A DNA stretch of 64,000 nucleotides. Origin: Ensifer adhaerens. GTDB lineage: Bacteria; Pseudomonadota; Alphaproteobacteria; Rhizobiales; Rhizobiaceae. The translations under genes and the position numbers were made by a program. Each line of letters begins with the position of its first letter. The stretch's first letter is position 1. The notes under the pieces are model-generated. The model ran no database searches, was not told where the DNA came from, and saw nothing but the letters and a program-made list of their open reading frames with translations. The stretch spans positions 186,001-250,000 of the forward strand of contig NZ_LGAP01000002.1 in NCBI RefSeq assembly GCF_001270265.1, written 5' to 3'. Shown here in pieces: positions 1-64,000 of the stretch.

Positions 1-414
1 CCACTTGTCGCTGGCAGTCGTGAAGGTATCGCGGATATTGGCCCAGTTCTTCAACGCCGAAGCCGGGATGGGCTCGACATTGTTGGTCATGACGATCGAC
101 GGCAGGCGCTCGGCGATGATTTCCCAGCAATCATAGTCCTTGGAGCCGGAGAGGATCTTCGTCTGGGCATCCGGGAAGGTCGCCGCCGTTCCGGAGGTGC
201 CGCCGACGCCGGCAGCCGCCTTGAACTGTTCGAGGATGCGTTCCTGAACGGTGACCGAAAGGCCGATGGTGCGCAGCTGCTGGCCCGCCAGATCGGCGGC
301 CTGCGCGAAGGCGGCGCGCGACGACAGGAACGGCGTGCCGCCCCCCATGGCAAGCGCCATCATCCCGGCGGACCGTTTGAGGAGCGAGCGGCGATTGAGT
401 TCCAGATTTGGCAT
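1..414 (-). CDS. ABC transporter periplasmic binding protein, partial
   Basis: The first 138 residues are present and the 3' end lies beyond the left edge. The start has a twin-arginine export signal (RRSLLKRSAGMMA) followed by an alanine-rich segment ending near AFAQA, so the protein is expected to reach the periplasm through Tat. The mature part resembles the PotD/extracellular solute-binding family 1 fold (spermidine/putrescine type). It is the last visible gene of a leftward operon encoding the matching ATPase and two permeases. An unusual feature is its position after two dehydrogenase genes instead of next to the permeases. The substrate cannot be read from the sequence. Confidence 0.8.
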   Translation of the reverse strand, partial: MPNLELNRRSLLKRSAGMMALAMGGGTPFLSSRAAFAQAADLAGQQLRTIGLSVTVQERILEQFKAAAGVGGTSGTAATFPDAQTKILSGSKDYDCWEIIAERLPSIVMTNNVEPIPASALKNWANIRDTFTTASDKW

Positions 415-492
415 TGTCTCTTCTCCAGTTGTTGTTGTTCCCCGGAGCCCGTTTGATGCGAGCTCCTTGTTTCTTCACCGCGCAACGCGGCG

Positions 493-1266
493 CTAGTAGC
501 GGCCCACCAGGAGGCCCCCATCCACGACCAGCACCTGGCCGGTCATGTATCTCGCGCTGTCGGATGCCAGGAACGCGATCACGTCGGCGATATCCTCCGG
601 CGTTCCGAGCCTCTTCATCGGGATGAAGGCGGCAGCCGCCTCCGCGCCTTCCGGTCCCAGCGAATTCTCTTCAGAAAGCAGTTGCGCCGTGCGGATGTAG
701 CCGGGTGCTACGCCGTTGACGCGAACGCCGTCGCCGGCAAGCTCGACCGCAAGCCCCCGAACCAGGCCGACCACGCCGGACTTGGCGGCGGAGTAATGCA
801 CGTGCTCGTCCCAGCCATAGGCAACGCCCATGATCGAGGAGAGGGCGACGATGCTGCCCTCGCCGCGTTGGCGCATGCCGGGTGCAACGGCGCGCGCGAG
901 GCGGAAGATGCCTTTGAGGTCGATGTCAAAGGTCAGGTCCCACTTGTCGTCGGTGAGCGCTGCAAGCGGTGTACGATGGGCAATGCCGGCATTGGCAACG
1001 ACCACATCGATGCGGCCGTGCCGCTTTTCCAGGTCAGCGACCAGCGCGTCGGTCGCAGATGTCGAGCGGACGTCGTAATAGGCAAATTCGGCAGAACCGC
1101 CAGCGTCTACGATAGCCTCGACCGTGGCCGATGCCTCACGCTCGAGGATGTCGGTGACGACGACATGATTGCCCTTGGCGGCGAATGCCCTGGCGGTCGC
1201 CTGGCCGATACCGATGCCGGCACCGGTGACGATGACAATGCGGGAAGTCTTGGGAGGATTTGGCAT
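493..1266 (-). CDS. Short-chain dehydrogenase/reductase
   Basis: A 257-residue classical SDR with a dinucleotide-binding TGAGIGIG motif near the N terminus, an ANAG strand motif, and the catalytic Ser...YSAAK set; the C terminus ends in the usual VDGG segment. It is an NAD(P)-dependent alcohol, sugar or hydroxy-acid oxidoreductase of unknown substrate. Two in-frame ATGs exist (1272 and 1266); the AGGA ribosome site sits only 3 bases before the first but 9 before the second, so 1266 is preferred. It begins 8-15 bases after the preceding SDR gene and is probably co-transcribed with the ABC importer, suggesting that it oxidises the imported compound. Confidence 0.88.
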   Translation of the reverse strand: MPNPPKTSRIVIVTGAGIGIGQATARAFAAKGNHVVVTDILEREASATVEAIVDAGGSAEFAYYDVRSTSATDALVADLEKRHGRIDVVVANAGIAHRTPLAALTDDKWDLTFDIDLKGIFRLARAVAPGMRQRGEGSIVALSSIMGVAYGWDEHVHYSAAKSGVVGLVRGLAVELAGDGVRVNGVAPGYIRTAQLLSEENSLGPEGAEAAAAFIPMKRLGTPEDIADVIAFLASDSARYMTGQVLVVDGGLLVGRY

Positions 1267-1280
1267 TTTCATCTTTCCTG

Positions 1281-2027
1281 TCAGAGCATCACGTCGCCGG
1301 AATTGGGCCCGAGCGTCTGGCCCACGAACAGGCTCGCCGATGGCGAAGCCAGGAACGAAACGGTCGCGGCGATTTCGTCCGGCTCGCCGAAACGCCCGAG
1401 CGGCAGCTGCGCCTTCTTGGCGGCCCGCCAATCCTCAGAAAGCCCCATCACCAGCGGCGTGTTTATGGGGCCGGGCGCGACCGCGTTGACGCGTACGCCG
1501 CGGCTGGAAACCTCGCGGGCAAGCGCCTTGGTCATGCCAATGATTGCGGCCTTGGCGGACGAATAGTGAACGAGCTCGACACCGCCGATCTGGCCAAGCT
1601 GCGAGGCCATGTTGACGATCACGCCCTCGCCGCGGGCAAGCATTGCCGGCAGCACCGCCTTGGTCATCAGGAAGGTGCCGCGCACATGCACCGCAAACAT
1701 CCGGTCGAAATCGGCGACCTCGAGATTTTCGAACAGCGCCTGATGGGCGATGCCTGCATTGTTGACGAGCAGCGCCGCGGGCCCATGGAGCTGGGCCGCC
1801 TTCTCAGCCGTCGCCTTGACGTCGGCTTCGCTCGAAACGTCGCCGGCAATCGCTGTCGCCACGCCGCCGGCCGCAGCGATCTCGTCCGCAACCGCCTTGC
1901 AGCGTTCCGGCGAAAGATCGTTGACGACGACGGCATAGCCGTCGGCCGCCAGCCTCAGAGCAATGGCCCGGCCGATGCCGGAACCGGCACCGGTGACGAT
2001 CGCGCAACCAAGCATCGAGCCGGCCAT
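1281..2027 (-). CDS. Short-chain dehydrogenase/reductase
   Basis: A 248-residue classical SDR: TGAGSGIG at residues 12-19, NNAG at 89-92, Ser142, Tyr155 and Lys159 as the catalytic set. The start ATG overlaps the TGA stop of the permease gene (TGATG), which argues for translational coupling. It is distinct from the SDR that follows, so the operon has two different dehydrogenases. Together they could carry out successive oxidation steps on the substrate brought in by the neighbouring importer; that role is inferred from context only. Confidence 0.88.
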   Translation of the reverse strand: MAGSMLGCAIVTGAGSGIGRAIALRLAADGYAVVVNDLSPERCKAVADEIAAAGGVATAIAGDVSSEADVKATAEKAAQLHGPAALLVNNAGIAHQALFENLEVADFDRMFAVHVRGTFLMTKAVLPAMLARGEGVIVNMASQLGQIGGVELVHYSSAKAAIIGMTKALAREVSSRGVRVNAVAPGPINTPLVMGLSEDWRAAKKAQLPLGRFGEPDEIAATVSFLASPSASLFVGQTLGPNSGDVML

Positions 2028-2872
2028 CACGCCTCCTCCTGGATCGCGATGCGCTTGGCGCGGCGTACCGAAAGCATCATCAGCGCCGCGTAGGTGCCGA
2101 GCAGCGCGAAGGAGAACAGCGTCGTCAGCACGCCGAAGGCAAAGACGTTCGGGTGCACTTCGACGGAGAAGGTGCCGTAGATCGCAAGAGGCAACGTCAG
2201 GTCGCGGCCGGAGGCGAAAAGCGTGCGCGAAAACTCGTCATAGGAGAGCGTGAAGGCAAAGAGCATGGCGGAAAGCACGCCGGGGAAGATCAGCGGGAAG
2301 GTCACCTTGCGGAAGGTGCGCGCCGGCGTGACGCCGAGCGACCAGGACGCCTCCTCCATGCTCGGATCGAAGCGGTTGAAGATCGCCAGCATCACCAGGA
2401 AGGCGAAGGGAAAGGTGTAGACCACGTGCAGAACGAAGGCGGTGCTCCACCAGTGGCGGTCGATACCGAGCGTCTTGGCAACGAGCGCCATGCCGAGGCC
2501 AACGAGCACGCCCGGCACCATCATGCCGAGAACGATGAGGTAGAAGACCACGCCCGAGCCGCGGAACTTCCGGCGGAAGGCTTGCGCTGCCGTGACCCCC
2601 AGCACCGTCGAGACGATCATGGTCATCACCGCAAGGCCGAGCGAGCGGACCAGCGCCTGCTCGATCGGCAGCGGCGCGATGCGCGACGGCGGCGTCAGGC
2701 CGAAGAGGTGCTTGTACCAATAGGTCGACCATTCGATGATCGGGAACTGCGGGCCGCCCTCCGGTCCCGTCTGGAAGGACAGGATGGCAAGCACGACGAG
2801 CGGGCCATAGAGGAAGACGAGGAAGAGCGCGGTATAGGCGCCAAGGCTGAGTTTCATGCCGCTGGCATTCAT
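2027..2872 (-). CDS. ABC transporter permease (PotC-like)
   Basis: A 281-residue integral membrane protein with about six hydrophobic helices and a BPD_transp_1 EAA loop (EEASWSLGVTPARTFRKV, then FPLIFPG) that docks on the ATPase. It belongs to the PotC/YdcV type of polyamine and opine importers. The ATG at 2872 lies two bases after the stop of the upstream permease. A second start further upstream would add a non-hydrophobic Arg/Gly-rich stretch and is rejected. It forms the inner-membrane channel with the neighbouring 299-residue permease. Confidence 0.88.
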   Translation of the reverse strand: MNASGMKLSLGAYTALFLVFLYGPLVVLAILSFQTGPEGGPQFPIIEWSTYWYKHLFGLTPPSRIAPLPIEQALVRSLGLAVMTMIVSTVLGVTAAQAFRRKFRGSGVVFYLIVLGMMVPGVLVGLGMALVAKTLGIDRHWWSTAFVLHVVYTFPFAFLVMLAIFNRFDPSMEEASWSLGVTPARTFRKVTFPLIFPGVLSAMLFAFTLSYDEFSRTLFASGRDLTLPLAIYGTFSVEVHPNVFAFGVLTTLFSFALLGTYAALMMLSVRRAKRIAIQEEA

Positions 2873-2874
2873 GA

Positions 2875-3774
2875 TCAGAGCTCCTTCCTGAGATCGACGA
2901 CCCGCAGGAGTGCGGCCACGACCGCCCCCATCAGGATGGTAAGCACGACGCCGGCGACCGCCGCGAAGGCCCATTTCAACGAACCGACCTGGGTGACGAT
3001 GATGTTTCCGAGCAGGTTGACCTTGCGGCCGGAGAGGGCGGCCGAGGTTGCGAATTCACCGAGAACCATGACCGAGACGAAGATCGCGCCGACGACCACG
3101 CCCGGCATCGACAGCGGCAGGATGATCGTGCGGAAGATCCGCCAGAAACCGGCGCCGAGATCCTGAGCAGCCTCGATGATCGAGGTGTCGATGCGGCCGA
3201 GCATGAAGGCGATCGGGCCGACCATGAAGACGCAGTAGATCTGCGTCATGCCGATGATCACCGACAGCTCGGAGAACAGCAGCACCTCGATCGGCGCGTC
3301 GGTAATGCCGAGGTTCATCAGGATCATGTTGATCGCGCCCTCCTTGCCGAGCATCGGCCGCCAGGCGAGTACGCGGATCAGGAACGAGGTCCAGAAGGGG
3401 ATGACGCACAGCACCAGGAGTACCGTCTGCAGCGCCTTGTTCTTGACGAACAGCCCGACGAAAAGGGCAGCGGGATAGCCGACCAGCACGGTGGCGACGA
3501 GAACGATCAGCCAGATGCGCACTGTCGTCCACAAGGCACCGAGATAGGTGTCGCTGGTGAAGAACGTGACCCAGCTTTTCAGCGTCAGCGTCGGCTCGAT
3601 CGTGAAGGTCGTCTGCGTCCAGAAGGAAACGTAGACCATCATCAGCATCGGCAGGACGAGGAAGAGGCTCATCCAGATAACGCCGGGCGCAAGCAGCCAA
3701 AGCGCCTTTCCGGGTGATTTCTTCTCGGCGACGGTTTCGGTTTCCGTCTGCTCCGCAACGGCCATCATGCTCAT
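2875..3774 (-). CDS. ABC transporter permease (PotB-like)
   Basis: A 299-residue inner-membrane permease. A short charged N-terminal tail is followed by about six transmembrane helices and the EAA loop (EAAQDLGAGFWRIFRTIILP, then LSMPGV). The length and motif order match the PotB/YdcU branch. It is the first of the two permeases in this importer, 75 bases downstream of the ATPase gene. ATGs at 3774 and 3768 are both possible. Confidence 0.88.
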   Translation of the reverse strand: MSMMAVAEQTETETVAEKKSPGKALWLLAPGVIWMSLFLVLPMLMMVYVSFWTQTTFTIEPTLTLKSWVTFFTSDTYLGALWTTVRIWLIVLVATVLVGYPAALFVGLFVKNKALQTVLLVLCVIPFWTSFLIRVLAWRPMLGKEGAINMILMNLGITDAPIEVLLFSELSVIIGMTQIYCVFMVGPIAFMLGRIDTSIIEAAQDLGAGFWRIFRTIILPLSMPGVVVGAIFVSVMVLGEFATSAALSGRKVNLLGNIIVTQVGSLKWAFAAVAGVVLTILMGAVVAALLRVVDLRKEL

Positions 3775-3849
3775 CTCTCATTCTCCGGGCGGGAACGGTG
3801 CGGCGCGCAGGCGCCGGGTTTTGCGAAAGCGGTTTCAGGCATAGACGTT

Positions 3850-4926
3850 TCAAGCGTAGACAAGGGCATCCTCCCGCTTCCACACGAGGGCGTAGCGGCC
3901 CTGTTCGGCATAGGTCTCGGGCGCTGCGTGGCTGAGATGGCTTTCGACCTCGAAAACCCGGCCGTCATCGAGCGCAAAGAAGGAATTGACCGCGGCACCG
4001 GAATATTCGCTGGCGACGAAATTCGCCTCGATCCGGATCTCGTCCTCGGCGATGGCGGCTTCGCGCGGCCGGACCGAAACACGGTCGTAGCGGATGGCAT
4101 AGGCGGGCGACGCCGCACGCGACGGCGTCGCCGATCCGAGCGCGAACTGTCCGGAGCCGCCGACGAACACGCCGCCTTCGATACGTCCGGGAAAGAGGTT
4201 GTAGCAATTGAGAAAGCGGGCAACGGCCGGCGACGCGGGCCTGTTGTAGACGGTATCGGAATCCGCCGACTGGGCGATGCGGCCGCTTTCCAGCACCAGG
4301 ACCGTATCGCCCATGGCCAAAGCCTCGGCCTCGCTGCCGGTCACATGCAGGAAGGTGACGCCGCAGCGCTCGCGGATCGCCCTCAACTCCGCCCGCATCC
4401 GGGCGCGCAGATTGGCGTCGAGCGCGCCGAGTGGCTCATCGAGAAGCACCATGCGCGGTTCGGTGACAAGCGTGCGCGCCAAGGCCACGCGCTGACGCTG
4501 GCCACCGGAGATCTGGGTGACGGCCCTGCCTTCAAGACCGGAAAGGCCGACAAGGCTGATGATGTCGCGCACCCTGGTGTCGACGAGACGCCGGTCGGCG
4601 ACGGGATCGACATCCCTGTTTTCCAGGCCGAAGGCGATGTTCTGCGCGACGGACAGATGCGGGAAGAGGGCGAAGTTCTGGAAGACGAAACCGATGCCGC
4701 GCTTGTGCGGCGGCACTGTGTCGATGCGCTTGCCGTCAAACAGGATCGCGCCGCCATCCGGATGCTCGAAACCGGCAATGACTCTTAGAAGAGTCGTCTT
4801 GCCGGATCCGCTCGGCCCGAGAAGCGAGATGTAGGCGTCGCCGGGCAAAGCGAGATCGATGCCGTTGAGCGCACGCATGTCGCCGTAGGTTTTGGTGATG
4901 TTCTTGAGCTGAAGGACCGTTGACAT
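3850..4926 (-). CDS. ABC transporter ATPase (PotA-like), altered H-loop
   Basis: A 358-residue ATPase with Walker A GPSGSGKTT (37-45), Q-loop VFQN (Gln83), signature ISGGQ (139-143), Walker B MVLLDE (159-164) and a C-terminal TOBE-type region typical of PotA/FbpC importers. The switch region reads HVTGSEAEAL where the family normally has VTHDxxEAL, so the H-loop histidine appears to be replaced by glycine. It is the first gene of the operon that continues leftwards through two permeases, two SDRs and a binding protein. It is divergent from a GntR regulator across about 540 bases. Confidence 0.87.
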   Translation of the reverse strand: MSTVLQLKNITKTYGDMRALNGIDLALPGDAYISLLGPSGSGKTTLLRVIAGFEHPDGGAILFDGKRIDTVPPHKRGIGFVFQNFALFPHLSVAQNIAFGLENRDVDPVADRRLVDTRVRDIISLVGLSGLEGRAVTQISGGQRQRVALARTLVTEPRMVLLDEPLGALDANLRARMRAELRAIRERCGVTFLHVTGSEAEALAMGDTVLVLESGRIAQSADSDTVYNRPASPAVARFLNCYNLFPGRIEGGVFVGGSGQFALGSATPSRAASPAYAIRYDRVSVRPREAAIAEDEIRIEANFVASEYSGAAVNSFFALDDGRVFEVESHLSHAAPETYAEQGRYALVWKREDALVYA

Positions 4927-5107
4927 TGGTTTCCTGCCAGTTTGCCGTCCAGACACCCACCACCCAAAGCTTCGCCTTCGCCGGAGCCGAGGAGGCATCC
5001 GAACGGACATGCGATTGCGTTCGCGCATGGTCACATGCGCGTCGGAGATGAAGGTCCTTTGCGGTTCAAAAAATAAGTTCCACCTGCACGCTTCTTCTGA
5101 GCGCTTG

Positions 5108-5128
5108 CATGTCACGAACAATGACATG
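5108..5128. promoter_or_regulatory. Inverted repeat, possible operator
   Basis: CATGTCA and TGACATG form perfect 7-base arms around a 7-base spacer. It lies about 180 bases before the ATPase start. It could be an operator for the divergent GntR regulator or part of the mRNA leader. No binding data are available. Confidence 0.35.
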
Positions 5129-5403
5129 AATGATTTTTGTATGCAATAGACTTTTATTCGTCTTTTCTGCTGCGGCGAGACGCACCGTCATCCCCGGCAC
5201 TCCGCCCATCACAGCTTCGATGAGAAAATGCATCAGGCCACCTGAAACACCATGCAATCTAGTGCATCGACCGGCTCCACCCTTCCGTGTAGACACAACA
5301 GGACGACAGCCAATTCACCACCAATTCCATCGGACAGCACTCTACGCCCTGCGCTTCAGCGACAAATACGATGGACAGACACTCATTTAATTTGCCAATC
5401 AGT

Positions 5404-5416
5404 ATGCAAAATGCAT
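5404..5416. promoter_or_regulatory. Inverted repeat ATGCA-N3-TGCAT, possible GntR operator
   Basis: A perfect 5-base-arm repeat 54 bases before the regulator start, in an A/T-rich promoter-like stretch. The same GTATGCAA core appears at the other end of the intergenic region (5139-5146). This arrangement fits a regulator that represses both itself and the divergent importer operon. Confidence 0.4.
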
Positions 5417-5469
5417 TTATTTTCAGCTGTCACATTCCCCGGCAAGTGGCGTAAAGAAAGAGGACGAAA

Positions 5470-6510
5470 TTGCCAGCCAAACGGAAGACGCCCGATCGCA
5501 TGAGCGAGCCACGCCTCGGCCAGAATACCCAGCGCCGCTACGAAATTGCCGAGGACGTTCTGCGCAGCAATATCGCCGAAGGCATTCTGCCGCCCGGACT
5601 TGTCCTGCTCGAAGGGCCGATCGCCGAGATCCTGCAGATATCGCGTGCGCCTGTTCAGCGCGCGCTGTTGCAATTGGAAAGCGACGGCCTCGTCCACCGC
5701 TTCAAGGGGCGCGGCTACCTCGTCGGACCGCCGGGTCGGGCGATCGAGCCCAACCGCACCGACATCAAGTCGCTTGGGCTGACCATTCCGCAACACGCCG
5801 ACGAGGCGCTGCAAAGCCGCTCGTCCTGGGAGCGCATCTACACCGAAATCGAAAACGACGTCGCCGGCTGCGTGATCTTCGGCCAGTATCGCATCATCGA
5901 AAACGAGCTTGCCAACCACTTCAGCGTCAGCCGAACCGTGGTGCGCGACGTGCTCACGCGGCTGCGCGAGCGCGGGCTGGTGCGCAAGAACCAGAGTTCG
6001 CACTGGATTGCCGGTCCGCTGACGGCCCAGACCGTAAAGGACCATTTCATGCTGCGCCGTCTGCTCGAGCCGCAGGCGCTTGCGCTCGGCGCCAGCCATA
6101 TCGACAGGGATCGACTTGCCGCCCTGTTCAGCCAGCTGGTGGAACTCGACGGCTCGCAATCGGCGGACGCCTGGCAGAACCTTGAGGACATCCGCACGCA
6201 ATTTACCGAATGCTGCGTGCTGGCGATGCCGAACGAACGGCTGCGCGAACTGATCCGCAACAATCTGCTGCCGGTGACGGCGACGGAGCGGCTGCTGCGG
6301 CAGCTCGGCTTGCCAGGAGACCCGGCGGTGATCGCGGAAATCAGGCTGATCGTGGAACTGATGACGCGTGGTGCGACCGCCGCGGCGGCAGCGATGCTGG
6401 AGAACCACATCGACGCCTCGATGAACCGGACGATCGCACAGATGAAGATCGTCGCGATCATTCCGGGCCCGAGCGTCACTGCCGCCTATCTGACTCGCGT
6501 CGTCGAATAG
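5470..6510 (+). CDS. GntR-family regulator with two winged-helix domains
   Basis: A 346-residue protein. Residues about 20-85 form a GntR-type winged helix (RYEIAEDVLRSNIAEGILPP, then a recognition helix around SRAPVQRALLQLESDGLV). Residues about 118-180 form a second one (IYTEIENDVAGCVIFG ... SRTVVRDVLTRLRERGLV). A helical FCD-like ligand domain follows. Most family members have a single DNA-binding domain. The TTG start is chosen because GAGG sits six bases upstream; the first ATG (5500) has no ribosome site. It is divergent from the importer operon and is the obvious candidate regulator of it. Confidence 0.82.
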   Translation: MPAKRKTPDRMSEPRLGQNTQRRYEIAEDVLRSNIAEGILPPGLVLLEGPIAEILQISRAPVQRALLQLESDGLVHRFKGRGYLVGPPGRAIEPNRTDIKSLGLTIPQHADEALQSRSSWERIYTEIENDVAGCVIFGQYRIIENELANHFSVSRTVVRDVLTRLRERGLVRKNQSSHWIAGPLTAQTVKDHFMLRRLLEPQALALGASHIDRDRLAALFSQLVELDGSQSADAWQNLEDIRTQFTECCVLAMPNERLRELIRNNLLPVTATERLLRQLGLPGDPAVIAEIRLIVELMTRGATAAAAAMLENHIDASMNRTIAQMKIVAIIPGPSVTAAYLTRVVE

Positions 6511-6620
6511 GCAGAAGCGCTCGGCATCGTTGCATAGCCGGCTCAGGTGGCTAAGCGCGGCTGCTGGTCCCCTGTCCTTTTGCCCGCGCTCCATGTTGCC
6601 CTCCGTTTCCCCGGGACCCG

Positions 6621-7592
6621 TCAGCGCAGCGACGTGCGCAGCGCTTCCAGCCGGGCGTTTTCCTGCGTTCGCGCCGCCAGCGCCTCATCCATCGTGACCT
6701 CGACGAACCGGGTCGGCGTATGCGGCTGCATCTGCCCGATCAGGTCCATGTCGGCAGAAATCACCGTTCCAAGCATGAAGTAGCCGCCACCGGAAACCGC
6801 ATCGCGATGCAGGATGATCGGCTCGGTTCCGCCGGGAACCTGGATCGAGCCGTAGGGGTAACAACTGTCGACGATGTTGGACGGGTCGGAACCGGCACCG
6901 AACGGTTGCTCACGTTCGATGAAGGAGAGTTTGCGGCCGCCGCGGAAGCGGTAACCCATGCGGTCGGCTTCGGGCGCCACTTTCCATTCGTCGGCAAAGA
7001 AGCTCTGTTTCGCCTCGTCGGCGAGGCGATCCCAATAGAGGCCGGGCAGAACACGCAGGGCCACGGGTGCGGCCGGCAGGCGTCGCAATTGCTCGCCGAC
7101 CGAGCGGCCTTCACTGGAACCGTTGCCGACACCGACCGGGAGTTCGTCGCCAGGCTGAAGCGGCCGGCCGTTGTAACCGCCAAGCGCGCCGATCGGGTAG
7201 GTCGAGCGGCTGCCGAGTGCCAGCGGCACATCGATACCGCCGGCAACGGCGATATAGATGCGGGCGCCGGATTTGAGGAAATCGAAGGTCAGGGTCTGGC
7301 CGGCGCGAACAGGGAAGGCCGTCCAACCCGGTTGCTCCACCCCATCGACCTTTGCCGGCATGTGGGCTCCGGTGACGGCAACCAGCGTGTCTTCGGTAAA
7401 TTCGAGCTTGGGGCCGAGGAACACCGTCTCGAGGCCAGCCGCGCCCTCCTCGTTTCCGACCAGCAGGTTGGCGGCTCGCATCGCATAGCGATCCATGGCG
7501 CCACCGAGCGGAATGCCGAGATGAAAGTAGCCGGGACGGCCAAGGTCCTGGACGGTGGTCGCAAGACCGTGATGCAGCACCTTAATGGCCAT
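6621..7592 (-). CDS. pxpC: 5-oxoprolinase-type carboxyltransferase subunit PxpC
   Basis: A 323-residue KipA/PxpC (carboxyltransferase domain subunit 2) protein; the N-terminal region with TTVQDLGRPGY and the GIPLGGAMDR segment are characteristic. With PxpB and PxpA it normally forms ATP-dependent 5-oxoprolinase, opening pyroglutamate to glutamate. It is the last gene of a leftward operon and overlaps pxpB by 11 bases. Here the operon also supplies a biotin carboxylase and a biotin carrier, so the enzyme may be a biotin-dependent variant acting on 5-oxoproline or another lactam. Confidence 0.88.
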   Translation of the reverse strand: MAIKVLHHGLATTVQDLGRPGYFHLGIPLGGAMDRYAMRAANLLVGNEEGAAGLETVFLGPKLEFTEDTLVAVTGAHMPAKVDGVEQPGWTAFPVRAGQTLTFDFLKSGARIYIAVAGGIDVPLALGSRSTYPIGALGGYNGRPLQPGDELPVGVGNGSSEGRSVGEQLRRLPAAPVALRVLPGLYWDRLADEAKQSFFADEWKVAPEADRMGYRFRGGRKLSFIEREQPFGAGSDPSNIVDSCYPYGSIQVPGGTEPIILHRDAVSGGGYFMLGTVISADMDLIGQMQPHTPTRFVEVTMDEALAARTQENARLEALRTSLR

Positions 7593-8457
7593 TGATCATG
7601 CCCTCCAGCCGGATGTTGTAGCCAGTGATATCCTTCTGGAACTCGCGCAGGTCGAAGCTGACCTCGCGGACCGGCGGGCTGAAGCGCCCCTTGTCGACAT
7701 CCTCGACCGCCTGATCATAGGCATCGCGGTCGATCGGCTTGAATTTGACGACATCGCCCGGCCGGAAGAACACCATGAAATCGCGGAGATAGCTGGTGGT
7801 CTGCGTCGGGTCGAAGATCGGCATCGGCGTGATGCCGAACATCTGGTAGCCGCCGGCGCCGCGAACCGAATAGATGCAGCCGAAGCAGCCGCCATGGCCG
7901 ACGGTCAGGCGCGGCGTATCGGTGCGCGGGCGAAGATATTTCGGCACCTGGATCTGCCGTTGCCGCTCGACCATCTGATACATGAACGGCAGGCCGGCTA
8001 CGAAGCCGACCATCGACACGAACCAGGGCGAACCGGAATGGGCGGCGACAAAATCTTCAACGTCGCCGTAACCGTTGATCCGTGTCGCGTAGTCGAGATC
8101 GGTTCCTGATGGCTCCTGGTGGCGCTCGCGAAAGCGCATCAGCGTCTCATGCGTCCAGGGGTCGTTGTAGAAAACCGGGATTTCGACGATGCGGGTGCGA
8201 ATGACGGGTTCTGCCCGTTCGGCCGCGCCCTCGATCGCCCGGACTTCCCTCAGCACGTCATCGGGTTTGATTACGTCCGGGTTGAACTTGATCTGGAAGG
8301 ACGCATTGGCCGGGCAGATTTCGGTGATGCCCTTGATGCCGCTCTCCTTGACGCCGTTGGCCATGGAGAGGCTCTTGAAGAAGGCCTCCAACGACATCTC
8401 GTCGCTACACTCGACGAACAGATGCTCGTCGCCTCCGAACGTGTATCGTGTCGGCAT
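7582..8457 (-). CDS. pxpB: 5-oxoprolinase-type carboxyltransferase subunit PxpB
   Basis: A 291-residue KipI/PxpB-type protein (carboxyltransferase domain subunit 1). The family core is visible as PWFVSMVGFVAGLPFMYQM, VPKYLRPRTDTPRLTVG and GGYQMFGITPMPIFDP. It has an N-terminal extension compared with the roughly 220-residue B. subtilis KipI. The ATG at 8457 overlaps the stop of the biotin carboxylase gene (TGATG), showing tight coupling with a biotin-charging enzyme, which is not a feature of the classical biotin-independent PxpABC operon. Confidence 0.87.
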   Translation of the reverse strand: MPTRYTFGGDEHLFVECSDEMSLEAFFKSLSMANGVKESGIKGITEICPANASFQIKFNPDVIKPDDVLREVRAIEGAAERAEPVIRTRIVEIPVFYNDPWTHETLMRFRERHQEPSGTDLDYATRINGYGDVEDFVAAHSGSPWFVSMVGFVAGLPFMYQMVERQRQIQVPKYLRPRTDTPRLTVGHGGCFGCIYSVRGAGGYQMFGITPMPIFDPTQTTSYLRDFMVFFRPGDVVKFKPIDRDAYDQAVEDVDKGRFSPPVREVSFDLREFQKDITGYNIRLEGMINGH

Positions 8458-9842
8458 CACGCGACCTCCGCAGCACGGCCACCATCGGCGGCAAATTCAG
8501 TTTCAAGCCATGTTTCGAGAAAGCGGGTATGGAAGGCGCCCTTTGCGATCTGCGGATCGGCAGCCAGCGCCCGATGCAACGGAACCGTTGTCGGCACGCC
8601 CTCGATCTTCAGCTGCTCCAGCGCCTGGGAAAGGCGGACCAGGCACGCCGGGCGGTCTTCGCCCCAGACGATCAGCTTGCCGAGCAGCGAATCGTAGAAC
8701 GGCGGGATGACGTAGCCTCCGTAGAGCATCGTGTCGAAGCGGATGCCCTTGCCCTCGGGCACGGCGAGCCTTTCGATCCTGCCTGGCGCCGGCATGAAGC
8801 CGCGCCTCGGGTCCTCGGCATTGATCCGGCACTCGATGGCATGGCCCTTGACGGCGATGTCGGCCTGGCGGACCGACAGCGAAGCGCCGGCGGCAATGCG
8901 GAACATCTCTTCGACCAGATCGATACCGGTGATCATCTCGGTCACCGGGTGCTCCACCTGGATGCGGGTGTTGACCTCGATGAAGTAGAACTGGCGGGTC
9001 TCGTCGTCGTAGAGATATTCCACCGTGCCGGCCCCGCGGTAGCCGACGGAGCGCGCCAGCGCGACGGCGCTGTCGCAGAGCTTCTGCCTGACCTCGGGCG
9101 GAAGCAGGAAGGACGGCGCCTCTTCCCAGACCTTCTGCCGGCGGCGCTGCAGCGAGCATTCGCGCTCGAAGCAATGCACGACGTTCTTGCCGTCGCCGAG
9201 AATCTGGACTTCGACATGGCGGGCGCGGGTGATGACCTTTTCCAGATAGAGGCCGCCATCGCCGAAGGATGCCAGCGCCTCGGCGGACGCCTGGGGAAAC
9301 TGCGTCTCCAACTCGGCCGCAGTGTTAACGATGCGGATGCCGCGGCCACCACCGCCGGCTGCCGCCTTGATCATCACGGGGAAGCCGGTGCGCTTCGTCA
9401 CCTCAAGCGCGTCGGCAAGGCTGGAGATCCGGCCGTCGCTTCCCGGAACTGTCGGCACACCAGCCTTCTCGGCGACGGCTCGGGCGGCGACCTTGTCGCC
9501 CAACAGGCGAATGGCATCGCCGGAAGGGCCGATGAAGATGAGGCCGGCGGCAACCACGGCGTCGGCGAAATCGCCGTTCTCCGACAGGAAACCATAACCC
9601 GGATGGACCGCATCGACATCGGCACGCTTGGCCGCCGAGATCACGGCTGCAATGTCGAGATAGGATTTCTTCGGCGCCGGCGGACCGATCTCGATCGCCT
9701 CGTCGGCGAGCTTGACCGCCAGCATGTCGGCGTCGGCAGCACTATAGACCTGGACCGTGCGGATACCGAGTGCCTTGGCGGCGCGGATGATGCGGACGGC
9801 GATTTCGCCACGATTGGCAACGAGAACCGAGCGTAGCTTCAT
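8457..9842 (-). CDS. accC: Biotin carboxylase subunit (AccC family)
   Basis: A 461-residue ATP-grasp biotin carboxylase: ANRGEIAVR near the N terminus, HPGYGFLSEN at about 80-90, the glycine-rich ATP loop KAAAGGGGRGIR, and EVNTRIQVEHPVTE in the active site. It uses ATP and bicarbonate to carboxylate biotin on a carrier protein. It overlaps both the biotin carrier gene upstream and pxpB downstream by about four bases, so it is probably dedicated to this complex and not the housekeeping acetyl-CoA carboxylase subunit. Confidence 0.92.
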   Translation of the reverse strand: MKLRSVLVANRGEIAVRIIRAAKALGIRTVQVYSAADADMLAVKLADEAIEIGPPAPKKSYLDIAAVISAAKRADVDAVHPGYGFLSENGDFADAVVAAGLIFIGPSGDAIRLLGDKVAARAVAEKAGVPTVPGSDGRISSLADALEVTKRTGFPVMIKAAAGGGGRGIRIVNTAAELETQFPQASAEALASFGDGGLYLEKVITRARHVEVQILGDGKNVVHCFERECSLQRRRQKVWEEAPSFLLPPEVRQKLCDSAVALARSVGYRGAGTVEYLYDDETRQFYFIEVNTRIQVEHPVTEMITGIDLVEEMFRIAAGASLSVRQADIAVKGHAIECRINAEDPRRGFMPAPGRIERLAVPEGKGIRFDTMLYGGYVIPPFYDSLLGKLIVWGEDRPACLVRLSQALEQLKIEGVPTTVPLHRALAADPQIAKGAFHTRFLETWLETEFAADGGRAAEVA

Positions 9843-10081
9843 TGGTCGACCTCGGCGATCACCTGGCCGGCCATGACGGGCTCTTCGTTGTCGACGAGAA
9901 AGCGGATACTGCCGCCCGCCACACCGGCCTGGATCTCCTGAAAGGTCTTCATGACCTCGATCAGACCGATAGCGTCGTTCGAGGAAACGGTATCGCCATC
10001 CGTTTTGAAGGGCGGGACATCCGGAGCAGACGAGCGATAGAAGGTTCCTGGAAGTGGCGATCGGATTTCGTGCTTGCTCAT
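9839..10081 (-). CDS. Short biotin carboxyl carrier protein
   Basis: An 80-residue biotinyl domain with the biotinylation motif EVMK; the acceptor is Lys45. AccB proteins are usually about 150 residues with a Pro/Ala-rich linker; this one consists of the carrier domain only, beginning with IRSPLPGTFY. The start at 10081 is chosen because it gives a compact biotinyl domain; a longer reading frame would add an unrelated Arg-rich stretch. It sits between pxpA and the biotin carboxylase gene and should shuttle carboxybiotin between the carboxylase and the PxpBC-type carboxyltransferase. Confidence 0.9.
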   Translation of the reverse strand: MSKHEIRSPLPGTFYRSSAPDVPPFKTDGDTVSSNDAIGLIEVMKTFQEIQAGVAGGSIRFLVDNEEPVMAGQVIAEVDQ

Positions 10082-10097
10082 GGTTGCCTCCGCTATG

Positions 10098-10907
10098 TTA
10101 TTTGGTTTTGACCTGAGAGACGGGAGCAATGCGGATGCCCTCGGCACTCAGCGCCTCCCGCATGAGCCGCACGATATCGAGCGCGCCCAGCGTATCGGAA
10201 TGAAAACAGATGGATTCGAACGGGACCTCGACGTCGGCACCCGTGACCGTCCGCACCCGTCCTTCCCGACAGGCGCGCACGACCTTGCGCGCGATTGCCG
10301 TGGCATCCGGCCGGCCGGCATCACGGGTAAACACGATCGAGCCGCTGTCGTCATAGTCGCGATCGGCATAGAACTCTCGGATGACAGGCTGGCCGACCTC
10401 CTGTGCGGCAAGCTCCGTCGCCGATCCGGCCATGCAGAAGACGAAGGCGTTCGGCGCGACCGTGCGCATATATTGCATGAAGATCTGCGAGAGTTCGCGA
10501 TTGACCGCCATCTCCATATAGAGCGCGCCGTGCGGCTTCACATGCTGCAAGGGCGCGCCGTGGCGGCGGGCGAATTCGCGGATCGCGCCGACCTGATAGA
10601 CGATGTCGTTGACAAGCTCGCGGGCAGTGCCCGCAATCTTGCGGCGGCCGAACCCCTGCAGGTCGCGATAACCGGGATGGGCACCGATGCCGACGCCATG
10701 TTCGGCGGCGAGCCGAACCGTTTCATCCATCAGATTGGGATCGCCACCATGGAAGCCGGCGGCGATATTGGCAGAACTGATCAGCGGCATCAGTGCCGCA
10801 TCATCCGTATCGCCGATGCGCCAGCGGCCGAACGCTTCTCCCATGTCGCAATTGATGTCGACGACGTCGAGCAATGCCTCATCCCTCTCTTGCGGGCCGC
10901 TCTCCAT
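10098..10907 (-). CDS. pxpA: 5-oxoprolinase subunit PxpA (LamB/YcsF family)
   Basis: A 269-residue LamB/YcsF protein with the family hallmarks [11 protein letters not shown] near the N terminus, [13 protein letters not shown], and HVKPHGALY. It is the hydrolytic component of 5-oxoprolinase. A longer frame beginning with TTG at 10943 exists, but ATG 10907 has an AAGG ribosome site and starts close to the conserved DINCD motif. It is the first gene of the operon pxpA, biotin carrier, accC, pxpB, pxpC, and is divergent from a LysR regulator. Confidence 0.9.
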
Positions 10908-10979
10908 GCGACCTTGAACAGAGAGAACGCTAGGGTGAAACAAAGCATTTGAAAAATTCTATTTTCATATGCCACGTAT

Positions 10980-10990
10980 CTGAATTTCAG
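10980..10990. promoter_or_regulatory. Short palindrome in LysR/pxp divergent promoter
   Basis: CTGAA-T-TTCAG, a perfect 11-base palindrome in the A/T-rich region between pxpA and the divergent LysR gene. LysR-type regulators normally bind short dyads here, so it is a candidate operator. Confidence 0.35.
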
Positions 10991-11144
10991 AATTCGCAGT
11001 TGCAAAATGCCGCTGTGAAAATTAGCGTCTTTTGAGCCGCTTACGTGGGAATGCCTGAGGGATGATCAACGGACTGCTCAAAGGCGCGGCAGACTTTCTG
11101 ATTTTCTCACCTACGGTATAAAAAAATCAGATGGGAGATGCGTT

Positions 11145-12071
11145 ATGTCGATCAGCCTTCGCCAGCTTCGCTATTTCGTCGCAACGGCGGAACTCGGACA
11201 GATATCGCAGGCGGCAGTCGATCTCTCGATCTCCCAGTCCGCCGTGACCACGGCCATCAAGGAGTTGGAGCGCATCGTCGGCGCCAATCTTTTCCTACGC
11301 ACCCCAAGCGGCATGGACCTGACGATGGCAGGCCGCCAGTTCCTCTCGCACGCCTACGAGATCCTGAAGAAGGTGGACGAGGCAACGCATCTGAACGTCG
11401 TCAGCAGCGCCGTCGAAGGCACGCTGGCGATCGCCGCCACCTATACCGTGATCGGCTATTTCCTGCCGCAGCATATCGAGCGTCTGCGGCGCCTATTCCC
11501 CAAGCTCGAGCTGCAGCTGTTCGAACTCAAACGGGAATCGATCGAGGAAGGCCTGCTCACCAACCGCTACGACATGGCGGTGCTCTTGACCTCGAACATC
11601 CTCAACCCCGCGCTGACGACCGAAAAACTGATGAGCTCGACGCGACGGCTCTGGGTTCCGGCCCAGCATCCGCTGCTTCAACGCGACAGCGTCGGTTTTC
11701 GCGAGATCTCCGAGGAGCCCTACATCATGCTGACGGTCGACGAGGCGGCGCATTCGTCGCTGAAATACTGGAGCACGTCGACCTACCAGCCGCGCGTTAT
11801 TCTCCGAACGTCGTCGGTCGAGGCGGTGCGCTCGCTGGTCGCCAACGGCCAGGGCGTGGCCATTCTGTCCGACATGGTACACCGCCCCTGGTCGCTCGAG
11901 GGCCGGCGCATCGAGACGATCAACGTGCGTGACCCCGTCCCGGCCATGGATGTCGGCCTTGCCTGGCGGCGTGGCGCTGAGTTCACGCCGCCGATGCAGG
12001 CGCTGCGGTCCTATTTCCAGCAGACGTTTCATATTCCGGGCGTGCGCGACGCGTCGTTCGCCACACCCTGA
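11145..12071 (+). CDS. LysR-family transcriptional regulator
   Basis: A 308-residue LysR-type regulator. The N-terminal winged helix is clear (LRQLRYFVATAELGQISQAA, then SQSAVTTAIKELERIVGANLFLR); the remainder forms the co-inducer-binding domain. GGGAG lies seven bases before the ATG. Divergent orientation about 240 bases from pxpA makes it the likely regulator of the biotin/pxp operon, sensing 5-oxoproline or a related lactam (inference). It converges on proC, ending 24 bases from that gene's end. Confidence 0.87.
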   Translation: MSISLRQLRYFVATAELGQISQAAVDLSISQSAVTTAIKELERIVGANLFLRTPSGMDLTMAGRQFLSHAYEILKKVDEATHLNVVSSAVEGTLAIAATYTVIGYFLPQHIERLRRLFPKLELQLFELKRESIEEGLLTNRYDMAVLLTSNILNPALTTEKLMSSTRRLWVPAQHPLLQRDSVGFREISEEPYIMLTVDEAAHSSLKYWSTSTYQPRVILRTSSVEAVRSLVANGQGVAILSDMVHRPWSLEGRRIETINVRDPVPAMDVGLAWRRGAEFTPPMQALRSYFQQTFHIPGVRDASFATP

Positions 12072-12095
12072 CGCGGATACATCCTCGGCTGGCGA

Positions 12096-12917
12096 TCAGT
12101 TGGCGACGGCAAGTTCCAACGCCCGGCGATGCGCAGCCACGGCCGCCCGCTTCACGAGGTCGGCCAGGTCAGAATCAGCCATGAGAACCTCGAGCGCTGC
12201 AGCCGTGGTGCCGTTCGGGCTGGTCACCTGTTGGCGCAGCTCTGCCGGGGAAAACGTGCTTGTTGCAGCAAGAGCAGCGGCGCCACCGACCGTCTGCTTT
12301 GCCAAAGCATGCGCGGTCTCCGCCGGCAGGCCGACAGCAATCCCCGCGTCGGTCAAACACTCGATAAAGTGGAAGAGATAGGCCGGCCCCGAACCGGATA
12401 TCGCCGTTGCCGCATCGACAAGCCTTTCCTCCGCCAGCCAATGAACACTGCCGACGGCCGCCAGAAGGTCGGTAACATAAGCCGCTCGAACGTCGTCGAT
12501 GTGGGTGTTGCCAAAGGCTGCAATCACCCCCATGCCGATCGAGGCCGGCATGTTTGGCATGGCGCGCACGACCGCGGTCTCGCCCAGTGTGGCCTCGAAG
12601 GTCGAGATCGGCACGCCGGCGGCGATGCTGACGAACACGGCCGCTCCACTGAACCGGCGGTATGCCGCAAGCATCGAGCCGACGATCTGCGGCTTGACGG
12701 CGACAATGACGGCGCGCGGCTGCAGCGCCTCCGGCAGGTTGGATGCATCGGCGTAAACCGTGGCGCCGCGAGCGGCAGCGCGGCCGCGAAGAGGTTCCGC
12801 CGGCTCGACCACGTGAATTCGGCTCGCAGGAATACCGGCCCTCTCGAGCCAGCCTTCGAGGAGGGCAAAGCCCATGTTGCCGCAACCGACAAGCACGATA
12901 TCTCCGGACTGTTCCAT
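12096..12917 (-). CDS. proC: Pyrroline-5-carboxylate reductase family protein
   Basis: A 273-residue ProC-type reductase: Rossmann motif VGCGNMG at residues 10-16, MPNMPASIGMG, and the P5CR signature region from AISGSGPAY through the ALAKQTVGGAA helix. Canonical members reduce pyrroline-5-carboxylate to proline with NAD(P)H. ATG 12917 is chosen because GAGGAG lies eight bases upstream; the ATG at 12935 has none. It is the last gene of an operon with an ABC importer, an acyl-CoA ligase and an enoyl-CoA hydratase. It may therefore reduce a cyclic imine derived from a catabolic substrate, with a housekeeping ProC elsewhere. Confidence 0.85.
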   Translation of the reverse strand: MEQSGDIVLVGCGNMGFALLEGWLERAGIPASRIHVVEPAEPLRGRAAARGATVYADASNLPEALQPRAVIVAVKPQIVGSMLAAYRRFSGAAVFVSIAAGVPISTFEATLGETAVVRAMPNMPASIGMGVIAAFGNTHIDDVRAAYVTDLLAAVGSVHWLAEERLVDAATAISGSGPAYLFHFIECLTDAGIAVGLPAETAHALAKQTVGGAAALAATSTFSPAELRQQVTSPNGTTAAALEVLMADSDLADLVKRAAVAAHRRALELAVAN

Positions 12918-12945
12918 CCGCGCGTCTCCTCTCATTGGTGACGGT

Positions 12946-14478
12946 CTATTGCCGCGCTAGCCGATCCCAACAATCGTTAAGACCGGCGGGCAGCCGGTGT
13001 TTCATGATACGCTGGCTCGGCGTGCGTTCGAAATCATCGACAACGGCGATGTAGCGCGGGTTCTGGTAGGGCGCGAGCCGATGCGCCAGCCATCCCGACA
13101 GGTCGATCGGATCGATCGCGCTGCCCGCCTTGGGCTTGACGAAGAGCTTGATGTCCTGCTCGCCGACATCCGCGGCGACGCCGATCATGGCGCAATCCTC
13201 GACCGCCGGATAGGCAGCGGCAACATGCTCCACCTCCCAGGCGGAGACGTTTTCACCCTTGCACCGGACGCTGTCGGTGAGTCGGCCGTGGAACCACAGG
13301 TTACCGTCAGCATCGAAAGAGCCGGAATCGCCGGTGTGAAGCGCTTCGTTGCGAAGGGTCTTTTCGGTCGCTTCCGGATTGCGCAGATATCCCTTGAACA
13401 GCGCGCCCTCAAGCGAGGTACGCACGACGATCTCGCCCTTGTCGCCAGCCGGCACCGGCTCGCCCTTTTCATTGAGGATATCGACCGAGAACCAGGGCAT
13501 CGGCCGGCCGACGGCGCCGACGACACCGTTGGCGTTGCAGGTGGTAATGCTGGACGCTTCGGTCATGCCGTAGCATTCCCGCATCTCGACGCCGAAGCGC
13601 TCCTTGAATAAAGGCCAAACCTCCTTCGGGCAGCCGCCGCCCCAGGCAACGCGCACCGGATGCTGGCGATCGCGTTCGCTTTCGGGCTGCTTGAGCAGGA
13701 TCTGCAGGATGCCGCCGAGATAGTGGATGTGGGTGGCGCCGTAGCTGCGCACCTGGTCCCAGAAGCGGCTGGCGCTGAAACGATCGACCATGGCGAGCGA
13801 CAGGTCCTCGATGATCGGCAGCACGATCAGTTGCGCGCCGCCGATATGATAGAGCGGCTCCCAGACGAAGAAGGCATCGCCCGGGCCTGCCACCGAAAGA
13901 GTGCGGACCGCCTCACCGGCGAGCCGGATCATGCCGTGGGTCACCAGCACGCCCTTCGGCCGGCCGGTGGTGCCGGAGGTATACATGATCGCAAACAGAT
14001 CGTCGGCGGCCGGCAGCTCCTCGTCGAAGGCGGCACCCGAAGCCAGGATCGTCTCAAGTGACGCCGCGCCGGCCTGTTCGCCGGCGAGAATAACCCCGGC
14101 CGCAGGCAGAACGGCACCGCTTTCGGCGATGGTCTCGGCAAGCTCCGCGTCACAGATGACGGCGCCCGGCTCGCAATGTTCCAGGATATAGCGCAGGCCC
14201 TCGCCGCGCAGCTGGGCGTTGACCGGCACCCAGACGACACCTGCCTTGGCAAGTCCGAACAGGACGGCAAGCGACAGGCGCGAATTGCGCATCATCACCG
14301 CGGCGCGATCGCCGGATTTCAGGCCGCGTTGACGCAGGTCGGCGGCAAGCGCCCCGGACATCGCGTCGAGGGTGGCAAAGGTGATCGGCTCGCCGTTGAA
14401 ACGGGCGAACACCTGGTCCGGTCTGCGGGCAGCCTTGGTCGTGAAGCTTCCGAGGAAGCCTTCGAGAGATACGGTCAT
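12946..14478 (-). CDS. Acyl-CoA ligase, CaiC-like
   Basis: A 510-residue class I adenylate-forming enzyme. Visible motifs in order are the P-loop-like YTSGTTGRPKG, the A5 motif YGMTEAS, the A7-A8 region (GDSGSFDADGNLWFHGRLTD and the following KGENVSAWEVE), and the catalytic-lysine region RTPSQRIMK near the C terminus. It activates a carboxylic acid to an AMP ester and transfers it to CoA. The overall pattern is closest to crotonobetaine/carnitine-CoA ligase relatives. It lies 22 bases after a permease gene and 28 before proC in a co-directional operon with an enoyl-CoA hydratase. Confidence 0.88.
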   Translation of the reverse strand: MTVSLEGFLGSFTTKAARRPDQVFARFNGEPITFATLDAMSGALAADLRQRGLKSGDRAAVMMRNSRLSLAVLFGLAKAGVVWVPVNAQLRGEGLRYILEHCEPGAVICDAELAETIAESGAVLPAAGVILAGEQAGAASLETILASGAAFDEELPAADDLFAIMYTSGTTGRPKGVLVTHGMIRLAGEAVRTLSVAGPGDAFFVWEPLYHIGGAQLIVLPIIEDLSLAMVDRFSASRFWDQVRSYGATHIHYLGGILQILLKQPESERDRQHPVRVAWGGGCPKEVWPLFKERFGVEMRECYGMTEASSITTCNANGVVGAVGRPMPWFSVDILNEKGEPVPAGDKGEIVVRTSLEGALFKGYLRNPEATEKTLRNEALHTGDSGSFDADGNLWFHGRLTDSVRCKGENVSAWEVEHVAAAYPAVEDCAMIGVAADVGEQDIKLFVKPKAGSAIDPIDLSGWLAHRLAPYQNPRYIAVVDDFERTPSQRIMKHRLPAGLNDCWDRLARQ

Positions 14479-14499
14479 GGGAGGATCTCGGATGTGGTG

Positions 14500-16262
14500 T
14501 CAGGAGGAGCGGCGGAGTTTTTCCGCCGCCAGGAGAAGTGTTGTCACGACGATGAAGACGACGACCGAAACCGCCGCGAGCGTCGGGTTGAGCTGAAGGA
14601 TCATGTCATCCCACATTTGCTTCGGCAGGGTCGTCTTGACGCCGCCGCTGACGAAGATCGCCACGGTTAGCTCGTCGAACGAGGTGATGAAGGCAAAGAG
14701 GAACGCTGCCGTCAGGCCGCTCTTGATCAGCGGCACGGTGACGAAGCGCAGCGCCTGAACGCGGTTTGCCCCGAGCGTGGCCGCCGCCTGGTCGAGCCGC
14801 CAGTCGTAGCTCTTCAGGACGGCGGCGATGGCGACGAAGGCAAAGGGCAGCGCCAGCACCGTGTGGCCGATCACCAGGCCAAGGTCGGTGGCGACCAGTC
14901 CCATCTGGGCAAAGAGATAGAACAGGCCGACGGCGATGACGATGCGCGGCACGATCATCGGCGCCAGGAAGAAGGCGAAAATGATGCCCCGCCAACGCGA
15001 GCGCGAGCGGGCAAGCGCCAGCGCCGCAAAGCCACCGATCACCGTTGCAACGATGGCCGTCGCGAAGGCGACACCGAACGAGCGGATGGTGGCCGCAACC
15101 CAGAGATCGGAGGTGAAATAGGTCCTGAACCATTCCAGGCCATAGCCCGGCGGCGGGAACTCGAGGAACTGCGAGCTGGTGAAGGCGATCGGCAGGACGA
15201 CGAGCGTCGGCAGCATCAGGAAGGCGAACATCAGCAGGCTGTAGATGCCGAGCATCCGGCTCGAAACCGCCGCCCCCAGCAGCCGGTGGCTGCCGGCCGA
15301 AATAGCGCTGCGGACGCTCGCCAGCCGATCGAGGATTGCCAGACCAAGGGCGCGCAGGAAACCGGTTTTACCGGCCTTGCCATCGGAAGGTTCGCCGGAC
15401 AGGCTCGAAAGGCCGAACACCCGATCGTAGAGCCAGCACGTGACCAGTGCTGCAGCCAGCATCATGGCGGCGAGAGCCCCGGCAAACGCCCAGTTCAGGA
15501 TTTCCTGCACCTGAACGATGATCAGTTGCGCCAGCATCGTCTGTTGACGGCCGCCAAGCAGGGCCGGAACGATGAAGAAGCCGAGCGAGGAGATGAAGGT
15601 CAGCAGGCCGGCAGCCGCAGCCCCCGGAAGCGAAAGCGGGAAATAGACGAGCCAGAAGCCTTTTGCAGGGGTCGCGCCCAGCGTCCCCGATGCCTGCGTC
15701 AACCGGCGATCGATACCGGTCATCACGGGTAGCATGGTGAGGATGGCCAGCGGCACCATGGCATGGACCATGCCGATCATCACGCCGAGCTCATTGTGCA
15801 GCAGCTCGAGCGGCTGGCTGAGCACGCCGGTTCCAAGGCCGATCTGGTTGATGATGCCGGTGCGGCCCAGCACGATGACCCAGGCAAAACTCTTGACGAG
15901 GTAGCTCGTCCAGAACGGCACCATCACGAGCAGAATCATGGTGCCACGCGTCCGGTCCGGCAGGCGCGACAGCCAGTAGGCCAGGGGGTAGCCGAGCAAC
16001 AGGGAGAAGAGCGTCGTCAGCCCGGCGATGCGGAACGTGATCAAGAGGACGCGGAAATAGACGTCGGTCTCGAAGATCCTCGCATAGTGGCTGGCGGTCA
16101 TCGCGCCGGTGTCGGCATCCTCCAGGCTGAGACCCATCAGCCTTGCGACGGGGACAAGGAAGAAGATCAGCAGAAAGGCGATGCCCGGCACCGCCAGCCA
16201 AAGCGGGCCGAAGCGGAAGCGGTTGGAGCGCTGAGCGCGCGTGGTGGTAACAGCCGTCGCGT

Positions 16263-16266
<4 letters not shown>
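14500..16266 (-). CDS. Fused ABC transporter permease (PotB-PotC type)
   Basis: A 588-residue protein containing two permease modules in tandem. The first spans residues about 20-285, with the variant docking loop QASGTLGATPAKGFWLVYFP; a soluble linker covers about 285-340; the second module carries QAAATLGANRVQALRFVTVP at about 500. PotB- and PotC-type partners are normally separate proteins of 280-300 residues, as in the other importer of this window. The start overlaps the ATPase stop by four bases (ATGA). It provides the complete channel of the importer. Confidence 0.9.
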
Positions 16267-17342
<1,076 letters not shown>

Positions 17343-17354
17343 CAAATTTTCCCC

Positions 17355-18431
17355 TTAAGCCAGGATCCAGGCGTTGAAGCGCTCGGTCATTTCGGAACGG
17401 TTGGCGCTCCACCAGTCTTCCCGTGCAATGGTCATGACCTTGAGATTGGCCTCGGAGGTCGGAAGGGCTGCAGCGCGTTCTGCCGGGATATGCTCATAGG
17501 CCTTGAGGTTGGTCGGGCCGTAGGCGAGGAACTCGGTAAAGAGCGCCTGCTGCTTTGGATCGGCGCAGAACCGGACGAACTGCCGGGCGATATCAGCGCG
17601 CGGCGAGCCCTTGGGAATGCCCCATCCCTCGATCGAGTAAAGCCCCTGGTTCCAGCCGATCTTGACCGGCGCACCGCCATCGATGACCGCCTGAGCGCGG
17701 GCGTTCCATAGGGCGATCACGTCGACTTCGCCGCTTTGGATCAGCTGGCTCGACTGCGCGCCGCCGGTCCACCAGACGTCGACATGCGGCTTGATCTTCT
17801 CGAGGCTGGCATAGGCACGCTCGATGTCGAGCGGGTAGAGTTCGGCAAGCGGCACGCCATCGGCAAGCAGCGCCTGCTCCAGCGTATCGATTGGGTTCTT
17901 GCGCAGGGCGCGACGGCCCGGGAATTTCTCGACATTCCAGAAATCGGCCCAGGAGTTCGGGCCATTGGCGGCGTCGAAACGATCGGTGCGATAAGCCATG
18001 ATCGTCGAATAGACATCAACGCCAAGCCACAGCTCGGTCAGCGCGTCGGGCATCAGCCCGGGCACGTCGGCCGCCGGCAGGTTGATCGGCTCAAGCAGGT
18101 CGCGTTTTTTCAGGATGTCGCGGGCGGAAAGCGTCAGCGTGCAGACGTCCCAGCTATAGGATTGTGTCTCGACCATCGCCCGGAACTGCGCGGTCGGTTC
18201 GGCGTCGCGGGCGACATTGATAACCTTGATGCCGGTTGCATGTTCGAAAGGATCGTAGAATGCCTTGCGGTATCCCGGGCTATAAGGACCGCCGGGATCG
18301 GCGACGGTCAGCGTTTCGGCGGCAAATGCCGATCGCGTGAAGACGGCAGGCGCGGCCAGGGCAACGCCGAGGCCGCCGCCGATTTTCAACAGGCTGCGGC
18401 GATCAATCAGAATTCGTTTATTGTTGGTCAT
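17355..18431 (-). CDS. ABC transporter periplasmic binding protein
   Basis: A 358-residue solute-binding protein of the PotD/SBP family 1 type. The N terminus has a Tat signal (RRSLLKIGGGLGVALAAP) with an AFAAE cleavage region. ATG 18431 is preferred over a longer frame because GAGGGT precedes it and the Tat motif then lies close to the start. It captures the substrate for the adjacent ATPase/fused-permease importer. The substrate is unknown; the neighbouring CoA ligase suggests a carboxylate, perhaps an amine- or betaine-containing one. Confidence 0.9.
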   Translation of the reverse strand: MTNNKRILIDRRSLLKIGGGLGVALAAPAVFTRSAFAAETLTVADPGGPYSPGYRKAFYDPFEHATGIKVINVARDAEPTAQFRAMVETQSYSWDVCTLTLSARDILKKRDLLEPINLPAADVPGLMPDALTELWLGVDVYSTIMAYRTDRFDAANGPNSWADFWNVEKFPGRRALRKNPIDTLEQALLADGVPLAELYPLDIERAYASLEKIKPHVDVWWTGGAQSSQLIQSGEVDVIALWNARAQAVIDGGAPVKIGWNQGLYSIEGWGIPKGSPRADIARQFVRFCADPKQQALFTEFLAYGPTNLKAYEHIPAERAAALPTSEANLKVMTIAREDWWSANRSEMTERFNAWILA

Positions 18432-18489
18432 TGTTCTACCCTCTTGTTTTGGATTGCGCGCCGCCTCCCATAAGCGGCTCTGGCCTTTG

Positions 18490-19260
18490 TCAGGCCTTGC
18501 TTGCCGCACGTCGTGCGAGAAACTGTTCCATCATCCGCGCCGGTTCGCCGGAGGCGTAGGCTTCGCGCTGGATGCGAGCGCCGGCTTCGAGGCAGTCGCG
18601 GAAACCAGCCTCTGTCATCTCCCTGAAGCGCTGTTTGTCAAGCCGCATGGCGACCGGCGGCTTGGCGGCGAGTTCGCGCGCCAGCGAGAGGGCCTCATCC
18701 ATGACGCGTTCCTGCGGCACGATGCGGTTGATGATGCCGATGGCCTGGCATTCATCCGATTGCATCAGACGGCCGCTGAGGGTCAGGTCGATGGTGCGGG
18801 CAAGACCAATCATTTCACGCATCATCCACGGGCCCGTGGTGCTGGCGATGCCGGAGTTGATTTCCGGCTGGCCCATGCGCACGCCCGGATGCGCGATGCG
18901 GAAATCGCAGAGAAGCGCCACCTGGAACGCCGAGCCGGCGGCAACGCCGTTGAGCGCGGCGATCAGCGGCTTCGACAGCGAACGCATCGCATCATAGAGC
19001 CGCTCCCATTCGCCGACCCATTCCTGGCCGCGGGCGGCGTCGAACGTGCGGGTCTCGTTCAGGTCCTGGCCGGCGCTGAACGCACGGTCACCGGCACCGG
19101 TGAGGATAATGGCGCGGACCGCCTCGTCTTCTTCGAAAGCCTTGAAGGCAGCAACCAGCTGCTGGCGCATCGGGCTATGCCAGGCATTAAGGATTTCGGG
19201 GCGGTTCAGCGTGATGACGCCAACCTCGCCGCGCCGTTCTGTCAGGATGAAGCGATCCAT
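18490..19260 (-). CDS. Enoyl-CoA hydratase/isomerase family protein
   Basis: A 256-residue crotonase-fold protein: TLNRPEILNAW near the N terminus, SAGQDL at the first oxyanion-hole segment, ALNGVAAGSAFQVALLCDFRIA at the second, and PEINSG retaining one catalytic glutamate. The region that normally supplies the second glutamate is less typical (TTGPWMMREM), so the activity could be isomerase- or hydrolase-like. GGAG precedes the ATG by about seven bases. It is the first gene of the IclR-controlled operon and probably acts on the product of the acyl-CoA ligase. Confidence 0.87.
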   Translation of the reverse strand: MDRFILTERRGEVGVITLNRPEILNAWHSPMRQQLVAAFKAFEEDEAVRAIILTGAGDRAFSAGQDLNETRTFDAARGQEWVGEWERLYDAMRSLSKPLIAALNGVAAGSAFQVALLCDFRIAHPGVRMGQPEINSGIASTTGPWMMREMIGLARTIDLTLSGRLMQSDECQAIGIINRIVPQERVMDEALSLARELAAKPPVAMRLDKQRFREMTEAGFRDCLEAGARIQREAYASGEPARMMEQFLARRAASKA

Positions 19261-19271
19261 GATTTTCTCCG

Positions 19272-19296
19272 TTGCAATGAAACAACTATTGCAATG
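19272..19296. promoter_or_regulatory. Repeated TTGCAATG, possible IclR operator
   Basis: TTGCAATG occurs at 19272-19279 and again at 19289-19296; the second copy lies in the palindrome ATTGCAAT. The site is in the short A/T-rich region between the enoyl-CoA hydratase operon and the divergent IclR gene. It is the best candidate for binding by that regulator. Confidence 0.4.
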
Positions 19297-19408
19297 CGAT
19301 AATTGTTATGTCATAGTGTGATTATGTTTATTTTAGCTGTCAAGCACCTTTTCCAATGCTTGGCGATTCTGTTATCGATATGTGGGAAACGGCAGGGACC
19401 GGGGATAC

Positions 19409-20233
19409 ATGGCGCGCAAGGCGAACAAGGCTGCGGCAGAAGAAAACGAAACGTCGGGAGAAGACCGCGACCCCTTGCTGGTGCAGTCGGTCGAGAAGGC
19501 CTTCAGGGTTCTGAGAGCCTTTGATGGTCGCCGGCCGAACCTCAGCCTGTCACAGATCGCGGAAGAAACCGGGCTCGACATGAGCGCCGCCCAGCGCTTC
19601 ACGCATACGCTTGCGAAGCTCGGCTATCTCGGCAAGAACCCGGACACCAAGCGCTTTGAGCTGACGGTGAAGGCGCTCGATTTCGGCTATCACTACACCC
19701 GCGCCAGCGGCTTCGTTGAGCGCGGCATGCCCTATCTCCTGCACCTGAGCAAAGCGACCGAGGAAACGGTCAACCTGACCGTGCTCGACGATACCGACAT
19801 CGTGTTCGTGTCGCGCTTCATGAGCCGTCACGTTCTCAACAACGACGTCATCACCGGCACGAGGCTGCCGGCCTATTGCACGGCACCGGGCATCGCCATT
19901 CTCTCGGGCCTGCCGGAGGACGCCGCGCATGCGATTCTCGAAAAATCGGACCTTTACCCGTTTACGCCGCATACGACATGGGACATCGACGCACTGAAGG
20001 CAAAGCTGAAACAATCCGCGACCAAGGGCTATGCCACGGCCTTCGAGGAATACTTCCATGGCGACCTGTCGATCGCAGCACCAGTGCTCGATGCCAACGG
20101 CACGCCCTACGGCGCGATCAACATCGCGGTATCGCGCAGTCGCTACACGCCGGAAGAAACGGAAGAACGGTTTGCCCCGCTGGTGACCGCCGCGGCGCGC
20201 TCGATCTCGCTCGTCGGCGGCGCCCGAAGATAA
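19409..20233 (+). CDS. IclR-family transcriptional regulator
   Basis: A 274-residue IclR-type protein: a charged N-terminal tail, a winged helix at about residues 25-85 (SVEKAFRVLRAFDG, then LSLSQIAEETGLDMSAAQRFTH split by the turn), and the C-terminal effector domain with LPAYCTAPGIAILSGLP. ATG 19409 is used; a GTG at 19382 is in frame without a ribosome site. It lies 148 bases from, and divergent to, the enoyl-CoA hydratase/importer/CoA-ligase/proC operon, which it probably controls. Confidence 0.88.
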   Translation: MARKANKAAAEENETSGEDRDPLLVQSVEKAFRVLRAFDGRRPNLSLSQIAEETGLDMSAAQRFTHTLAKLGYLGKNPDTKRFELTVKALDFGYHYTRASGFVERGMPYLLHLSKATEETVNLTVLDDTDIVFVSRFMSRHVLNNDVITGTRLPAYCTAPGIAILSGLPEDAAHAILEKSDLYPFTPHTTWDIDALKAKLKQSATKGYATAFEEYFHGDLSIAAPVLDANGTPYGAINIAVSRSRYTPEETEERFAPLVTAAARSISLVGGARR

Positions 20234-20255
20234 TTGTCCAGCTTCGGGCCGCGTC

Positions 20256-21149
20256 TTAGGCGATGCCCCGTGCCTCGTGCCGGATGATATCTCCCAACCG
20301 GCGGGCACCCGGTCCGGCACCATCCGGATCGGGATAGACCAGATACATCGCCCCCCATCGCTCCGCCCCTTCCTTGAGCGGCAGGGGCTTGAGCTGTCCT
20401 GCGGCCAGTTCTTCGCGGATCCAGTCTTCCGGATACCAGGCAAAGCCCATGCCCATGCAGGCCGCCCGAATGGAGGTCGATTTGTGGCTGACCGTGAGCC
20501 TCTGCTCGGTCACGTTCCAGACACTATGGCGCACCCGTTGCAACCCGCTGTCGCGGATGACGAGATGGCGGTGCCCGTTCAAATCCTCCATCGCCAACTC
20601 GCGGCCGATCTGATGCAGCGGATGGAACGGCGCGGCCGCCACGATTGCCCGATAGCGCATCAGCACCTCTCCCCTATGGCCTGCCGGAAGAGTATCGGCG
20701 CAGATGGCAAGGTCGACGGCGCCTTTGAGTAACAGTTCGTCCGTGCCTCCCATGACGGTTTCGAAGAGCTCGATGCGCGTCTCCGGGTGTTCGGCTCCGA
20801 ACTGATCGAGGCAACGCAGCAGTAGCCAGGTGGGAAATAGCCCCTCGACCGCAAGGCGAAGTTCCAGCTCCTGGCCCTTGGCGAGGTTTCGCGCCGCCCG
20901 CTCAAGCCTTAGCGCTTCATCGACGAGCGATTTGCCGCGCCGGTAGAGAACATGGCCCTGGCGCGTGAGCAGGGCCTTGCGGCCTTCGATCTCGAAAGCC
21001 GAAACACCCAGACGCTCCTCGATCTGCCGGATCGCGTAGCTAACGGTCGACTGCGACTTGTTGAGCGCTTCGGCCGCCTGCGCGAAACCTCCGGCCTCCA
21101 CCACGGCGACCAGCGCCTTCCATTGATCCAGGGAAATACGTGGCGACAT
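20256..21149 (-). CDS. LysR-family transcriptional regulator
   Basis: A 297-residue LysR protein with an N-terminal winged helix (LVAVVEAGGFAQAAEAL, then SQSTVSYAIRQIEERLG). A substrate-binding domain follows and ends in IIRHEARGIA. It is divergent from a flavodoxin-fold quinone reductase and an MDR-family oxidoreductase, a common arrangement for LysR regulators that respond to electrophiles or quinones. That target gene is frameshifted here, so the regulator may now act mainly on the downstream oxidoreductase. Confidence 0.87.
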   Translation of the reverse strand: MSPRISLDQWKALVAVVEAGGFAQAAEALNKSQSTVSYAIRQIEERLGVSAFEIEGRKALLTRQGHVLYRRGKSLVDEALRLERAARNLAKGQELELRLAVEGLFPTWLLLRCLDQFGAEHPETRIELFETVMGGTDELLLKGAVDLAICADTLPAGHRGEVLMRYRAIVAAAPFHPLHQIGRELAMEDLNGHRHLVIRDSGLQRVRHSVWNVTEQRLTVSHKSTSIRAACMGMGFAWYPEDWIREELAAGQLKPLPLKEGAERWGAMYLVYPDPDGAGPGARRLGDIIRHEARGIA

Positions 21150-21182
21150 TCCATCTATCCATTCGATGATTTAGCGCGAAAA

Positions 21183-21229
21183 ATCGAACTTTTTTATCGA
21201 TCTGCTGCCTGATTGTATAGCGCCATACA
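21183..21229. promoter_or_regulatory. Two dyads in LysR/quinone-reductase divergent promoter
   Basis: ATCGA-N9-TCGAT (21183-21201) and TGTAT-N6-ATACA (21214-21229) lie in the 98-base divergent region. The spacing is typical of LysR recognition and activation sites. Assignment is by position only. Confidence 0.4.
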
Positions 21230-21247
21230 CCAGACAGGAAATCAGTC

Positions 21248-21867
21248 ATGCACATTCTCGTCATAACAGCCGATCCGAGCAGCCGGTCCTTCGTGGCATC
21301 CTTGGCGGAGCGCTACCTCGCGGGCGTGCAAAGTCATGCCACGCCCGCCGTCGAACGAGCCGATCTGTTTGGCGAGGCTTTCGACCCTCGGATGACGGAG
21401 GATGATCTGGCGCTTTATCGCAACGAGGAACCGGTTCCGGAGGATGTGCGTCGCGAGCAGCTGCGGATCGAGCGCACCGATGTCCTGGTTCTCGCCTTCC
21501 CGATCTATTGGTGGTCGATGCCGGCCGTCATGAAAGGTTGGATCGACCGGGTATTCACCAACGGCTGGGCCTTTGGTGCGCAAGACCGATTTTCAGGGCC
21601 GCTCGCGACCAAGTCCGTTCGCCTGATCGCTACAGGCGGATCGAAGCCCGGGGCTTACGAGAAGCAGGCTACCGCACGGCGATCGCCGCGCAGATCGAGC
21701 ATGGCATCTTCCGTTTCAGCGGCGTTCGCGACCTGCAGACGCATCTGTTTCTCGACGTCGAAAATGGCGACAGCGCGGCCCGTCCGCGCAACCTCGCGAC
21801 CGCCTTCGAACTCGGGCAAGCGCTCGGCGCCGGATACAGCACCCGCATTCCCGCAACAGCTTCCTGA
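21248..21867 (+). pseudogene. NAD(P)H:quinone reductase-like gene with frameshift
   Basis: A flavodoxin-2-fold NAD(P)H oxidoreductase of about 206 residues is split between two frames. The first frame is intact from ATG 21248 (AGGA upstream) through FPIYWWSMPAVMKGWIDRVF and GGSKPGAYEKQ. Near 21667 it loses homology, while the next frame continues directly with GYRTAIAAQIEHGIFRFSGV and ends at 21867. One missing base explains both. It is either a recent pseudogene or a sequencing error. If left unrepaired, the first frame runs on in nonsense to 22180 and overlaps the next gene. Confidence 0.82.
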
Positions 21868-21908
21868 TCTTCCTTCCCCAATCAACCTCCCTCACGAAAG
21901 GAACGACA

Positions 21909-22937
21909 ATGAGTACCACCACGCGCGAAATCCGCCTGAAGAGCCGGCCGCTTGGCCTGCCGACCCCCGAAAACTTCGACCTTGTCGAGACGACGTTGGC
22001 AGCGCCCTCGCCCGGCCAACTGCTTGTGCGCAACACCTGGATGTCGGTCGACCCCTATATGCGCGGCCGCATGGTCGATCGCGAAACCTATATCCCTCCG
22101 TTCAAGCTCGGCGAAGCGCTGGAGGGGGCGGTCGTCGGCGTCGTCGAACGTTCGAACGATCCTGCATTTGCCATTGGTGATCGAGTGGTGCACTTCTCCG
22201 GTTGGCGCGATCACGCCATCGTCGCAGCGGATGGCGCAACCAAGATCACCGACACGGGCATCGCGCCGCAGACCTATCTGAGCGCGCTCGGCTTTCCCGG
22301 TCTGACCGCCTATGCCGGGCTCATGCGGATTGCCGAGATCAAGGCGGGCGAAACGATCTTCGTTTCTGCGGCGAGCGGTGCCGTCGGCAGCATCGTCGCC
22401 CAGATCGCAAAGAGCAAAGGCTTGCGTGTCGTTGCCTCGGTTGGTTCAGCCGACAAGGCGAAGTGGCTCGTCGACGACGTGGGCGTTGACGCCGTTATCA
22501 ACTACCGCGAAACGCCGGATCTGGTTGCGGCGCTGGCGCAGGCGGCCCCGGAAGGCATCGACATCTACTTCGACAATGTCGGCGGCAAACATCTGGAAGC
22601 TGCGCTGGCGATCGCCAATGTCAATGCGCGGTTTGTGCTCTGCGGAATGATCTCCGGCTACAATGCCGAACAGCCGCAGGCAGGGCCATCGAACATCTTC
22701 GCCGCCATCGAAAAACGCATTCGTTTGCAAGGTCTCATCGGTTCGGATCATCTCGACCTCTCAGCGGACTTCAATCGCGATATGATCGGCTGGCTGAAAG
22801 CGGGACAGGTCAAGATCCGTGAAACCGTGGTCGACGGCCTCGATAATGCGCCATCCGCCTTCATCGACCTCTTCAACGGCGTAAACCACGGCAAGATGCT
22901 GGTGCGCCTGACGACGGACGCCGCCTTGTCAAGGTAA
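21909..22937 (+). CDS. NADP-dependent oxidoreductase, CurA/prostaglandin-reductase type
   Basis: A 342-residue zinc-free medium-chain reductase. The N-terminal domain contains WMSVDPYMRGRM and GEALEGAVVG. The nucleotide-binding motif is SAASGAVGSIVAQIAK, and DIYFDNVGGKHLEAAL follows. Relatives reduce the double bond of alpha,beta-unsaturated carbonyl compounds with NADPH. AAGGA lies about eight bases before the ATG. It follows the frameshifted quinone reductase by 41 bases and probably shares its LysR-regulated promoter, which suggests an electrophile-detoxification role. Confidence 0.88.
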   Translation: MSTTTREIRLKSRPLGLPTPENFDLVETTLAAPSPGQLLVRNTWMSVDPYMRGRMVDRETYIPPFKLGEALEGAVVGVVERSNDPAFAIGDRVVHFSGWRDHAIVAADGATKITDTGIAPQTYLSALGFPGLTAYAGLMRIAEIKAGETIFVSAASGAVGSIVAQIAKSKGLRVVASVGSADKAKWLVDDVGVDAVINYRETPDLVAALAQAAPEGIDIYFDNVGGKHLEAALAIANVNARFVLCGMISGYNAEQPQAGPSNIFAAIEKRIRLQGLIGSDHLDLSADFNRDMIGWLKAGQVKIRETVVDGLDNAPSAFIDLFNGVNHGKMLVRLTTDAALSR

Positions 22938-23154
22938 CGCAAAGTCCAGAGGTTCGCCGCGTCGTCTCCACCGCCTATCCCCCAGCGCGGTGGAGAACGT
23001 CGACCGACCTGCAGGCGGCACCAGGCGCGGCAGCGACGCGAACATACCCGTCTTTTGTATCTTCATGGCTGGACACAGCCGGAGCGCGCCTTCACATTCC
23101 CTGCCGATATCAAAGCTCGATCGGCGGCGCCGCGGGCATACTTTCTGCTGTGGG

Positions 23155-24318
23155 ATGCTGGGCATGTTTTTGAATGGTGGCGAACTGGACGAGATCATCA
23201 CGTTTCGACGCGAGCTTCACCGCAAGCCGGAGCTTTCGGGCGAAGAGGTCGAGACAGCCGGGATGGTCGCACGGGCACTACGGCCGGGCGAACCGGACGC
23301 GATCGTCACCGACCTGGGCGGACACGGCATTGCTGCCATCTATCAGGGAACGGCCGACGGTCCGACGGTGATGATCCGCGCCGAACTCGATGCCCTGCCG
23401 ATCGAGGAGCTTTCCACCGTACCCCACCGATCCGAAATCGCCGGCAAGGGACACCTCTGCGGACATGACGGCCACACGGCAATTCTGATGGCTCTCGCCA
23501 AAGGGCTCGCTCACAAAAGGCCGGCATGCGGACGGGCGATCCTGCTTTTCCAACCCGCCGAAGAGAACGGCGCCGGTGCCGCGGCCGTATTGGCTGACCC
23601 GAAATTCGCGGCGCTGAAGCCGGACTTCGTGTTTTCGCTGCATAACTTTCCCGGCCTACGACTGGGTCACGTCGCTTTGGCGGAAGGCCCGGTCAATTGT
23701 GCATCGCGCGGCATGAAGATCACGCTTTCCGGCAAGACGGCGCACGCGTCCTGCCCCGAGGATGGCATCGCGCCGACCTTCGCCATGGCTCACCTTTTGG
23801 GCGAGCTGACCGGGCTTGGCGCTGGCGGTTCGCTCAATGCCGATTTCACGCTGGTGACCGTGACCCATGCGCGCCTCGGCGAACCCGCCTTCGGCATCAG
23901 CCCCGGCTATGCCGAGATCTGGGCAACATTGCGCACGCTGACAGACGAGCGAATGGGCGGCCTAGTGGAGCGCGCCGAAGCGCTGGTCCGTAAACACGCG
24001 ACGGCAAGCGGCCTCACGTCGTCGATCAGCTACGAAGACATCTTCCATCACTGCAGCAATGCACCGGCGGCAGTCCACGAGCTGCGCCGCGCTCTTGGCG
24101 ACGAAGGGATCAGCCAGCACGCAGGCCCTACGGCGCTGCCGATGAAGGCGTCGGAAGATTTCGGCCTTTTCGGCCGTGTCGCCCCCTCGGCAATGTTCTT
24201 TCTTGGGGCAGGTGAGAACCACCCTCGCCTGCACAATCCGGACTATGATTTTCCCGATGCACTAATCGAGGTGGGCGCGCGCGCATTCATGCGAACGATC
24301 CGTAACCTGCTCGGCTGA
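23155..24318 (+). CDS. M20-family amidohydrolase
   Basis: A protein of about 387 residues in the M20 dipeptidase/aminoacylase/IAA-amino-acid hydrolase group. Metal-binding and catalytic segments are visible: MIRAELDALPI, CGHDGHTAILM, QPAEENGAGA, HNFPG, and the late ENHPRLHNPDYDFPD. Relatives remove acyl or carbamoyl groups from amino acids. The start is uncertain between ATGs at 23155 and 23164; neither has a strong ribosome site, and a longer frame from 22990 has no family similarity in its extra part. A stem-loop overlaps its stop codon. Confidence 0.83.
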   Translation: MLGMFLNGGELDEIITFRRELHRKPELSGEEVETAGMVARALRPGEPDAIVTDLGGHGIAAIYQGTADGPTVMIRAELDALPIEELSTVPHRSEIAGKGHLCGHDGHTAILMALAKGLAHKRPACGRAILLFQPAEENGAGAAAVLADPKFAALKPDFVFSLHNFPGLRLGHVALAEGPVNCASRGMKITLSGKTAHASCPEDGIAPTFAMAHLLGELTGLGAGGSLNADFTLVTVTHARLGEPAFGISPGYAEIWATLRTLTDERMGGLVERAEALVRKHATASGLTSSISYEDIFHHCSNAPAAVHELRRALGDEGISQHAGPTALPMKASEDFGLFGRVAPSAMFFLGAGENHPRLHNPDYDFPDALIEVGARAFMRTIRNLLG

Positions 24319-24385
24319 TCGCCGCCGGGGAGCCGACGGGGCCGCATCACAGCAGCCGCGGCGATCAGCACCGGTTAGCATTTTT
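24314..24385 (+). terminator. Long stem-loop overlapping the M20 stop codon
   Basis: Perfect 12-base arms, GCTGATCGCCGC (24314-24325) and GCGGCGATCAGC (24358-24369), enclose a GC-rich loop. A run of six T residues follows about ten bases later. The left arm includes the gene's TGA. This is a plausible factor-independent terminator, though the distance to the T run is longer than ideal. The rest of the 290-base gap to the next gene holds nothing recognisable. Confidence 0.55.
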
Positions 24386-24609
24386 TGCGGGCGAGATCAG
24401 GATCGACGGCTGTTGATCCGGATCGGCTGCGGCGGCCTCACCCCGGAAAAACGTCGCGCGGCGTCCGTGCCCTTTGCACCGACCGGTCGTCGTCTGTCGC
24501 AACCTCATTGTACCGATCGCGAGCCGTCGCCCGCGTTGACCCATAAGACCGCGGCGAGCTGATATATTATGGGCAAGGACGTTTGCCGATCGCGCAATTG
24601 CTTGACCGG

Positions 24610-25764
24610 CTAAAGTATGCCCCAGCCGCGGTAACGCCCCCTGCCCGTCATTTCCTTGGCCCCGAGTTCCCGAACCAGATTGAGTGCGCCCCGTTGGGTG
24701 ACGCCGACATGGCGTGCCACCAGTCCGGCGGAAACGATCGGCCGGGACAGCAGAAGCTCGATCAGGCTTGGCAGGCTGCTGTTTGAACGACGGTCGCGCA
24801 CGCGCATTTCCATCTGGGTCTTGGCAAGAAACAGTCGATCCAGTTCCTTGAGGCCAAGTTCGCCAGTGAGAACCAGGGCCTCCAGAAACGCTTTGAGCCG
24901 CACCTCCTGATCCTTCGCTCGACGCCGTTCGTGGCGGATTGTCTTTAGGCCGGTATGGAAGCAGAGCAAATGCGAGGTCACCTTGCCGCGCGCGCGCAGG
25001 TAGGCGCCAACGAGCAATCCGCCCAGCCAATGCTGCCTGCGAAGCGGCTCGATCTGCTCCCAGGCATCGAAGAGGATCGCAGCACCGAGACAGGCCGGCA
25101 GTCGATCCACCGCCGGGATCAACGATCGCCACGCGTCGAGCCGCACGCCCTCGTCCCATTCGTCATCGAAAAGCAGGCCCAACTGCCCCTTGGGCTCTGA
25201 GGCGGACGGGCGCTCCAGCCCGCCAAACCCACTGTCGCCGAACTCACCGGTTTGTTCATCCAGCAAACGTTGCGATCGGGCGATCGCCGCGTCGATCTCC
25301 GCGAACTCAAGGGAAAGCGGGTTGTCGTCGTCATCGCCGTCAGCGACGACATCGTCCTCATCCGCAGCCCCGGACGAAACGTCCCGGTCGATCTCGCCTG
25401 GTGGTGTCTCTCCACCCCCCTGCTCTCCGCGAAGGACAGCGAGGCCGGCGGTCGACAGCGCCCAATCCGGCTCTGAAAGCCAGATCCTCCGGCGGGCGCG
25501 CAAGACTGCGTGCGCAATCGTCAACTCATGCGTCGGCGCGCGGGCGTCCATATGCGCATCATGCAGCACCAGGTCCTCGACATGAACCAACTCGCCGGCG
25601 ACCCAGAGGGCACCGGCCGCATCGAAGAACTGCCCACGCTCGCGAAAGCCCTCGGCAACGGGATGGCGACCGGCGCGCTCATCCAGCCGCGCTAGGCGAT
25701 CTTCAACTTCGATCGTCGCGGAAAACAGCGTCTGCAGGAGCAAATCCGGGATGTCGTATCGCAT
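24610..25764 (-). CDS. DUF1612/HTH protein of the plasmid-borne RHE_PE00001 type
   Basis: A 384-residue protein that I associate with the rhizobial DUF1612 plus helix-turn-helix family, often found beside repABC genes. It begins MRYDIPDLLLQTLFSATIEVEDRLARLDER. The middle contains a long acidic linker (around DEDDVVADGDDDDNP). The C terminus carries a helix-turn-helix (LLLSRPIVSAGLVARHVGVT and the next helix RGALNLVREL). Its function is unknown; the DNA-binding end and constant plasmid location suggest a role in plasmid maintenance or regulation. ATG 25764 and GTG 25773 are both possible. Confidence 0.75.
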   Translation of the reverse strand: MRYDIPDLLLQTLFSATIEVEDRLARLDERAGRHPVAEGFRERGQFFDAAGALWVAGELVHVEDLVLHDAHMDARAPTHELTIAHAVLRARRRIWLSEPDWALSTAGLAVLRGEQGGGETPPGEIDRDVSSGAADEDDVVADGDDDDNPLSLEFAEIDAAIARSQRLLDEQTGEFGDSGFGGLERPSASEPKGQLGLLFDDEWDEGVRLDAWRSLIPAVDRLPACLGAAILFDAWEQIEPLRRQHWLGGLLVGAYLRARGKVTSHLLCFHTGLKTIRHERRRAKDQEVRLKAFLEALVLTGELGLKELDRLFLAKTQMEMRVRDRRSNSSLPSLIELLLSRPIVSAGLVARHVGVTQRGALNLVRELGAKEMTGRGRYRGWGIL

Positions 25765-26180
25765 TACAATCACACGCTATTTCTGGCAAACGGAAGAAAA
25801 CGCATGTTTTCCTTCCGACACATGGGAGGTGTCGTTTTAGCGGATACCACGGTGATTGTCGTCGGGTTTCTGCATCGGTCAATGCGGAGGACTAAACTGG
25901 CCCTCTCCGCGCTTCAACTGAGCGCAAAATGGGCGCGAATCGGCGAAATTGACCATGCCATTGTACGCTCTTGAGGGCCATTCGCAACGCATGAAGGCCA
26001 GCGTCACCAACATAGCAACATTTCCTTTCCATTCCGATAACAGGCCGAAAGGCGGCCGCGCAGTCTTTTAGAGGTCGAAGACCATAGTCAGGTCAGGCAG
26101 CATCGCGACCAGACGACACGTCCTTGAAGAAGCCATAAACCCGCATGGCATCGCAGGTCGGGAGCCGACAGAGCCCACGT

Positions 26181-26196
26181 GTTGACAGCTGTCAAC
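26181..26196. other. parS-type site
   Basis: GTTGACAGCTGTCAAC, a perfect palindrome that matches the repABC parS consensus GTTNNCNGCNGNNAAC at every fixed position. RepB (ParB-like) is expected to bind it for segregation. Confidence 0.85.
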
Positions 26197-26807
26197 CGGC
26201 AACGATGCGGCAGTTGGATACTAGCCTCGGCGATGCCGCCGCCACTGCACCCCGCCCTCCTCTAGCCGACCGACGCACAGCCCCGTGACCTGCACTGTCG
26301 TCATCGGTCCCGGCGCATGTTCATTCCCCGCCTCACCCATACGAGGAATGCCCCGGTGTGACCGCCGAGATATCCACCCGATCGGACAAGAAGCGCGTCG
26401 TCTGGCTATCCAAAGAACTCACGATCGAGATAATCACAGGTGGCACGTGTGATACTTCCAACCTCTGACAAACGGTAGCAGCGTGCGTTTTACCCGAAGA
26501 CAAGCATTCCCAACATTGAGGGTTCGCAGTTGGTAGTGACAGTGCCTGGCTAAGTTGGCTGGCCGTCCAGCGCCAAGAATGGGACATATCGCCCGCCATC
26601 GTCGCCCACTTGCCTGCGTTCTGCGATCGGAAGACGTTCGCGAAAGCTACGTGCCCCAGCAATTCTGGCTGTCTCGGCTAACCCCGCAAACCAGTTCGTT
26701 GCCATATAGTCAACCCGCGGTGTAGACCCCATCGGGTCTTATATCTATTTCTGCTGTTCAATCGAGTGGCGCGCGATTTTCAGGCACCGGGCAAGGCCCG
26801 TCCATAA

Positions 26808-26823
26808 GTTGACAGCTGTCTAC
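26808..26823. other. parS-type site, one mismatch
   Basis: GTTGACAGCTGTCTAC differs from the neighbouring copies at one base of the right arm, so it may be a weaker RepB-binding site. Confidence 0.65.
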
Positions 26824-26912
26824 ATCTCGGTCGTTCGCAGAACGACACTCCGCGTGCTTGCGCCAGGCAAGCCTAGAGACGACCGCAAAAGTGCATTTCC
26901 GCGGGCGATACT

Positions 26913-26928
26913 GTTGACAGCTGTCAAC
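26913..26928. other. parS-type site
   Basis: GTTGACAGCTGTCAAC, identical to the copies at 26181, 27348 and 31908. It lies 105 bases from the imperfect copy. Confidence 0.85.
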
Positions 26929-27347
26929 TCACCACCGGATGCTCGCATCGTGATCGCGCGAATTTGGCAGGAACAACTGCTACTCTGCATGCTCTGCGGA
27001 GAGATCGTCGTTCCCTGTGAGAGTTGCGTTCGCCGAAGGTTGCTGGTTAGACGATGATTAAAACGCCACACTGTTAGGCCGTTAACTTGTGCCCCCAAGC
27101 GGGGAAACTCGGTGGACGAAATTATTGGCCATTTAGCTTGCACTACGTCCTTGGCACTCGTCAGGAGCAACGGCTTGCCGGGATCACAATGTCCCCACCA
27201 CGGGAGGAAAACCTAAGAATACCTATCGCGGTAGCAACGCTGTTCGAGGCACAGTGCTTAGCTTTCACCCCGCGGAACTCGGCATCAGTCCACCTCGCGG
27301 CCTCTCGCTCGGCCTTGATTGCTGAGGGATGCGCGCAGCCCGCTGCA

Positions 27348-27363
27348 GTTGACAGCTGTCAAC
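27348..27363. other. parS-type site near the repC end
   Basis: GTTGACAGCTGTCAAC, 30 bases beyond the repC stop codon. Its position immediately downstream of repC fits one of the parS locations described for repABC plasmids. Confidence 0.85.
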
Positions 27364-27392
27364 GTCTGTCTAAACAGTCGAGTTGCCCTAGG

Positions 27393-28697
27393 TTAGCTGG
27401 CTAACGCGATATCGCCGGTATTGGCTCGCAACAGCGCCATGATCATGGGTCCAACTGCAAATTCCTGCCGAAGAGACCGACGTGTCAGGTCCCGTAGGTA
27501 ACCACCGGCGGACGTGATGTACGGCGAGCGCTGCAGAATACATGCGAGCACGGCCGCGGCCACTTCCGGACCGAGTACCCGGCAAGCCTCATCATGCGCT
27601 CCCTGGCTGACATTGAGCATGGAGCGAACCACAACTGCAGCCAGCATCAGATCGCGCCAGGACTGCACCTGACCGCCCGGACCATAATCGACGATGTCAG
27701 GGCAAGCTTTCAGCACCGTTGCGAGCGGGAACGCTTGGGTAGATCGATGCACTTCATCTCGTGTCAACTTCGGCATTTCTGCATGAGAGGCAGCATCCGT
27801 TGCAATTGCCTCCCGCTGACTTACCTGCACCACGGGCACATTGCTGCTCCGGCTCGCGCTCAAACTCGCCACTGCTTCACTTCCAAAGCCCTGTTCAGAT
27901 TCAGTAAAAGAGTCTGGATGTGAACTCTGTATGTGGCAGCCATTTTGGCTATCATTGGTGGCCGTTTTCTCAAGATTTAACTGTTTTTCCAATTGGTTGA
28001 GCACTTCCACGCGCAAAGCGTCGAGCTGCTTGAGCACAGGCTCGATTTCAGCAAGACCAGGCTTTCTTGGAAGAGTGTTGACGGCGAGCAGATAACGACT
28101 TTGAAAGTCACTCCACTCAGACGTTCCATCGGTTTCGCGCAGCACGTCGATGAGTTTGGTAAGATCGCGACGGCAAAGGCTGAGACGCTCGCGAGCGAGC
28201 TGCTCCTCCTGACGGGCCAGTGCGACTGCGGCTGCGGCGGTCTGTAGTTCATGGGCGCGTGCAAGCAGCGGCGACAGATCGAACCCGAAGGCATCGCCGA
28301 TCGAGCCCTTGCTGTCCCTGCGTGCATAACGCTTGCCATTGGGACTATCCTTACGAAGGATGAGGCCGGCCTCCACCAATGCAGCCAGATGCCTGCGCAG
28401 CGTCGTGCCCGCCATTCCATGGGTGCGCAGCGCGAGCTGGTTGTTTGACGGGAATACCACCAAACCTTTGCCTGAGGTCAGCTCGACCTTCGGATAGAAG
28501 CTGAGCAGCGCATTGAGCACGGCCAAGGCACGATCGGACACGCCGACGACAGCCTTGGCTTCGCAGACGGTACGAAACAGTTTCCATTTATCGATCGGCT
28601 GACGCGAATCGATTTCGCTCGCGATGACTTGGCTTGCGAACATGCCAAGCGTCATCGCGCGCCGCCCAAAGGGCGTCGTCACATTTCTACGCTCCAT
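27393..28697 (-). CDS. repC: Replication initiator RepC
   Basis: A 434-residue RepC. The N-terminal half contains the typical WKLFRTVCEAKAVVGVSDRA and VVFPSNNQLALRTHGM, followed by TTLRRHLAALVEAGLILRKD and PNGKRYARRD segments. A coiled-coil-like middle leads to the C-terminal helical domain (YITSAGGYLRDLTRR). It is the only protein strictly needed for replication of repABC plasmids and acts on an origin inside its own gene. AGGTGA lies about six bases before the ATG. The 155-base gap to repB encodes an antisense RNA that limits RepC synthesis. Confidence 0.96.
   Translation of the reverse strand: MERRNVTTPFGRRAMTLGMFASQVIASEIDSRQPIDKWKLFRTVCEAKAVVGVSDRALAVLNALLSFYPKVELTSGKGLVVFPSNNQLALRTHGMAGTTLRRHLAALVEAGLILRKDSPNGKRYARRDSKGSIGDAFGFDLSPLLARAHELQTAAAAVALARQEEQLARERLSLCRRDLTKLIDVLRETDGTSEWSDFQSRYLLAVNTLPRKPGLAEIEPVLKQLDALRVEVLNQLEKQLNLEKTATNDSQNGCHIQSSHPDSFTESEQGFGSEAVASLSASRSSNVPVVQVSQREAIATDAASHAEMPKLTRDEVHRSTQAFPLATVLKACPDIVDYGPGGQVQSWRDLMLAAVVVRSMLNVSQGAHDEACRVLGPEVAAAVLACILQRSPYITSAGGYLRDLTRRSLRQEFAVGPMIMALLRANTGDIALAS
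27890..28010. other. A/T-rich segment in repC, probable oriV
   Basis: This part of repC is clearly richer in A and T than the flanking coding sequence. RepABC origins are known to lie in the A/T-rich central part of repC. The boundaries are approximate. Confidence 0.5.
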
Positions 28698-28756
28698 CTT
28701 TCTTCACCTTTTCAAAGGCAAAAGAAGTCCGTTCGCCGAGACGACGCTGAAAACGC

Positions 28757-28785
28757 TTGACAGTGATTCGCGGAAATGGGATTCT
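28757..28785 (+). promoter_or_regulatory. Probable promoter of the antisense RNA
   Basis: TTGACA at 28757-28762 is a consensus -35 box. With 17 bases of spacing, GATTCT at 28780-28785 is a weak -10 box. Transcription would start near 28792, giving an RNA of about 50-55 bases that ends at the terminator just before the repB end, as known for repABC antisense RNAs. Confidence 0.6.
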
Positions 28786-28790
28786 CTAGT

Positions 28791-28846
28791 TGCTACACGA
28801 GAGAAGGGTTTCCGCAGCGCTAGTCGTTCGGAAGCCTTTTTCTTTT
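28791..28846 (+). ncRNA. Counter-transcribed RNA between repB and repC (incA/ctRNA)
   Basis: The repB-repC gap holds a typical antisense RNA gene on the strand opposite to repABC. Its terminator is an 8-pair stem (GGTTTCCG at 28807-28814 with CGGAAGCC at 28829-28836, one G-U pair) followed by TTTTTCTTTT. Such RNAs of about 50-60 bases pair with the repBC leader and block repC expression, setting copy number and incompatibility. The position, size and terminator fit; the 5' end is inferred from the promoter. Confidence 0.82.
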
Positions 28847-28852
28847 GCTCTG

Positions 28853-29857
28853 TTAGTCTCCTGTTTCCTCTTGAAATTCGAGGTACAGAGATTTGAGCCT
28901 CTGCCTCACGAAATCTGCAAAACCCGGCGCGACCTTCCTGTTGAAGGAAAGCGTGGTTTCGCTGTTTGTTTCTCGGATGCGCACGGGGCGCGTATCATCC
29001 GGCGCTACCCAAGCAACTGCCTGGCTCCTGGCCTTGACGGTGCTCAGGAAGGAAAAGAGCGTCTCAAACCGTTGATCGCTGTCCCGGGCCAGAAATTCGG
29101 AACGACGCACGAACTCATGGGCCTCGGCGAGCTTGTCATCGTTTCCTATGAGATCAGCGAGTTCCGTCCACCGCCGCCGCCCGATGGAGGGTGCGGCGCC
29201 GATGGCCTCGATAACGACGACCGGCAGCCGGCGGACAATGGCAATCATCTTCGACAGGGCCGCCTTGTCGACGCCCAGCGACGACATGATGACGTCACGC
29301 GAGAATTCGCGGTCTTCGAGACGGGTGGCGAACAGCGACCGCTCGATGAAGGACAAGTCCGTGCGGGCGCTGTTTTCCTGCCCTTGCGAGATCACCAGCT
29401 GTTCGTCGCTGAGGTCGCGAACGACAGCCCTGACCTTGCTGCCAAGCTCACGCGTGGCGGCAAGACGACGGTGACCGTAAGCGACCTGGTAGCGCCCGTC
29501 CTCGCGCGGATGGGGTCGAACCAGGATAGGCACATGTTGTCCGTGATCCCGGATCTGTTGAAGAAGCGACTGCTCGGCTTCGGCTGCGACGCCAAGGCGA
29601 TCTGCGACGAAGGAGGCATCGACGAGGGCTGGATCGAGCTCGATAATTGCCAGGCCCTCGGCGAGCTGGCGTTCCAGCTCCTGAGCGCGCTCCACTTTCT
29701 GCGTAATGTTTGACAGGGATCGAGTGATGCCGCCGATCGGGCTCAATGGCCGTTGGCCGGGATTGAGACCAACGATTGGCCGTCCGGCAAGCGGACGATC
29801 ATCCTCGCCGTCTGTGGCCGGGCTGTCTGAAACACCGATCAGGTTCTTGCGGGCCAT
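28853..29857 (-). CDS. repB: Plasmid partition protein RepB
   Basis: A 334-residue ParB-family protein. The N-terminal part includes PHPREDGRYQVAYGHRR and QGQENSARTDLSFIER (ParB box II-like), with a helix-turn-helix around LGVDKAALSKMIAIVRRLP; the C-terminal part is for dimerisation. It should bind the parS palindromes at 26-27 kb and 31-32 kb and work with RepA in segregation and autoregulation. It begins three bases after the repA stop. Confidence 0.95.
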   Translation of the reverse strand: MARKNLIGVSDSPATDGEDDRPLAGRPIVGLNPGQRPLSPIGGITRSLSNITQKVERAQELERQLAEGLAIIELDPALVDASFVADRLGVAAEAEQSLLQQIRDHGQHVPILVRPHPREDGRYQVAYGHRRLAATRELGSKVRAVVRDLSDEQLVISQGQENSARTDLSFIERSLFATRLEDREFSRDVIMSSLGVDKAALSKMIAIVRRLPVVVIEAIGAAPSIGRRRWTELADLIGNDDKLAEAHEFVRRSEFLARDSDQRFETLFSFLSTVKARSQAVAWVAPDDTRPVRIRETNSETTLSFNRKVAPGFADFVRQRLKSLYLEFQEETGD

Positions 29858-29860
29858 GGC

Positions 29861-31057
29861 TTACTTCCTTCCCCACACTTTGCGTAGGAGTTCCTCGATC
29901 TCGCCATTGACGAGCGTCAGGGAATCCATCGCGCGATCGTAGGTGCCGCGGACGAACTGCGAGCGTTCCACTTCATAGAGCGTCTGCTTGGTCACGCCGG
30001 CATCGGAAACGGCTGTCGACTTGACCATGGCATTGTGGAGCATGCGGTTGCCGAAGATCGACCGCATGAATCCGGTCATCTGGCTTTGCGGGCCGTCATT
30101 CGGCTCGAACCGGGTCACGAGGTAGCGCATCCAGTCGTAGCTCGTCCGACCGCCGGCATTCTCGACGACGCGCATCAACTCACTGGTCATTGAGAGAAAC
30201 TGGGACATGGACATGACGTCGAGCATCTGCGGGTGCACGGTGATCAGCACCGATGTCGCCGCGCACAGCGCCGACATGGTGAGAAAGCCGAGCTGCGGCG
30301 GGCAATCGATGATGACGATGTCGTAAAAGCTCTCGATATCGGCAAGCACGTCGCCGATACGCGCGAAAAACATGGTTTCTGCCGAGCCACTGGTCATGGC
30401 CTTCGGCGTTTCGTGCTCGAACTCCATGAGTTCGAGGTTGCCGGGGATCAGGTGCAGGTTGGGCAGATGGGTGGAACGGACAATCTCTGCGATCGGTCGC
30501 GGGTTTTCGTAGCGGATGGCGCCATAGATCGTTTCAGCCTCGCCGACGTCCAGCTCCGGCTGATGCCCGAACAGGGCCGAAAGCGATGCCTGCGGATCGA
30601 GATCGATCGCCAGTGTCCGGTAGCCTCGAAGTGCGAGATATTGTGCAAGATGCGCCGAGGTCGTCGTTTTCGCCGATCCGCCCTTGAAGTTCATGACCGA
30701 GATGACCTGCAGCCTCTCGTCGCCGCGGCGATGCGGAATGTATTTTCCCGACTTACCGCCTTCGTCCAGAACACGGCGAATGCGCTCGATGTCGGAGATC
30801 GCATACATGCGACGCCCGTTTGACAACGGCTCGGGGCCGTGACCCTCCGACGCGATCTGGCGCAAGTAGCCTTCCGCGATCCCGATGAAGGCTGCCGCCT
30901 CAGCTGGGCTGAAAAGTCGTAATGTCTTTTGCGCTTGCGGCGGGAAGATTTTCTTCTGATGCTGCTGGAGTTGGTGCGCAAGTTCCAAGGCATCGGCAGC
31001 CAGGAGCGTTGGCAAATGCTCCTGCACATCGAGGCCCTGAATTTTCTGCTGCAACAT
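29861..31057 (-). CDS. repA: Plasmid partition ATPase RepA
   Basis: A 398-residue ParA-family ATPase. An N-terminal helix-turn-helix region (around SPAEAAAFIGIAEGYLRQ) binds its own promoter. The deviant Walker A NFKGGSAKTTT lies near residues 123-133, and the Walker B-like IVIIDCPPQLG follows. ATG 31057 is chosen because GGAG precedes it by six bases and the length then fits the family; an ATG at 31090 lacks a ribosome site. It is the first gene of the repABC operon and its main negative regulator. Confidence 0.95.
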   Translation of the reverse strand: MLQQKIQGLDVQEHLPTLLAADALELAHQLQQHQKKIFPPQAQKTLRLFSPAEAAAFIGIAEGYLRQIASEGHGPEPLSNGRRMYAISDIERIRRVLDEGGKSGKYIPHRRGDERLQVISVMNFKGGSAKTTTSAHLAQYLALRGYRTLAIDLDPQASLSALFGHQPELDVGEAETIYGAIRYENPRPIAEIVRSTHLPNLHLIPGNLELMEFEHETPKAMTSGSAETMFFARIGDVLADIESFYDIVIIDCPPQLGFLTMSALCAATSVLITVHPQMLDVMSMSQFLSMTSELMRVVENAGGRTSYDWMRYLVTRFEPNDGPQSQMTGFMRSIFGNRMLHNAMVKSTAVSDAGVTKQTLYEVERSQFVRGTYDRAMDSLTLVNGEIEELLRKVWGRK

Positions 31058-31460
31058 CGAACTCTCCAAAAACTGCGCAAAAATTGTCATATCGCGGCAA
31101 TATGCGCAGATGCACTATGATCCGATTCGGCGTGAATGTACAAATGGATAGCCGAACGGCTGTCTTGTCGCTTCGATGAGCGGGGAGGGGCGCAGCCGGC
31201 ACCAGTTGTCCGCGGACAACTCATGTGATGGCCGACCAGACTGCTATCATGTGGATGCGATTCCAACACCAAAAATGCAACGGCGCGCGTGTTTGTTTTG
31301 GAGATGAACGGGAAAAGGACGTTGCCTTGGCTGCCTCGCTCACCGGCTCCAGACGCACGCTATTAGAATATGGATTTAGTGTACTATTGACAGGAAGGTG
31401 AATTGTGGCAAGATCGTGATGCAACGACGATCGTGTCGGACGGACTGGAAGGGATGCAGC
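31058..31460. other. repA upstream region
   Basis: About 400 bases that should hold the repABC promoter and its operator. One parS-type palindrome of a different central sequence lies here. A TTGACA at 31387-31392 could be the -35 box for the small rightward gene at 31461. No other gene is seen. Confidence 0.5.
31205..31220. other. parS-type site with different core
   Basis: GTTGTCCGCGGACAAC fits the consensus GTTNNCNGCNGNNAAC and is the centre of a perfect 18-base palindrome (31204-31221). It lies about 150 bases upstream of the repA start. The central ten bases differ from those of all the other copies in this window. Confidence 0.7.
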
Positions 31461-31640
31461 ATGTTCTATCTCGGTGGGATGACACTTGGTTACCTCGAGC
31501 CACCAGCACCGAAGGCCGTCGTACAGTCGGTTAAGCCGCGCATCGAAGTGACGCCTCGGGAGCCGGCGGACGATCGTGAACGCGAGCGCGACCAGGAATG
31601 GGCCCGAGCCTTTCTAACGCCTTGGCATCTGTTTTACTGA
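31461..31640 (+). CDS. Small hypothetical protein
   Basis: A 59-residue frame (starts MFYLGGMTLGYLEPPAPKAV and ends in an aromatic tail, TPWHLFY). GGAAGGG lies about seven bases before the ATG. It is rich in Pro, Glu and Arg in the middle. It has no recognised family. A consensus -35 box 70 bases upstream makes expression plausible. It could be a small accessory plasmid protein or a chance frame. Confidence 0.4.
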   Translation: MFYLGGMTLGYLEPPAPKAVVQSVKPRIEVTPREPADDRERERDQEWARAFLTPWHLFY

Positions 31641-31718
31641 TACGAACGCTGCCCTCAAAAACGTGCGGTGGTCGGCGCTACCGCTGCGTATGGTCTGAAG
31701 TGAACTTCGCTTCCACGG

Positions 31719-31819
31719 TAAAGCGCGCCGCGATCGTTCAGATGCGCTGCGGCGCATTAAGCTCTTGTTTTTGGACAAGTCGTTATCCCAAAACCGCTGT
31801 GCACTTTGCACGGCATGCC
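31719..31819 (-). repeat. Dispersed ~100-bp repeat, copy 1
   Basis: Read on the minus strand, this segment matches the copies at 43711-43810 and 54117-54212: a GCAAAGTGCACAGCGG-like start, a CGATAACG-like block (here GGATAACG) and an AAGAGCTTAA block. It is more diverged and in reverse orientation. It looks like a rhizobial intergenic repeat. Confidence 0.65.
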
Positions 31820-31907
31820 GTTGGCCTTGGCTTAGTTGTGTCTGCTTGTCGTGAAGCCATGGCCTGTGGCGCCGCTCTTTGGAGCGCCGATACGCTGGGC
31901 CGTCAAC

Positions 31908-31923
31908 GTTGACAGCTGTCAAC
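31908..31923. other. parS-type site
   Basis: GTTGACAGCTGTCAAC, identical to the copies on the other side of the repABC operon. It lies about 850 bases upstream of repA. Confidence 0.85.
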
Positions 31924-32312
31924 TGCCCATGCGCGTTTCCTGCTCAAGAACGAGCTCGAGCCAGCTCGGCGACGGCAGCGAACATTCCGCTTCGAAAGGA
32001 GATTCGAAGCGGAACAAAAACGCCAGAAAATACAATGTGTTAGATGGGTCACCGGCAGGCGACGCAAGGCGTGGGACCGCGGAGCAGCCACCGGCCGGTG
32101 TCGGGCGGTGGCTGCCGCTGGAGCGAGATTGGCGGTTGGGTGGATCCTGGCAAGTGCCTTTGACGGCCGATTACGCAAGCTGCGGCGTTCCCGTGGTAAT
32201 GCGGCGGCTGGGAAGCTTTGGTGGAAAAACAGGAAAGGGTGAGGGGAGGGCTGTCGCGAAGCTGGGAAATGTTTAAGCTTGCCGGCAACAGCAAACCATT
32301 GAGGGTGCCAAC

Positions 32313-33068
32313 ATTCCGAGCGATCAGCCAGCCGACGAAACGGGCAACCAGCCTCAGTCGCTTTCGTTGCACCAGAGAATCCTCGGGGATGTGGAAGGTC
32401 ATATTCTCTCCGGCGCGTGGCCGCCTGGCCACCGTATCCCGTTCGAGCACGAGTTGACCGAGCAATATGGTTGCTCGCGTATGACTGTGAACAAGGCGCT
32501 GACGGAGTTGGTCAAACGTGGACTGATCGAGCGTCGGCGGAAGTCCGGGAGCTATGTCACCTTTCCGCATGTGCAGTCGGCGGTCATGGAAATCCACGAT
32601 GTCAAACTGGAGGTTCAGTCCCTTGGGCTGGATTACAGCTTCCATCTGGATGAGCGCAGCATCCGCAAGGCCGAGGGAAGGGATGCCGGTCGGCTTGACC
32701 TGCCGCCGTCTGCGAGACTGCTCGAGGTCAGCTGCCGGCATTTCGCAGGCGGCCGGCCCTTCTGTTTCGAGGAGCGGCTTATCAGCCTGGCGGCCGTTCC
32801 CGAGGCAGAGACGGAGCTTTTCGAGACGTCGGCGCCTGGTTCGTGGTTGCTGGGAAAGGTGCCGTGGAGCACGGCTGAGCATCGCATCCGGGCCGTGGCG
32901 GCAGGGCGCAGTGCAGCGCAGGCGCTCGACATCTCGACAGGGGCGGCTTGTCTCGTCATCGAGCGGCGGACCTGGAGCGGCCGCGCCCCGGTTACCCATG
33001 TCAGATTAACCTACCCGGGTGATCGGCATGAATTGGTGGCACAATTCGCGCCAAGTCCACTTGGTTAG
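32313..33068 (+). CDS. hutC: HutC-type GntR repressor, start codon unusual
   Basis: The coding part matches the histidine-utilisation repressor HutC: LHQRILGDVEGHILSG, then PPGHRIPFEHELTEQYGCSR and MTVNKALTELVKRGLIERRR form the winged helix, followed by a UTRA ligand domain (MEIHDVKLEVQSLGLDY). HutC represses hut genes and responds to urocanate. No ATG or GTG lies in frame before the homology. An ATT at 32313 has GAGGGT at suitable spacing; a TTG at 32367 lies inside the conserved region and has no ribosome site. No hut catabolic gene is nearby. It may use a rare ATT start or be inactivated. Confidence 0.75.
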   Translation: MPSDQPADETGNQPQSLSLHQRILGDVEGHILSGAWPPGHRIPFEHELTEQYGCSRMTVNKALTELVKRGLIERRRKSGSYVTFPHVQSAVMEIHDVKLEVQSLGLDYSFHLDERSIRKAEGRDAGRLDLPPSARLLEVSCRHFAGGRPFCFEERLISLAAVPEAETELFETSAPGSWLLGKVPWSTAEHRIRAVAAGRSAAQALDISTGAACLVIERRTWSGRAPVTHVRLTYPGDRHELVAQFAPSPLG

Positions 33069-33075
33069 ATGCATG

Positions 33076-33106
33076 CGTCGGGCGGTTAGGGGAGGCACGA
33101 CGCGCG
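33076..33106. terminator. Stem-loop after hutC
   Basis: The short gap between hutC and the convergent iron-permease remnant has an interrupted inverted repeat around the perfect palindrome CGACGCGCGTCG, extended by GAGG and CCTC. It may act as a terminator, but no T run follows. Confidence 0.35.
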
Positions 33107-33111
33107 TCGCC

Positions 33112-33393
33112 TCACGCCGCCGGATCGGTTCGCCGTTTGCGCTTCTTGCCGACGGCATTCGAAATCTTGCGGTGAAGCGCGTGATCGTGCGCGTCCTGCG
33201 CATGCTCCTTCAGCAATTCCGTTAGCCGGTCCAGCTCATGTTCTTCCAGCTTCTCGATGCCGATATATTTGTTTTCGGCTGAGCTGGTCAGGATCAGTTC
33301 GTCGAGCTTGGCTTTGAGTGCGGTGCTGTCGCGGTTCTGGGAATTCTGGAGCACGAAGACCATCAGAAATGGGATGATCGTCGTCCCGGTGTT
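33112..33393 (-). pseudogene. 5'-truncated low-affinity iron permease remnant
   Basis: The last 93 codons match the C-terminal part of the rhizobial low-affinity iron permease family ([20 protein letters not shown], then [13 protein letters not shown] and [11 protein letters not shown]). Upstream of the NTGTT segment the frame changes to unrelated Arg/Pro-rich sequence that overlaps the next gene on the other strand. The N-terminal membrane part is missing, so this is a remnant. Confidence 0.7.
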
Positions 33394-33520
33394 GCTGGGC
33401 ACCCGTGGCTGACGGCGCTCGACATGGTAGAAGCACGTTAGTCGCAAGCGGCGACAGGCCGCTGGCGCGGAGTTTGACATGAGCCTGCAATTTGGTGGCG
33501 TTAGGCCAGAAGGTAGCGAG

Positions 33521-34159
33521 ATGGAGAAGACCATGCTGTTCGATGGGCCACAAAACGCGCCCGTAACCATCTTGCTGGCGCATGGCGCCGGCGCGCCGAT
33601 GGATTCGGCTTCGATGACCGCCTCAGCCAAGGCGCTTGCTGCCGAAGGCTTTCGTGTCGCCCGGTTCGAATTCGGCTATATGGCTGCGCGTCGGTCGGGT
33701 GGCCGCAAGCCGCCGCCGCGCGCCGAAACGCTAAACCCGGAGTTCAAGGCGGCCGTGGCGACCATCGGCGCGACCGGTCCATTGCTGATCGGTGGCAAAT
33801 CGATGGGTGGACGCGTCGCCAGCATGGTTGCCGACGAGCTCTATGCCGAAGGAAAAATCACCGGCCTGCTTTGCCTTGGCTATCCCTTCCACCCACCGGG
33901 AAAGCCCGATCAGTTGCGGACCAAGCACCTCGAAGCGTTGAAGACGCCGACGCTGATCTGCCAGGGTACGCGGGACGAATTCGGTACACGCGAGGAAGTT
34001 CCCGGATACCTGTTGTCCGACGCGATAGAACTCCTATGGCTCGAAGATGGCGACCACGATCTCAAACCGCGCAAGACGATATCCGGCTATTCAGCCGCGG
34101 ATCACCTGAAAACGATGGCACAGACCGTCGCCCGCTGGGCGGGCGATCGACTGAAGTGA
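33521..34159 (+). CDS. Alpha/beta hydrolase, KANL3/Tex30-like
   Basis: A 212-residue alpha/beta-hydrolase-fold protein: [12 protein letters not shown] forms the oxyanion region and [14 protein letters not shown] the nucleophile elbow with a serine. [11 protein letters not shown] carries the probable acid and EDGDHDLKP the histidine. The substrate is unknown. AAGG lies seven bases before ATG 33521; a GTG/ATG-like start at 33479 gives a weaker context. It converges with the cyclase gene, separated by a stem-loop. Confidence 0.82.
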
Positions 34160-34166
34160 ATGGCTG

Positions 34167-34189
34167 CGGCCTTCCCGAGGGGAAGGCCG
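34167..34189. terminator. Perfect 10-bp stem-loop between convergent genes
   Basis: CGGCCTTCCC-GAG-GGGAAGGCCG lies between the ends of the hydrolase and cyclase genes. It has no T run on either side. The position suggests a shared bidirectional terminator. Confidence 0.55.
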
Positions 34190-34220
34190 TCCGGTTATCG
34201 AGGATCGAGGTCCAATCCGA

Positions 34221-35462
34221 TCATTCCGCTGCTTGAGCGGTGCCCGACGAAAATGCGAAGACGTCGATCGGGTCGTCGAGACCTTTCACCGGAAAGGTGC
34301 CCAGATGCTCCATTTCGCGCGTGCGTCCCGCCAATTCGACGAAGGCGCGTGATAGCAGCACCGGGCGCTTCGCCTGCTTGGTCAGGTTTTCCAGACGTGA
34401 AGCGATGTTGACCGCCGGTCCGATCACCGTGAAGTCGAGCCGCCGACGCGAGCCGATATTGCCGTACATCACATCGCCGACGTTAACGCCGATACCGTAG
34501 CCCAGGGCTTCGCGCCCCCTTGCCAGGTTTTCCTGGTTCAGGGTGGCGATCGCGGCCTCTGCCTCGCCGATCGCCAGCAGCAGGCTTTCGCAGGCCTGAG
34601 CGTTGCTGAGCGGGAAAATCGCCAGCAGGCCATCGCCCATGAACTTCAGGATCTCGCCGCCATGCCGCTCGATCGGTTCGGACATGGCGTCAAAATAGCC
34701 ATTGAGAAGCTCGATCACGTCGTCCCGCGGCCAGAGGTCGGATAGCTTGGTGAAGTCGCGAAGGTCACAGATCAGGATTGCGGCGCTGACGGTCACGCCG
34801 CTTCCACGCGTCGTCGCGCCGGCAAGGATCTGCTCGCTTGCATGCGGTCCGACATAGGTTTCAAGCAACGTTCGCGCCATCCTGTTCTTCAGCCGGATTT
34901 CGCTGACAAGGGCGAGAACCGGCAACAGACCGACGAGAACCTCAATATGTCCCGCCTCGAAGCCGCCTTTTCGATCGGTGGCGAAGGTGACGACATGGCG
35001 CTTGCCGAGCGTGTGTTCCAGCGGCAAGGCGAGGTAGTCGGTGAGACCGTCGGCACGCAGCTCGTCATAGAGCGAGTTCGGCACCTCACCGTCGGCCCCT
35101 GCCTCAAGGTCCTTGCGAACCTGGCTGGCGCCATTGTTGATGGCGTAAAGTGGGCTGTTGAGGTATTGGGACGTGTCTTCGACGCCGTAGTCGTACATGC
35201 GGATATCCGCCTCCGACAGACCCTTGCGCCAAAGAATTCGGGCGCCGAGCCATTGCGGGTGATGAATCCGGAAATGCAGCGTCGCTCGCGCAAGCGGCAA
35301 GCCTGCTTCCACCAGTCGTTCGCACAGATCCACGAAGATATTGTCGACGAAGCGCTGGTCGCGGGTCTCGGTGACCAGCCAGTCGAGAATTCCCTTGCTG
35401 TCGATGGGACGGGCGCCGCTGTCATGCAGCGGTCCGGCCATTGCCTCGGATGAAGTCTGCAT
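34221..35462 (-). CDS. Class III adenylate cyclase
   Basis: A 413-residue cytosolic protein. Residues about 1-190 form a non-membrane regulatory region of the type often found in rhizobial cyclases. Residues about 225-400 form the catalytic domain. Metal-binding Asp233 and Asp277, substrate-base residues Lys273 and Asp343, and transition-state residues Asn352 and Arg356 are all present (ICDLRDF, LKFMGDG, LDFTVIG, VNIASR). It should therefore make cAMP from ATP. GGAG precedes ATG 35462 by seven bases. It follows a two-component system in the same direction, about 190 bases away. Confidence 0.9.
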   Translation of the reverse strand: MQTSSEAMAGPLHDSGARPIDSKGILDWLVTETRDQRFVDNIFVDLCERLVEAGLPLARATLHFRIHHPQWLGARILWRKGLSEADIRMYDYGVEDTSQYLNSPLYAINNGASQVRKDLEAGADGEVPNSLYDELRADGLTDYLALPLEHTLGKRHVVTFATDRKGGFEAGHIEVLVGLLPVLALVSEIRLKNRMARTLLETYVGPHASEQILAGATTRGSGVTVSAAILICDLRDFTKLSDLWPRDDVIELLNGYFDAMSEPIERHGGEILKFMGDGLLAIFPLSNAQACESLLLAIGEAEAAIATLNQENLARGREALGYGIGVNVGDVMYGNIGSRRRLDFTVIGPAVNIASRLENLTKQAKRPVLLSRAFVELAGRTREMEHLGTFPVKGLDDPIDVFAFSSGTAQAAE

Positions 35463-35655
35463 CGCAATTCTCCATTCTGTTCTGACGGCCTTGCTGCTCT
35501 CGAAGCGGAAGCTCCGGAGAACGCTGACCTCGAAACGCCGAGACATATGTGGACCATCGGTCGACCCTTGATAAGGCCCAAGGCGAAAAGTGATCTGAAA
35601 AGTTGCTTCAAGCCGCCGGTGCCGGTTCGGCTTTCCACGTGTCGCTCTGCGCTGT

Positions 35656-37125
35656 TCAGACGGTGGCGGTTAAGAGCGCCGCGGGATGATTTGCGTCGAG
35701 CATTGGCAATTGCAGCCGTATCCGCGCGCCGGACCACGAGCCGTAAAGGATATCGATGCGGCCGCCATGCAGCCGGGCGATCTCGCGGGCCAGATTGAGC
35801 CCGAGGCCCGCGCCGCTCGAACGCGGGCGCAGGCGATAGAAGGGCTCGAAGACACGTTCGCACTCATCTTCGGGAATACCGGGGCCTTCGTCGTGGATTT
35901 CGATGCCGCCGCGGGCATCGACCAGAACGGTGATCGTTCCGCGATTGCTACCATGCTCGACGGCATTGCGCAGGAGATTGGCGACCGCCTGTTCGATCTG
36001 CTGCACATGAATGCTGACCGGCACCGGCTGCGTCGCATTCGCCTCGAAGGCCAGTTCGTAGCCGGCTTCGAAAGCAAGCGGCGCGAAGTCGGCAGCAAGC
36101 GTTTTGGCCAATGCCACGAGATCAACGACCTCGCGGGTGCCCATGCCGTGCTCAAGCACCTGGCGGTCCAAGAGCTGTTGGGTCAGATGCGACAACCGTT
36201 CGATATCCTTGCGGAGCCGCGCACTCTGCGGATCTTCCTGCAGCAGTTCGGCGCGGGTGCGAAGGATGGCGATCGGCGTACGCAACTCGTGGGCAGCGTC
36301 AGTCAGGAACCGATTGCGTTGATCGTAGCCTTCGTCCAGGCGGGAAAGTGCATTGTTGAAGGCATGGACCATCGGCGCGATTTCGGTTGGAACCTGGGCC
36401 GTTTCGAGCTGCACCGCGCGATTGTCGATATCGATCCGCCCCGCCTGGTCTGCCGTTGAAACGAGACCGGCAAGCGACCGCCGCACGACCGCCGGCGTTG
36501 TGACTAGCGTGGCGACGCCCATCACCAGAATGATCGGCGACAGCAGGCAAAGGATAAGCAGCGCCAGGACCGGCAGCACGCGCAGCCACTCGGGATCGCC
36601 GTTGGCATCCTTCGCCATCTCGACATCCACGTTGATCTCGACTTCGAGGCCATCGTTCTCGTCGCGTGACGAGATCGAGGAGGCAAGGATCTGCACCCGG
36701 CCGACGTCGGTGTCGACATTGGCGAACGCGGCTTCCGGCCTCCGATCGCCCTGATCAAACCGCAATGTCGCGCGGCCGATATTCTTCAACAGCTCTCCGC
36801 CAGCCGCTTCATAGGCGGCGGGAATGCTGCCTTGCCGGACCATATGTCCGTCGGCATCGCGGATGACGAACCAGAGATTGGGGAAATCTTCCCGGAACGC
36901 GCGGAGCTCTTCGGTGTCGCGCACGATGAGGTCGCCGTTCTCGTCGCGGGCTACGGCTTCGGACAGGTGTTTTATGGCCGCCTCGTTGTCGATGATCAGC
37001 CGAGGCTGGGCAATCGTCAGGATCGCGACCAGCAGGCCGATGAAGGCAACAAAGGTCGCCGCCTGCAGCAGGATGAGGCGACGGACCAGGACCCATTGAA
37101 GTGAACGCGGGCGGGGTTTTCTCAT
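35656..37125 (-). CDS. Sensor histidine kinase
   Basis: A 489-residue inner-membrane kinase. There are two membrane segments (about 15-40 and 188-212) around a periplasmic sensor of about 145 residues, then a HAMP-like linker. The H-box is DAAHELRTPIAILRTRAE, the N-box LLRNAVEHGSN, and the ATP lid HDEGPGIP plus SSGAGLGLNLAREI. It overlaps its response regulator gene by four bases. The stimulus is unknown. Confidence 0.92.
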   Translation of the reverse strand: MRKPRPRSLQWVLVRRLILLQAATFVAFIGLLVAILTIAQPRLIIDNEAAIKHLSEAVARDENGDLIVRDTEELRAFREDFPNLWFVIRDADGHMVRQGSIPAAYEAAGGELLKNIGRATLRFDQGDRRPEAAFANVDTDVGRVQILASSISSRDENDGLEVEINVDVEMAKDANGDPEWLRVLPVLALLILCLLSPIILVMGVATLVTTPAVVRRSLAGLVSTADQAGRIDIDNRAVQLETAQVPTEIAPMVHAFNNALSRLDEGYDQRNRFLTDAAHELRTPIAILRTRAELLQEDPQSARLRKDIERLSHLTQQLLDRQVLEHGMGTREVVDLVALAKTLAADFAPLAFEAGYELAFEANATQPVPVSIHVQQIEQAVANLLRNAVEHGSNRGTITVLVDARGGIEIHDEGPGIPEDECERVFEPFYRLRPRSSGAGLGLNLAREIARLHGGRIDILYGSWSGARIRLQLPMLDANHPAALLTATV

Positions 37126-37796
37126 GCCGTGGCGCGCAAGAGATAGCCGAGGTTGCGGATTGCCCTGATCTCGACGCCGGCTGCGACCTCGTCGAGCTTT
37201 CGCCTCAGCCGCGAGAGGTGAGAATCGAGCGCATTGGAATCGATCTCGTCTTCCATAGCGTAGACGGAATCTTCCAGCGTGGCGCGCAGGACGGTGCGCC
37301 CCGGCCGGCGCATCAGCGCCTCCAACGCCAGCCTTTCCCGCCGCAACAGGTCGAGCGGCTTGTCGTCGACGACCGCTTCGCGATGGCGGAAATCGTAGGT
37401 CAGGCGGCCGACCATGGTCTGGTCGGACTTGAGCGTGACGGGGCGGCGGCCGAGCGCACGAAGCCGCGCCATCAGCTCCTCGACCGCAAACGGCTTGGCG
37501 AGATAGTCGTCGGCCCCGCCATCGAGACCGGCGACCCGGTCGTTGATGGCGCCGAGCGCCGTCAGCATCATGATCGGCGCTTCGACGCGCAACGCACGCA
37601 GTTTAGGAATGAGGCTCAGGCCTTCGCCGTCGGGGAGGCGGCGATCGAGCACGATCACGTCGTAGGACCAGAGCTCGACCACGGCCTCGGCATCGGCGAG
37701 CGTCGAAACATGATCGACGATCACCTGTCGACGCTCGAGTGCAGCCTTCAGGGCCGATGCCATTTCGGGCTCGTCCTCTAGCAGCAGGATGCGCAT
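37122..37796 (-). CDS. OmpR-family response regulator
   Basis: A 224-residue regulator. The receiver domain has acidic residues Glu7/Asp8, phospho-acceptor Asp51 (VIVLDRRLPDG) and Lys in YLAKPF. The C-terminal winged helix is of the OmpR/PhoB type, ending with NALDSHLSRLRRKL and IRNLGYLL. ATG 37796 is selected because AGGAG lies eight bases upstream. It pairs with the overlapping histidine kinase. Confidence 0.92.
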   Translation of the reverse strand: MRILLLEDEPEMASALKAALERRQVIVDHVSTLADAEAVVELWSYDVIVLDRRLPDGEGLSLIPKLRALRVEAPIMMLTALGAINDRVAGLDGGADDYLAKPFAVEELMARLRALGRRPVTLKSDQTMVGRLTYDFRHREAVVDDKPLDLLRRERLALEALMRRPGRTVLRATLEDSVYAMEDEIDSNALDSHLSRLRRKLDEVAAGVEIRAIRNLGYLLRATA

Positions 37797-37883
37797 GCCG
37801 ATTTCTCCTGAATGCGGCGACGGAAGGTCCGTAACCGCGGTATCGAATGCATCATTTCTCAAATCGGGGGCGAGTTGAAGCGC

Positions 37884-38267
37884 TCACTCGCATTCGAGCT
37901 TCGGTTGACGGAAGTTGGTGACGTACCAGCGGCCGCCCTGCTGGCGGGCGTAGAATGTGTAAAAGCATTCCTGCTCCTCGACATAGCCCGGCGTCACGGT
38001 CTCTTCGTAGCGCTGGCCGCGCCGGGTGTCGCGAATCTCGCCGCTGGTTGAACCGGAAACGACGTTGGTCGAGATCTTGCGCCACTGGTAGGCGCGTTGA
38101 TCCCAGCCGAGGTCAAGCACGGCCGTCGGCGGGCCGTAATCGATGATGACCGATTCCACCGGCTGACCGATATAGTTCTTCATGACGGTGGAGGCGCAAC
38201 CGGCCAGAACGACGGCTGCGGTGGTGGCGATGACGGCGAAGGCGCTGCGCGCATTGCAGAAGGGCAT
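37884..38267 (-). CDS. Small lipoprotein
   Basis: A 127-residue protein with a signal peptide and lipobox (VVLAGCAS), so it should be anchored in the envelope. The mature part contains a short YGPPTAVLDLGWDQRAYQW segment and two cysteines late in the chain. It resembles conserved rhizobial lipoproteins without assigned function. It lies upstream of the two-component genes in the same direction, 87 bases away, but is not clearly in their operon. Confidence 0.75.
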   Translation of the reverse strand: MPFCNARSAFAVIATTAAVVLAGCASTVMKNYIGQPVESVIIDYGPPTAVLDLGWDQRAYQWRKISTNVVSGSTSGEIRDTRRGQRYEETVTPGYVEEQECFYTFYARQQGGRWYVTNFRQPKLECE

Positions 38268-38371
38268 GATCGATCCCGGGTTCGAATTGTCTGCCCCGGA
38301 GCTAATCTGCGAAGATTACATAGACATTGCGGTCACCTTCGAGCGTCGCGGCCGGCACCGACCGGTGGTTA

Positions 38372-38683
38372 TCAGGCGGCTCGGTCCGCGGGAGCAATGG
38401 AGGCAGGGGCGTCGTCGATGCTGGCATAGACCAATCCCGGTTGAACGATCCACTCGCCCTTGCGCAGCGACTGTACGTCCGGCCCTCCGGCAGCGTTACG
38501 CGCGGCCACACCGACGAACCGGTATCGAAGCCCGCCGCCGTCGGTAGCGGTTTCGCGGATCGGCCGCCCGGCGAGATATCCGACGACCTGTCCTTCAAAA
38601 CGCACATTCGCCAAAGTGAAATATTCGGTGGGCAATCTCCGGCTCTGCTTCGGCGCGAGCTTGAATGCGTTTTTTATCTTCAT
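38372..38683 (-). CDS. Hypothetical protein
   Basis: A 103-residue soluble protein beginning MKIKNAFKLAPKQSRRLPTE, with a beta-rich middle (VRFEGQVVGYLAGRPIRE, LRYRFVGVAAR). I do not recognise the family. The frame has normal high-GC codon use and no competing frame, so it is likely a gene. It has no signal peptide. Confidence 0.55.
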   Translation of the reverse strand: MKIKNAFKLAPKQSRRLPTEYFTLANVRFEGQVVGYLAGRPIRETATDGGGLRYRFVGVAARNAAGGPDVQSLRKGEWIVQPGLVYASIDDAPASIAPADRAA

Positions 38684-39229
38684 CGTCTGGTACTCGTCAT
38701 AGGGTCTCGCTTCGCCTGTCGGGCACCGCTAGCGGGCGCGCATGCCGGGAAAGAGAAAGGCGGGCGTCTCAAGCCACCCGAAAGCGGCGCAAGCATGGCA
38801 ACGGCGTTCAAGTGTGCTCTCGGCCGTCGTTTCGCTGGTCACCACTGATCATCCAAGGGCGGCGGCAACCACTCACAGAGCCTAACCCGAGCGCACATAG
38901 AAAATCGCTTGGGAAGACGCGGCTTGGGAATAAGGAAACCGTAAAGCACCGAGTGTCAGGGTCGGTTCGGCCACGCGTGTCGAGGGGCTAAATGTTCATG
39001 ACCCGATGCTGGCGGGGCGTCCTCGAGGCTGTTTGCGGCTCGTGTGTCGAAGCAGAAAGGCAAAGGGTAGGGGCGAACAGGCGTGCTGTGACAAAAGATG
39101 AGTTTTATTCTCATATTTGTTGTCTGCGCAGCAAGGACACGTTAATGAACGCCGGCGCCGGATTTTCGCGGGCGCCTTGCCGTCCATCTTCTTCCCGCCG
39201 GCCGGCCCGGATCGGTCCTGAAAACAGAC
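38684..39229. other. Upstream region of the FecI/FecR/receptor system
   Basis: No convincing gene is seen in this stretch. The right part is A/T-rich and contains an IRO-type operator (listed). The left part carries short frames without family similarity. Confidence 0.5.
39099..39113. promoter_or_regulatory. IRO box (RirA-type operator)
   Basis: TGAGTTTTATTCTCA matches the RirA consensus TGA-N9-TCA and is flanked by A and T to give ATGAG-N7-CTCAT symmetry. It lies about 130 bases before the sigma-factor start. RirA represses iron-uptake genes in iron-replete rhizobia. Confidence 0.6.
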
Positions 39230-39754
39230 ATGTCAGAGAAATCCGCTTCGCATTTGATGCTCGACGACGCGATCGTGGCCTACTACGACGAACTTTGCAC
39301 GATGACGCGGCGGCGCGGTCACGCACCGGCAACGGCAAACGAGGTCGTTCACGAACTCTATGTCCGTCTGGTGGACCGCCGGACATCGCTTGAAGGCAAA
39401 TCCTCGTTGAAGGCCTTCCTGCGCCGTGCCTGCGCCAATCTTGGTATCGACTGGCTGCGACGCGACCGCTTTGAACTCAAGCTGTTCTCCGGCAGCGAGG
39501 CAGAAGCCCTGACTGTTGCGAGCGATATCGCTGCTCCCGATGCGAATATCGATCTTCGCCGCAGGCTGTCGATCCTGAAGGCCGCCATCATGGAGATGTC
39601 GCTGCAGCGAAGGCGGGTGTTCCTCGCCAGCCGCATCGGCAATCTGACCTCCGACGAAATTGCCCTGCGCACCGGCATCAGCCGCAACATGGTGGACCGG
39701 CACCTGCGCAAGGCTTACCTGCATTGCCTGGACCGCCTGGAGGACGCGTCGTGA
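39230..39754 (+). CDS. FecI-like ECF sigma factor
   Basis: A 174-residue extracytoplasmic-function sigma factor. Region 2 is NEVVHELYVRLVDR followed by LKAFLRRACANLGIDWLRRD; region 4 is LTSDEIALRTGISRNMVDRHLRKA. It matches the FecI/PvdS group that drives receptor genes in response to iron carriers. Its stop overlaps the start of a FecR gene (GTGA), and a TonB receptor follows, giving the standard surface-signalling order. Confidence 0.88.
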   Translation: MSEKSASHLMLDDAIVAYYDELCTMTRRRGHAPATANEVVHELYVRLVDRRTSLEGKSSLKAFLRRACANLGIDWLRRDRFELKLFSGSEAEALTVASDIAAPDANIDLRRRLSILKAAIMEMSLQRRRVFLASRIGNLTSDEIALRTGISRNMVDRHLRKAYLHCLDRLEDAS

Positions 39755-40728
39755 CCGCGCTCGACGGACGACATCCGCCAACCAACCGCGAGGCGCTTGA
39801 AAAACGCGTGCGCGAACAGGCGGTGGACTGGCTCGTCCGCCTGACCGGCGAGCCTGGAGATGAAGAGCTGCGGCTCGCCTTCGAACGGTGGCGAGCAGAC
39901 GACCCGCTGCATGCCGAGATTTTTGAACGGGCTCGGCGGGCGGTCGGCGATGCGACGCTGTTGATCCGGCGCGAGCCGGAGTTCGCCCAAAGAGCGGCGA
40001 GGGCGCCGGGAAATCGTCGAAGGACACTTTCGTCGCTCGCTGCCGTCCTCATTGCCGGCACCGCTGCCTTCCTAACGCTCGACGGCGCGATGTGGATGCG
40101 GGCTGACGTCATTGCCGGCAAGGGCGAAAGACCGATCCTGAGGCTGGACGACGGCTCGACGCTGCAGCTCAACGCCCAATCGGCCGTTGCCTATGAGTTC
40201 ACCGCCAGCGAACGTCGGATCGTTCTGTTGCGCGGCGAGGCATTCGTTGAGGTCGCGGCCGACAGGAACAGACCCTTCGTCGTCGAGGCGGGGGCGGGAA
40301 CCGCGACGGCGCCCGGGGCGGCATTCGACGTCAATCTGGCCGACGACGGGGGAAGCGTCACCGGGCTTGAGCACGCGGGGTCGGGTGCCACCGGCACGGC
40401 GACGGCGCCGCGCCGCGTCGAGGTCAACGAGCAGGTGAGCTATAACCATCAGGGCGGGCTCGGCGATATGAAGCCGATCGATCCGCTGCTGGCGGCCGCC
40501 TGGCGGAACGGGCGTCTGATCTTCGAGGAACGCACCATCGCGTCGGTCGTCGAGGAAATCGGGCGCTACGTGCCGGGCACGATCCTGATCGCCGACGCCG
40601 CTGTCGGCGCCAGACGGGTGTCCGGCAGCTTCGATCTCTCCGATCCCGTCAGGGCATTGCAAGGTCTTGCCGAAGCCTTCGATATCAAGGTCACCCGGAT
40701 CGGGCCCTACGCCACGATCCTGCGCTAA
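39751..40728 (+). CDS. fecR: FecR-type anti-sigma/signal transducer
   Basis: A 325-residue protein. The cytoplasmic N terminus has the DUF4880-like VREQAVDWLVRLTG and WRADDPLHAEIFER. One membrane helix lies at about 95-115. The periplasmic part has RPILRLDDGSTLQLNAQS and a C-terminal STN-like segment (VSGSFDLSDPVRALQGLAEA). GTG is the start, overlapping the sigma stop, with GGAGG seven bases upstream. It transmits the signal from the occupied receptor to the sigma factor. Confidence 0.9.
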   Translation: MTALDGRHPPTNREALEKRVREQAVDWLVRLTGEPGDEELRLAFERWRADDPLHAEIFERARRAVGDATLLIRREPEFAQRAARAPGNRRRTLSSLAAVLIAGTAAFLTLDGAMWMRADVIAGKGERPILRLDDGSTLQLNAQSAVAYEFTASERRIVLLRGEAFVEVAADRNRPFVVEAGAGTATAPGAAFDVNLADDGGSVTGLEHAGSGATGTATAPRRVEVNEQVSYNHQGGLGDMKPIDPLLAAAWRNGRLIFEERTIASVVEEIGRYVPGTILIADAAVGARRVSGSFDLSDPVRALQGLAEAFDIKVTRIGPYATILR

Positions 40729-40825
40729 AAAAATTTCGAGGCGAGGTGTCCCTGAAGCGGCGCCTCGTTCGTCCAACCACCAGACCCGGCCTTTTCTCGG
40801 CCATCTCTCATTGTCTGGGACTGTC

Positions 40826-43318
40826 ATGCCATATTCGAATGCGACCGGCGGATACCGCCACCCCGAAATTTTCAACCTGCTTATGGCAGGTACTGTGTTT
40901 GCCTTTGCGGTCACCGGCGCCCTCGCGCAGGATGCGCTGGTGCATCACGTCGACGTGCCGGCCGGCAAGCTGACTGCGGCCGTCAACCGTCTGGCGACAC
41001 AGCTCAAGCTGCAGTTCGTGTTCGACAGTTCAGTCGCGTCAGGCGTGAGCACGGCCGGTCTTGCCGGCGAGATGACGGCGGATGAGGCGCTGTCGCGGCT
41101 GCTGAGCGGGACCGGCGTCCGCTACCGGTTCGTCGGCGGCTCGACGGTAAAACTTATGGGCGCCACCGAAGTATCGACGCCTGTCGATACCGACGGCACG
41201 AAGCTCGCCCCAATCGTCGTGCGCGGTGATGCCAAGCGCGGCGATCGCGCGCCGAATGTCGCCGTGCTCGATGCCGAGGACATCGAGAAGGCCCAGGCCT
41301 CGAGCCTTCCGGAGTTGCTGCAGAAGACACCTGGCGTGTCGATGGGCGGTGGCGTCCGCCTCGAAGGACAGACGCTCGCCATCCGCGGCTTCGCCCGGCA
41401 ATCGGATGTCCGGATCATCCTCGACGGCGCGCCGAAGAATTTCGAGAAATACGACCAGGGCACGGTCTTCATCGAGCCCGAGCTGCTCAAGCGCGTTGAG
41501 ATCGAAAAAGGCGCGACCTCGGTGCGCTACGGCAACGGCGGCTTCGGCGGCACCGTGCTGATGGAAACCAAGGACGCCACCGACATGCTGCGGCCGGGCG
41601 AAGAATGGGGCGTCTGGGCCAAGTCCGGCTTCCAGAGCGCCAACAAGCAGTTCCTGGAAACCGGCGCCCTCTACGGAAAGTCGGATTTCGGCGGGCCTGT
41701 GACCTATGACGGCCTTCTGGCGGCGACATGGCGCAAGAGCGACGACATGCGCGTCGGCGGCGGCGAGATCTACAACTATTCCAACTCGAAGCTGACGACC
41801 TTGCTTGCCAATGTCGGTGCCGAATACGACGGCCACGAGATCAGGGGCACGGTCGCCTACGGCCAGAACGACAATTGGGGGCCGGTGGCTGCCATTCGCG
41901 GCCAATCGGCGCCGTCGGAGTTCAACATCGCCCGCTACGGCTACAAGGAAGCGATGCGCCGCCTGCTCACCTGGCGCGAGATCGAGGATTTCACCTCGAC
42001 GTTGAACTACAGCTATACCGGCGACAGCGATCTGGTGAACTACCGGATGATGGCCAGCTTCTCGTCGACCAGCCAGCACGCGACGCGGCCCGATATTCCC
42101 GGGCTCAATCCGAGCGCATCGACCGGCGGTTTCGAAAACGATGCCACCTATACCGACATCAAGTTCGAGGCTGAAAACACCTCCAACTTCACGCTGGCTG
42201 GCCTGTCGCACAGCCTGAACTATGGCGTCCAGTATTTCGATCATGACCGCGACATCTGGATGTACGATGTCGCCAACCGGACCCAGGCGCAATACAACTA
42301 CGGCTACTACGCGCCGTGGTTCATGCCGGAAGGCACCCAGAAGACCTTTGCTGCCTTCGTTCGCGACAGGATCGAACTGACGGATACCCTAACCGTGACG
42401 CCGGGCCTGCGCTTTGATCACGTGCGCTCCAAGGGCGTGCCGAACGAGGCGCCGCGCTTTAACAATCCGCTGGCCGGACACGATTATTCTGCCGTGTCGC
42501 ACCAGGGCGTGACGCCGGCAATCAGCCTATCCTGGGAGGCGACCCCCACGGTGCGGTTCTTTGCCGATTGGGCCTACGCGATGCGGGTGCCCAACATCGA
42601 CGAGATCTACTCGGCGCAAAGCGTGCTGACCAAGGCCTCCGGTACCAGCCGCGATCTTGATGTCGAGCGCAACAGCACCTTCAATATCGGCGTCGACATG
42701 AGCTTCAACGACGTGCTGACGACGGGCGACATGCTCTCGACGCGCATTTCGTTCTACAACAACCACGTTTCTAATCCGGTGACGCGTCGGTTCGGCTCGG
42801 CGAACCTCGCTGGCGTGTCGGGCAACGTCCCGTTCTACTGGAACACGCCGTCCTACGACATTCGCGGCATCGAGCTGCAATCGCACTACGAGACCGAGCG
42901 CATGTTCGCCGATCTCGGCGTGTCCTGGATGACGGGCGAGCGGACCGGTGCCGTCAACAATATCTGGGGTCCCGACACCTATATCAACGATCTCGCCCCC
43001 TTGACCGTCATCGCCACGGCCGGGATCAAGGTGCCGGACCAGGACCTCGCCTTTGGTTGGACAGGCACCTTCGTCGACGACCAGAACCGGACGCCCTACA
43101 ATCAGGGCGGACAGACCTATGCTCGCCCGCCGAGCGTCGGTTACGCGGTGCACGGCCTCTTCCTCGACTGGACGCCGACATCGGGCCTCATGCAGGGCGG
43201 CGAGGTGCATCTGGCGGTCGACAACATCTTCGACAAATACTACGAGCCCTATCTCAGCGACGGGATTTCGGCGATGCCGGGGCGAAACTTTAAGATCGCC
43301 ATCAGCCGGAAGTTCTGA
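40826..43318 (+). CDS. TonB-dependent haem/haemoglobin-type receptor with STN domain
   Basis: An 830-residue outer-membrane receptor. The signal peptide ends near Ala34 (ALA-QD). A STN signalling domain covers about 45-105, followed by a TonB-box-like APIVVRG, the plug (SLPELLQKTPGVSMGGG, then RGFARQSDVRIILDGAPKN) and a 22-strand barrel. The EPELLKRVEIEKGATSVRYG and VLMETKDATDML blocks fit the haemoglobin/transferrin receptor family, and YAMRVPNIDEIY corresponds to its FRAP region. The STN domain and adjacent FecI/FecR genes show that it is a transducing receptor. The ligand is probably haem, though not proven. Confidence 0.88.
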   Translation: MPYSNATGGYRHPEIFNLLMAGTVFAFAVTGALAQDALVHHVDVPAGKLTAAVNRLATQLKLQFVFDSSVASGVSTAGLAGEMTADEALSRLLSGTGVRYRFVGGSTVKLMGATEVSTPVDTDGTKLAPIVVRGDAKRGDRAPNVAVLDAEDIEKAQASSLPELLQKTPGVSMGGGVRLEGQTLAIRGFARQSDVRIILDGAPKNFEKYDQGTVFIEPELLKRVEIEKGATSVRYGNGGFGGTVLMETKDATDMLRPGEEWGVWAKSGFQSANKQFLETGALYGKSDFGGPVTYDGLLAATWRKSDDMRVGGGEIYNYSNSKLTTLLANVGAEYDGHEIRGTVAYGQNDNWGPVAAIRGQSAPSEFNIARYGYKEAMRRLLTWREIEDFTSTLNYSYTGDSDLVNYRMMASFSSTSQHATRPDIPGLNPSASTGGFENDATYTDIKFEAENTSNFTLAGLSHSLNYGVQYFDHDRDIWMYDVANRTQAQYNYGYYAPWFMPEGTQKTFAAFVRDRIELTDTLTVTPGLRFDHVRSKGVPNEAPRFNNPLAGHDYSAVSHQGVTPAISLSWEATPTVRFFADWAYAMRVPNIDEIYSAQSVLTKASGTSRDLDVERNSTFNIGVDMSFNDVLTTGDMLSTRISFYNNHVSNPVTRRFGSANLAGVSGNVPFYWNTPSYDIRGIELQSHYETERMFADLGVSWMTGERTGAVNNIWGPDTYINDLAPLTVIATAGIKVPDQDLAFGWTGTFVDDQNRTPYNQGGQTYARPPSVGYAVHGLFLDWTPTSGLMQGGEVHLAVDNIFDKYYEPYLSDGISAMPGRNFKIAISRKF

Positions 43319-43391
43319 CTATCTGGGTCGTGTCGTTCTACTTCCCGACGATCGTCTTTTCGTGACACCATCCCTATCCGCACTCCCGTCG

Positions 43392-43428
43392 GTTCTTGCA
43401 TCGACATCCTGAGTGTCGATGCAAGAAC
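43392..43428. terminator. Strong hairpin downstream of the receptor gene
   Basis: Perfect 15-base arms (GTTCTTGCATCGACA and its complement) flank a 7-base loop. It may terminate receptor transcription, though no T run follows. It lies beside a decayed ABC ATPase fragment, so it could also be a mobile-element scar. Confidence 0.5.
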
Positions 43429-43442
43429 GCCCGAAGGGGCCA

Positions 43443-43672
43443 AGCGCGTTGGACCTGATGCTGGAACTGCAGGAGACGGTGGGGCTCGCCTATCTCTTCG
43501 TCTCTCACGACATGGCCGTGATCGAGTGCATGTCGCACCACGTCGCCGTGATGCGTGCGGGTCGCATCGTCGAGATGGGCACGCGCTTTTTGAGGATCCT
43601 CAGCAGGCCGATACCAGGGCATTGATGGCCGCAGTGCCTATCCCCGATCCGGCGTTGCGGGCGGTTGCCTAG
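43443..43672 (+). pseudogene. Peptide ABC transporter ATPase fragment
   Basis: Only the C-terminal part of a dipeptide/oligopeptide-type ATPase remains: [20 protein letters not shown], then [10 protein letters not shown] with the switch histidine and GRIVEMGT. Six or seven residues normally between SALD and the next helix are missing. After about 43600 the homology (MAAVPIPDPALR) moves to another frame, ending at 43672. The Walker A and signature halves are absent. This is a decayed remnant. Confidence 0.75.
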
Positions 43673-43710
43673 CCGGGGCACATCGAGAGGTTCGACCGGA
43701 CACGCGTCAA

Positions 43711-43810
43711 GGCATGTCGCGCAAAAGTGTGCCGTTTTGCGATAACGGCATGCGCAAAAGCAAGAGCTTAAAGCGCAGCAAGCGAATCCTGGAGATCGCG
43801 GCGCGCTTTA
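43711..43810 (+). repeat. Dispersed ~100-bp repeat, copy 2
   Basis: Blocks GCGCAAAAGTGTGC, TTTTGCGATAACG, CATGCGCAAAA and GCGCAGCAAGCGAATCCTGG are shared in order with the copy at 54117-54212. It lies between the ABC remnant and a small membrane-protein gene. Confidence 0.75.
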
Positions 43811-43996
43811 AGGCTGCTGCAAGCAGAAGATCGCGAAATTGAGAACGAACAGCGCGAGCAGCGTCGCGAGGAAACTTCCGAGCGAGACGAGCGCCCGTTC
43901 GCCGGCGGGTTTCCCACGGTGCTTTCGGGAGAATATGATGGCGATCGCAACGCCCAAGGATATGCCGGCAACAGCCGGCATGGACATCAGTTGCAT
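43808..43996 (-). CDS. Small two-helix membrane protein
   Basis: A 62-residue protein with two hydrophobic segments (MPAVAGISLGVAIAIIF and LATLLALFVLNFAIFCL) joined by a basic loop. AGGA lies six bases before the ATG. No family is recognised; it may be a small membrane-stress or regulatory protein. Confidence 0.6.
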   Translation of the reverse strand: MQLMSMPAVAGISLGVAIAIIFSRKHRGKPAGERALVSLGSFLATLLALFVLNFAIFCLQQP

Positions 43997-44085
43997 CGTA
44001 AATCCTGTTTAAGGTGCGGATCTATCGGGCGCGCGCAGTGTTGTTGGACTGACCGAGGATCATTAAGCCTGCGGAGTTTGTCGGT

Positions 44086-44295
44086 TCACTGGCCGGCGGC
44101 CTTGCCGCGGATCCGCAGCGCGCCTTCCAGCGCATCCTTGACCTGTATCGCGCGGCGCAGCCCTGGTGACTGCGTCTCACCCGCGGCCTCGATTGCGTTC
44201 TGTGCATGGGAGATGGCGATATTTATTTCGGCATCGCTGACCGAACGATCGAGGGCCAGCGCTTGCGCGGCAGCCTCATTTTCCATTGACATCAT
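44086..44295 (-). CDS. Small hypothetical protein
   Basis: A 69-residue acidic, alanine-rich helical protein (DRSVSDAEINIAISHAQNAI, then a charged C terminus). GGAG sits four bases before the ATG. No family is recognised. It lies 90 bases from the small membrane-protein gene in the same direction. Confidence 0.55.
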   Translation of the reverse strand: MMSMENEAAAQALALDRSVSDAEINIAISHAQNAIEAAGETQSPGLRRAIQVKDALEGALRIRGKAAGQ

Positions 44296-44447
44296 GTCAC
44301 TCCATCAAATCACCCAGCATCGGGTGAGGAGCGTGTACTTAGGTGAAGCCGTGCGCGTCCCCAAGCCCATCGGACGGCCACGTTCAAGCTATGCTTAATA
44401 AAGCCTTAAGGGGCGCGGTGGGTTGGCGAGACGCCATCTGCGAACTG

Positions 44448-44948
44448 TCACATGCGTTCGTCGGGCAGTTGGCTGGCTTGCCTTACCCAATCGGCGAATT
44501 GCTCTTCATCGAGTTGGTCGTCTTCGCGAATGTCGAGATAACGCACATCCTTCTGCTTCGACTGGCCGGGCGGGATCGGATTGAGCGACGAGCCGCGGAA
44601 GAACGCCACCTTGACGTACTTCGTGAAGACATGGATGCCGAGGAACCAGCCGTCGCCCTCAAGGCCATAAAGCGGAGAGTTCCATTTGACGGCCTTGTAT
44701 ACGTCGGGGACGGTGCGTTCGATGAGCGCGTCGAGGCGCCGCCCGACATCGCTCTTCCAGCCCGGCATGGCCGCGATATAGGCCTGGACGGGGGCGTCTC
44801 CATAACCCTTGGCGATCTGTGGGTTGCCACCCGACAGCAGGGTCACGTTGCCGGGCTGCACGGGTGCCGTCCCGTCCGGCTTGGCTGCCTTTGCTGCCAC
44901 CGGCTTCTCCGATGAGTTCGCCGGCTTTCTGGGCGTCTTGCTCACCAT
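44448..44948 (-). CDS. DUF1801 domain protein
   Basis: A 166-residue protein. A basic, Pro/Ala-rich N terminus of about 60 residues precedes the DUF1801 fold (RRLDALIERTVPDVYKAVKW, LYGLEGDGWFLGIHVFTKY and later VRYLDIREDDQLDEEQFADW). Function is unknown. It is the last gene of a four-gene operon with an ArsR regulator, an SRPBCC protein and a small membrane protein. ATG 44948 avoids an Arg-rich extension that has no similarity. Confidence 0.82.
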   Translation of the reverse strand: MVSKTPRKPANSSEKPVAAKAAKPDGTAPVQPGNVTLLSGGNPQIAKGYGDAPVQAYIAAMPGWKSDVGRRLDALIERTVPDVYKAVKWNSPLYGLEGDGWFLGIHVFTKYVKVAFFRGSSLNPIPPGQSKQKDVRYLDIREDDQLDEEQFADWVRQASQLPDERM

Positions 44949-44959
44949 TGTGCTTGCGC

Positions 44960-45172
44960 CTATCCGGCGGTCTGCCGCCCGTTGAGATATGGCAGCACGA
45001 ACATGTAGAGACCGGTGGCGACCAGGATGGCGAGTGGGAACAGGGGCAGGAAATAGACCCATTCGGCGGGTTGCTTGCCAACTCCCAAGGCTATGAAGAT
45101 CGCAGCCACAACCACTGCGAAGGCAAGCGACGTCCAGCGGTGAATTTGACGAATCCAGTTGTTCCAGTTCAT
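44960..45172 (-). CDS. Small membrane protein
   Basis: A 70-residue protein with a short amphipathic start (MNWNNWIRQIHRWTS) and two membrane helices (LAFAVVVAAIFIALGVG and FLPLFPLAILVATGLYMF). A near-perfect GGAGGTG ribosome site lies before ATG 45172, so the longer frame is rejected. It is 11 bases from the DUF1801 gene. Confidence 0.75.
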   Translation of the reverse strand: MNWNNWIRQIHRWTSLAFAVVVAAIFIALGVGKQPAEWVYFLPLFPLAILVATGLYMFVLPYLNGRQTAG

Positions 45173-45248
45173 GGGCACCTCCTCAAAATACCAGCCGGAA
45201 CGGATCGGATGATCCGCCCGGCGCGAACACACGATTTAGGTCTGATCG

Positions 45249-45659
45249 TCAGTCCAGCCGCTCCAAGACTTGCTCGAGAGCTGAAAGGAACCTTGGCCAT
45301 CCGGCCTGCGCACCTTGATAGTAGGGCTGCTGATCCGGCCGGAAACCGGATTGTTCCATGCGCAGACGGGTCCCGGCGCCCGTGGGCGTGAGTGTCCAGG
45401 TGACGACACTCTTCAGGTCCTTGGTGTCCCAGCTGTAGGACAGTGACTTGTTGGGTTCGACCGCTTGCACCTGACAGTCGACGGCGCCCCAGTCGGCCGT
45501 GAGATTGAAACGGTGCCCCTGGTCTGGGCTGAAGGTGTTCTTCATCAGCCATTCCTCGATCAGGTGCGGCTGGGTGAGCGCGCGCCAGATCTTCTCCGCC
45601 GGATAGGGCACCTCCCGTTCGACGACGACGGTGAGCGTTTCGGTTGCTGTTTCGATCAT
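45249..45659 (-). CDS. SRPBCC/AHSA1-family protein
   Basis: A 136-residue START-like protein: VVEREVPYPAEKIWRALTQP, a beta-rich core, and a C-terminal helix ending LSALEQVLERLD. It probably binds a hydrophobic ligand. The start overlaps the ArsR stop by four bases (ATGA), an arrangement common for ArsR/AHSA1 pairs. Confidence 0.88.
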   Translation of the reverse strand: MIETATETLTVVVEREVPYPAEKIWRALTQPHLIEEWLMKNTFSPDQGHRFNLTADWGAVDCQVQAVEPNKSLSYSWDTKDLKSVVTWTLTPTGAGTRLRMEQSGFRPDQQPYYQGAQAGWPRFLSALEQVLERLD

Positions 45660-45982
45660 TGATCCATCCTTTTGAGCAAATCTTCGAGGTCGTCGAAGCG
45701 GTTGTGCCAGAACCCGGTCATCTGGTTTGCCCAGCCGACCAGCGGGTCAAGCGCGCCGAGCTGCGCGCTATAGTGCGTCAGGCGACCTTGGTGCCGATCT
45801 TGCACCAGGCCGGCGCGCTTCAGGACGCCGAGATGTTTGGAAACCGCCGGCTGCGAGATCCCGGCATGCGCCGTCAGCGCCCCGACCGTCTGGTCGCCGT
45901 CGCGGCATAGCCGCTCGAAGATCGCCCGTCGCGTCGGATCGGCAAGCGTTTTGAACAGAATCTCGTGGGGCTGCGGTGTCAC
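45656..45982 (-). CDS. ArsR-family regulator
   Basis: A 108-residue winged-helix regulator: LADPTRRAIFERLCRDGDQT, then ISQPAVSKHLGVLKRAGLV as the recognition helix. The usual metal-binding cysteines are not evident, so it may respond to a non-metal ligand. The start is GTG. It heads the operon with the SRPBCC, small membrane and DUF1801 genes and probably regulates it. Confidence 0.88.
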   Translation of the reverse strand: MTPQPHEILFKTLADPTRRAIFERLCRDGDQTVGALTAHAGISQPAVSKHLGVLKRAGLVQDRHQGRLTHYSAQLGALDPLVGWANQMTGFWHNRFDDLEDLLKRMDQ

Positions 45983-46177
45983 AATTCAATAACTCGTTGG
46001 CTATGGGTTAGATCAATAACCGCCGAGCTATATGTAAGTCAAGCCCAGCTAAGCGATCAACGCTGCGCCGGAGATAATCGTCAAATGGTCGGAAGCATCG
46101 AACCCGACCCGTCGTTAAGACTGACGGCAATCGTTTGCCCAGGTCATGGCGATCGATACGGATGAACGCAAGTGTCC

Positions 46178-46582
46178 TCAGCTCCTGCCATCGGTAAACT
46201 GCACCAGATCCCAAAGGTTGCCGTAGAGATCCCTAAAGACCGCGACGATACCGTAGGACGCTTCCTTGGGTTCCCGGGCGAATTCAACGCCTCGCTTCAC
46301 CAGATTGTTGTAGTCGCGCCAAAAGTCGTCCGTGCGCAGGAAGAGAAAGACCCGTCCACCCGCCTGGTCGCCGACGTAGTTTTGCTGATGAGCAGTAGAG
46401 GCGCGTGCGAGAAGCAAGGAGGTATTGCCGTCGCCCACAGGTTTGACGACGACCCAGCGCTTGTCCTGCTCAGGTTGATAGGTGTCCTCGACCAGAGCGA
46501 AATCCAGCTTGTTTACATAGAAATCAATCGCCTCGTCATAGTCCCGGACGACAATTGCGATTAGTGCGAGCGCCTGGTTCAT
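46178..46582 (-). CDS. VOC (glyoxalase/bleomycin-resistance fold) protein
   Basis: A 134-residue protein of the vicinal-oxygen-chelate fold: IAIVVRDYDEAIDFYVNKL and the C-terminal AVFRDLYGNLWDLVQF are typical. Substrate is unknown. ATG 46582 gives a domain-sized product; the longer frame adds unrelated sequence. It is divergent from a streptomycin phosphotransferase-like gene, about 220 bases away, so a shared resistance role is possible but unproven. Confidence 0.85.
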   Translation of the reverse strand: MNQALALIAIVVRDYDEAIDFYVNKLDFALVEDTYQPEQDKRWVVVKPVGDGNTSLLLARASTAHQQNYVGDQAGGRVFLFLRTDDFWRDYNNLVKRGVEFAREPKEASYGIVAVFRDLYGNLWDLVQFTDGRS

Positions 46583-46805
46583 CTCTGCCCTTCGTTTTCT
46601 TACGGGAGTGCAGCTCCGCTGCCAAACATCTGTCTGCGGGGCCGACCGGCAAATAAGTTCGCGATATCGGCGCCCAAAGCAATGACCCATCAGGTAATTG
46701 GGATCCGCCGACACGTTATCCTGGCCAAGTTGCATACCGCAATTTGCAATTGTTGTTTGCGACACCCAGTTAAAGCAGCAGTTTCGAAACCCGGGAGCCG
46801 TCGTT

Positions 46806-47609
46806 GTGGATTGGGCACAGGCATTACTCAAACCTTCACCCTCCGACTGGATCCCCGTCATCAGGGGAGAGTCGGGGGATCTCGTCTACCGACGCGGCGA
46901 CGGGCGAGCTTACGCCAAAGCGGCGGCGACAGAACGTTCCGCGGACCTTGTCGGGGAGCGCGACCGGCTCTTGTGGCTGCGCGACAAAGGTGTTTTGACC
47001 CCTGAGGTTATCGATTGGCGCATTGCCGACGAAGGTGCCTGCCTGATCATTTCTGCAATCGAAGGCATCCCGGCAGTCGATCTTTCGGCTGCCGACCTGC
47101 TTGGTGCCTGGCCCTCCATGGCGCAGCAGCTCGGTGCTCTCCATGCGCTGGATGCTGGCGGGTGCCCATTCGATCGCGGCCTGGCGCAGATGTTTGCGCG
47201 CGCCGCGGACGTGGTTACCCGGGATGCCGTCAATCCCGATTTCCTCTCGGTCGATGATCAGGAGACGCCCGCGCGCGAGCTGCTGGCGCGCGTGGAGCGC
47301 GAACTCGTGGTTCGCCTCGAGCAGGAAACAAGGGACCAGGTCGTTTGTCACGGTGACCCGTGCATGCCGAACTTCATGGTCGACCCTCGAACTCTTCGCT
47401 GCACCGGCGTGATCGATCTCGGTCGCCTCGGAACGGCGGACCGCTACGCCGATCTGGCGCTGATGACCGCCAACGCCCGTGAAAGCTGGGCGAGGCCGAA
47501 TCAGGAACAGCGGGCCTCTGAAATCCTGTTCGAAACATTGGGGATTGCGGCACCCGATCGCGCGCGTCTTGATTTCTACTTGCGTCTCGATCCACTGACA
47601 TGGGGATGA
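46806..47609 (+). CDS. aph(3''): Aminoglycoside 3''-phosphotransferase, StrA-like
   Basis: A 267-residue kinase of the same length as StrA/APH(3'')-Ib. It shares RGESGDLVYRRGDGRAYAK, GACLIISAIEGIPA, LGAWPSMAQQLGALH, the catalytic VCHGDPCMPNFMVD, DLGRLGTADRYADLAL and a final LRLDPLTWG. The family phosphorylates streptomycin at the 3'' position. GTG 46806 is chosen for its GGGAG site and matching length. Sequence differences from StrA are spread along the protein, so it is a distinct relative and not a recent clinical copy. No transposon is seen next to it. Confidence 0.9.
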   Translation: MDWAQALLKPSPSDWIPVIRGESGDLVYRRGDGRAYAKAAATERSADLVGERDRLLWLRDKGVLTPEVIDWRIADEGACLIISAIEGIPAVDLSAADLLGAWPSMAQQLGALHALDAGGCPFDRGLAQMFARAADVVTRDAVNPDFLSVDDQETPARELLARVERELVVRLEQETRDQVVCHGDPCMPNFMVDPRTLRCTGVIDLGRLGTADRYADLALMTANARESWARPNQEQRASEILFETLGIAAPDRARLDFYLRLDPLTWG

Positions 47610-47800
47610 TGGAGCCATCTTCGGCTGGACGCTGCTACCATGAACCTGGTGGCCGGCTTGCCGCTATGATGTCCTCGTCGCTGTCCGACCGCATAAATCC
47701 GTAAATCGGATCCGATCGAAGGGCAAAATTTGCAGCATGGATAGGGTGCCACATCGTCCTTAGCCCGTCATATTTGCCGCGCGGCGCTGTAGCGGCAGGT

Positions 47801-47828
47801 CACGGGCACCACTGGCGTGGTGCCCGTG
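47801..47828. terminator. Perfect 12-bp stem-loop
   Basis: CACGGGCACCAC-TGGC-GTGGTGCCCGTG lies between the aph(3'')-like gene and the convergent DUF1127 gene. It is a probable shared terminator. No T run is seen. The rest of this 278-base gap holds nothing else. Confidence 0.6.
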
Positions 47829-47887
47829 CTGCGACGGCGGCTTCACTACCGCTTTGCCCTGACGGGCCTGGCGGTTGCGTTACCTCC

Positions 47888-48148
47888 TCAGTTGATCCGA
47901 ACGGCCGGAGCCCACCGAGGCGATGCCCATGCCGAGATCCAGGGATCGTCGGGCGGTTCGTCGGTTTCGGGAAGCCCGATATCGCGACGCATCCGGTTGG
48001 AGAGACCGGTCGTCTGGTTGATCAGCCGGCGCTGCCGCCAGGCTGCCCGAACGAGGCCGATGGTCGTTCTCCAGATGCCGAACGTACGGCACAGTTCGTC
48101 GAGGGCTGCCGGCAGAGTGCCGGCGACCGGAAATGATGTTTCACGCAT
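47888..48148 (-). CDS. DUF1127 family small protein
   Basis: An 86-residue protein with the DUF1127 core LINQTTGLSNRMRRDIGLPE. Arg-rich DUF1127 proteins occur in many copies in rhizobia, and some are involved in RNA or phosphate regulation. ATG 48148 was chosen over a longer frame lacking similarity. Confidence 0.8.
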   Translation of the reverse strand: MRETSFPVAGTLPAALDELCRTFGIWRTTIGLVRAAWRQRRLINQTTGLSNRMRRDIGLPETDEPPDDPWISAWASPRWAPAVRIN

Positions 48149-48277
48149 GTGTTCATCCCGACGCTGCGACGCGATCGGGTCCTCTAAATGTTGATTTGGG
48201 CTTGGACGCAAATGTGCGCGCCGCGGGCCGGTAACGTTAGGTCAATTGGGAAATGCCGAACCGTTGACGGTCAGCGT

Positions 48278-48382
48278 TTAGGCGCTTTGTGAACCCGATG
48301 GGTCAAAGCAGGATGCTCGATGCATCCCGAGCACAGCAACGAATCCACCAGAGGTGCGCATGTTCAAGAGAGTATATGTCAT
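48278..48382 (-). CDS. Possible 34-residue protein
   Basis: A short frame starting MTYTLLNMRTSGGFVAVLGM is preceded by GGAGGAGG six bases before the ATG, one of the best ribosome sites in this window. Two hairpins lie 70-125 bases upstream in the leader. No family is recognised; translation should be tested. Confidence 0.45.
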   Translation of the reverse strand: MTYTLLNMRTSGGFVAVLGMHRASCFDPSGSQSA

Positions 48383-48449
48383 CTCACGCCTCCTCCAATG
48401 TGGGTTGCCGACAATATAACGTCGCATGGGAATGTTCTTTCCGCAAGAC

Positions 48450-48507
48450 GCAATTTCGAATTGCAATGATCGGCGAGAATACTGTTGCTCTATGGCAACA
48501 GTATTCT
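48450..48507. promoter_or_regulatory. Tandem perfect hairpins
   Basis: The first, GCAATT-TCG-AATTGC, is at 48450-48464. The second has 13-base perfect arms (AGAATACTGTTGC and its complement) with a 6-base loop at 48476-48507. Neither is followed by a T run. They lie upstream of the 34-residue frame on the minus strand and may regulate it. Confidence 0.45.
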
Positions 48508-48557
48508 GTGGCCACCATGCCAATATGCTTATGCGCGTGAGCCTCTATGAAGAGACA

Positions 48558-48773
48558 TTACCAGTTTCCAGGGTCGGCGGTGTGGTCGACACTGGCGAAC
48601 TCGTCTGCCTTTTCCCGATCCAGCGTGAGGGTGGTGGTGGTCTTCGCCTCATCGGTGACCGAATAACGTAATGGCGGCGGTCGCCTGGTCAGTTCCTCAT
48701 ACATGAGCAAAGCGGCCTCCTCGGCGGTATCGGCCTCGATTTCTTCGGTAACGGTGACGGTGTACTTGTGCAT
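48558..48773 (-). CDS. Small hypothetical protein
   Basis: A 71-residue acidic protein (MHKYTVTVTEEIEADTAEEA, then LMYEELTRRPPPLRYSVTDE). The alternating strand/helix pattern and normal codon use suggest a real gene. AAGG precedes the ATG. Function is unknown. Confidence 0.6.
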   Translation of the reverse strand: MHKYTVTVTEEIEADTAEEAALLMYEELTRRPPPLRYSVTDEAKTTTTLTLDREKADEFASVDHTADPGNW

Positions 48774-49240
48774 AGCCTTAGACCCGGTCCGTGCTGGTTT
48801 TGACGCCTTGCGATGGACAGCGATTGTAGTGTTTCCGTCCGCGCCCGCATACCCATTCCTACGCGTCCGGTACCGGATCGGTTCGTGCGTGAGGTCGCGA
48901 TGGAAGCTGCTCGTTGAGAGTTGCAGAACGCAGAGCAGAATTCAAACAAGAAGCCTGACAGCTGTCAGGCTTCTAAGCTCTCAAGTTCAAGGATCGGGCC
49001 GCCTTGCGTTCAGAGGCAAAGTGACCGCACCAGTCACTGGCTGCAACGACCGGCCATAGCCCACGCGCATCAGGCTCAGAGGCCGGCGTCGGCTGCGACA
49101 GTCGCGCTGTCGGCTACGAATGCGCAGATGTTGCAACGGCAATGAGATCTGGCGAAACCCGGGGGGCCATCTCGTCAGCAAGCTTCGAAGCCGGCGATCG
49201 CGGCAAAATTAATCAGCGGTTTCCCGTGCCGGTTTGCGGG
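48774..49240. other. Intergenic region with a 26-bp palindrome
   Basis: No coding frame with similarity is seen. The feature of note is the palindrome at 48949-48974, listed separately. Confidence 0.5.
48949..48974. repeat. Perfect 26-bp palindrome with parS-like core
   Basis: Two 13-base arms (AGAAGCCTGACAG and complement) meet without a loop. The central TGACAGCTGTCA is identical to the main parS-type sites, but the outer GTT/AAC is CCT/AGG, so it fails the parS consensus. It could be a regulator operator or a diverged partition site. Confidence 0.5.
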
Positions 49241-50107
49241 TCAGCCACCACGTCGCGGATGCGCGCCGCAGCAATGTTTGAACTTGATGCCGGAGCCGCA
49301 AGGGCAAGGGTCATTGCTACGCCGTTGCAGTCGGCCGATCAGCGGCAACATGATTGCGGATGGCAGCCACGCGGCCGCGAACGCCGCCAGTTTCGCGGAA
49401 AGGCCCGGCACGACGAGACGTCGCCCCGACTTGAACCCGCGCCAAGCGCGCTCGGCGACGTAGTCCGCGTCGAGCCTCGGCAAGACCTTGAAAAGCGGCA
49501 CGCGGTCGGCACCCGATCGCTGAAGGAAGTCAGTCGATACCGGGCCGGGAGCAACGCATGTCACGGTGACGCCGGTGCGGCGCAGCTCTTGGTGAAGGGC
49601 TTCCGAAAATGACCGCACGAAACTTTTGCTGGCGTAGTACAGCGCCATGTTGGGGCCCGGCATGAAGCCGGCAATGGAGCCAAGGTTGAGCACGCCACCG
49701 CGGCCACGCGCGACCATCTCCGGCAGGAAATGGAGGGACAAGTCAGTGAGGGCGCGTATGTTGAGGTCGATGATCCCCAGCTGATCCGGGATGGGGAGCG
49801 TTGTTGCCGCACCCCGCAAACCATAGCCGGCGCTGTTGACCAGGACGTCGCAGCACAGGTTGTTTGCCGTTAGAAAGTCCGCCAGACGCGATGACGCGTC
49901 GGGCGAGAACAGATCGAGCTCGAGCATGAATGCTTCGCTGCCGGCCTCGCGAACCTCGTTTGCCGATGCCGCCAGATCGTCGTGAGATCGTGCGACCAGC
50001 ACGACCGGCCGTTTTTCTCGGGCCGCAACTTTGGCGATTGCCCTGCCGATACCGCGTGAGGCGCCGGCGACCACGACGGCCGGTCGGATTTCGGACTGTG
50101 CCATCAT
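49241..50107 (-). CDS. SDR with C-terminal SEC-C zinc motif
   Basis: A 288-residue protein. Residues about 10-255 form a short-chain dehydrogenase: AGASRGIGRAIAK, VNSAGYGL, and the YYASKSF catalytic segment. The last 25 residues are a SEC-C motif (NDPCPCGSGIKFKHCCG) with four zinc-binding Cys/His positions, as at the end of SecA. The join is in frame without a stop. SEC-C motifs mediate metal-dependent protein contacts. It overlaps the acyltransferase gene by four bases. Confidence 0.85.
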   Translation of the reverse strand: MMAQSEIRPAVVVAGASRGIGRAIAKVAAREKRPVVLVARSHDDLAASANEVREAGSEAFMLELDLFSPDASSRLADFLTANNLCCDVLVNSAGYGLRGAATTLPIPDQLGIIDLNIRALTDLSLHFLPEMVARGRGGVLNLGSIAGFMPGPNMALYYASKSFVRSFSEALHQELRRTGVTVTCVAPGPVSTDFLQRSGADRVPLFKVLPRLDADYVAERAWRGFKSGRRLVVPGLSAKLAAFAAAWLPSAIMLPLIGRLQRRSNDPCPCGSGIKFKHCCGAHPRRGG

Positions 50108-50892
50108 TTGGTCTTCCGCGACAACGGGGGCGCCTGAACGGTTTCGCCTTGAGCAAGGTTCAATACTTCGTCGGCGACGTCACCGTTCAGGATCGCTTCG
50201 AAGCGCTCCAGCGCGCGCGCGACATTGGCTCCATCCATGACCCGGTGGTCGTAATGGATGCGGACGGTAACCGAACCGCTCTCGGAAATTGGGCCGTAAT
50301 TGAGGAGTGTGGTCAGAGGTGTCAGTGGGTTAAGCGACTCTGCTCCGAGGCCCGAGTAGACAGACAGCTGGAAGGTGCCGAAATAGTGCGCCCGCCGTGA
50401 CCCCAGATTGAGCCCAAGCCACATGAGCAGCCAACGGATTGGCCCCGGCAAACGGGCAACCTTCAGGGCGCGTCGAAACTCCTTGATCTCCATCACCGGA
50501 CGCGATCGCGCCGCATCGATCAGGGCGGCCAGTTCCGGGATCGGGCGGCGCTCCGGACACTTGATCTTGCTCAACAGGACCGCCCGCTCACCGTCATGCT
50601 CGCGCTCGTGGGCGATGGACGCCACGCTTTCCGGATATTCATAGAGCTGGGGTCTGGGAAGTTTGACGTATGCGCGCCGGAGCTCGGGCGTCTCCCGGCA
50701 AAGAAGCGCGTATCCCTTCAGGAACAGCACGGTCCAGGAAGGCCTGCTGGTTTGGGCGATTCTGGCTTTTTGCAGTGGGTCGAGGTTCATCTGCCGCTGA
50801 ACGGTAACGCGCGGCACCCCGATCGAAAACCGCATCAGATCGCAGACAAGGCGCCGCGGCGCCGAAAGCTTGATGGCTCGGCCTCGCATCAT
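50104..50892 (-). CDS. E2-like acyltransferase without lipoyl domain
   Basis: A 262-residue protein matching only the catalytic domain of 2-oxoacid dehydrogenase acyltransferases; the active-site motif HYDHRVMDGANVARAL is clear. Lipoyl and subunit-binding domains are absent. It probably transfers an acyl group from CoA to an unknown acceptor. AAGG precedes ATG 50892. It is the middle gene of a three-gene operon with a methyltransferase-like membrane protein and the SDR/SEC-C protein. Confidence 0.82.
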   Translation of the reverse strand: MMRGRAIKLSAPRRLVCDLMRFSIGVPRVTVQRQMNLDPLQKARIAQTSRPSWTVLFLKGYALLCRETPELRRAYVKLPRPQLYEYPESVASIAHEREHDGERAVLLSKIKCPERRPIPELAALIDAARSRPVMEIKEFRRALKVARLPGPIRWLLMWLGLNLGSRRAHYFGTFQLSVYSGLGAESLNPLTPLTTLLNYGPISESGSVTVRIHYDHRVMDGANVARALERFEAILNGDVADEVLNLAQGETVQAPPLSRKTK

Positions 50893-50899
50893 GCCACCT

Positions 50900-51481
50900 T
50901 CAATAGAGATAAGGGACGATTCGCTTGGTCCTCTGCATGTAGTCGCGGTATTCAGGACCGAAAATCTCCAGCATCATACGCTCCTCCTTGTCCACCCTTA
51001 GAAAAAAAAGCACTGCGAACCCGACCAGGCCCGCTAGCCCCGCCACCCAATTGGACAGCAGCAAGGCTTGGCCGAGGCCCATCAGCATGAACGACGTGTA
51101 CATCGGGTGGCGAACAAAGGCGTATGGCCCGCGGGAGATCAACTCGTGTTTGTCGCGAATCTCCAGCGTGATGGACCAGTTTCGACCAAGCTCCTTATGA
51201 GTCCGACGAAAGATCCACAGGGCAGCAAGGAAAATGACCGCCCCGAGTGCGAGGACCCACGGACGGGCGGGATAGTCGGCCGCACGCGGAATGCCGGTGG
51301 CCACGTAAAAACACGGAACGATCGCAAGGCCCAAAAGCCCGGACGCAAGCCCGAACATGTCCACAGGCGAGCGGCGGTTGCTGACGACGCGAACGCGCTT
51401 GGCGCGGCGGTCGAACGGGACGCGAATAAAGTACCAGGCGATGATGCCGATCACCCACACGATTTTGCCCAGAGCGGCCAT
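50900..51481 (-). CDS. ICMT/PEMT-like membrane methyltransferase
   Basis: A protein of about 193 residues with four to five membrane helices. The C-terminal signature HELISRGPYAFVRHPMYTS, then RVDKEERMMLEIFGPEYRDY, is that of isoprenylcysteine carboxyl methyltransferase and phospholipid methyltransferase relatives, which use S-adenosylmethionine. Two starts are possible (GTG 51493, ATG 51481). Seven bases separate it from the acyltransferase gene, so it is the first gene of the operon. Confidence 0.82.
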   Translation of the reverse strand: MAALGKIVWVIGIIAWYFIRVPFDRRAKRVRVVSNRRSPVDMFGLASGLLGLAIVPCFYVATGIPRAADYPARPWVLALGAVIFLAALWIFRRTHKELGRNWSITLEIRDKHELISRGPYAFVRHPMYTSFMLMGLGQALLLSNWVAGLAGLVGFAVLFFLRVDKEERMMLEIFGPEYRDYMQRTKRIVPYLY

Positions 51482-51559
51482 CGATACGCTCACTTCAAAT
51501 CACCGAAGCCTTTCTGCGATCTACGATCGATTGGACACAAAATTCTGGACTGATCGCCG

Positions 51560-52144
51560 TTAGCCCGCATTCATCTGCCGAAGCTTGGTAACGAATTGTT
51601 GCGGTCTAAGCCAGATGCTGGGCGTCTTATATCCCATGGAGCGCGCGATGTCCGCCACGAACGCATTGCAGTTGTAGACCGAAGCCTGCCAGAAGCGCGA
51701 TTTCGCCTTAAGCTGTCTGATATAGGCGACAGTCTTGGTGTACTCTGCCTCGGTCAGCATGACGCGCCAGCTTGCCGACCTGTACTCCTCCTCGAGATCG
51801 CCGTCGCTCGCTCCCGTTTCGGCAGGAACCGGCAAAAAATGCCCGAGGACATAGGGGGTGGCGCTGGTCGTCGCCGGTGCAAGCCCCGCCACCTCGGGAT
51901 TGATCATGCCTCCGGCCTTGTTCGTACGCCCGAAAATGACGTAGGTGTGGCCGTAACTCAGGGCATAACGGGATCGGAATTCGATGAAGTAACCGCTTTC
52001 CCTGGCTACATCTGCGCTTATCGCAGGTGCGCCGCTGCTGCTGGAGACAAAACGCGGTTGGGGCTTCTGATCTTCTGATTGGCAGGCAGCCGCCGCAAAC
52101 GCCAGCATCACCACTAGCGTTAGTCGGCCTCTCATAAGCGGCAT
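51560..52144 (-). CDS. Lipoprotein with cysteine-containing enzyme-like domain
   Basis: A protein of about 194 residues with a lipoprotein signal (AFAAAACQ). The mature part has YGHTYVIFG and YNCNAFVADIARSMG, which recall the His and Cys blocks of permuted papain-fold (NlpC/P60-like) proteins. This is a resemblance only. It is probably anchored in the envelope. The start is uncertain (ATG 52144, GTG 52147, ATG 52135). Confidence 0.65.
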   Translation of the reverse strand: MPLMRGRLTLVVMLAFAAAACQSEDQKPQPRFVSSSSGAPAISADVARESGYFIEFRSRYALSYGHTYVIFGRTNKAGGMINPEVAGLAPATTSATPYVLGHFLPVPAETGASDGDLEEEYRSASWRVMLTEAEYTKTVAYIRQLKAKSRFWQASVYNCNAFVADIARSMGYKTPSIWLRPQQFVTKLRQMNAG

Positions 52145-52270
52145 CACTGTGAGCTATCTCCTGAACTCCGATGATCGCAGTCCGGCAAGGCTGACAGCTT
52201 CAATGCCGGTCCAGCCGGTTGGGATGGTGTGGGAAGAGCACTGGCCCTCCCCACACATCAGATGTTCAAA

Positions 52271-52408
52271 TTATTTGTAGACAGGCGCAGGTTCAGCCGT
52301 CTCCACTGCAGGCGGCGGTGCTTTGCCTTTGCCTTTGCCAATAGTATCGCAGCCGCTCAGGCTGACGACGGAAAGCAAGGTAGCGATCACGATTAGATTT
52401 CTGCTCAT
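52271..52408 (-). CDS. 45-residue lipoprotein
   Basis: A complete short gene encoding a signal peptide with lipobox (SVVSLSGCD) and a Lys/Gly-then-Pro-rich tail. AGGA lies seven bases before the ATG. It sits between two other envelope-protein genes. It is similar in design to entericidin-like and other tiny lipoproteins; function unknown. Confidence 0.65.
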   Translation of the reverse strand: MSRNLIVIATLLSVVSLSGCDTIGKGKGKAPPPAVETAEPAPVYK

Positions 52409-52532
52409 CAAGACGTCCTCTCCTCATCATGGAATAGGTTTATCGAAGGCAACGCTTATATTAATAGGGCGTTCGACGCGGACGCCTAGTGCAAAAAGAA
52501 CACATTTTGTGCCGTTGAACATAAAAGCGCGA

Positions 52533-53123
52533 TCAAATCACGAAAACCTTCGTTCCGACCGGGGTGCGGTTGTACAGATCGACGATATCCTCGTTGGTCA
52601 ATCGGACGCATCCGCTCGATACTGCCTGACCTATGGTCCACGGCTCGTTTGTTCCATGCAGCCGGAACATCGTGTCCTGCCCACCGCGGTAGAGATAAAG
52701 GGCCGCTGCACCAAGAGGATTGTGCAGGCCGCCGCCGACGCCACCGGCGTATTGCCGTAAATGCGGCTTGCGCTGCATCATGTTTTCGGTTGGCCTCCAC
52801 GAGGGCCACTCGGCCTTGCGGCCGATTTTTGCTTCGCCTTTGAGCGTGCGTCCCTCTTCCCCGATGCCGATACCGTAGCGCATGGCCCGACCTCCGCCTT
52901 CAACGAGATAGAGGTAACGCTCCGACGTGTTGACGACGATCGTTCCAGCGGGTTCGCTTCCGTCATAACCCACATTCCGGCGTCGATAACGAGAAGACGG
53001 CCCTCCTCCGAGGGCAGAAAGAATGGGCTCGCCCAATCGCTGTGCTGTTGAGGTGCATCCAGATGCCGTTAAAACCAAACTGCCGAGCAGAATCGCCCGC
53101 CGGGTAACGCGGTCACTGTTCAT
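52533..53123 (-). CDS. L,D-transpeptidase (YkuD family)
   Basis: A 196-residue exported protein with a Tat/lipoprotein-like N terminus (TRRAILLGSLVLTASGC). The YkuD active site is HGTNEPWTIG followed by SSGCVRLTNEDIVDLY, with the catalytic cysteine. These enzymes make 3-3 cross-links in peptidoglycan or attach proteins to it. AGG lies five bases before ATG 53123; a GTG at 53129 is an alternative. Confidence 0.92.
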   Translation of the reverse strand: MNSDRVTRRAILLGSLVLTASGCTSTAQRLGEPILSALGGGPSSRYRRRNVGYDGSEPAGTIVVNTSERYLYLVEGGGRAMRYGIGIGEEGRTLKGEAKIGRKAEWPSWRPTENMMQRKPHLRQYAGGVGGGLHNPLGAAALYLYRGGQDTMFRLHGTNEPWTIGQAVSSGCVRLTNEDIVDLYNRTPVGTKVFVI

Positions 53124-53357
53124 ATCCACCTACTAGTAATCGGTCAGCACTGTTTCGTCTTTAACACTCAAGCGTTCACCGGCCAAGTCGCTATTCTTCA
53201 TTTTGTTGCGGAGAAAACTAGTAGTGCAGAAAGCACCAAGACCATTGCACTTCACCTTTCGCAAGTGCAGGCTGACGAAGCACGTCACAATGGATGAAAC
53301 TTCTTGCAGCTTGCGTCCGTCTCTGGTCGATTGGGCTCTCGAACAAGGATGCACAGA

Positions 53358-54113
53358 ATGGAGCTTGGCTTCGCCGGCAAAGTCGCGCTTGTAACCGGCG
53401 CAGGATCTGGAATAGGTGCTGCCGTTTCCCGTCAGCTCGGCGCCGAGGGCGCGAGGGTCGTCGTAGCGGATATCAATGCCGACGCCGCGCGTGCGGTGGC
53501 GGCCGAGATCTGTTCATCCGGCGGCAATGCTTTTTCCTTGGCGGTCGACGTTGCCAGGGCCGCGGAAGTGGAGAAGCTGGTCGAGTCCGTTGTTCAGACA
53601 CACGGGGGCCTGCATCTGGCCGTCAACAATGCTGGGATCGACGGCGTCCGAAGGGGGACGGCAGATTACCCGGTAGACGATTGGGACAAGCTGATAAGCG
53701 TCAATCTCAACGGCGTATTCTATTGCATGAAGTACGAAATTGCTGCGATGGCGGCGCAAGGGGGCGGCTCCATCGTCAACATGTCGTCCATTCTGGGGTC
53801 CGTCGGCCTGCCGACCGCATCGGCCTATACGGCAGCCAAGCACGGGATTGTCGGCCTGACGAAGGTCGCCGCAATCGAGTATGCAAAGAGGGGTGTCCGT
53901 ATCAATGCTGTCGGCCCCGGCTTGATCGAAACGCCACTGCTGTCCGAGCAGTCCGAGCTCGCCAGCAACCGCCGCCTGGAAGCGCTTCAGCCAATGGGTC
54001 GACGCGGTACACCGCAGGAAGTTGCAGCGCTCGTCTGTTTTCTCCTGTCCGAACAAGCGAGCTTTATCTCCGGTAGCTACCATCTGGTGGATGGCGCTTA
54101 TACCGCTCACTAA
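53358..54113 (+). CDS. Short-chain dehydrogenase/reductase
   Basis: A 251-residue classical SDR: TGAGSGIG, NNAGIDG, serine in VNMSSILG and YTAAKHGIVG as the catalytic Tyr-Lys. The C terminus carries YHLVDGAYTAH. AAGGA precedes ATG 53358 by eight bases; the ATG at 53349 is too close to it. Divergent from the L,D-transpeptidase gene. Substrate unknown. Confidence 0.88.
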   Translation: MELGFAGKVALVTGAGSGIGAAVSRQLGAEGARVVVADINADAARAVAAEICSSGGNAFSLAVDVARAAEVEKLVESVVQTHGGLHLAVNNAGIDGVRRGTADYPVDDWDKLISVNLNGVFYCMKYEIAAMAAQGGGSIVNMSSILGSVGLPTASAYTAAKHGIVGLTKVAAIEYAKRGVRINAVGPGLIETPLLSEQSELASNRRLEALQPMGRRGTPQEVAALVCFLLSEQASFISGSYHLVDGAYTAH

Positions 54114-54116
54114 AGT

Positions 54117-54212
54117 TCGCGCAAAAGTGTGCAGCGATTTTGCGATAACGACATGCGCAAAAAAAGAGCGTGAGGCGCAGCAAGCGAATCCTGGAGATTG
54201 CGAGACGCTCTA
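54117..54212 (+). repeat. Dispersed ~100-bp repeat, copy 3
   Basis: Matches the copy at 43711-43810 in block order (GCGCAAAAGTGTGC, TTTTGCGATAACG, CATGCGCAAAA, GCGCAGCAAGCGAATCCTGG). It begins four bases after the SDR stop. Confidence 0.75.
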
Positions 54213-54349
54213 GACGAGACGCTGCGCCAGCTGCCCCGAAGAGCGTTCGGGGTCGCCGCCCGCCCCGCAGGGCCACCGCGCGAGGACACGGGCCGGCTGG
54301 CGGCCGTACTTAAGGCGCTTCGGCAATGGCCCCAAGCCGGGCGACGGGT

Positions 54350-54466
54350 CTAGATCAGCATCATCAGCAACGTGGCGCCGAGAATCAACAATGTCGACGC
54401 GATAATCGCTGAGATCAGCAGGGGGTCGCGATTGTGGCGGTGCTCTTCTTCTTCGACGCGGCGCAT
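54350..54466 (-). CDS. 38-residue single-helix membrane protein
   Basis: A complete tiny gene: a charged start (MRRVEEEEHRHNRDP) and one hydrophobic helix (LLISAIIASTLLILGATLLM) to the C terminus. GAGG lies eight bases before the ATG. Small proteins of this form often modulate membrane complexes. No family is recognised. Confidence 0.6.
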   Translation of the reverse strand: MRRVEEEEHRHNRDPLLISAIIASTLLILGATLLMMLI

Positions 54467-54727
54467 GCAGGTTTCCTCACGTGTGTGAATAAACGTGGGC
54501 TGCATCAACTATGTTGGAAGAAACGGGCGGACGCAATGAAATCTGTCGCGGCAACGCAAAACGCGTGATGTCGGCATCTTCCCTCCGCAGGATGGACAGA
54601 TGGTCTTCTCGAATGCGATGTCGAATTTCGGCTGCCGATGCGCATGACCCGCAGATAGCCGGTCTTGTCTTCCACGGACTATCCCCGAGGCATCGGGCCT
54701 AGTTTGGGCGTCTATGGCGCGCCGCGA

Positions 54728-55453
54728 TCATCGATCGATATCGAGTTCGGGATACCTGCGGAAAATGCCGCTTTCGTTGAAGGCCAATCGTCGCGGCGAT
54801 GCGAGGTAAGCAGCGATCGCGGGTCTGTTCTTCACCAGCCGGTGCAGGCGTGCAAGACCGGGATAGCGGGACTCGTGGCCTGTCATCGCCTTGGGGAAGG
54901 CATAGAGCAGCCCTTCGATCATCTGGAACATCGACAGGTCGACATAGGTAAGGCCGTTACCGACGAGATGGCCGCCTTGTGCCGAGTTCTGTGTCAGTAC
55001 GCGTTCGAAGTAGTCGAGGAACTTCGGGAGACGATTCCTGACGAATTCGAATGACCGCGCCTTCGCCTCGTCCTTCTGGTCCTCATAGTATTTTGAGGTT
55101 GCGATCGGGTGATGCGTGTCGTGCACTTCCGCGACGAAGTCGGTGATCGTCAGTTGAAGGCCGTTCGCAAACCAGCGCGATGCTTCATCCAATGGGGCAA
55201 GACCAAGCCTCGGGCCGAGATAGAAAAGAATATTGGCGACGTGCGAGACGAGTTGGTCGCCGTCCCTGAGAAAGGGAGGCGCGAAGGGAATATGCGCCTC
55301 TGACGAGCTATTGATGATCTGCATCATCTCCTCAGTCCCGCGGTCCGGCTCCCGCGTGACATCGACATAGTTCGAACCGGTCTCTTCCAGCGCCAGGCGT
55401 ATGAATTCACCGCGACCCTGGATGCCATCCCAGTAGTAAAGTTCAAATGCCAT
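54728..55453 (-). CDS. Glutathione S-transferase
   Basis: A 241-residue GST. The N-terminal thioredoxin-like domain is FELYYWDGIQGRGEFIRLAL with a glutathione-contact Tyr and a later LVSHVANILFYLG; the all-helical C-terminal domain includes GLTYVDLSMFQMIEGL. It conjugates glutathione to electrophiles. ATG 55453 follows GGAGG; a longer start at 55480 has none. Confidence 0.87.
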   Translation of the reverse strand: MAFELYYWDGIQGRGEFIRLALEETGSNYVDVTREPDRGTEEMMQIINSSSEAHIPFAPPFLRDGDQLVSHVANILFYLGPRLGLAPLDEASRWFANGLQLTITDFVAEVHDTHHPIATSKYYEDQKDEAKARSFEFVRNRLPKFLDYFERVLTQNSAQGGHLVGNGLTYVDLSMFQMIEGLLYAFPKAMTGHESRYPGLARLHRLVKNRPAIAAYLASPRRLAFNESGIFRRYPELDIDR

Positions 55454-55885
55454 GCCACCTCCCGAAGCAATCTGAGCCATCGGATTGCTGTCATATCAAG
55501 ATGCCGATCGCGGGCTCGTCAATCCGGCGCGATCGGTCGCGCGATGCGATCGTTTTCAAACATTGAGCAGAAGTCGGCGCTTGTCTACCGCGTCGTCGAT
55601 AGCGGGAAGTGCTCCGCATTGTCCCGCTGCGGCTCCTTCGACGCGCTGCCGCGGAGACGGTCTAGCCTCGGCGGTTTCATCCGCGTTTCACTGGATGATG
55701 CCGCGCAAGGCTGCGAAAGCTTCGACCAGGGTGCGGCGACGAAATATCTCCTGAATCAGCACGGCATCTAAGGGCGGCGTGATACCACCACTGAGTGGCG
55801 AGGCGGCAATCGACAATGGCTTTGATCCGAGGACGAGCGTGGCCATTTCGGGTCTCACCACTTGGAGCGCCCACCAATTGCGACG
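55454..55885. other. Intergenic region with short frames
   Basis: No recognisable gene. A minus-strand frame of 52 codons (55688-55846) ends in LIQEIFRRRTLVEAFAALRG and may be a remnant of a longer protein, but the family is not identified. Plus-strand frames here have no similarity. Confidence 0.4.
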
Positions 55886-57055
55886 TCAGGTCGATGCCAA
55901 CGCGGGAACTGCGTTCGTGGTTGGCTTCAACCTACCGGTCAGCATCAAGCTTACGGCGAGGAATGGAATAAGCATGCCCAAGCCGAAACGCATGTCGCTG
56001 TGCTCTGCGACGAGCCCGATCATCGGCGGCCCGATCAGAAAGCCGAGGAGCGCCACGAAAGACAGGATGGCGACGCTCGCTGCCGCTGGCCGGTCCTTTT
56101 GGTCGGCAGCGGCCGTGACGGCAAGCGGGAAGCCTACCGAGACGCCGAAGCCCATCGCGGCGAAGCCGGCGAGCGCGGCCCAGGCCGCGGGGCTTGCCAC
56201 CACCAGGAACAAGCCTGCGATGCTCGCCAGTCCGCATGCCCGGGCCACGGCGATGGGCCCGTAAGTTGCCTTGAGGCGGTCACCGCCAAAACGCCCAGCC
56301 GCGACCATGAAGGCGAAGATCGAATAGCCGAAACCGGCGCTGGCGCTGGTGAGCCCGAAGACGTCGCGCAGGTAAACCGCCGACCAGTCGGCCACCGCGC
56401 CTTCGGTCATGGTGATGCCGAAAACGAAGAAACAGATACCAAGCAACGCCCGGCTTGGTCGGCGGCGCCTTGTTTGGGTGGTGTCCGCCTGGTGCGCTTC
56501 TGCTGGGTGCAGGTCCGGCAGCGCTCTTGCTGCCAACAGGCTGATCGGTAACATGATCGCCGCTGCTATCAGCACGGCCCATTCCGGCGACACACCGGCC
56601 GCGGCAAAACCGATGCCGACCAAGCTGCCGGCCATGATGCCGAGGCTCCAGAAGCCATGGCATGTGCTCATGATCAACTGGCCGGAACGCTTCTCGATGG
56701 CATCAGCTTCGACGTTGAGGCCGAGCTCCAATGTGGCCAATGCCACCCCGACGGCGGCGAGCGTAACAAAAAGCGCTTCGATGTTTGGCGCCCATGTCGG
56801 CAGCCACACCAGCCCGAGGAATACCACAAAGCCATAGAGGATGGTGGCGCGGCCGCCGATCCAGGCGACGAAGCGTCCGGCGAAAGGCAGAGTGAGCAGG
56901 ATGCCCGCCGGCATCCCGAGCAGTGCCAGTGCCAGTTCCGCCGGTCCGAGGCCGAGCTTTTGTTGAATGTCGGGAATGCGTGGCAGCCAGGCGCCAAAAG
57001 CGATCGGCTGGAGGAAAAAGATCAGCATGATGAGTCGCTGACTGGTCATGCGCAT
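55886..57055 (-). CDS. MFS transporter, YbjJ-like
   Basis: A 389-residue major facilitator with 12 predicted membrane helices. The start (FFLQPIAFGAWLPRIPDIQ) and GPAELALALLGMPAG are typical of the YbjJ branch of putative exporters. The middle loop is short and basic (DTTQTRRRRPSRA). The substrate is unknown. ATGs at 57055 and 57049 both have GAGGAG upstream. Confidence 0.87.
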   Translation of the reverse strand: MRMTSQRLIMLIFFLQPIAFGAWLPRIPDIQQKLGLGPAELALALLGMPAGILLTLPFAGRFVAWIGGRATILYGFVVFLGLVWLPTWAPNIEALFVTLAAVGVALATLELGLNVEADAIEKRSGQLIMSTCHGFWSLGIMAGSLVGIGFAAAGVSPEWAVLIAAAIMLPISLLAARALPDLHPAEAHQADTTQTRRRRPSRALLGICFFVFGITMTEGAVADWSAVYLRDVFGLTSASAGFGYSIFAFMVAAGRFGGDRLKATYGPIAVARACGLASIAGLFLVVASPAAWAALAGFAAMGFGVSVGFPLAVTAAADQKDRPAAASVAILSFVALLGFLIGPPMIGLVAEHSDMRFGLGMLIPFLAVSLMLTGRLKPTTNAVPALAST

Positions 57056-57632
57056 TGCTCCTCGAAATATCGTGCTGTCAACTTGTCCGCATGCCCGTGT
57101 CTTGGGGCAGGGATGTCCTTGTGTATTCCGGGTCGTCGTTGAAAATTATTTTCACAATTTGTGTGATAGACGAGCGCGGCTGTCAACGGGGATACTTCGG
57201 TGATGTGTCGAATTTCTATGCAGAACGACGCTGTCTTGCCACCGGAATATTAGGCGATGCGCAACAAATGTGACCAGTACTCTTGGATGGTCAAGGGAAA
57301 TCGCTCAACTCTGGAGTATCGCGGATCATAGCGACATGCGCGCACTATGGCGCGGTTTGTGAGCTTACGGTGATGAAATGAAAAAAATATACATGGAAGC
57401 GGAGCGGGCACCATCGTGAGGGGCAGGCGCCGGGATTGATCCGGGCATCCGTTGTGGGCTTTTGAAGGCGATGTGTTGCGAGCTTCTCCCCCTCCACCAG
57501 GCCAACGCCGACGTCAATGCGCATGACGAAGCTCGCGGCGTTTGGTTGACCGGCCGACTTCAGGCGAAGACGGCCGGCCCGAGATCGGCCGGAGGGCCGA
57601 ATAGCAACGCGCCAAGAACAGGGGTGACGCTG
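57056..57632. other. Intergenic region upstream of the MFS gene
   Basis: No coding frame is supported. The left part holds two overlapping palindromes (57139-57165). The right part next to galU is GC-rich without similarity. Confidence 0.45.
57139..57165. promoter_or_regulatory. Overlapping palindromes, possible operator
   Basis: TGAAAAT-T-ATTTTCA (57139-57153) overlaps TCACA-N5-TGTGA (57151-57165). They lie about 90 bases upstream of the MFS start in an A/T-rich promoter-like stretch. No regulator gene is adjacent. Confidence 0.45.
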
Positions 57633-58535
57633 TCAGGCGATTGCGCGGATGGGCGCCATCAGCGCATGCATCTCGCCGGAGATCCCCGCTGCAATGTCGG
57701 CGCGCGTCATTGCCATATGCAGATTGGCCGCGACGAAGCCGGCAGGATTTCCGCAGTCGAAAGTGCGGCCGCCAAATTCGAAGGCGCGAATTTCCTGGTC
57801 TTTCATCAGAGTGATCATGGCGTCGGTCAGCTGGATCTCGCCGCCTGCGCCGGGCTCCTGGCGTTCGAGGATGTTGAAGATCTCGGGCTGGAGAATATAG
57901 CGCCCGGAAATAAACAGGTTGCTTGGCGCCGTGCCCGGTGCCGGTTTTTCCACGAGGCCATCGACCAGAGCGCCCGCAATGGTCTGCTTCAAGGAAACGA
58001 TGCCGAACTTGTGGGCCTCTTCCGGCAGGCACCGCTCGACCGCCACGACATTGCCGCCGTGTCGCTGGTGGAGGCTCGTCATGGATTTGAGGCAGGGCTC
58101 GTGATCGACCATCAGCATATCAGGCAGCAGCACCGCGAAAGGTTCGTCGCCGACGATGTGGCGCGCGGTCCAGACGGCGTGTCCAAGGCCACGGGCCTGT
58201 TGCTGGCGCACGAATGAGATGCTTCCGACATCGGGCGTTGCCGTCGCCAGACGATCGGCAAGCGGGTTCTTGCCGGCCCGCCGAAGCGTCGCGTCGACCT
58301 CGAATGCGTGATCGAAGTAGTCCTCGATCGCACCCTTCATGCGGCCGGTGACGATGATGACGTGTTCGATGCCCGCGGCAAACGCCTCGCTGACGATGTA
58401 ATCAAGGATTGGCCGGTCGACGATCGGCAGGAGTTCCTTGGGAACGCTTTTCGTCGCCGGCAGCATTCGCGTACCGAATCCGGCGGCCGGGATGATCGCC
58501 TTGCGCACTTTGTTCTGCATCTTCGCGTTTTGCAT
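57633..58535 (-). CDS. galU: UTP-glucose-1-phosphate uridylyltransferase
   Basis: A 300-residue GalU (ExoN) protein: AIIPAAGFGTRMLPATKSVP nucleotide-binding loop, KELLPIVDRPILDYIV, DMLMVDH and GIVSLKQT, and GGRTFDCGNPAGFVAAN near the end. It makes UDP-glucose, the precursor of exopolysaccharide glucose and galactose units. GAGGTG precedes ATG 58535. It is the last gene of the polysaccharide operon in the leftward direction. Confidence 0.93.
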   Translation of the reverse strand: MQNAKMQNKVRKAIIPAAGFGTRMLPATKSVPKELLPIVDRPILDYIVSEAFAAGIEHVIIVTGRMKGAIEDYFDHAFEVDATLRRAGKNPLADRLATATPDVGSISFVRQQQARGLGHAVWTARHIVGDEPFAVLLPDMLMVDHEPCLKSMTSLHQRHGGNVVAVERCLPEEAHKFGIVSLKQTIAGALVDGLVEKPAPGTAPSNLFISGRYILQPEIFNILERQEPGAGGEIQLTDAMITLMKDQEIRAFEFGGRTFDCGNPAGFVAANLHMAMTRADIAAGISGEMHALMAPIRAIA

Positions 58536-58552
58536 GTTCACACCTCTTCGCT

Positions 58553-59740
58553 TCAGGCAACTCGGGAGATTTTCGCCTGTGGGGATTTGAGGATGTCGTG
58601 CATCTTATGCGCGACACCATTTTCAGTGAGGAAACGGTACATTTCGTCGTAGGTGTGGAACCAGGCACGGTTGTACCTGTCGAAAAGCGCCTGGTCCCAA
58701 TAGTCCTCGAGACAGAACTCCGCCTGCCCGAAGATGTCGAAACTGGGGATCTTGAATGTGTCTGAGAATTCGGCCGTTCGGCTGTCATAGGTGCAGTAGA
58801 TCGACGGTACCCCGTTCGCCAGCGCCATGAGATTGCCGTGAAGACGATAGCCGAGCACGAGATCCTGGGCACGGATCAGCCGTTCGTAATCGGCAACGAC
58901 ATCGGAATAGAAAAGTCTTTGCTGGTAAAGGCGCAGCATCGTTTCATCGAGATACCATGATGATGTCCAATGGTCGGCCTTGAGCGCAGCGATTGCTTCG
59001 TCGCGCTGCGCTTCGTTTCCCAGAACGAGCTTCTTCTCCTCGACCTCGCCTTGCGTCAACAGTACGGTCTCGAAGCGTCCGGCCATAGTTTTCACCAGGT
59101 CTCGGTGGAAGCCGAGATAACGTTCGATGTCCTTGGCGTAGGCGTCGGAGACTTCCCGCCTGACGGTGACCCCGACGTTGCGGACCTGTTCCAGCGGCGG
59201 CAGCGTAATGCGCAGTTCCGGGTCGTTCAGCCGGAAGGCGGTGGGGCACCCGACGATCCGGACATTGCGGATGCCGAGGTCCCAGAGAACTTCGGCCGAA
59301 TAGGCCCCACGCACACCGATCGAGGTCGTCGATTCGGACATCAAGTGCAGGACGGCGCGCGTATCGTCGGAGAGCCTGATTTTGCCATCCACCGGCGCCT
59401 GTGCGCCGATACCGAAGCCGATGACGGGCAGGCCGAGCGCCTTCAGGACCGTTGCGGCCGCCTCCCAGTTCATGGCGTCGTGAATGTAATTGGATCCGCG
59501 CAGGAATACGTAATCGTATTCCTCCCGAAGCCGGGCGATTTCGCGTGGCCTGAATTCCGATATTTCGAGGACACCGAGTTCTTCGAAACGTAACAGCTTC
59601 AGCGACGAGTCGAAGACGAACGCATCACCCATATTATGGTAGGTGTTGATGTGAGACTGGACGTCTTGATGTTGATACCAGCGAACGCTGTCATGGGCGT
59701 AGACTTCGCCGGCGGGGATCATGACCAATATGCGTGCCAA
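58553..59740 (-). CDS. Polysaccharide pyruvyl transferase family protein
   Basis: A protein of about 395 residues resembling the polysaccharide pyruvyl transferase family: VFLRGSNYIHDAMNWEAA, IGFGIGAQAP, SIGVRGAYSAEVLWDLGI, and LVLGYRLHGNLMALANGVPS with the conserved late histidine. The family adds pyruvate ketals to sugars using phosphoenolpyruvate. The TTG at 59740 gives MARILVMIPAG as a first strand and is favoured; ATG 59722 is an alternative. It lies 13 bases after the GT4 gene. Confidence 0.8.
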   Translation of the reverse strand: MARILVMIPAGEVYAHDSVRWYQHQDVQSHINTYHNMGDAFVFDSSLKLLRFEELGVLEISEFRPREIARLREEYDYVFLRGSNYIHDAMNWEAAATVLKALGLPVIGFGIGAQAPVDGKIRLSDDTRAVLHLMSESTTSIGVRGAYSAEVLWDLGIRNVRIVGCPTAFRLNDPELRITLPPLEQVRNVGVTVRREVSDAYAKDIERYLGFHRDLVKTMAGRFETVLLTQGEVEEKKLVLGNEAQRDEAIAALKADHWTSSWYLDETMLRLYQQRLFYSDVVADYERLIRAQDLVLGYRLHGNLMALANGVPSIYCTYDSRTAEFSDTFKIPSFDIFGQAEFCLEDYWDQALFDRYNRAWFHTYDEMYRFLTENGVAHKMHDILKSPQAKISRVA

Positions 59741-59753
59741 AAGCTTTATTCCG

Positions 59754-61088
59754 TCATTGAAACTGTGACGAGACGCGCATCTCGACGCGCTGTTCGCGCT
59801 GCGCGGCATTGTCTTTCGCGCGCAGCAGGCTGCGATAGACGCTGTGGTGTTCCCGGGCGCAATCCTTGGCGCTGAAGGGACCCCTCATGGTGCTGCGCAA
59901 GCGGTCCCAGACCGTGTCGTCGTTCAGGACCTCGACGATCCGGTCCGCGAGATGCTGGCCGTTGCCGGCGCGGAAATGCAGGCCATCGGCACCATCGCGG
60001 ACTTTCTCGGCCATGCCGCCAATGTCGGAGCAGATGATCGGCCGGCGGTGCAGCAGCGCTTCCTGGATGACGACCGGTGAGTTCTCCCACCAGATCGATG
60101 GAAAGATCACCCAGTCGACGGAGCGCATGAGCTTTGGCAGATCCGCGTTCTGGTAGCTGCCGTAGAAGCGCACGCGGCGACCGGCTCGCTCGATCAGCTT
60201 CTTCATCCGCTCCTGGAATTCGACCGGCTGGCGTTCGAGATTCGCGCCGAAGATCATCAGGTAGGCGTCGTCCCCCCAAATTTCATCCGGTACGCGGCCA
60301 ACGGCATCGATCAGCACGTCGACGCCTTTGAACGGCGTCATCTGACCGAAGAAGGCGAAGCGATTGCGGGGCGCGTCGCTTCGCGCAAGTTCGCGGGCGG
60401 GCGTCGCCTCTTCGCCCATGATCCCGTTTTCGATGACATGAATGCGTTGTCGATCGATGCCCCACTCGGCGTAGCGCGTGGCGAGAAAGGCGCTCGGCGC
60501 AACGAACGCATCGACCATGTCGAGGAGCATTGTGCGCACGAGCGCCTCGCGCCTTAGGAACCTTGATGCTGGAATATCCGGAAAACAGCTGTTGCAGGCC
60601 GTAGGCGAGGCCTGTTCGCAAAGTTGGCCTGTCGGCCGCTTCACCATCTGCCCGTGATTGTGGCAGATCGGCACGAACTCATGAAGGGTGAGAAGCACGA
60701 CGGCGTCGGGCAGCGCCGACCGCACCGCATAGAGCGCTTCGAGACCGAAGCCCAGAACGTGATGGAAATGAATGACATCCGGTCTCACATCGCGCACGAA
60801 CCGCAGGAGGTCGCGCTCAATTGATAAGACGTCCTCATTCGCCAGGTGAAAATGATCATAGGTATCCGTGTGGAACAGCACCTCTTCCTGTGGGAGGCGC
60901 GCACTCATGAGCGCGGACGACGCGTGTCTTTGCAGCGGAGGCGATGCAGCCGCCAGATACACGGATTCGACGTTTTCCATCGCATTCAACCCGCGATGCA
61001 GGTTGTGCGAGGCGATCTCCGCCCCACCGAGCGAAAACGAGGGATGCGCATGCGAGATCACCAGGACGCGAAGCTTTTGCTCCCTCAT
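59754..61088 (-). CDS. GT4-family glycosyltransferase
   Basis: A 444-residue GT-B glycosyltransferase: VISHAHPSFSLGGAEIASHN for the acceptor side, FHHVLGFGLEAL, VIENGIMG, FAFFGQMTPFKGVDVLIDAV, and the donor-site E-x7-E-like region around PSIWWENSPVVIQEALLHRR. The cluster CEQASPTACNSCFPD is a Cys-rich insertion found in some polysaccharide GT4 enzymes. It overlaps the 748-residue protein gene by four bases. Confidence 0.9.
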   Translation of the reverse strand: MREQKLRVLVISHAHPSFSLGGAEIASHNLHRGLNAMENVESVYLAAASPPLQRHASSALMSARLPQEEVLFHTDTYDHFHLANEDVLSIERDLLRFVRDVRPDVIHFHHVLGFGLEALYAVRSALPDAVVLLTLHEFVPICHNHGQMVKRPTGQLCEQASPTACNSCFPDIPASRFLRREALVRTMLLDMVDAFVAPSAFLATRYAEWGIDRQRIHVIENGIMGEEATPARELARSDAPRNRFAFFGQMTPFKGVDVLIDAVGRVPDEIWGDDAYLMIFGANLERQPVEFQERMKKLIERAGRRVRFYGSYQNADLPKLMRSVDWVIFPSIWWENSPVVIQEALLHRRPIICSDIGGMAEKVRDGADGLHFRAGNGQHLADRIVEVLNDDTVWDRLRSTMRGPFSAKDCAREHHSVYRSLLRAKDNAAQREQRVEMRVSSQFQ

Positions 61089-63331
61089 GCGGAAATCCTG
61101 TCAAACGATGTTTGGCTTTGGTGGCCGCTTCGCCACCGCGACTTGAGTATTTCCGCATCGATGCGTTCGGCGAGCACGGCAAGCTTGCCGTTTTGCTCTG
61201 CCGACGTCGGCTCGTCGCAGCCGAGCAATTGGGTCGATGGCAGCAAGTAGGCAGCGATGCCTGCCTGGTTGATCCGCAGGCCTATCTCGCAGGCCTTTTG
61301 TTTTGAGCCAAGATAGACGCCGCAATCGCGCATCGCGTCCTTCAGGGCCTCACGCGGCATGATGCAGCATTCGAGCGACGCGACGTCGACGCGGGTTAAT
61401 TGCAGTGCCGCAATCGCCATCAGCGGATAACCAGCATAGCGATCGAGCAGCATTTGATCGCCGTCCTCGGAGAGCCAGCTTCCCGCCCATTTCACCGAGT
61501 GATCGTCATAGGCGAGCATCGGCGAAATCACGCTTCCGACGTGGGCCATTCCGACCATCGTCAGTGCGCCGTACCAACCTTTGGCCATCGGCACGAGCGA
61601 CCCCGACATCGTTACGATGGTCCCACACGAGACCACTTCCGCCCCGACCGCCATCAGATCGAAGCGATCCTGCGCTGCGGCTGCGCAGACCAGTCGGACC
61701 GAGAGCCCGTAAAACCGTACCAGCTGCCGTAAACGGACGAGATCCCTCTGGAAGGCGGGCTTGCTGACAACGATCACGAGCGGAGCGCAGCACGTCTGCG
61801 GATCAAGGGCAAGCAGAGCAAGGAGCGGCCCGACTTCAGTCATACCGACGGTGGATCCAACGACGATGGGAACGCCGGCGGTCTCGTCGAACACCCCAAC
61901 GTCGATGATCGTTTCCACGCGCGGCGCAGCGCAGGCGGCCTTGGAGAGCAGCGGAACGATCTGATGATCGACAATCGCGGGCAGCGCCCAGTTGGCAGCA
62001 TCGAACAACGACAATTGCTGGAGTGCGGCCCTTCGTGCGGGCATCCGCTTGGGCGTCAAGGGCAGAAAGGCGCGGCGACCCTCTCTTAAGGTCAGCTCAA
62101 GATAGGGTGTTGCGTCGAGATTGCCGCCAGACAGTCTCGCATGGGCGACAAATCCGTGGGCCTGATCGTCGCCGTCGAGTGATGCCCGGAATGCGGCTTG
62201 ATCGGCGAAGCTTTGCGAAACGTCGAGCCGATCGAGCCGCGTCCACACGTCATCGAGCCTGGCCTCCGTGCCGGGTCGCCGCAGTTTGACGGAGGAGACG
62301 TGGTGCTCCGGGTCGAGCAGCCAGCCGGAAATCAGCATGTCGCCGTCATCGGTCTCGAAAACCCGATCGACGTCCATGCGAACCGGCAATGGGAGGCTTG
62401 ATACCGTGTCCTTGCCGGTAAAGCCGTTTGCCGCCGAACGTAGGCGCAGCATGGCCTCTGGGGTGGCCCGGGCTTCAAGCAGTACCGAGCGGATGTGGTC
62501 CGGGATGTCCAGGGCCGCGCTGACCTGCACGCGCGAATGCGCCGGTGTCAGGTGCCAGCCTCCCCCGGCATTGTATATGATGCCTTTGAGAGTGTCGGCG
62601 CGCACTCGTCCGCCCGTTTCCAGAACGGCGATGAAGCCAAGTTCGCCCTCCGGTATGTCAGGTCGGGCAAAACTGGCGACGAAACAATCGGCAACTGTCG
62701 TTGCGCCGGCTAGAAGATAGGCCTGGCAACGGCCGGGAACGAACGCGCGGCTCCAACCCATGATGACGATGACACCATCATGGGTCTCTCCGACCAATTC
62801 GATGAAGCCGTCGGACGGCTGCAGGGCCTTGATCAGCGAAAGTCCGGCGGAAATCCTGTTGCGGTTCGTCGGCTGCACCATGAGCTGGTCGACGAGGCGA
62901 TTGGCGACGGCGACAGTTTCTCCTGCCGCCGTTTGCGCGATAAGGGTTGCCGCCTCTTCGATCGAGATTTGTCTGGGAGTGACGATGAAACGCTCGCTCA
63001 TACGCCCATCGTCAACGTCGATCGTCGAGATGGGAATGTCAGGCTTCGGCTGTGTCAGGAGCGCGGCGAAGCCGCGCATCGCGGTTGGCGATGACGCCGA
63101 CAAGGCCCAGCTTGCAACAGAAGCGCCGTCCAGTGAGGACCTCGCGTCATTGGCCCTGACCGAAATGGCACGGCCCCCGGCACGTCCGCTACCGAGGACG
63201 AGCACGGTTTCCTGATCGATCCTGCTGCAAAGGGCGCGGCCCTTCCCGAGGCGCAAGGCTGCTCCATCGGTCCGGGAGCCGGTCGGGCTGGTGGACCTTT
63301 CGTCGGTCGCTGTCGCCGGCCGCATCATCAT
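61085..63331 (-). CDS. Large glycosyltransferase-like protein of unknown role
   Basis: A 748-residue cytosolic protein. Residues about 100-300 have no clear match. Around 318-345 is the segment RMDVDRVFETDDGDMLISGW, with the pattern of the GWxxDP domain of the upstream neighbour. Residues about 480-735 resemble the end of a GT2-type fold (YGALTMVGMAHVGSVISPML, then IGLRINQAGIAAYLLPSTQL). The metal-binding DxD seen in active GT2 enzymes is not evident; the corresponding segment reads TIVTMSGSLVP. It may be an inactive or divergent glycosyltransferase. It starts on ATGs overlapping the upstream stop. Confidence 0.65.
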   Translation of the reverse strand: MMMRPATATDERSTSPTGSRTDGAALRLGKGRALCSRIDQETVLVLGSGRAGGRAISVRANDARSSLDGASVASWALSASSPTAMRGFAALLTQPKPDIPISTIDVDDGRMSERFIVTPRQISIEEAATLIAQTAAGETVAVANRLVDQLMVQPTNRNRISAGLSLIKALQPSDGFIELVGETHDGVIVIMGWSRAFVPGRCQAYLLAGATTVADCFVASFARPDIPEGELGFIAVLETGGRVRADTLKGIIYNAGGGWHLTPAHSRVQVSAALDIPDHIRSVLLEARATPEAMLRLRSAANGFTGKDTVSSLPLPVRMDVDRVFETDDGDMLISGWLLDPEHHVSSVKLRRPGTEARLDDVWTRLDRLDVSQSFADQAAFRASLDGDDQAHGFVAHARLSGGNLDATPYLELTLREGRRAFLPLTPKRMPARRAALQQLSLFDAANWALPAIVDHQIVPLLSKAACAAPRVETIIDVGVFDETAGVPIVVGSTVGMTEVGPLLALLALDPQTCCAPLVIVVSKPAFQRDLVRLRQLVRFYGLSVRLVCAAAAQDRFDLMAVGAEVVSCGTIVTMSGSLVPMAKGWYGALTMVGMAHVGSVISPMLAYDDHSVKWAGSWLSEDGDQMLLDRYAGYPLMAIAALQLTRVDVASLECCIMPREALKDAMRDCGVYLGSKQKACEIGLRINQAGIAAYLLPSTQLLGCDEPTSAEQNGKLAVLAERIDAEILKSRWRSGHQSQTSFDRISA

Positions 63332-63999
63332 CTTGCCAGCAATGCCAGCAGCGCCCCCGCTGCAAACCCCATCAGAACGAAGAGGAGCAGCACGAGCGGT
63401 TTGGTGTCGCCGCCGGCGCGCTTCTGCAGAGCGGCAAGTGTCTTCTCCATGCCTGCCACGACGCCATCCATCCGCAGCAGATGCACGTCCAGATCGTCAA
63501 GCCGCCGGCTCATCTCCGCACGAAGGCCATCGATGCCCGCGTTCGGATCGTCCGCTCCGTCCGTCTCCGCCGCATCTGCACCGATATGAGGTACACGCTG
63601 CAGCGAACGTTGGGAAATCTGCAGCTGACGCTGCGCAGCCATCAGCACATCCAGTTTGTCGAGCACCCTGGTTAACGGTGCCGCGATCAGCGCTTCGGCG
63701 GCCTGTTCGTCTGGTTGCGGTACGCGCAGGGGCTGCCCCGCGTCGTCTCCCGTAAACGCCATGACGACGAGATCGCGGCTGCGCTTCTGCACCGCCTCCG
63801 GCAGGGCGATCTCGAATGCGTGCTGGCCGTCACCGATCCCGTTTCGCCGGAGGTCCGGGCGATTGCGGTCGGCGATCGCTTCGGCGACCGGTGCGCCATC
63901 GAGGAGCACGCGCACTTTAAGCCGTTGGCCGGGGGCGGCGGGATCGTGAGCCCAGCCGAACATGCGTCCGCCATCGATGGCATCGACGCGACCGTTGAT
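63328..63999 (-). CDS. GWxxDP-domain, coiled-coil membrane protein, partial
   Basis: The last 223 residues are present; the start is beyond the right edge. In order: a beta-rich domain with GRVDAIDGGRMFGWAHDPAA and GIGDGQHAFEIALPEAV; a helical coiled-coil-like stretch (DGLRAEMSRRLDDLDVHLLR); and one C-terminal membrane helix (PLVLLLFVLMGFAAGALLAL). It may anchor a polysaccharide enzyme complex to the inner membrane. The gene overlaps the next one by four bases. Confidence 0.7.
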   Translation of the reverse strand: MNGRVDAIDGGRMFGWAHDPAAPGQRLKVRVLLDGAPVAEAIADRNRPDLRRNGIGDGQHAFEIALPEAVQKRSRDLVVMAFTGDDAGQPLRVPQPDEQAAEALIAAPLTRVLDKLDVLMAAQRQLQISQRSLQRVPHIGADAAETDGADDPNAGIDGLRAEMSRRLDDLDVHLLRMDGVVAGMEKTLAALQKRAGGDTKPLVLLLFVLMGFAAGALLALLAR

Positions 64000-64000
64000 G

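Follow-up and report, generated by a model that had tools for sequence, protein, structure and literature searches.

An Ensifer adhaerens operon that probably encodes a split biotin-dependent N-carboxylase and a PxpA-type hydrolase acting on a lactam

Five minus-strand genes at positions 6621–10907 of the window (the whole 64,000-nucleotide stretch of Ensifer adhaerens DNA that was analysed) encode a PxpA-like protein, a biotin carrier, a biotin carboxylase and two carboxyltransferase subunits. Judged from the sequences, the operon probably specifies a split biotin-dependent N-carboxylase which, together with the PxpA-type hydrolase, would act on a lactam in the manner of a urea amidolyase. 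From gene content and order, the conservation of catalytic residues and family placement, all directly established, we infer the catalysis, complex formation and substrate. In the proposed mechanism the biotin carboxylase would use ATP and bicarbonate to carboxylate the biotin of the 80-residue carrier. The two carboxyltransferase subunits would hand the carboxyl group on to the lactam, at its ring nitrogen, with Lys174 acting as general base. The weakened C–N bond would then be hydrolysed by the PxpA-like protein, and the N-carboxy amino acid would fall apart into CO2 and the free amino acid.

In the order of transcription the first gene codes for the PxpA-like (LamB/YcsF) hydrolase, the proposed ring-opening subunit (10098..10907; PF03746 (LamB_YcsF), 1.9e-88). 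A 16-bp gap separates it from the gene of the 80 amino acid biotin carrier (BCCP), whose predicted biotinyl lysine, Lys45, lies in an EVMK motif (9839..10081; PF00364 (Biotin_lipoyl), 2.7e-12; NF005457, 120.9 bits, cut-off 87). The carrier gene overlaps by 4 bp the gene of the 461 amino acid biotin carboxylase, which has all three BC domains (8457..9842; NF009471, 763 bits, cut-off 686). Another 4-bp overlap leads to the gene of the CT_C_D subunit, a PxpB homologue of 292 amino acids (7582..8460; PF02682, 9.8e-37), and an overlap of 11 bp to that of the CT_A_B subunit, a PxpC homologue of 323 amino acids (6621..7592; PF02626, 7.6e-89; TIGR00724, 269.5, cut-off 230.2). All five genes are on the minus strand. 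A LysR-family regulator is encoded divergently (11145..12071, plus strand; PF03466, 5.8e-42; PF00126), and the 237-bp intergenic region between it and pxpA (10908..11144) is, by its position, the presumed promoter/operator region. Domain matches and coordinates thus bore out the gene set, the tight spacing and the divergent LysR gene of the preliminary description. Also in the window are a GntR/FCD regulator of the adjacent transporter cluster (5470..6510, plus strand; PF00392; PF07729) and, at 1281..5037 on the minus strand, Pot-type ABC transporter genes with a short-chain dehydrogenase. The transporter is a candidate for substrate uptake, a role that co-occurrence alone suggests.

A comparison of gene order across genomes, which the preliminary description had proposed, revealed a nearly invariant arrangement. 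Order and strand of the five genes were preserved in 80 of the 82 related loci, and chance juxtaposition was therefore set aside. The two exceptions were L186, truncated by a contig end, and L188, with pxpA on the opposite strand; among the 80 ordered loci, L180 and L193 had genes broken into two matches, in a frameshift-like manner. The biotin carboxylase and both carboxyltransferase genes were detected in all 82 loci, pxpA and the carrier gene in 81 each. A LysR match was present in 80 of the 82, both misses being short contigs, a GntR match in 45 and a PotA-type match in 48, the last not always in the position that it has in the window. Neighbours were identified with homology-ranked ORFs and direct tblastn; an earlier clustering had been confused by antisense ORFs in the GC-rich DNA. 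The rhizobium R. johnstonii 3841 carries the operon on pRL12. Two cases speak against the proposed enzyme: in genome G317 the operon lacks the biotin carboxylase gene, the best biotin carboxylase elsewhere in that genome being 50% identical, and in Rhodococcus RHA1 the operon genes are interspersed and lie beside a microcompartment.

The biotin carboxylase has the ATP-grasp domain and the conserved catalytic stretch (EVNTRIQVEHPVTE, starting at residue 289) of biotin-dependent carboxylases, and the carrier has their biotinyl lysine motif. The 97 loci of the window type gave 95 strong carrier matches, every one of them with E[VI]MK; L186 and L193 gave no strong match. The biotin importer gene bioY was within the fetched stretch of 16 of these 97 loci, as against none of 50 biotin-free loci. 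Database annotation labels such genes acetyl-CoA carboxylase or 5-oxoprolinase subunits, and both the carboxylase and the carrier exceed the cut-offs of NCBIfam models named for acetyl-CoA carboxylase. They could accordingly be a spare acetyl-CoA carboxylase pair inside a biotin-free pxp operon that works by phosphorylation, the mechanism assumed for ordinary PxpBC being ATP-dependent phosphorylation of 5-oxoproline, as described in PMC13274462. The near-constant gene order, the bioY linkage, the urea-carboxylase-type lysine of the carboxyltransferase and its own branch in the tree speak against this reading, which we regard as very improbable.

The names pxpB and pxpC, given to the carboxyltransferase genes in the preliminary description, hold in the sense of homology only. 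The CT_C_D protein scored 65.5 bits on the PxpB model TIGR00370 (cut-off 145.55) and the CT_A_B protein 226.1 bits on the PxpC model NF045499 (cut-off 500). The biotin carboxylase and the two carboxyltransferase proteins each matched part of the urea carboxylase model TIGR02712, all below its cut-off of 1303.85; no match to this model was listed for the carrier. Position 174 of CT_C_D (codon 7939–7941), the proposed general base, was Lys in all 97 window-type sequences and in all 12 urea carboxylases, whereas it was Arg in 51 of 51 ordinary PxpB proteins. It aligns with K1605 of Kluyveromyces lactis urea amidolyase, which according to PMC5770610 is probably the essential general base. At the position of Tyr205 of the window protein ordinary PxpB has Trp. 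In a FastTree phylogeny of the carboxyltransferases the window type grouped with urea carboxylase (support 0.998). An AlphaFold model of the CT_C_D subunit (14 sequences) had a mean pLDDT of 56 and supports no claim here. By these alignments and trees the carboxyltransferase subunits belong with urea carboxylase within the family and differ from biotin-free PxpB at the catalytic lysine; the operon is therefore something other than the ordinary PxpABC plus biotin genes that had been supposed. The other part of that proposal, a biotin-dependent enzyme whose substrate is a lactam or amide, has good sequence support from the biotin carboxylase motif, the biotinyl lysine, the carboxyltransferase lysine, bioY in some loci and the gene order. 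Arg-type PxpB is also found with biotin genes in other operons, so in the wider family Lys174 is not needed for the biotin linkage.

The same residues and tree, together with a better score of CT_C_D against the urea carboxylase model than against the PxpB model, would also fit a split enzyme that carboxylates urea or a compound resembling it, in which case PxpA would serve another role. This is improbable. No allophanate hydrolase was detected in the own genome at E 1e-60, and a split urea carboxylase was set aside on this ground. Eight of 16 genomes had an allophanate hydrolase above cut-off, but copies on the same contig were about 47 kb or more distant, and PxpA adjoins the carboxyltransferase genes in nearly all loci.

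The PxpA-like protein passed the NCBIfam PxpA subfamily model NF003814 (289.7, cut-off 226), stayed below the cut-offs of three narrower PxpA equivalog models and retained the shared core residues of PxpA. In the tree it formed a single clade with PxpA of other urea-carboxylase-class operons (support 0.973). Its residue 131 is Met, whereas 98% of ordinary PxpA proteins have Asn there. The subfamily match and the core residues are what one would expect of a biotin-dependent 5-oxoprolinase, which would convert 5-oxoproline to glutamate by the same chemistry, and growth of Corynebacterium glutamicum on 5-oxoproline is described as requiring PxpABC (PMC13274462). We consider this rather unlikely, in view of the altered position 131 and of the vicinity of some loci to GABA genes, not glutamate genes. 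Moreover, in each of the 13 genomes that have no CT_C_D other than the window type, Hydantoinase_B matched an open frame of 1,211–1,288 amino acids, the size of fused oxoprolinases; this argument is suggestive only, because the PDB relative of the own genome's copy is named N-methylhydantoinase. 5-Oxoproline, the substrate named first in the preliminary description, thus seems possible but less favoured. GABA genes were found in 7 of 101 loci versus none of 50 biotin-free loci. This link is a weak one: three of the seven loci supplied the queries, and other neighbours vary, an aldehyde dehydrogenase in L187 fitting L-piperidine-6-carboxylate dehydrogenase. No GABA gene was found beside the operon in the window. 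Because of the fused oxoprolinase-type genes in the 13 genomes, the loss of the PxpA Asn and the GABA genes, our leading guess, held at somewhat less than even chances, is 2-pyrrolidinone, a gamma-lactam that would yield the omega-amino acid GABA. Otherwise the substrate would be another cyclic amide.

Taken jointly, and with a likelihood just short of even, these operons may define a class of lactam amidolyases that depend on biotin and are spread over Hyphomicrobiales and their relatives, haloarchaea and Rhodococcus; such enzymes would N-carboxylate gamma-lactams and open them by means of PxpA hydrolysis. Biotin would have become, or stayed, coupled to PxpA/carboxyltransferase operons in three or more separate lineages, and the carboxyltransferase relatives known as ordinary PxpBC would have exchanged the catalytic Lys for Arg. 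If true, the urea-amidolyase principle of carboxylating a nitrogen and then cutting would extend from urea to cyclic amides, and genes annotated as acetyl-CoA carboxylase or 5-oxoprolinase subunits would gain a function. Lys or Arg at position 174 would serve as a one-residue marker by which PxpB-like proteins of the carboxylase type can be told from ordinary ones. Omega-amino acids could also be made from lactams by biotin-driven ring opening. A paper assigning a lactam-opening function was not found in the open-access literature, most subscription papers being outside the scope of the search.

Among known systems, urea carboxylase/urea amidolyase (K. lactis, PDB 3va7, 5i8i) shares with the window operon the biotin carboxylase, carboxyltransferase and biotin-carrier parts, the general-base lysine and C-terminal extension of CT_C_D, and the branch of the tree. 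It differs in being one chain, in contrast to four proteins here with 26–31% identity, and in having an allophanate hydrolase in place of the PxpA-like hydrolase. PxpABC (Escherichia coli YbgJKL, Bacillus subtilis, C. glutamicum) likewise has adjoining PxpA, CT_C_D and CT_A_B homologues, but 50 ordinary loci had neither biotin carboxylase nor carrier, and Arg and Trp replace Lys174 and Tyr205. In PDB 9yx5 a PxpB/PxpC-type pair, with chains named 'allophanate hydrolase subunit' 1 and 2, and an AccA3-type subunit combining biotin carboxylase and carrier are chains of one solved entry; by alignment, however, its PxpB-like chain falls into the Arg/Trp class. Two papers examined for a link between AccA3 and allophanate hydrolase contained none. 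The T2 and T3 operons also bring together biotin carboxylase, carrier, PxpA, PxpB and PxpC homologues, but in another gene order, with carboxyltransferases that belong to the Arg/Trp class and branch in the tree from within ordinary PxpBC. Biotin genes next to pxpABC are not confined to the window operon: the own genome itself has another arrangement, built on ordinary Arg-type PxpB (L003). This second locus had been taken to have only a lysine-less carrier-like protein, a view overturned by a profile search, which found a true biotin carrier upstream. By description, the operon can be likened to the fungal lactam-utilization proteins LamA/LamB of Aspergillus nidulans. LamA is urea-carboxylase-like. 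LamB is described as related to YcsF/PxpA (PMC3412718), and the A. nidulans lactam genes as controlled by the same regulator as the omega-amino-acid genes (PMC8016842).

The operon, five minus-strand genes at 6621-10907 with neighbours overlapping or 16 bases apart, is real and conserved. It encodes a PxpA-like protein, a biotin carrier of 80 residues bearing the motif EVMK, a complete biotin carboxylase (BC) and, as carboxyltransferase (CT) subunits, the PxpB homologue CT_C_D and the PxpC homologue CT_A_B; a LysR gene diverges from it at 11145. These positions agree with the preliminary description. Past the LysR gene, the minus strand at 12096-19260 carries a proC homologue, genes for an AMP-binding ligase and an enoyl-CoA hydratase family member, and Pot-like ABC transporter genes.

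When 241 alphaproteobacterial genomes were searched for relatives of the CT_C_D protein, 70 gave a match. A close relative was present in 16 genomes including its own, the other 15 at 67-74% identity. Proteins of about 1,200 residues with BC, CT and carrier domains, by domain content and length urea carboxylases, matched at 25-31%, ordinary PxpB weakly or not at all, and several copies in each of two genomes of one family (G353 and G440) at 27-35%. From named GTDB genomes we took the best 80 of at least 577 relatives, a sample biased to close kin, with loci mostly in Hyphomicrobiales; two plasmid loci completed a set of 82, in which one R. johnstonii locus is present twice (L166 and L194). PxpA and carrier genes were found in 81 loci each, BC and both CT genes in all 82. 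The comparison of gene order proposed in the preliminary description showed order and strand retained in 80/82 (L186 is interrupted by a contig end, and pxpA is inverted in L188), and both BC and carrier missing from the stretch fetched for 50 of 60 comparison loci hand-picked among the matches listed. The flank at 1281-6510 has counterparts of two alternative kinds that never occur together: a GntR gene, usually with a Pot-type ABC transporter (45/82), or a sugar-type ABC transporter (26/82), with neither in 11/82. The proC query matched in just three of the 82.

Farther relatives are plasmid-borne, in the haloarchaea Haladaptatus and Natribaculum and in Rhodococcus jostii RHA1; they have the catalytic lysine, a site favoured by the search pattern used. 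On RHA1 pRHL2 (L201:10754-37733) distant relatives of the five genes are interspersed near bacterial microcompartment genes, with an ethanolamine permease and an APH-family phosphotransferase as neighbours.

Against the PxpB model the CT_C_D protein reached 65.5 bits, short of the cut-off of 145.55, and against the urea carboxylase model 112.8; CT_A_B reached 226.1 against PxpC, short of the cut-off of 500, and 228.2 against urea carboxylase. The missed PxpB and PxpC cut-offs set the operon apart from PxpABC. The nearest PDB sequences of CT_C_D are K. lactis urea carboxylase and urea amidolyase, C-terminal extension included. That of CT_A_B is E. coli YbgK (1.1e-48), followed by urea carboxylase (2.5e-41), so by this measure the subunit alone gives urea carboxylase no preference. 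In the PDB alignment Lys174 of CT_C_D falls on K1605 of K. lactis urea amidolyase (1605 by our own count), which PMC5770610 describes as the probable essential general base in the CT reaction. Position 174 is Lys in operons of the window's kind (T1, 97/97), in urea carboxylases (12/12), in two further biotin-coupled arrangements, T4 (2/2) and T5 (1/1), and in 4/5 orphan CT_C_D copies, the fifth having Leu. It is Arg in ordinary PxpB (51/51, from 50 biotin-free loci plus L076, whose biotin genes lie at least about 3.5 kb off) and in the arrangements T2 (4/4) and T3 (5/5). At position 205, T1 shares Tyr with urea carboxylase; the ordinary set, T2 and T3 have Trp.

In a FastTree phylogeny built on 108 pairs of the two CT subunits, 28 from T1, urea carboxylase, T1, T4 and T5 split from the rest with support 0.998. 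T1 forms a single clade (1.0), whose branching point inside the urea-carboxylase half has support of just 0.139. PxpA of T1, T4 and T5 is likewise one clade (0.973). Loci L049, L050, L052 and L053 of G353 and G440 carry several CT pairs of the urea-carboxylase class, with BC, carrier and PxpA all absent from the fetched stretch; the L053 CT_C_D has lost the catalytic lysine.

Biotin genes were found in 10 of the 60 comparison loci. T2, in Rhizobiaceae, has the order carrier, BC, usually a second carrier-like protein, PxpB, PxpC, PxpA; in T3 a fused PxpBC precedes a fused BC-carrier; T4 and T5 are operons of the urea-carboxylase class with differing gene orders. PxpB of T2 and T3 is of the Arg/Trp class. 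T2 falls within ordinary PxpBC with support 1.0, T3 weakly (0.59-0.88). Biotin genes thus joined, or stayed with, this family in probably three places. The window's own genome has a T2 operon (L003:5451-10245, contig C2:104000-120000): carrier (EAMK), BC, a second carrier-like protein with the biotinyl lysine replaced and no Pfam match, PxpB, PxpC and PxpA, near a proline-racemase-family gene and an aminotransferase. The lysine-less protein also occurs in L076, L077 and L079 and is absent from L078. In the solved PDB entry 9yx5 an AccA3-type BC subunit is listed together with two PxpB/PxpC-like chains that carry the names allophanate hydrolase subunits 1 and 2; the PxpB-like chain there is of the Arg/Trp class, in contrast to Lys/Tyr in T1.

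Of the T1 loci, 96 gave a BC match, and 89 of these have the exact BC motif searched for. Among the remaining seven, six deviate in its last few residues only, and L161 is disrupted at the motif. In L139 the glycine-rich loop of BC differs. One T1 operon, on a 4.7 kb contig (L042, genome G317), has no BC between carrier and CT, and the best BC elsewhere in that genome is 50% identical. Of 97 T1 loci, 16 have a bioY homologue in the stretch fetched, several immediately past pxpC; the counts were 0/50 for biotin-free, 0/11 for T2/T3/T5 and 0/6 for T4-family loci (about 1,906, 730, 166 and 87 kb searched, respectively, with a profile derived from three T1 bioY proteins). PF02632 was confirmed for three homologues, and at L041 the match reached a weak 59 bits. 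No bioY is present in the window.

These data make the operon most likely a biotin-dependent lactam amidolyase of the urea-carboxylase kind. The biotin-dependent lactam enzyme of the preliminary description gains from Lys174 and the urea-carboxylase clade, and its PxpABC identity falls with the missed cut-offs. Of the substrates it named, 5-oxoproline is disfavoured. In all 13 genomes with T1 as sole CT_C_D, Hydantoinase_B matches an open frame of 1,211-1,288 residues, the size of fused oxoprolinases, which counts against 5-oxoproline. The 1,206-residue copy of the own genome has A and B domains, and its best full-length PDB relative is named N-methylhydantoinase, so this argument is no more than suggestive. 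At position 131 of PxpA, 98% of ordinary proteins (n=43) have Asn; T1 proteins have Met in the window-like half (13/13) and Gly in the other half (15/15), and this change also speaks against 5-oxoproline.

A gamma-lactam is favoured by GABA transaminase and/or succinate-semialdehyde dehydrogenase (SSADH) homologues (at least 58% identity) at 7/101 T1 loci (L035, L160, L163, L168, L170, L184, L200), three of them the query source and two pairs close kin. The 50 biotin-free loci, with shorter stretches, had none (best 33%). The six loci scanned (L163 excluded) all passed an NCBIfam GABA-transaminase or SSADH subfamily cut-off and did not pass that of a narrower SSADH model. Other types of aminotransferase or dehydrogenase occur by L035 (a second one), L045, L142, L187 and L196. 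No such GABA genes were found beside the window's operon.

In the predicted reaction, BC would carboxylate carrier-bound biotin, CT would pass the carboxyl to the ring nitrogen with Lys174 as the proposed base, and the PxpA-like protein would hydrolyse the activated amide. Ordinary PxpBC is currently assumed to phosphorylate 5-oxoproline (PMC13274462). Allophanate hydrolase exceeded the cut-off in 8/16 T1 genomes, with about 47 kb between the operon and the nearest copy, and gave no hit in the own genome at E 1e-60. The predicted scheme follows that of urea amidolyase, with PxpA standing in for allophanate hydrolase in T1. LamA is urea-carboxylase-like. In Aspergillus nidulans the lactam genes lamA and lamB and omega-amino-acid genes are described as sharing a common regulator (PMC8016842), and the GABA-type genes by T1 operons parallel this co-regulation.
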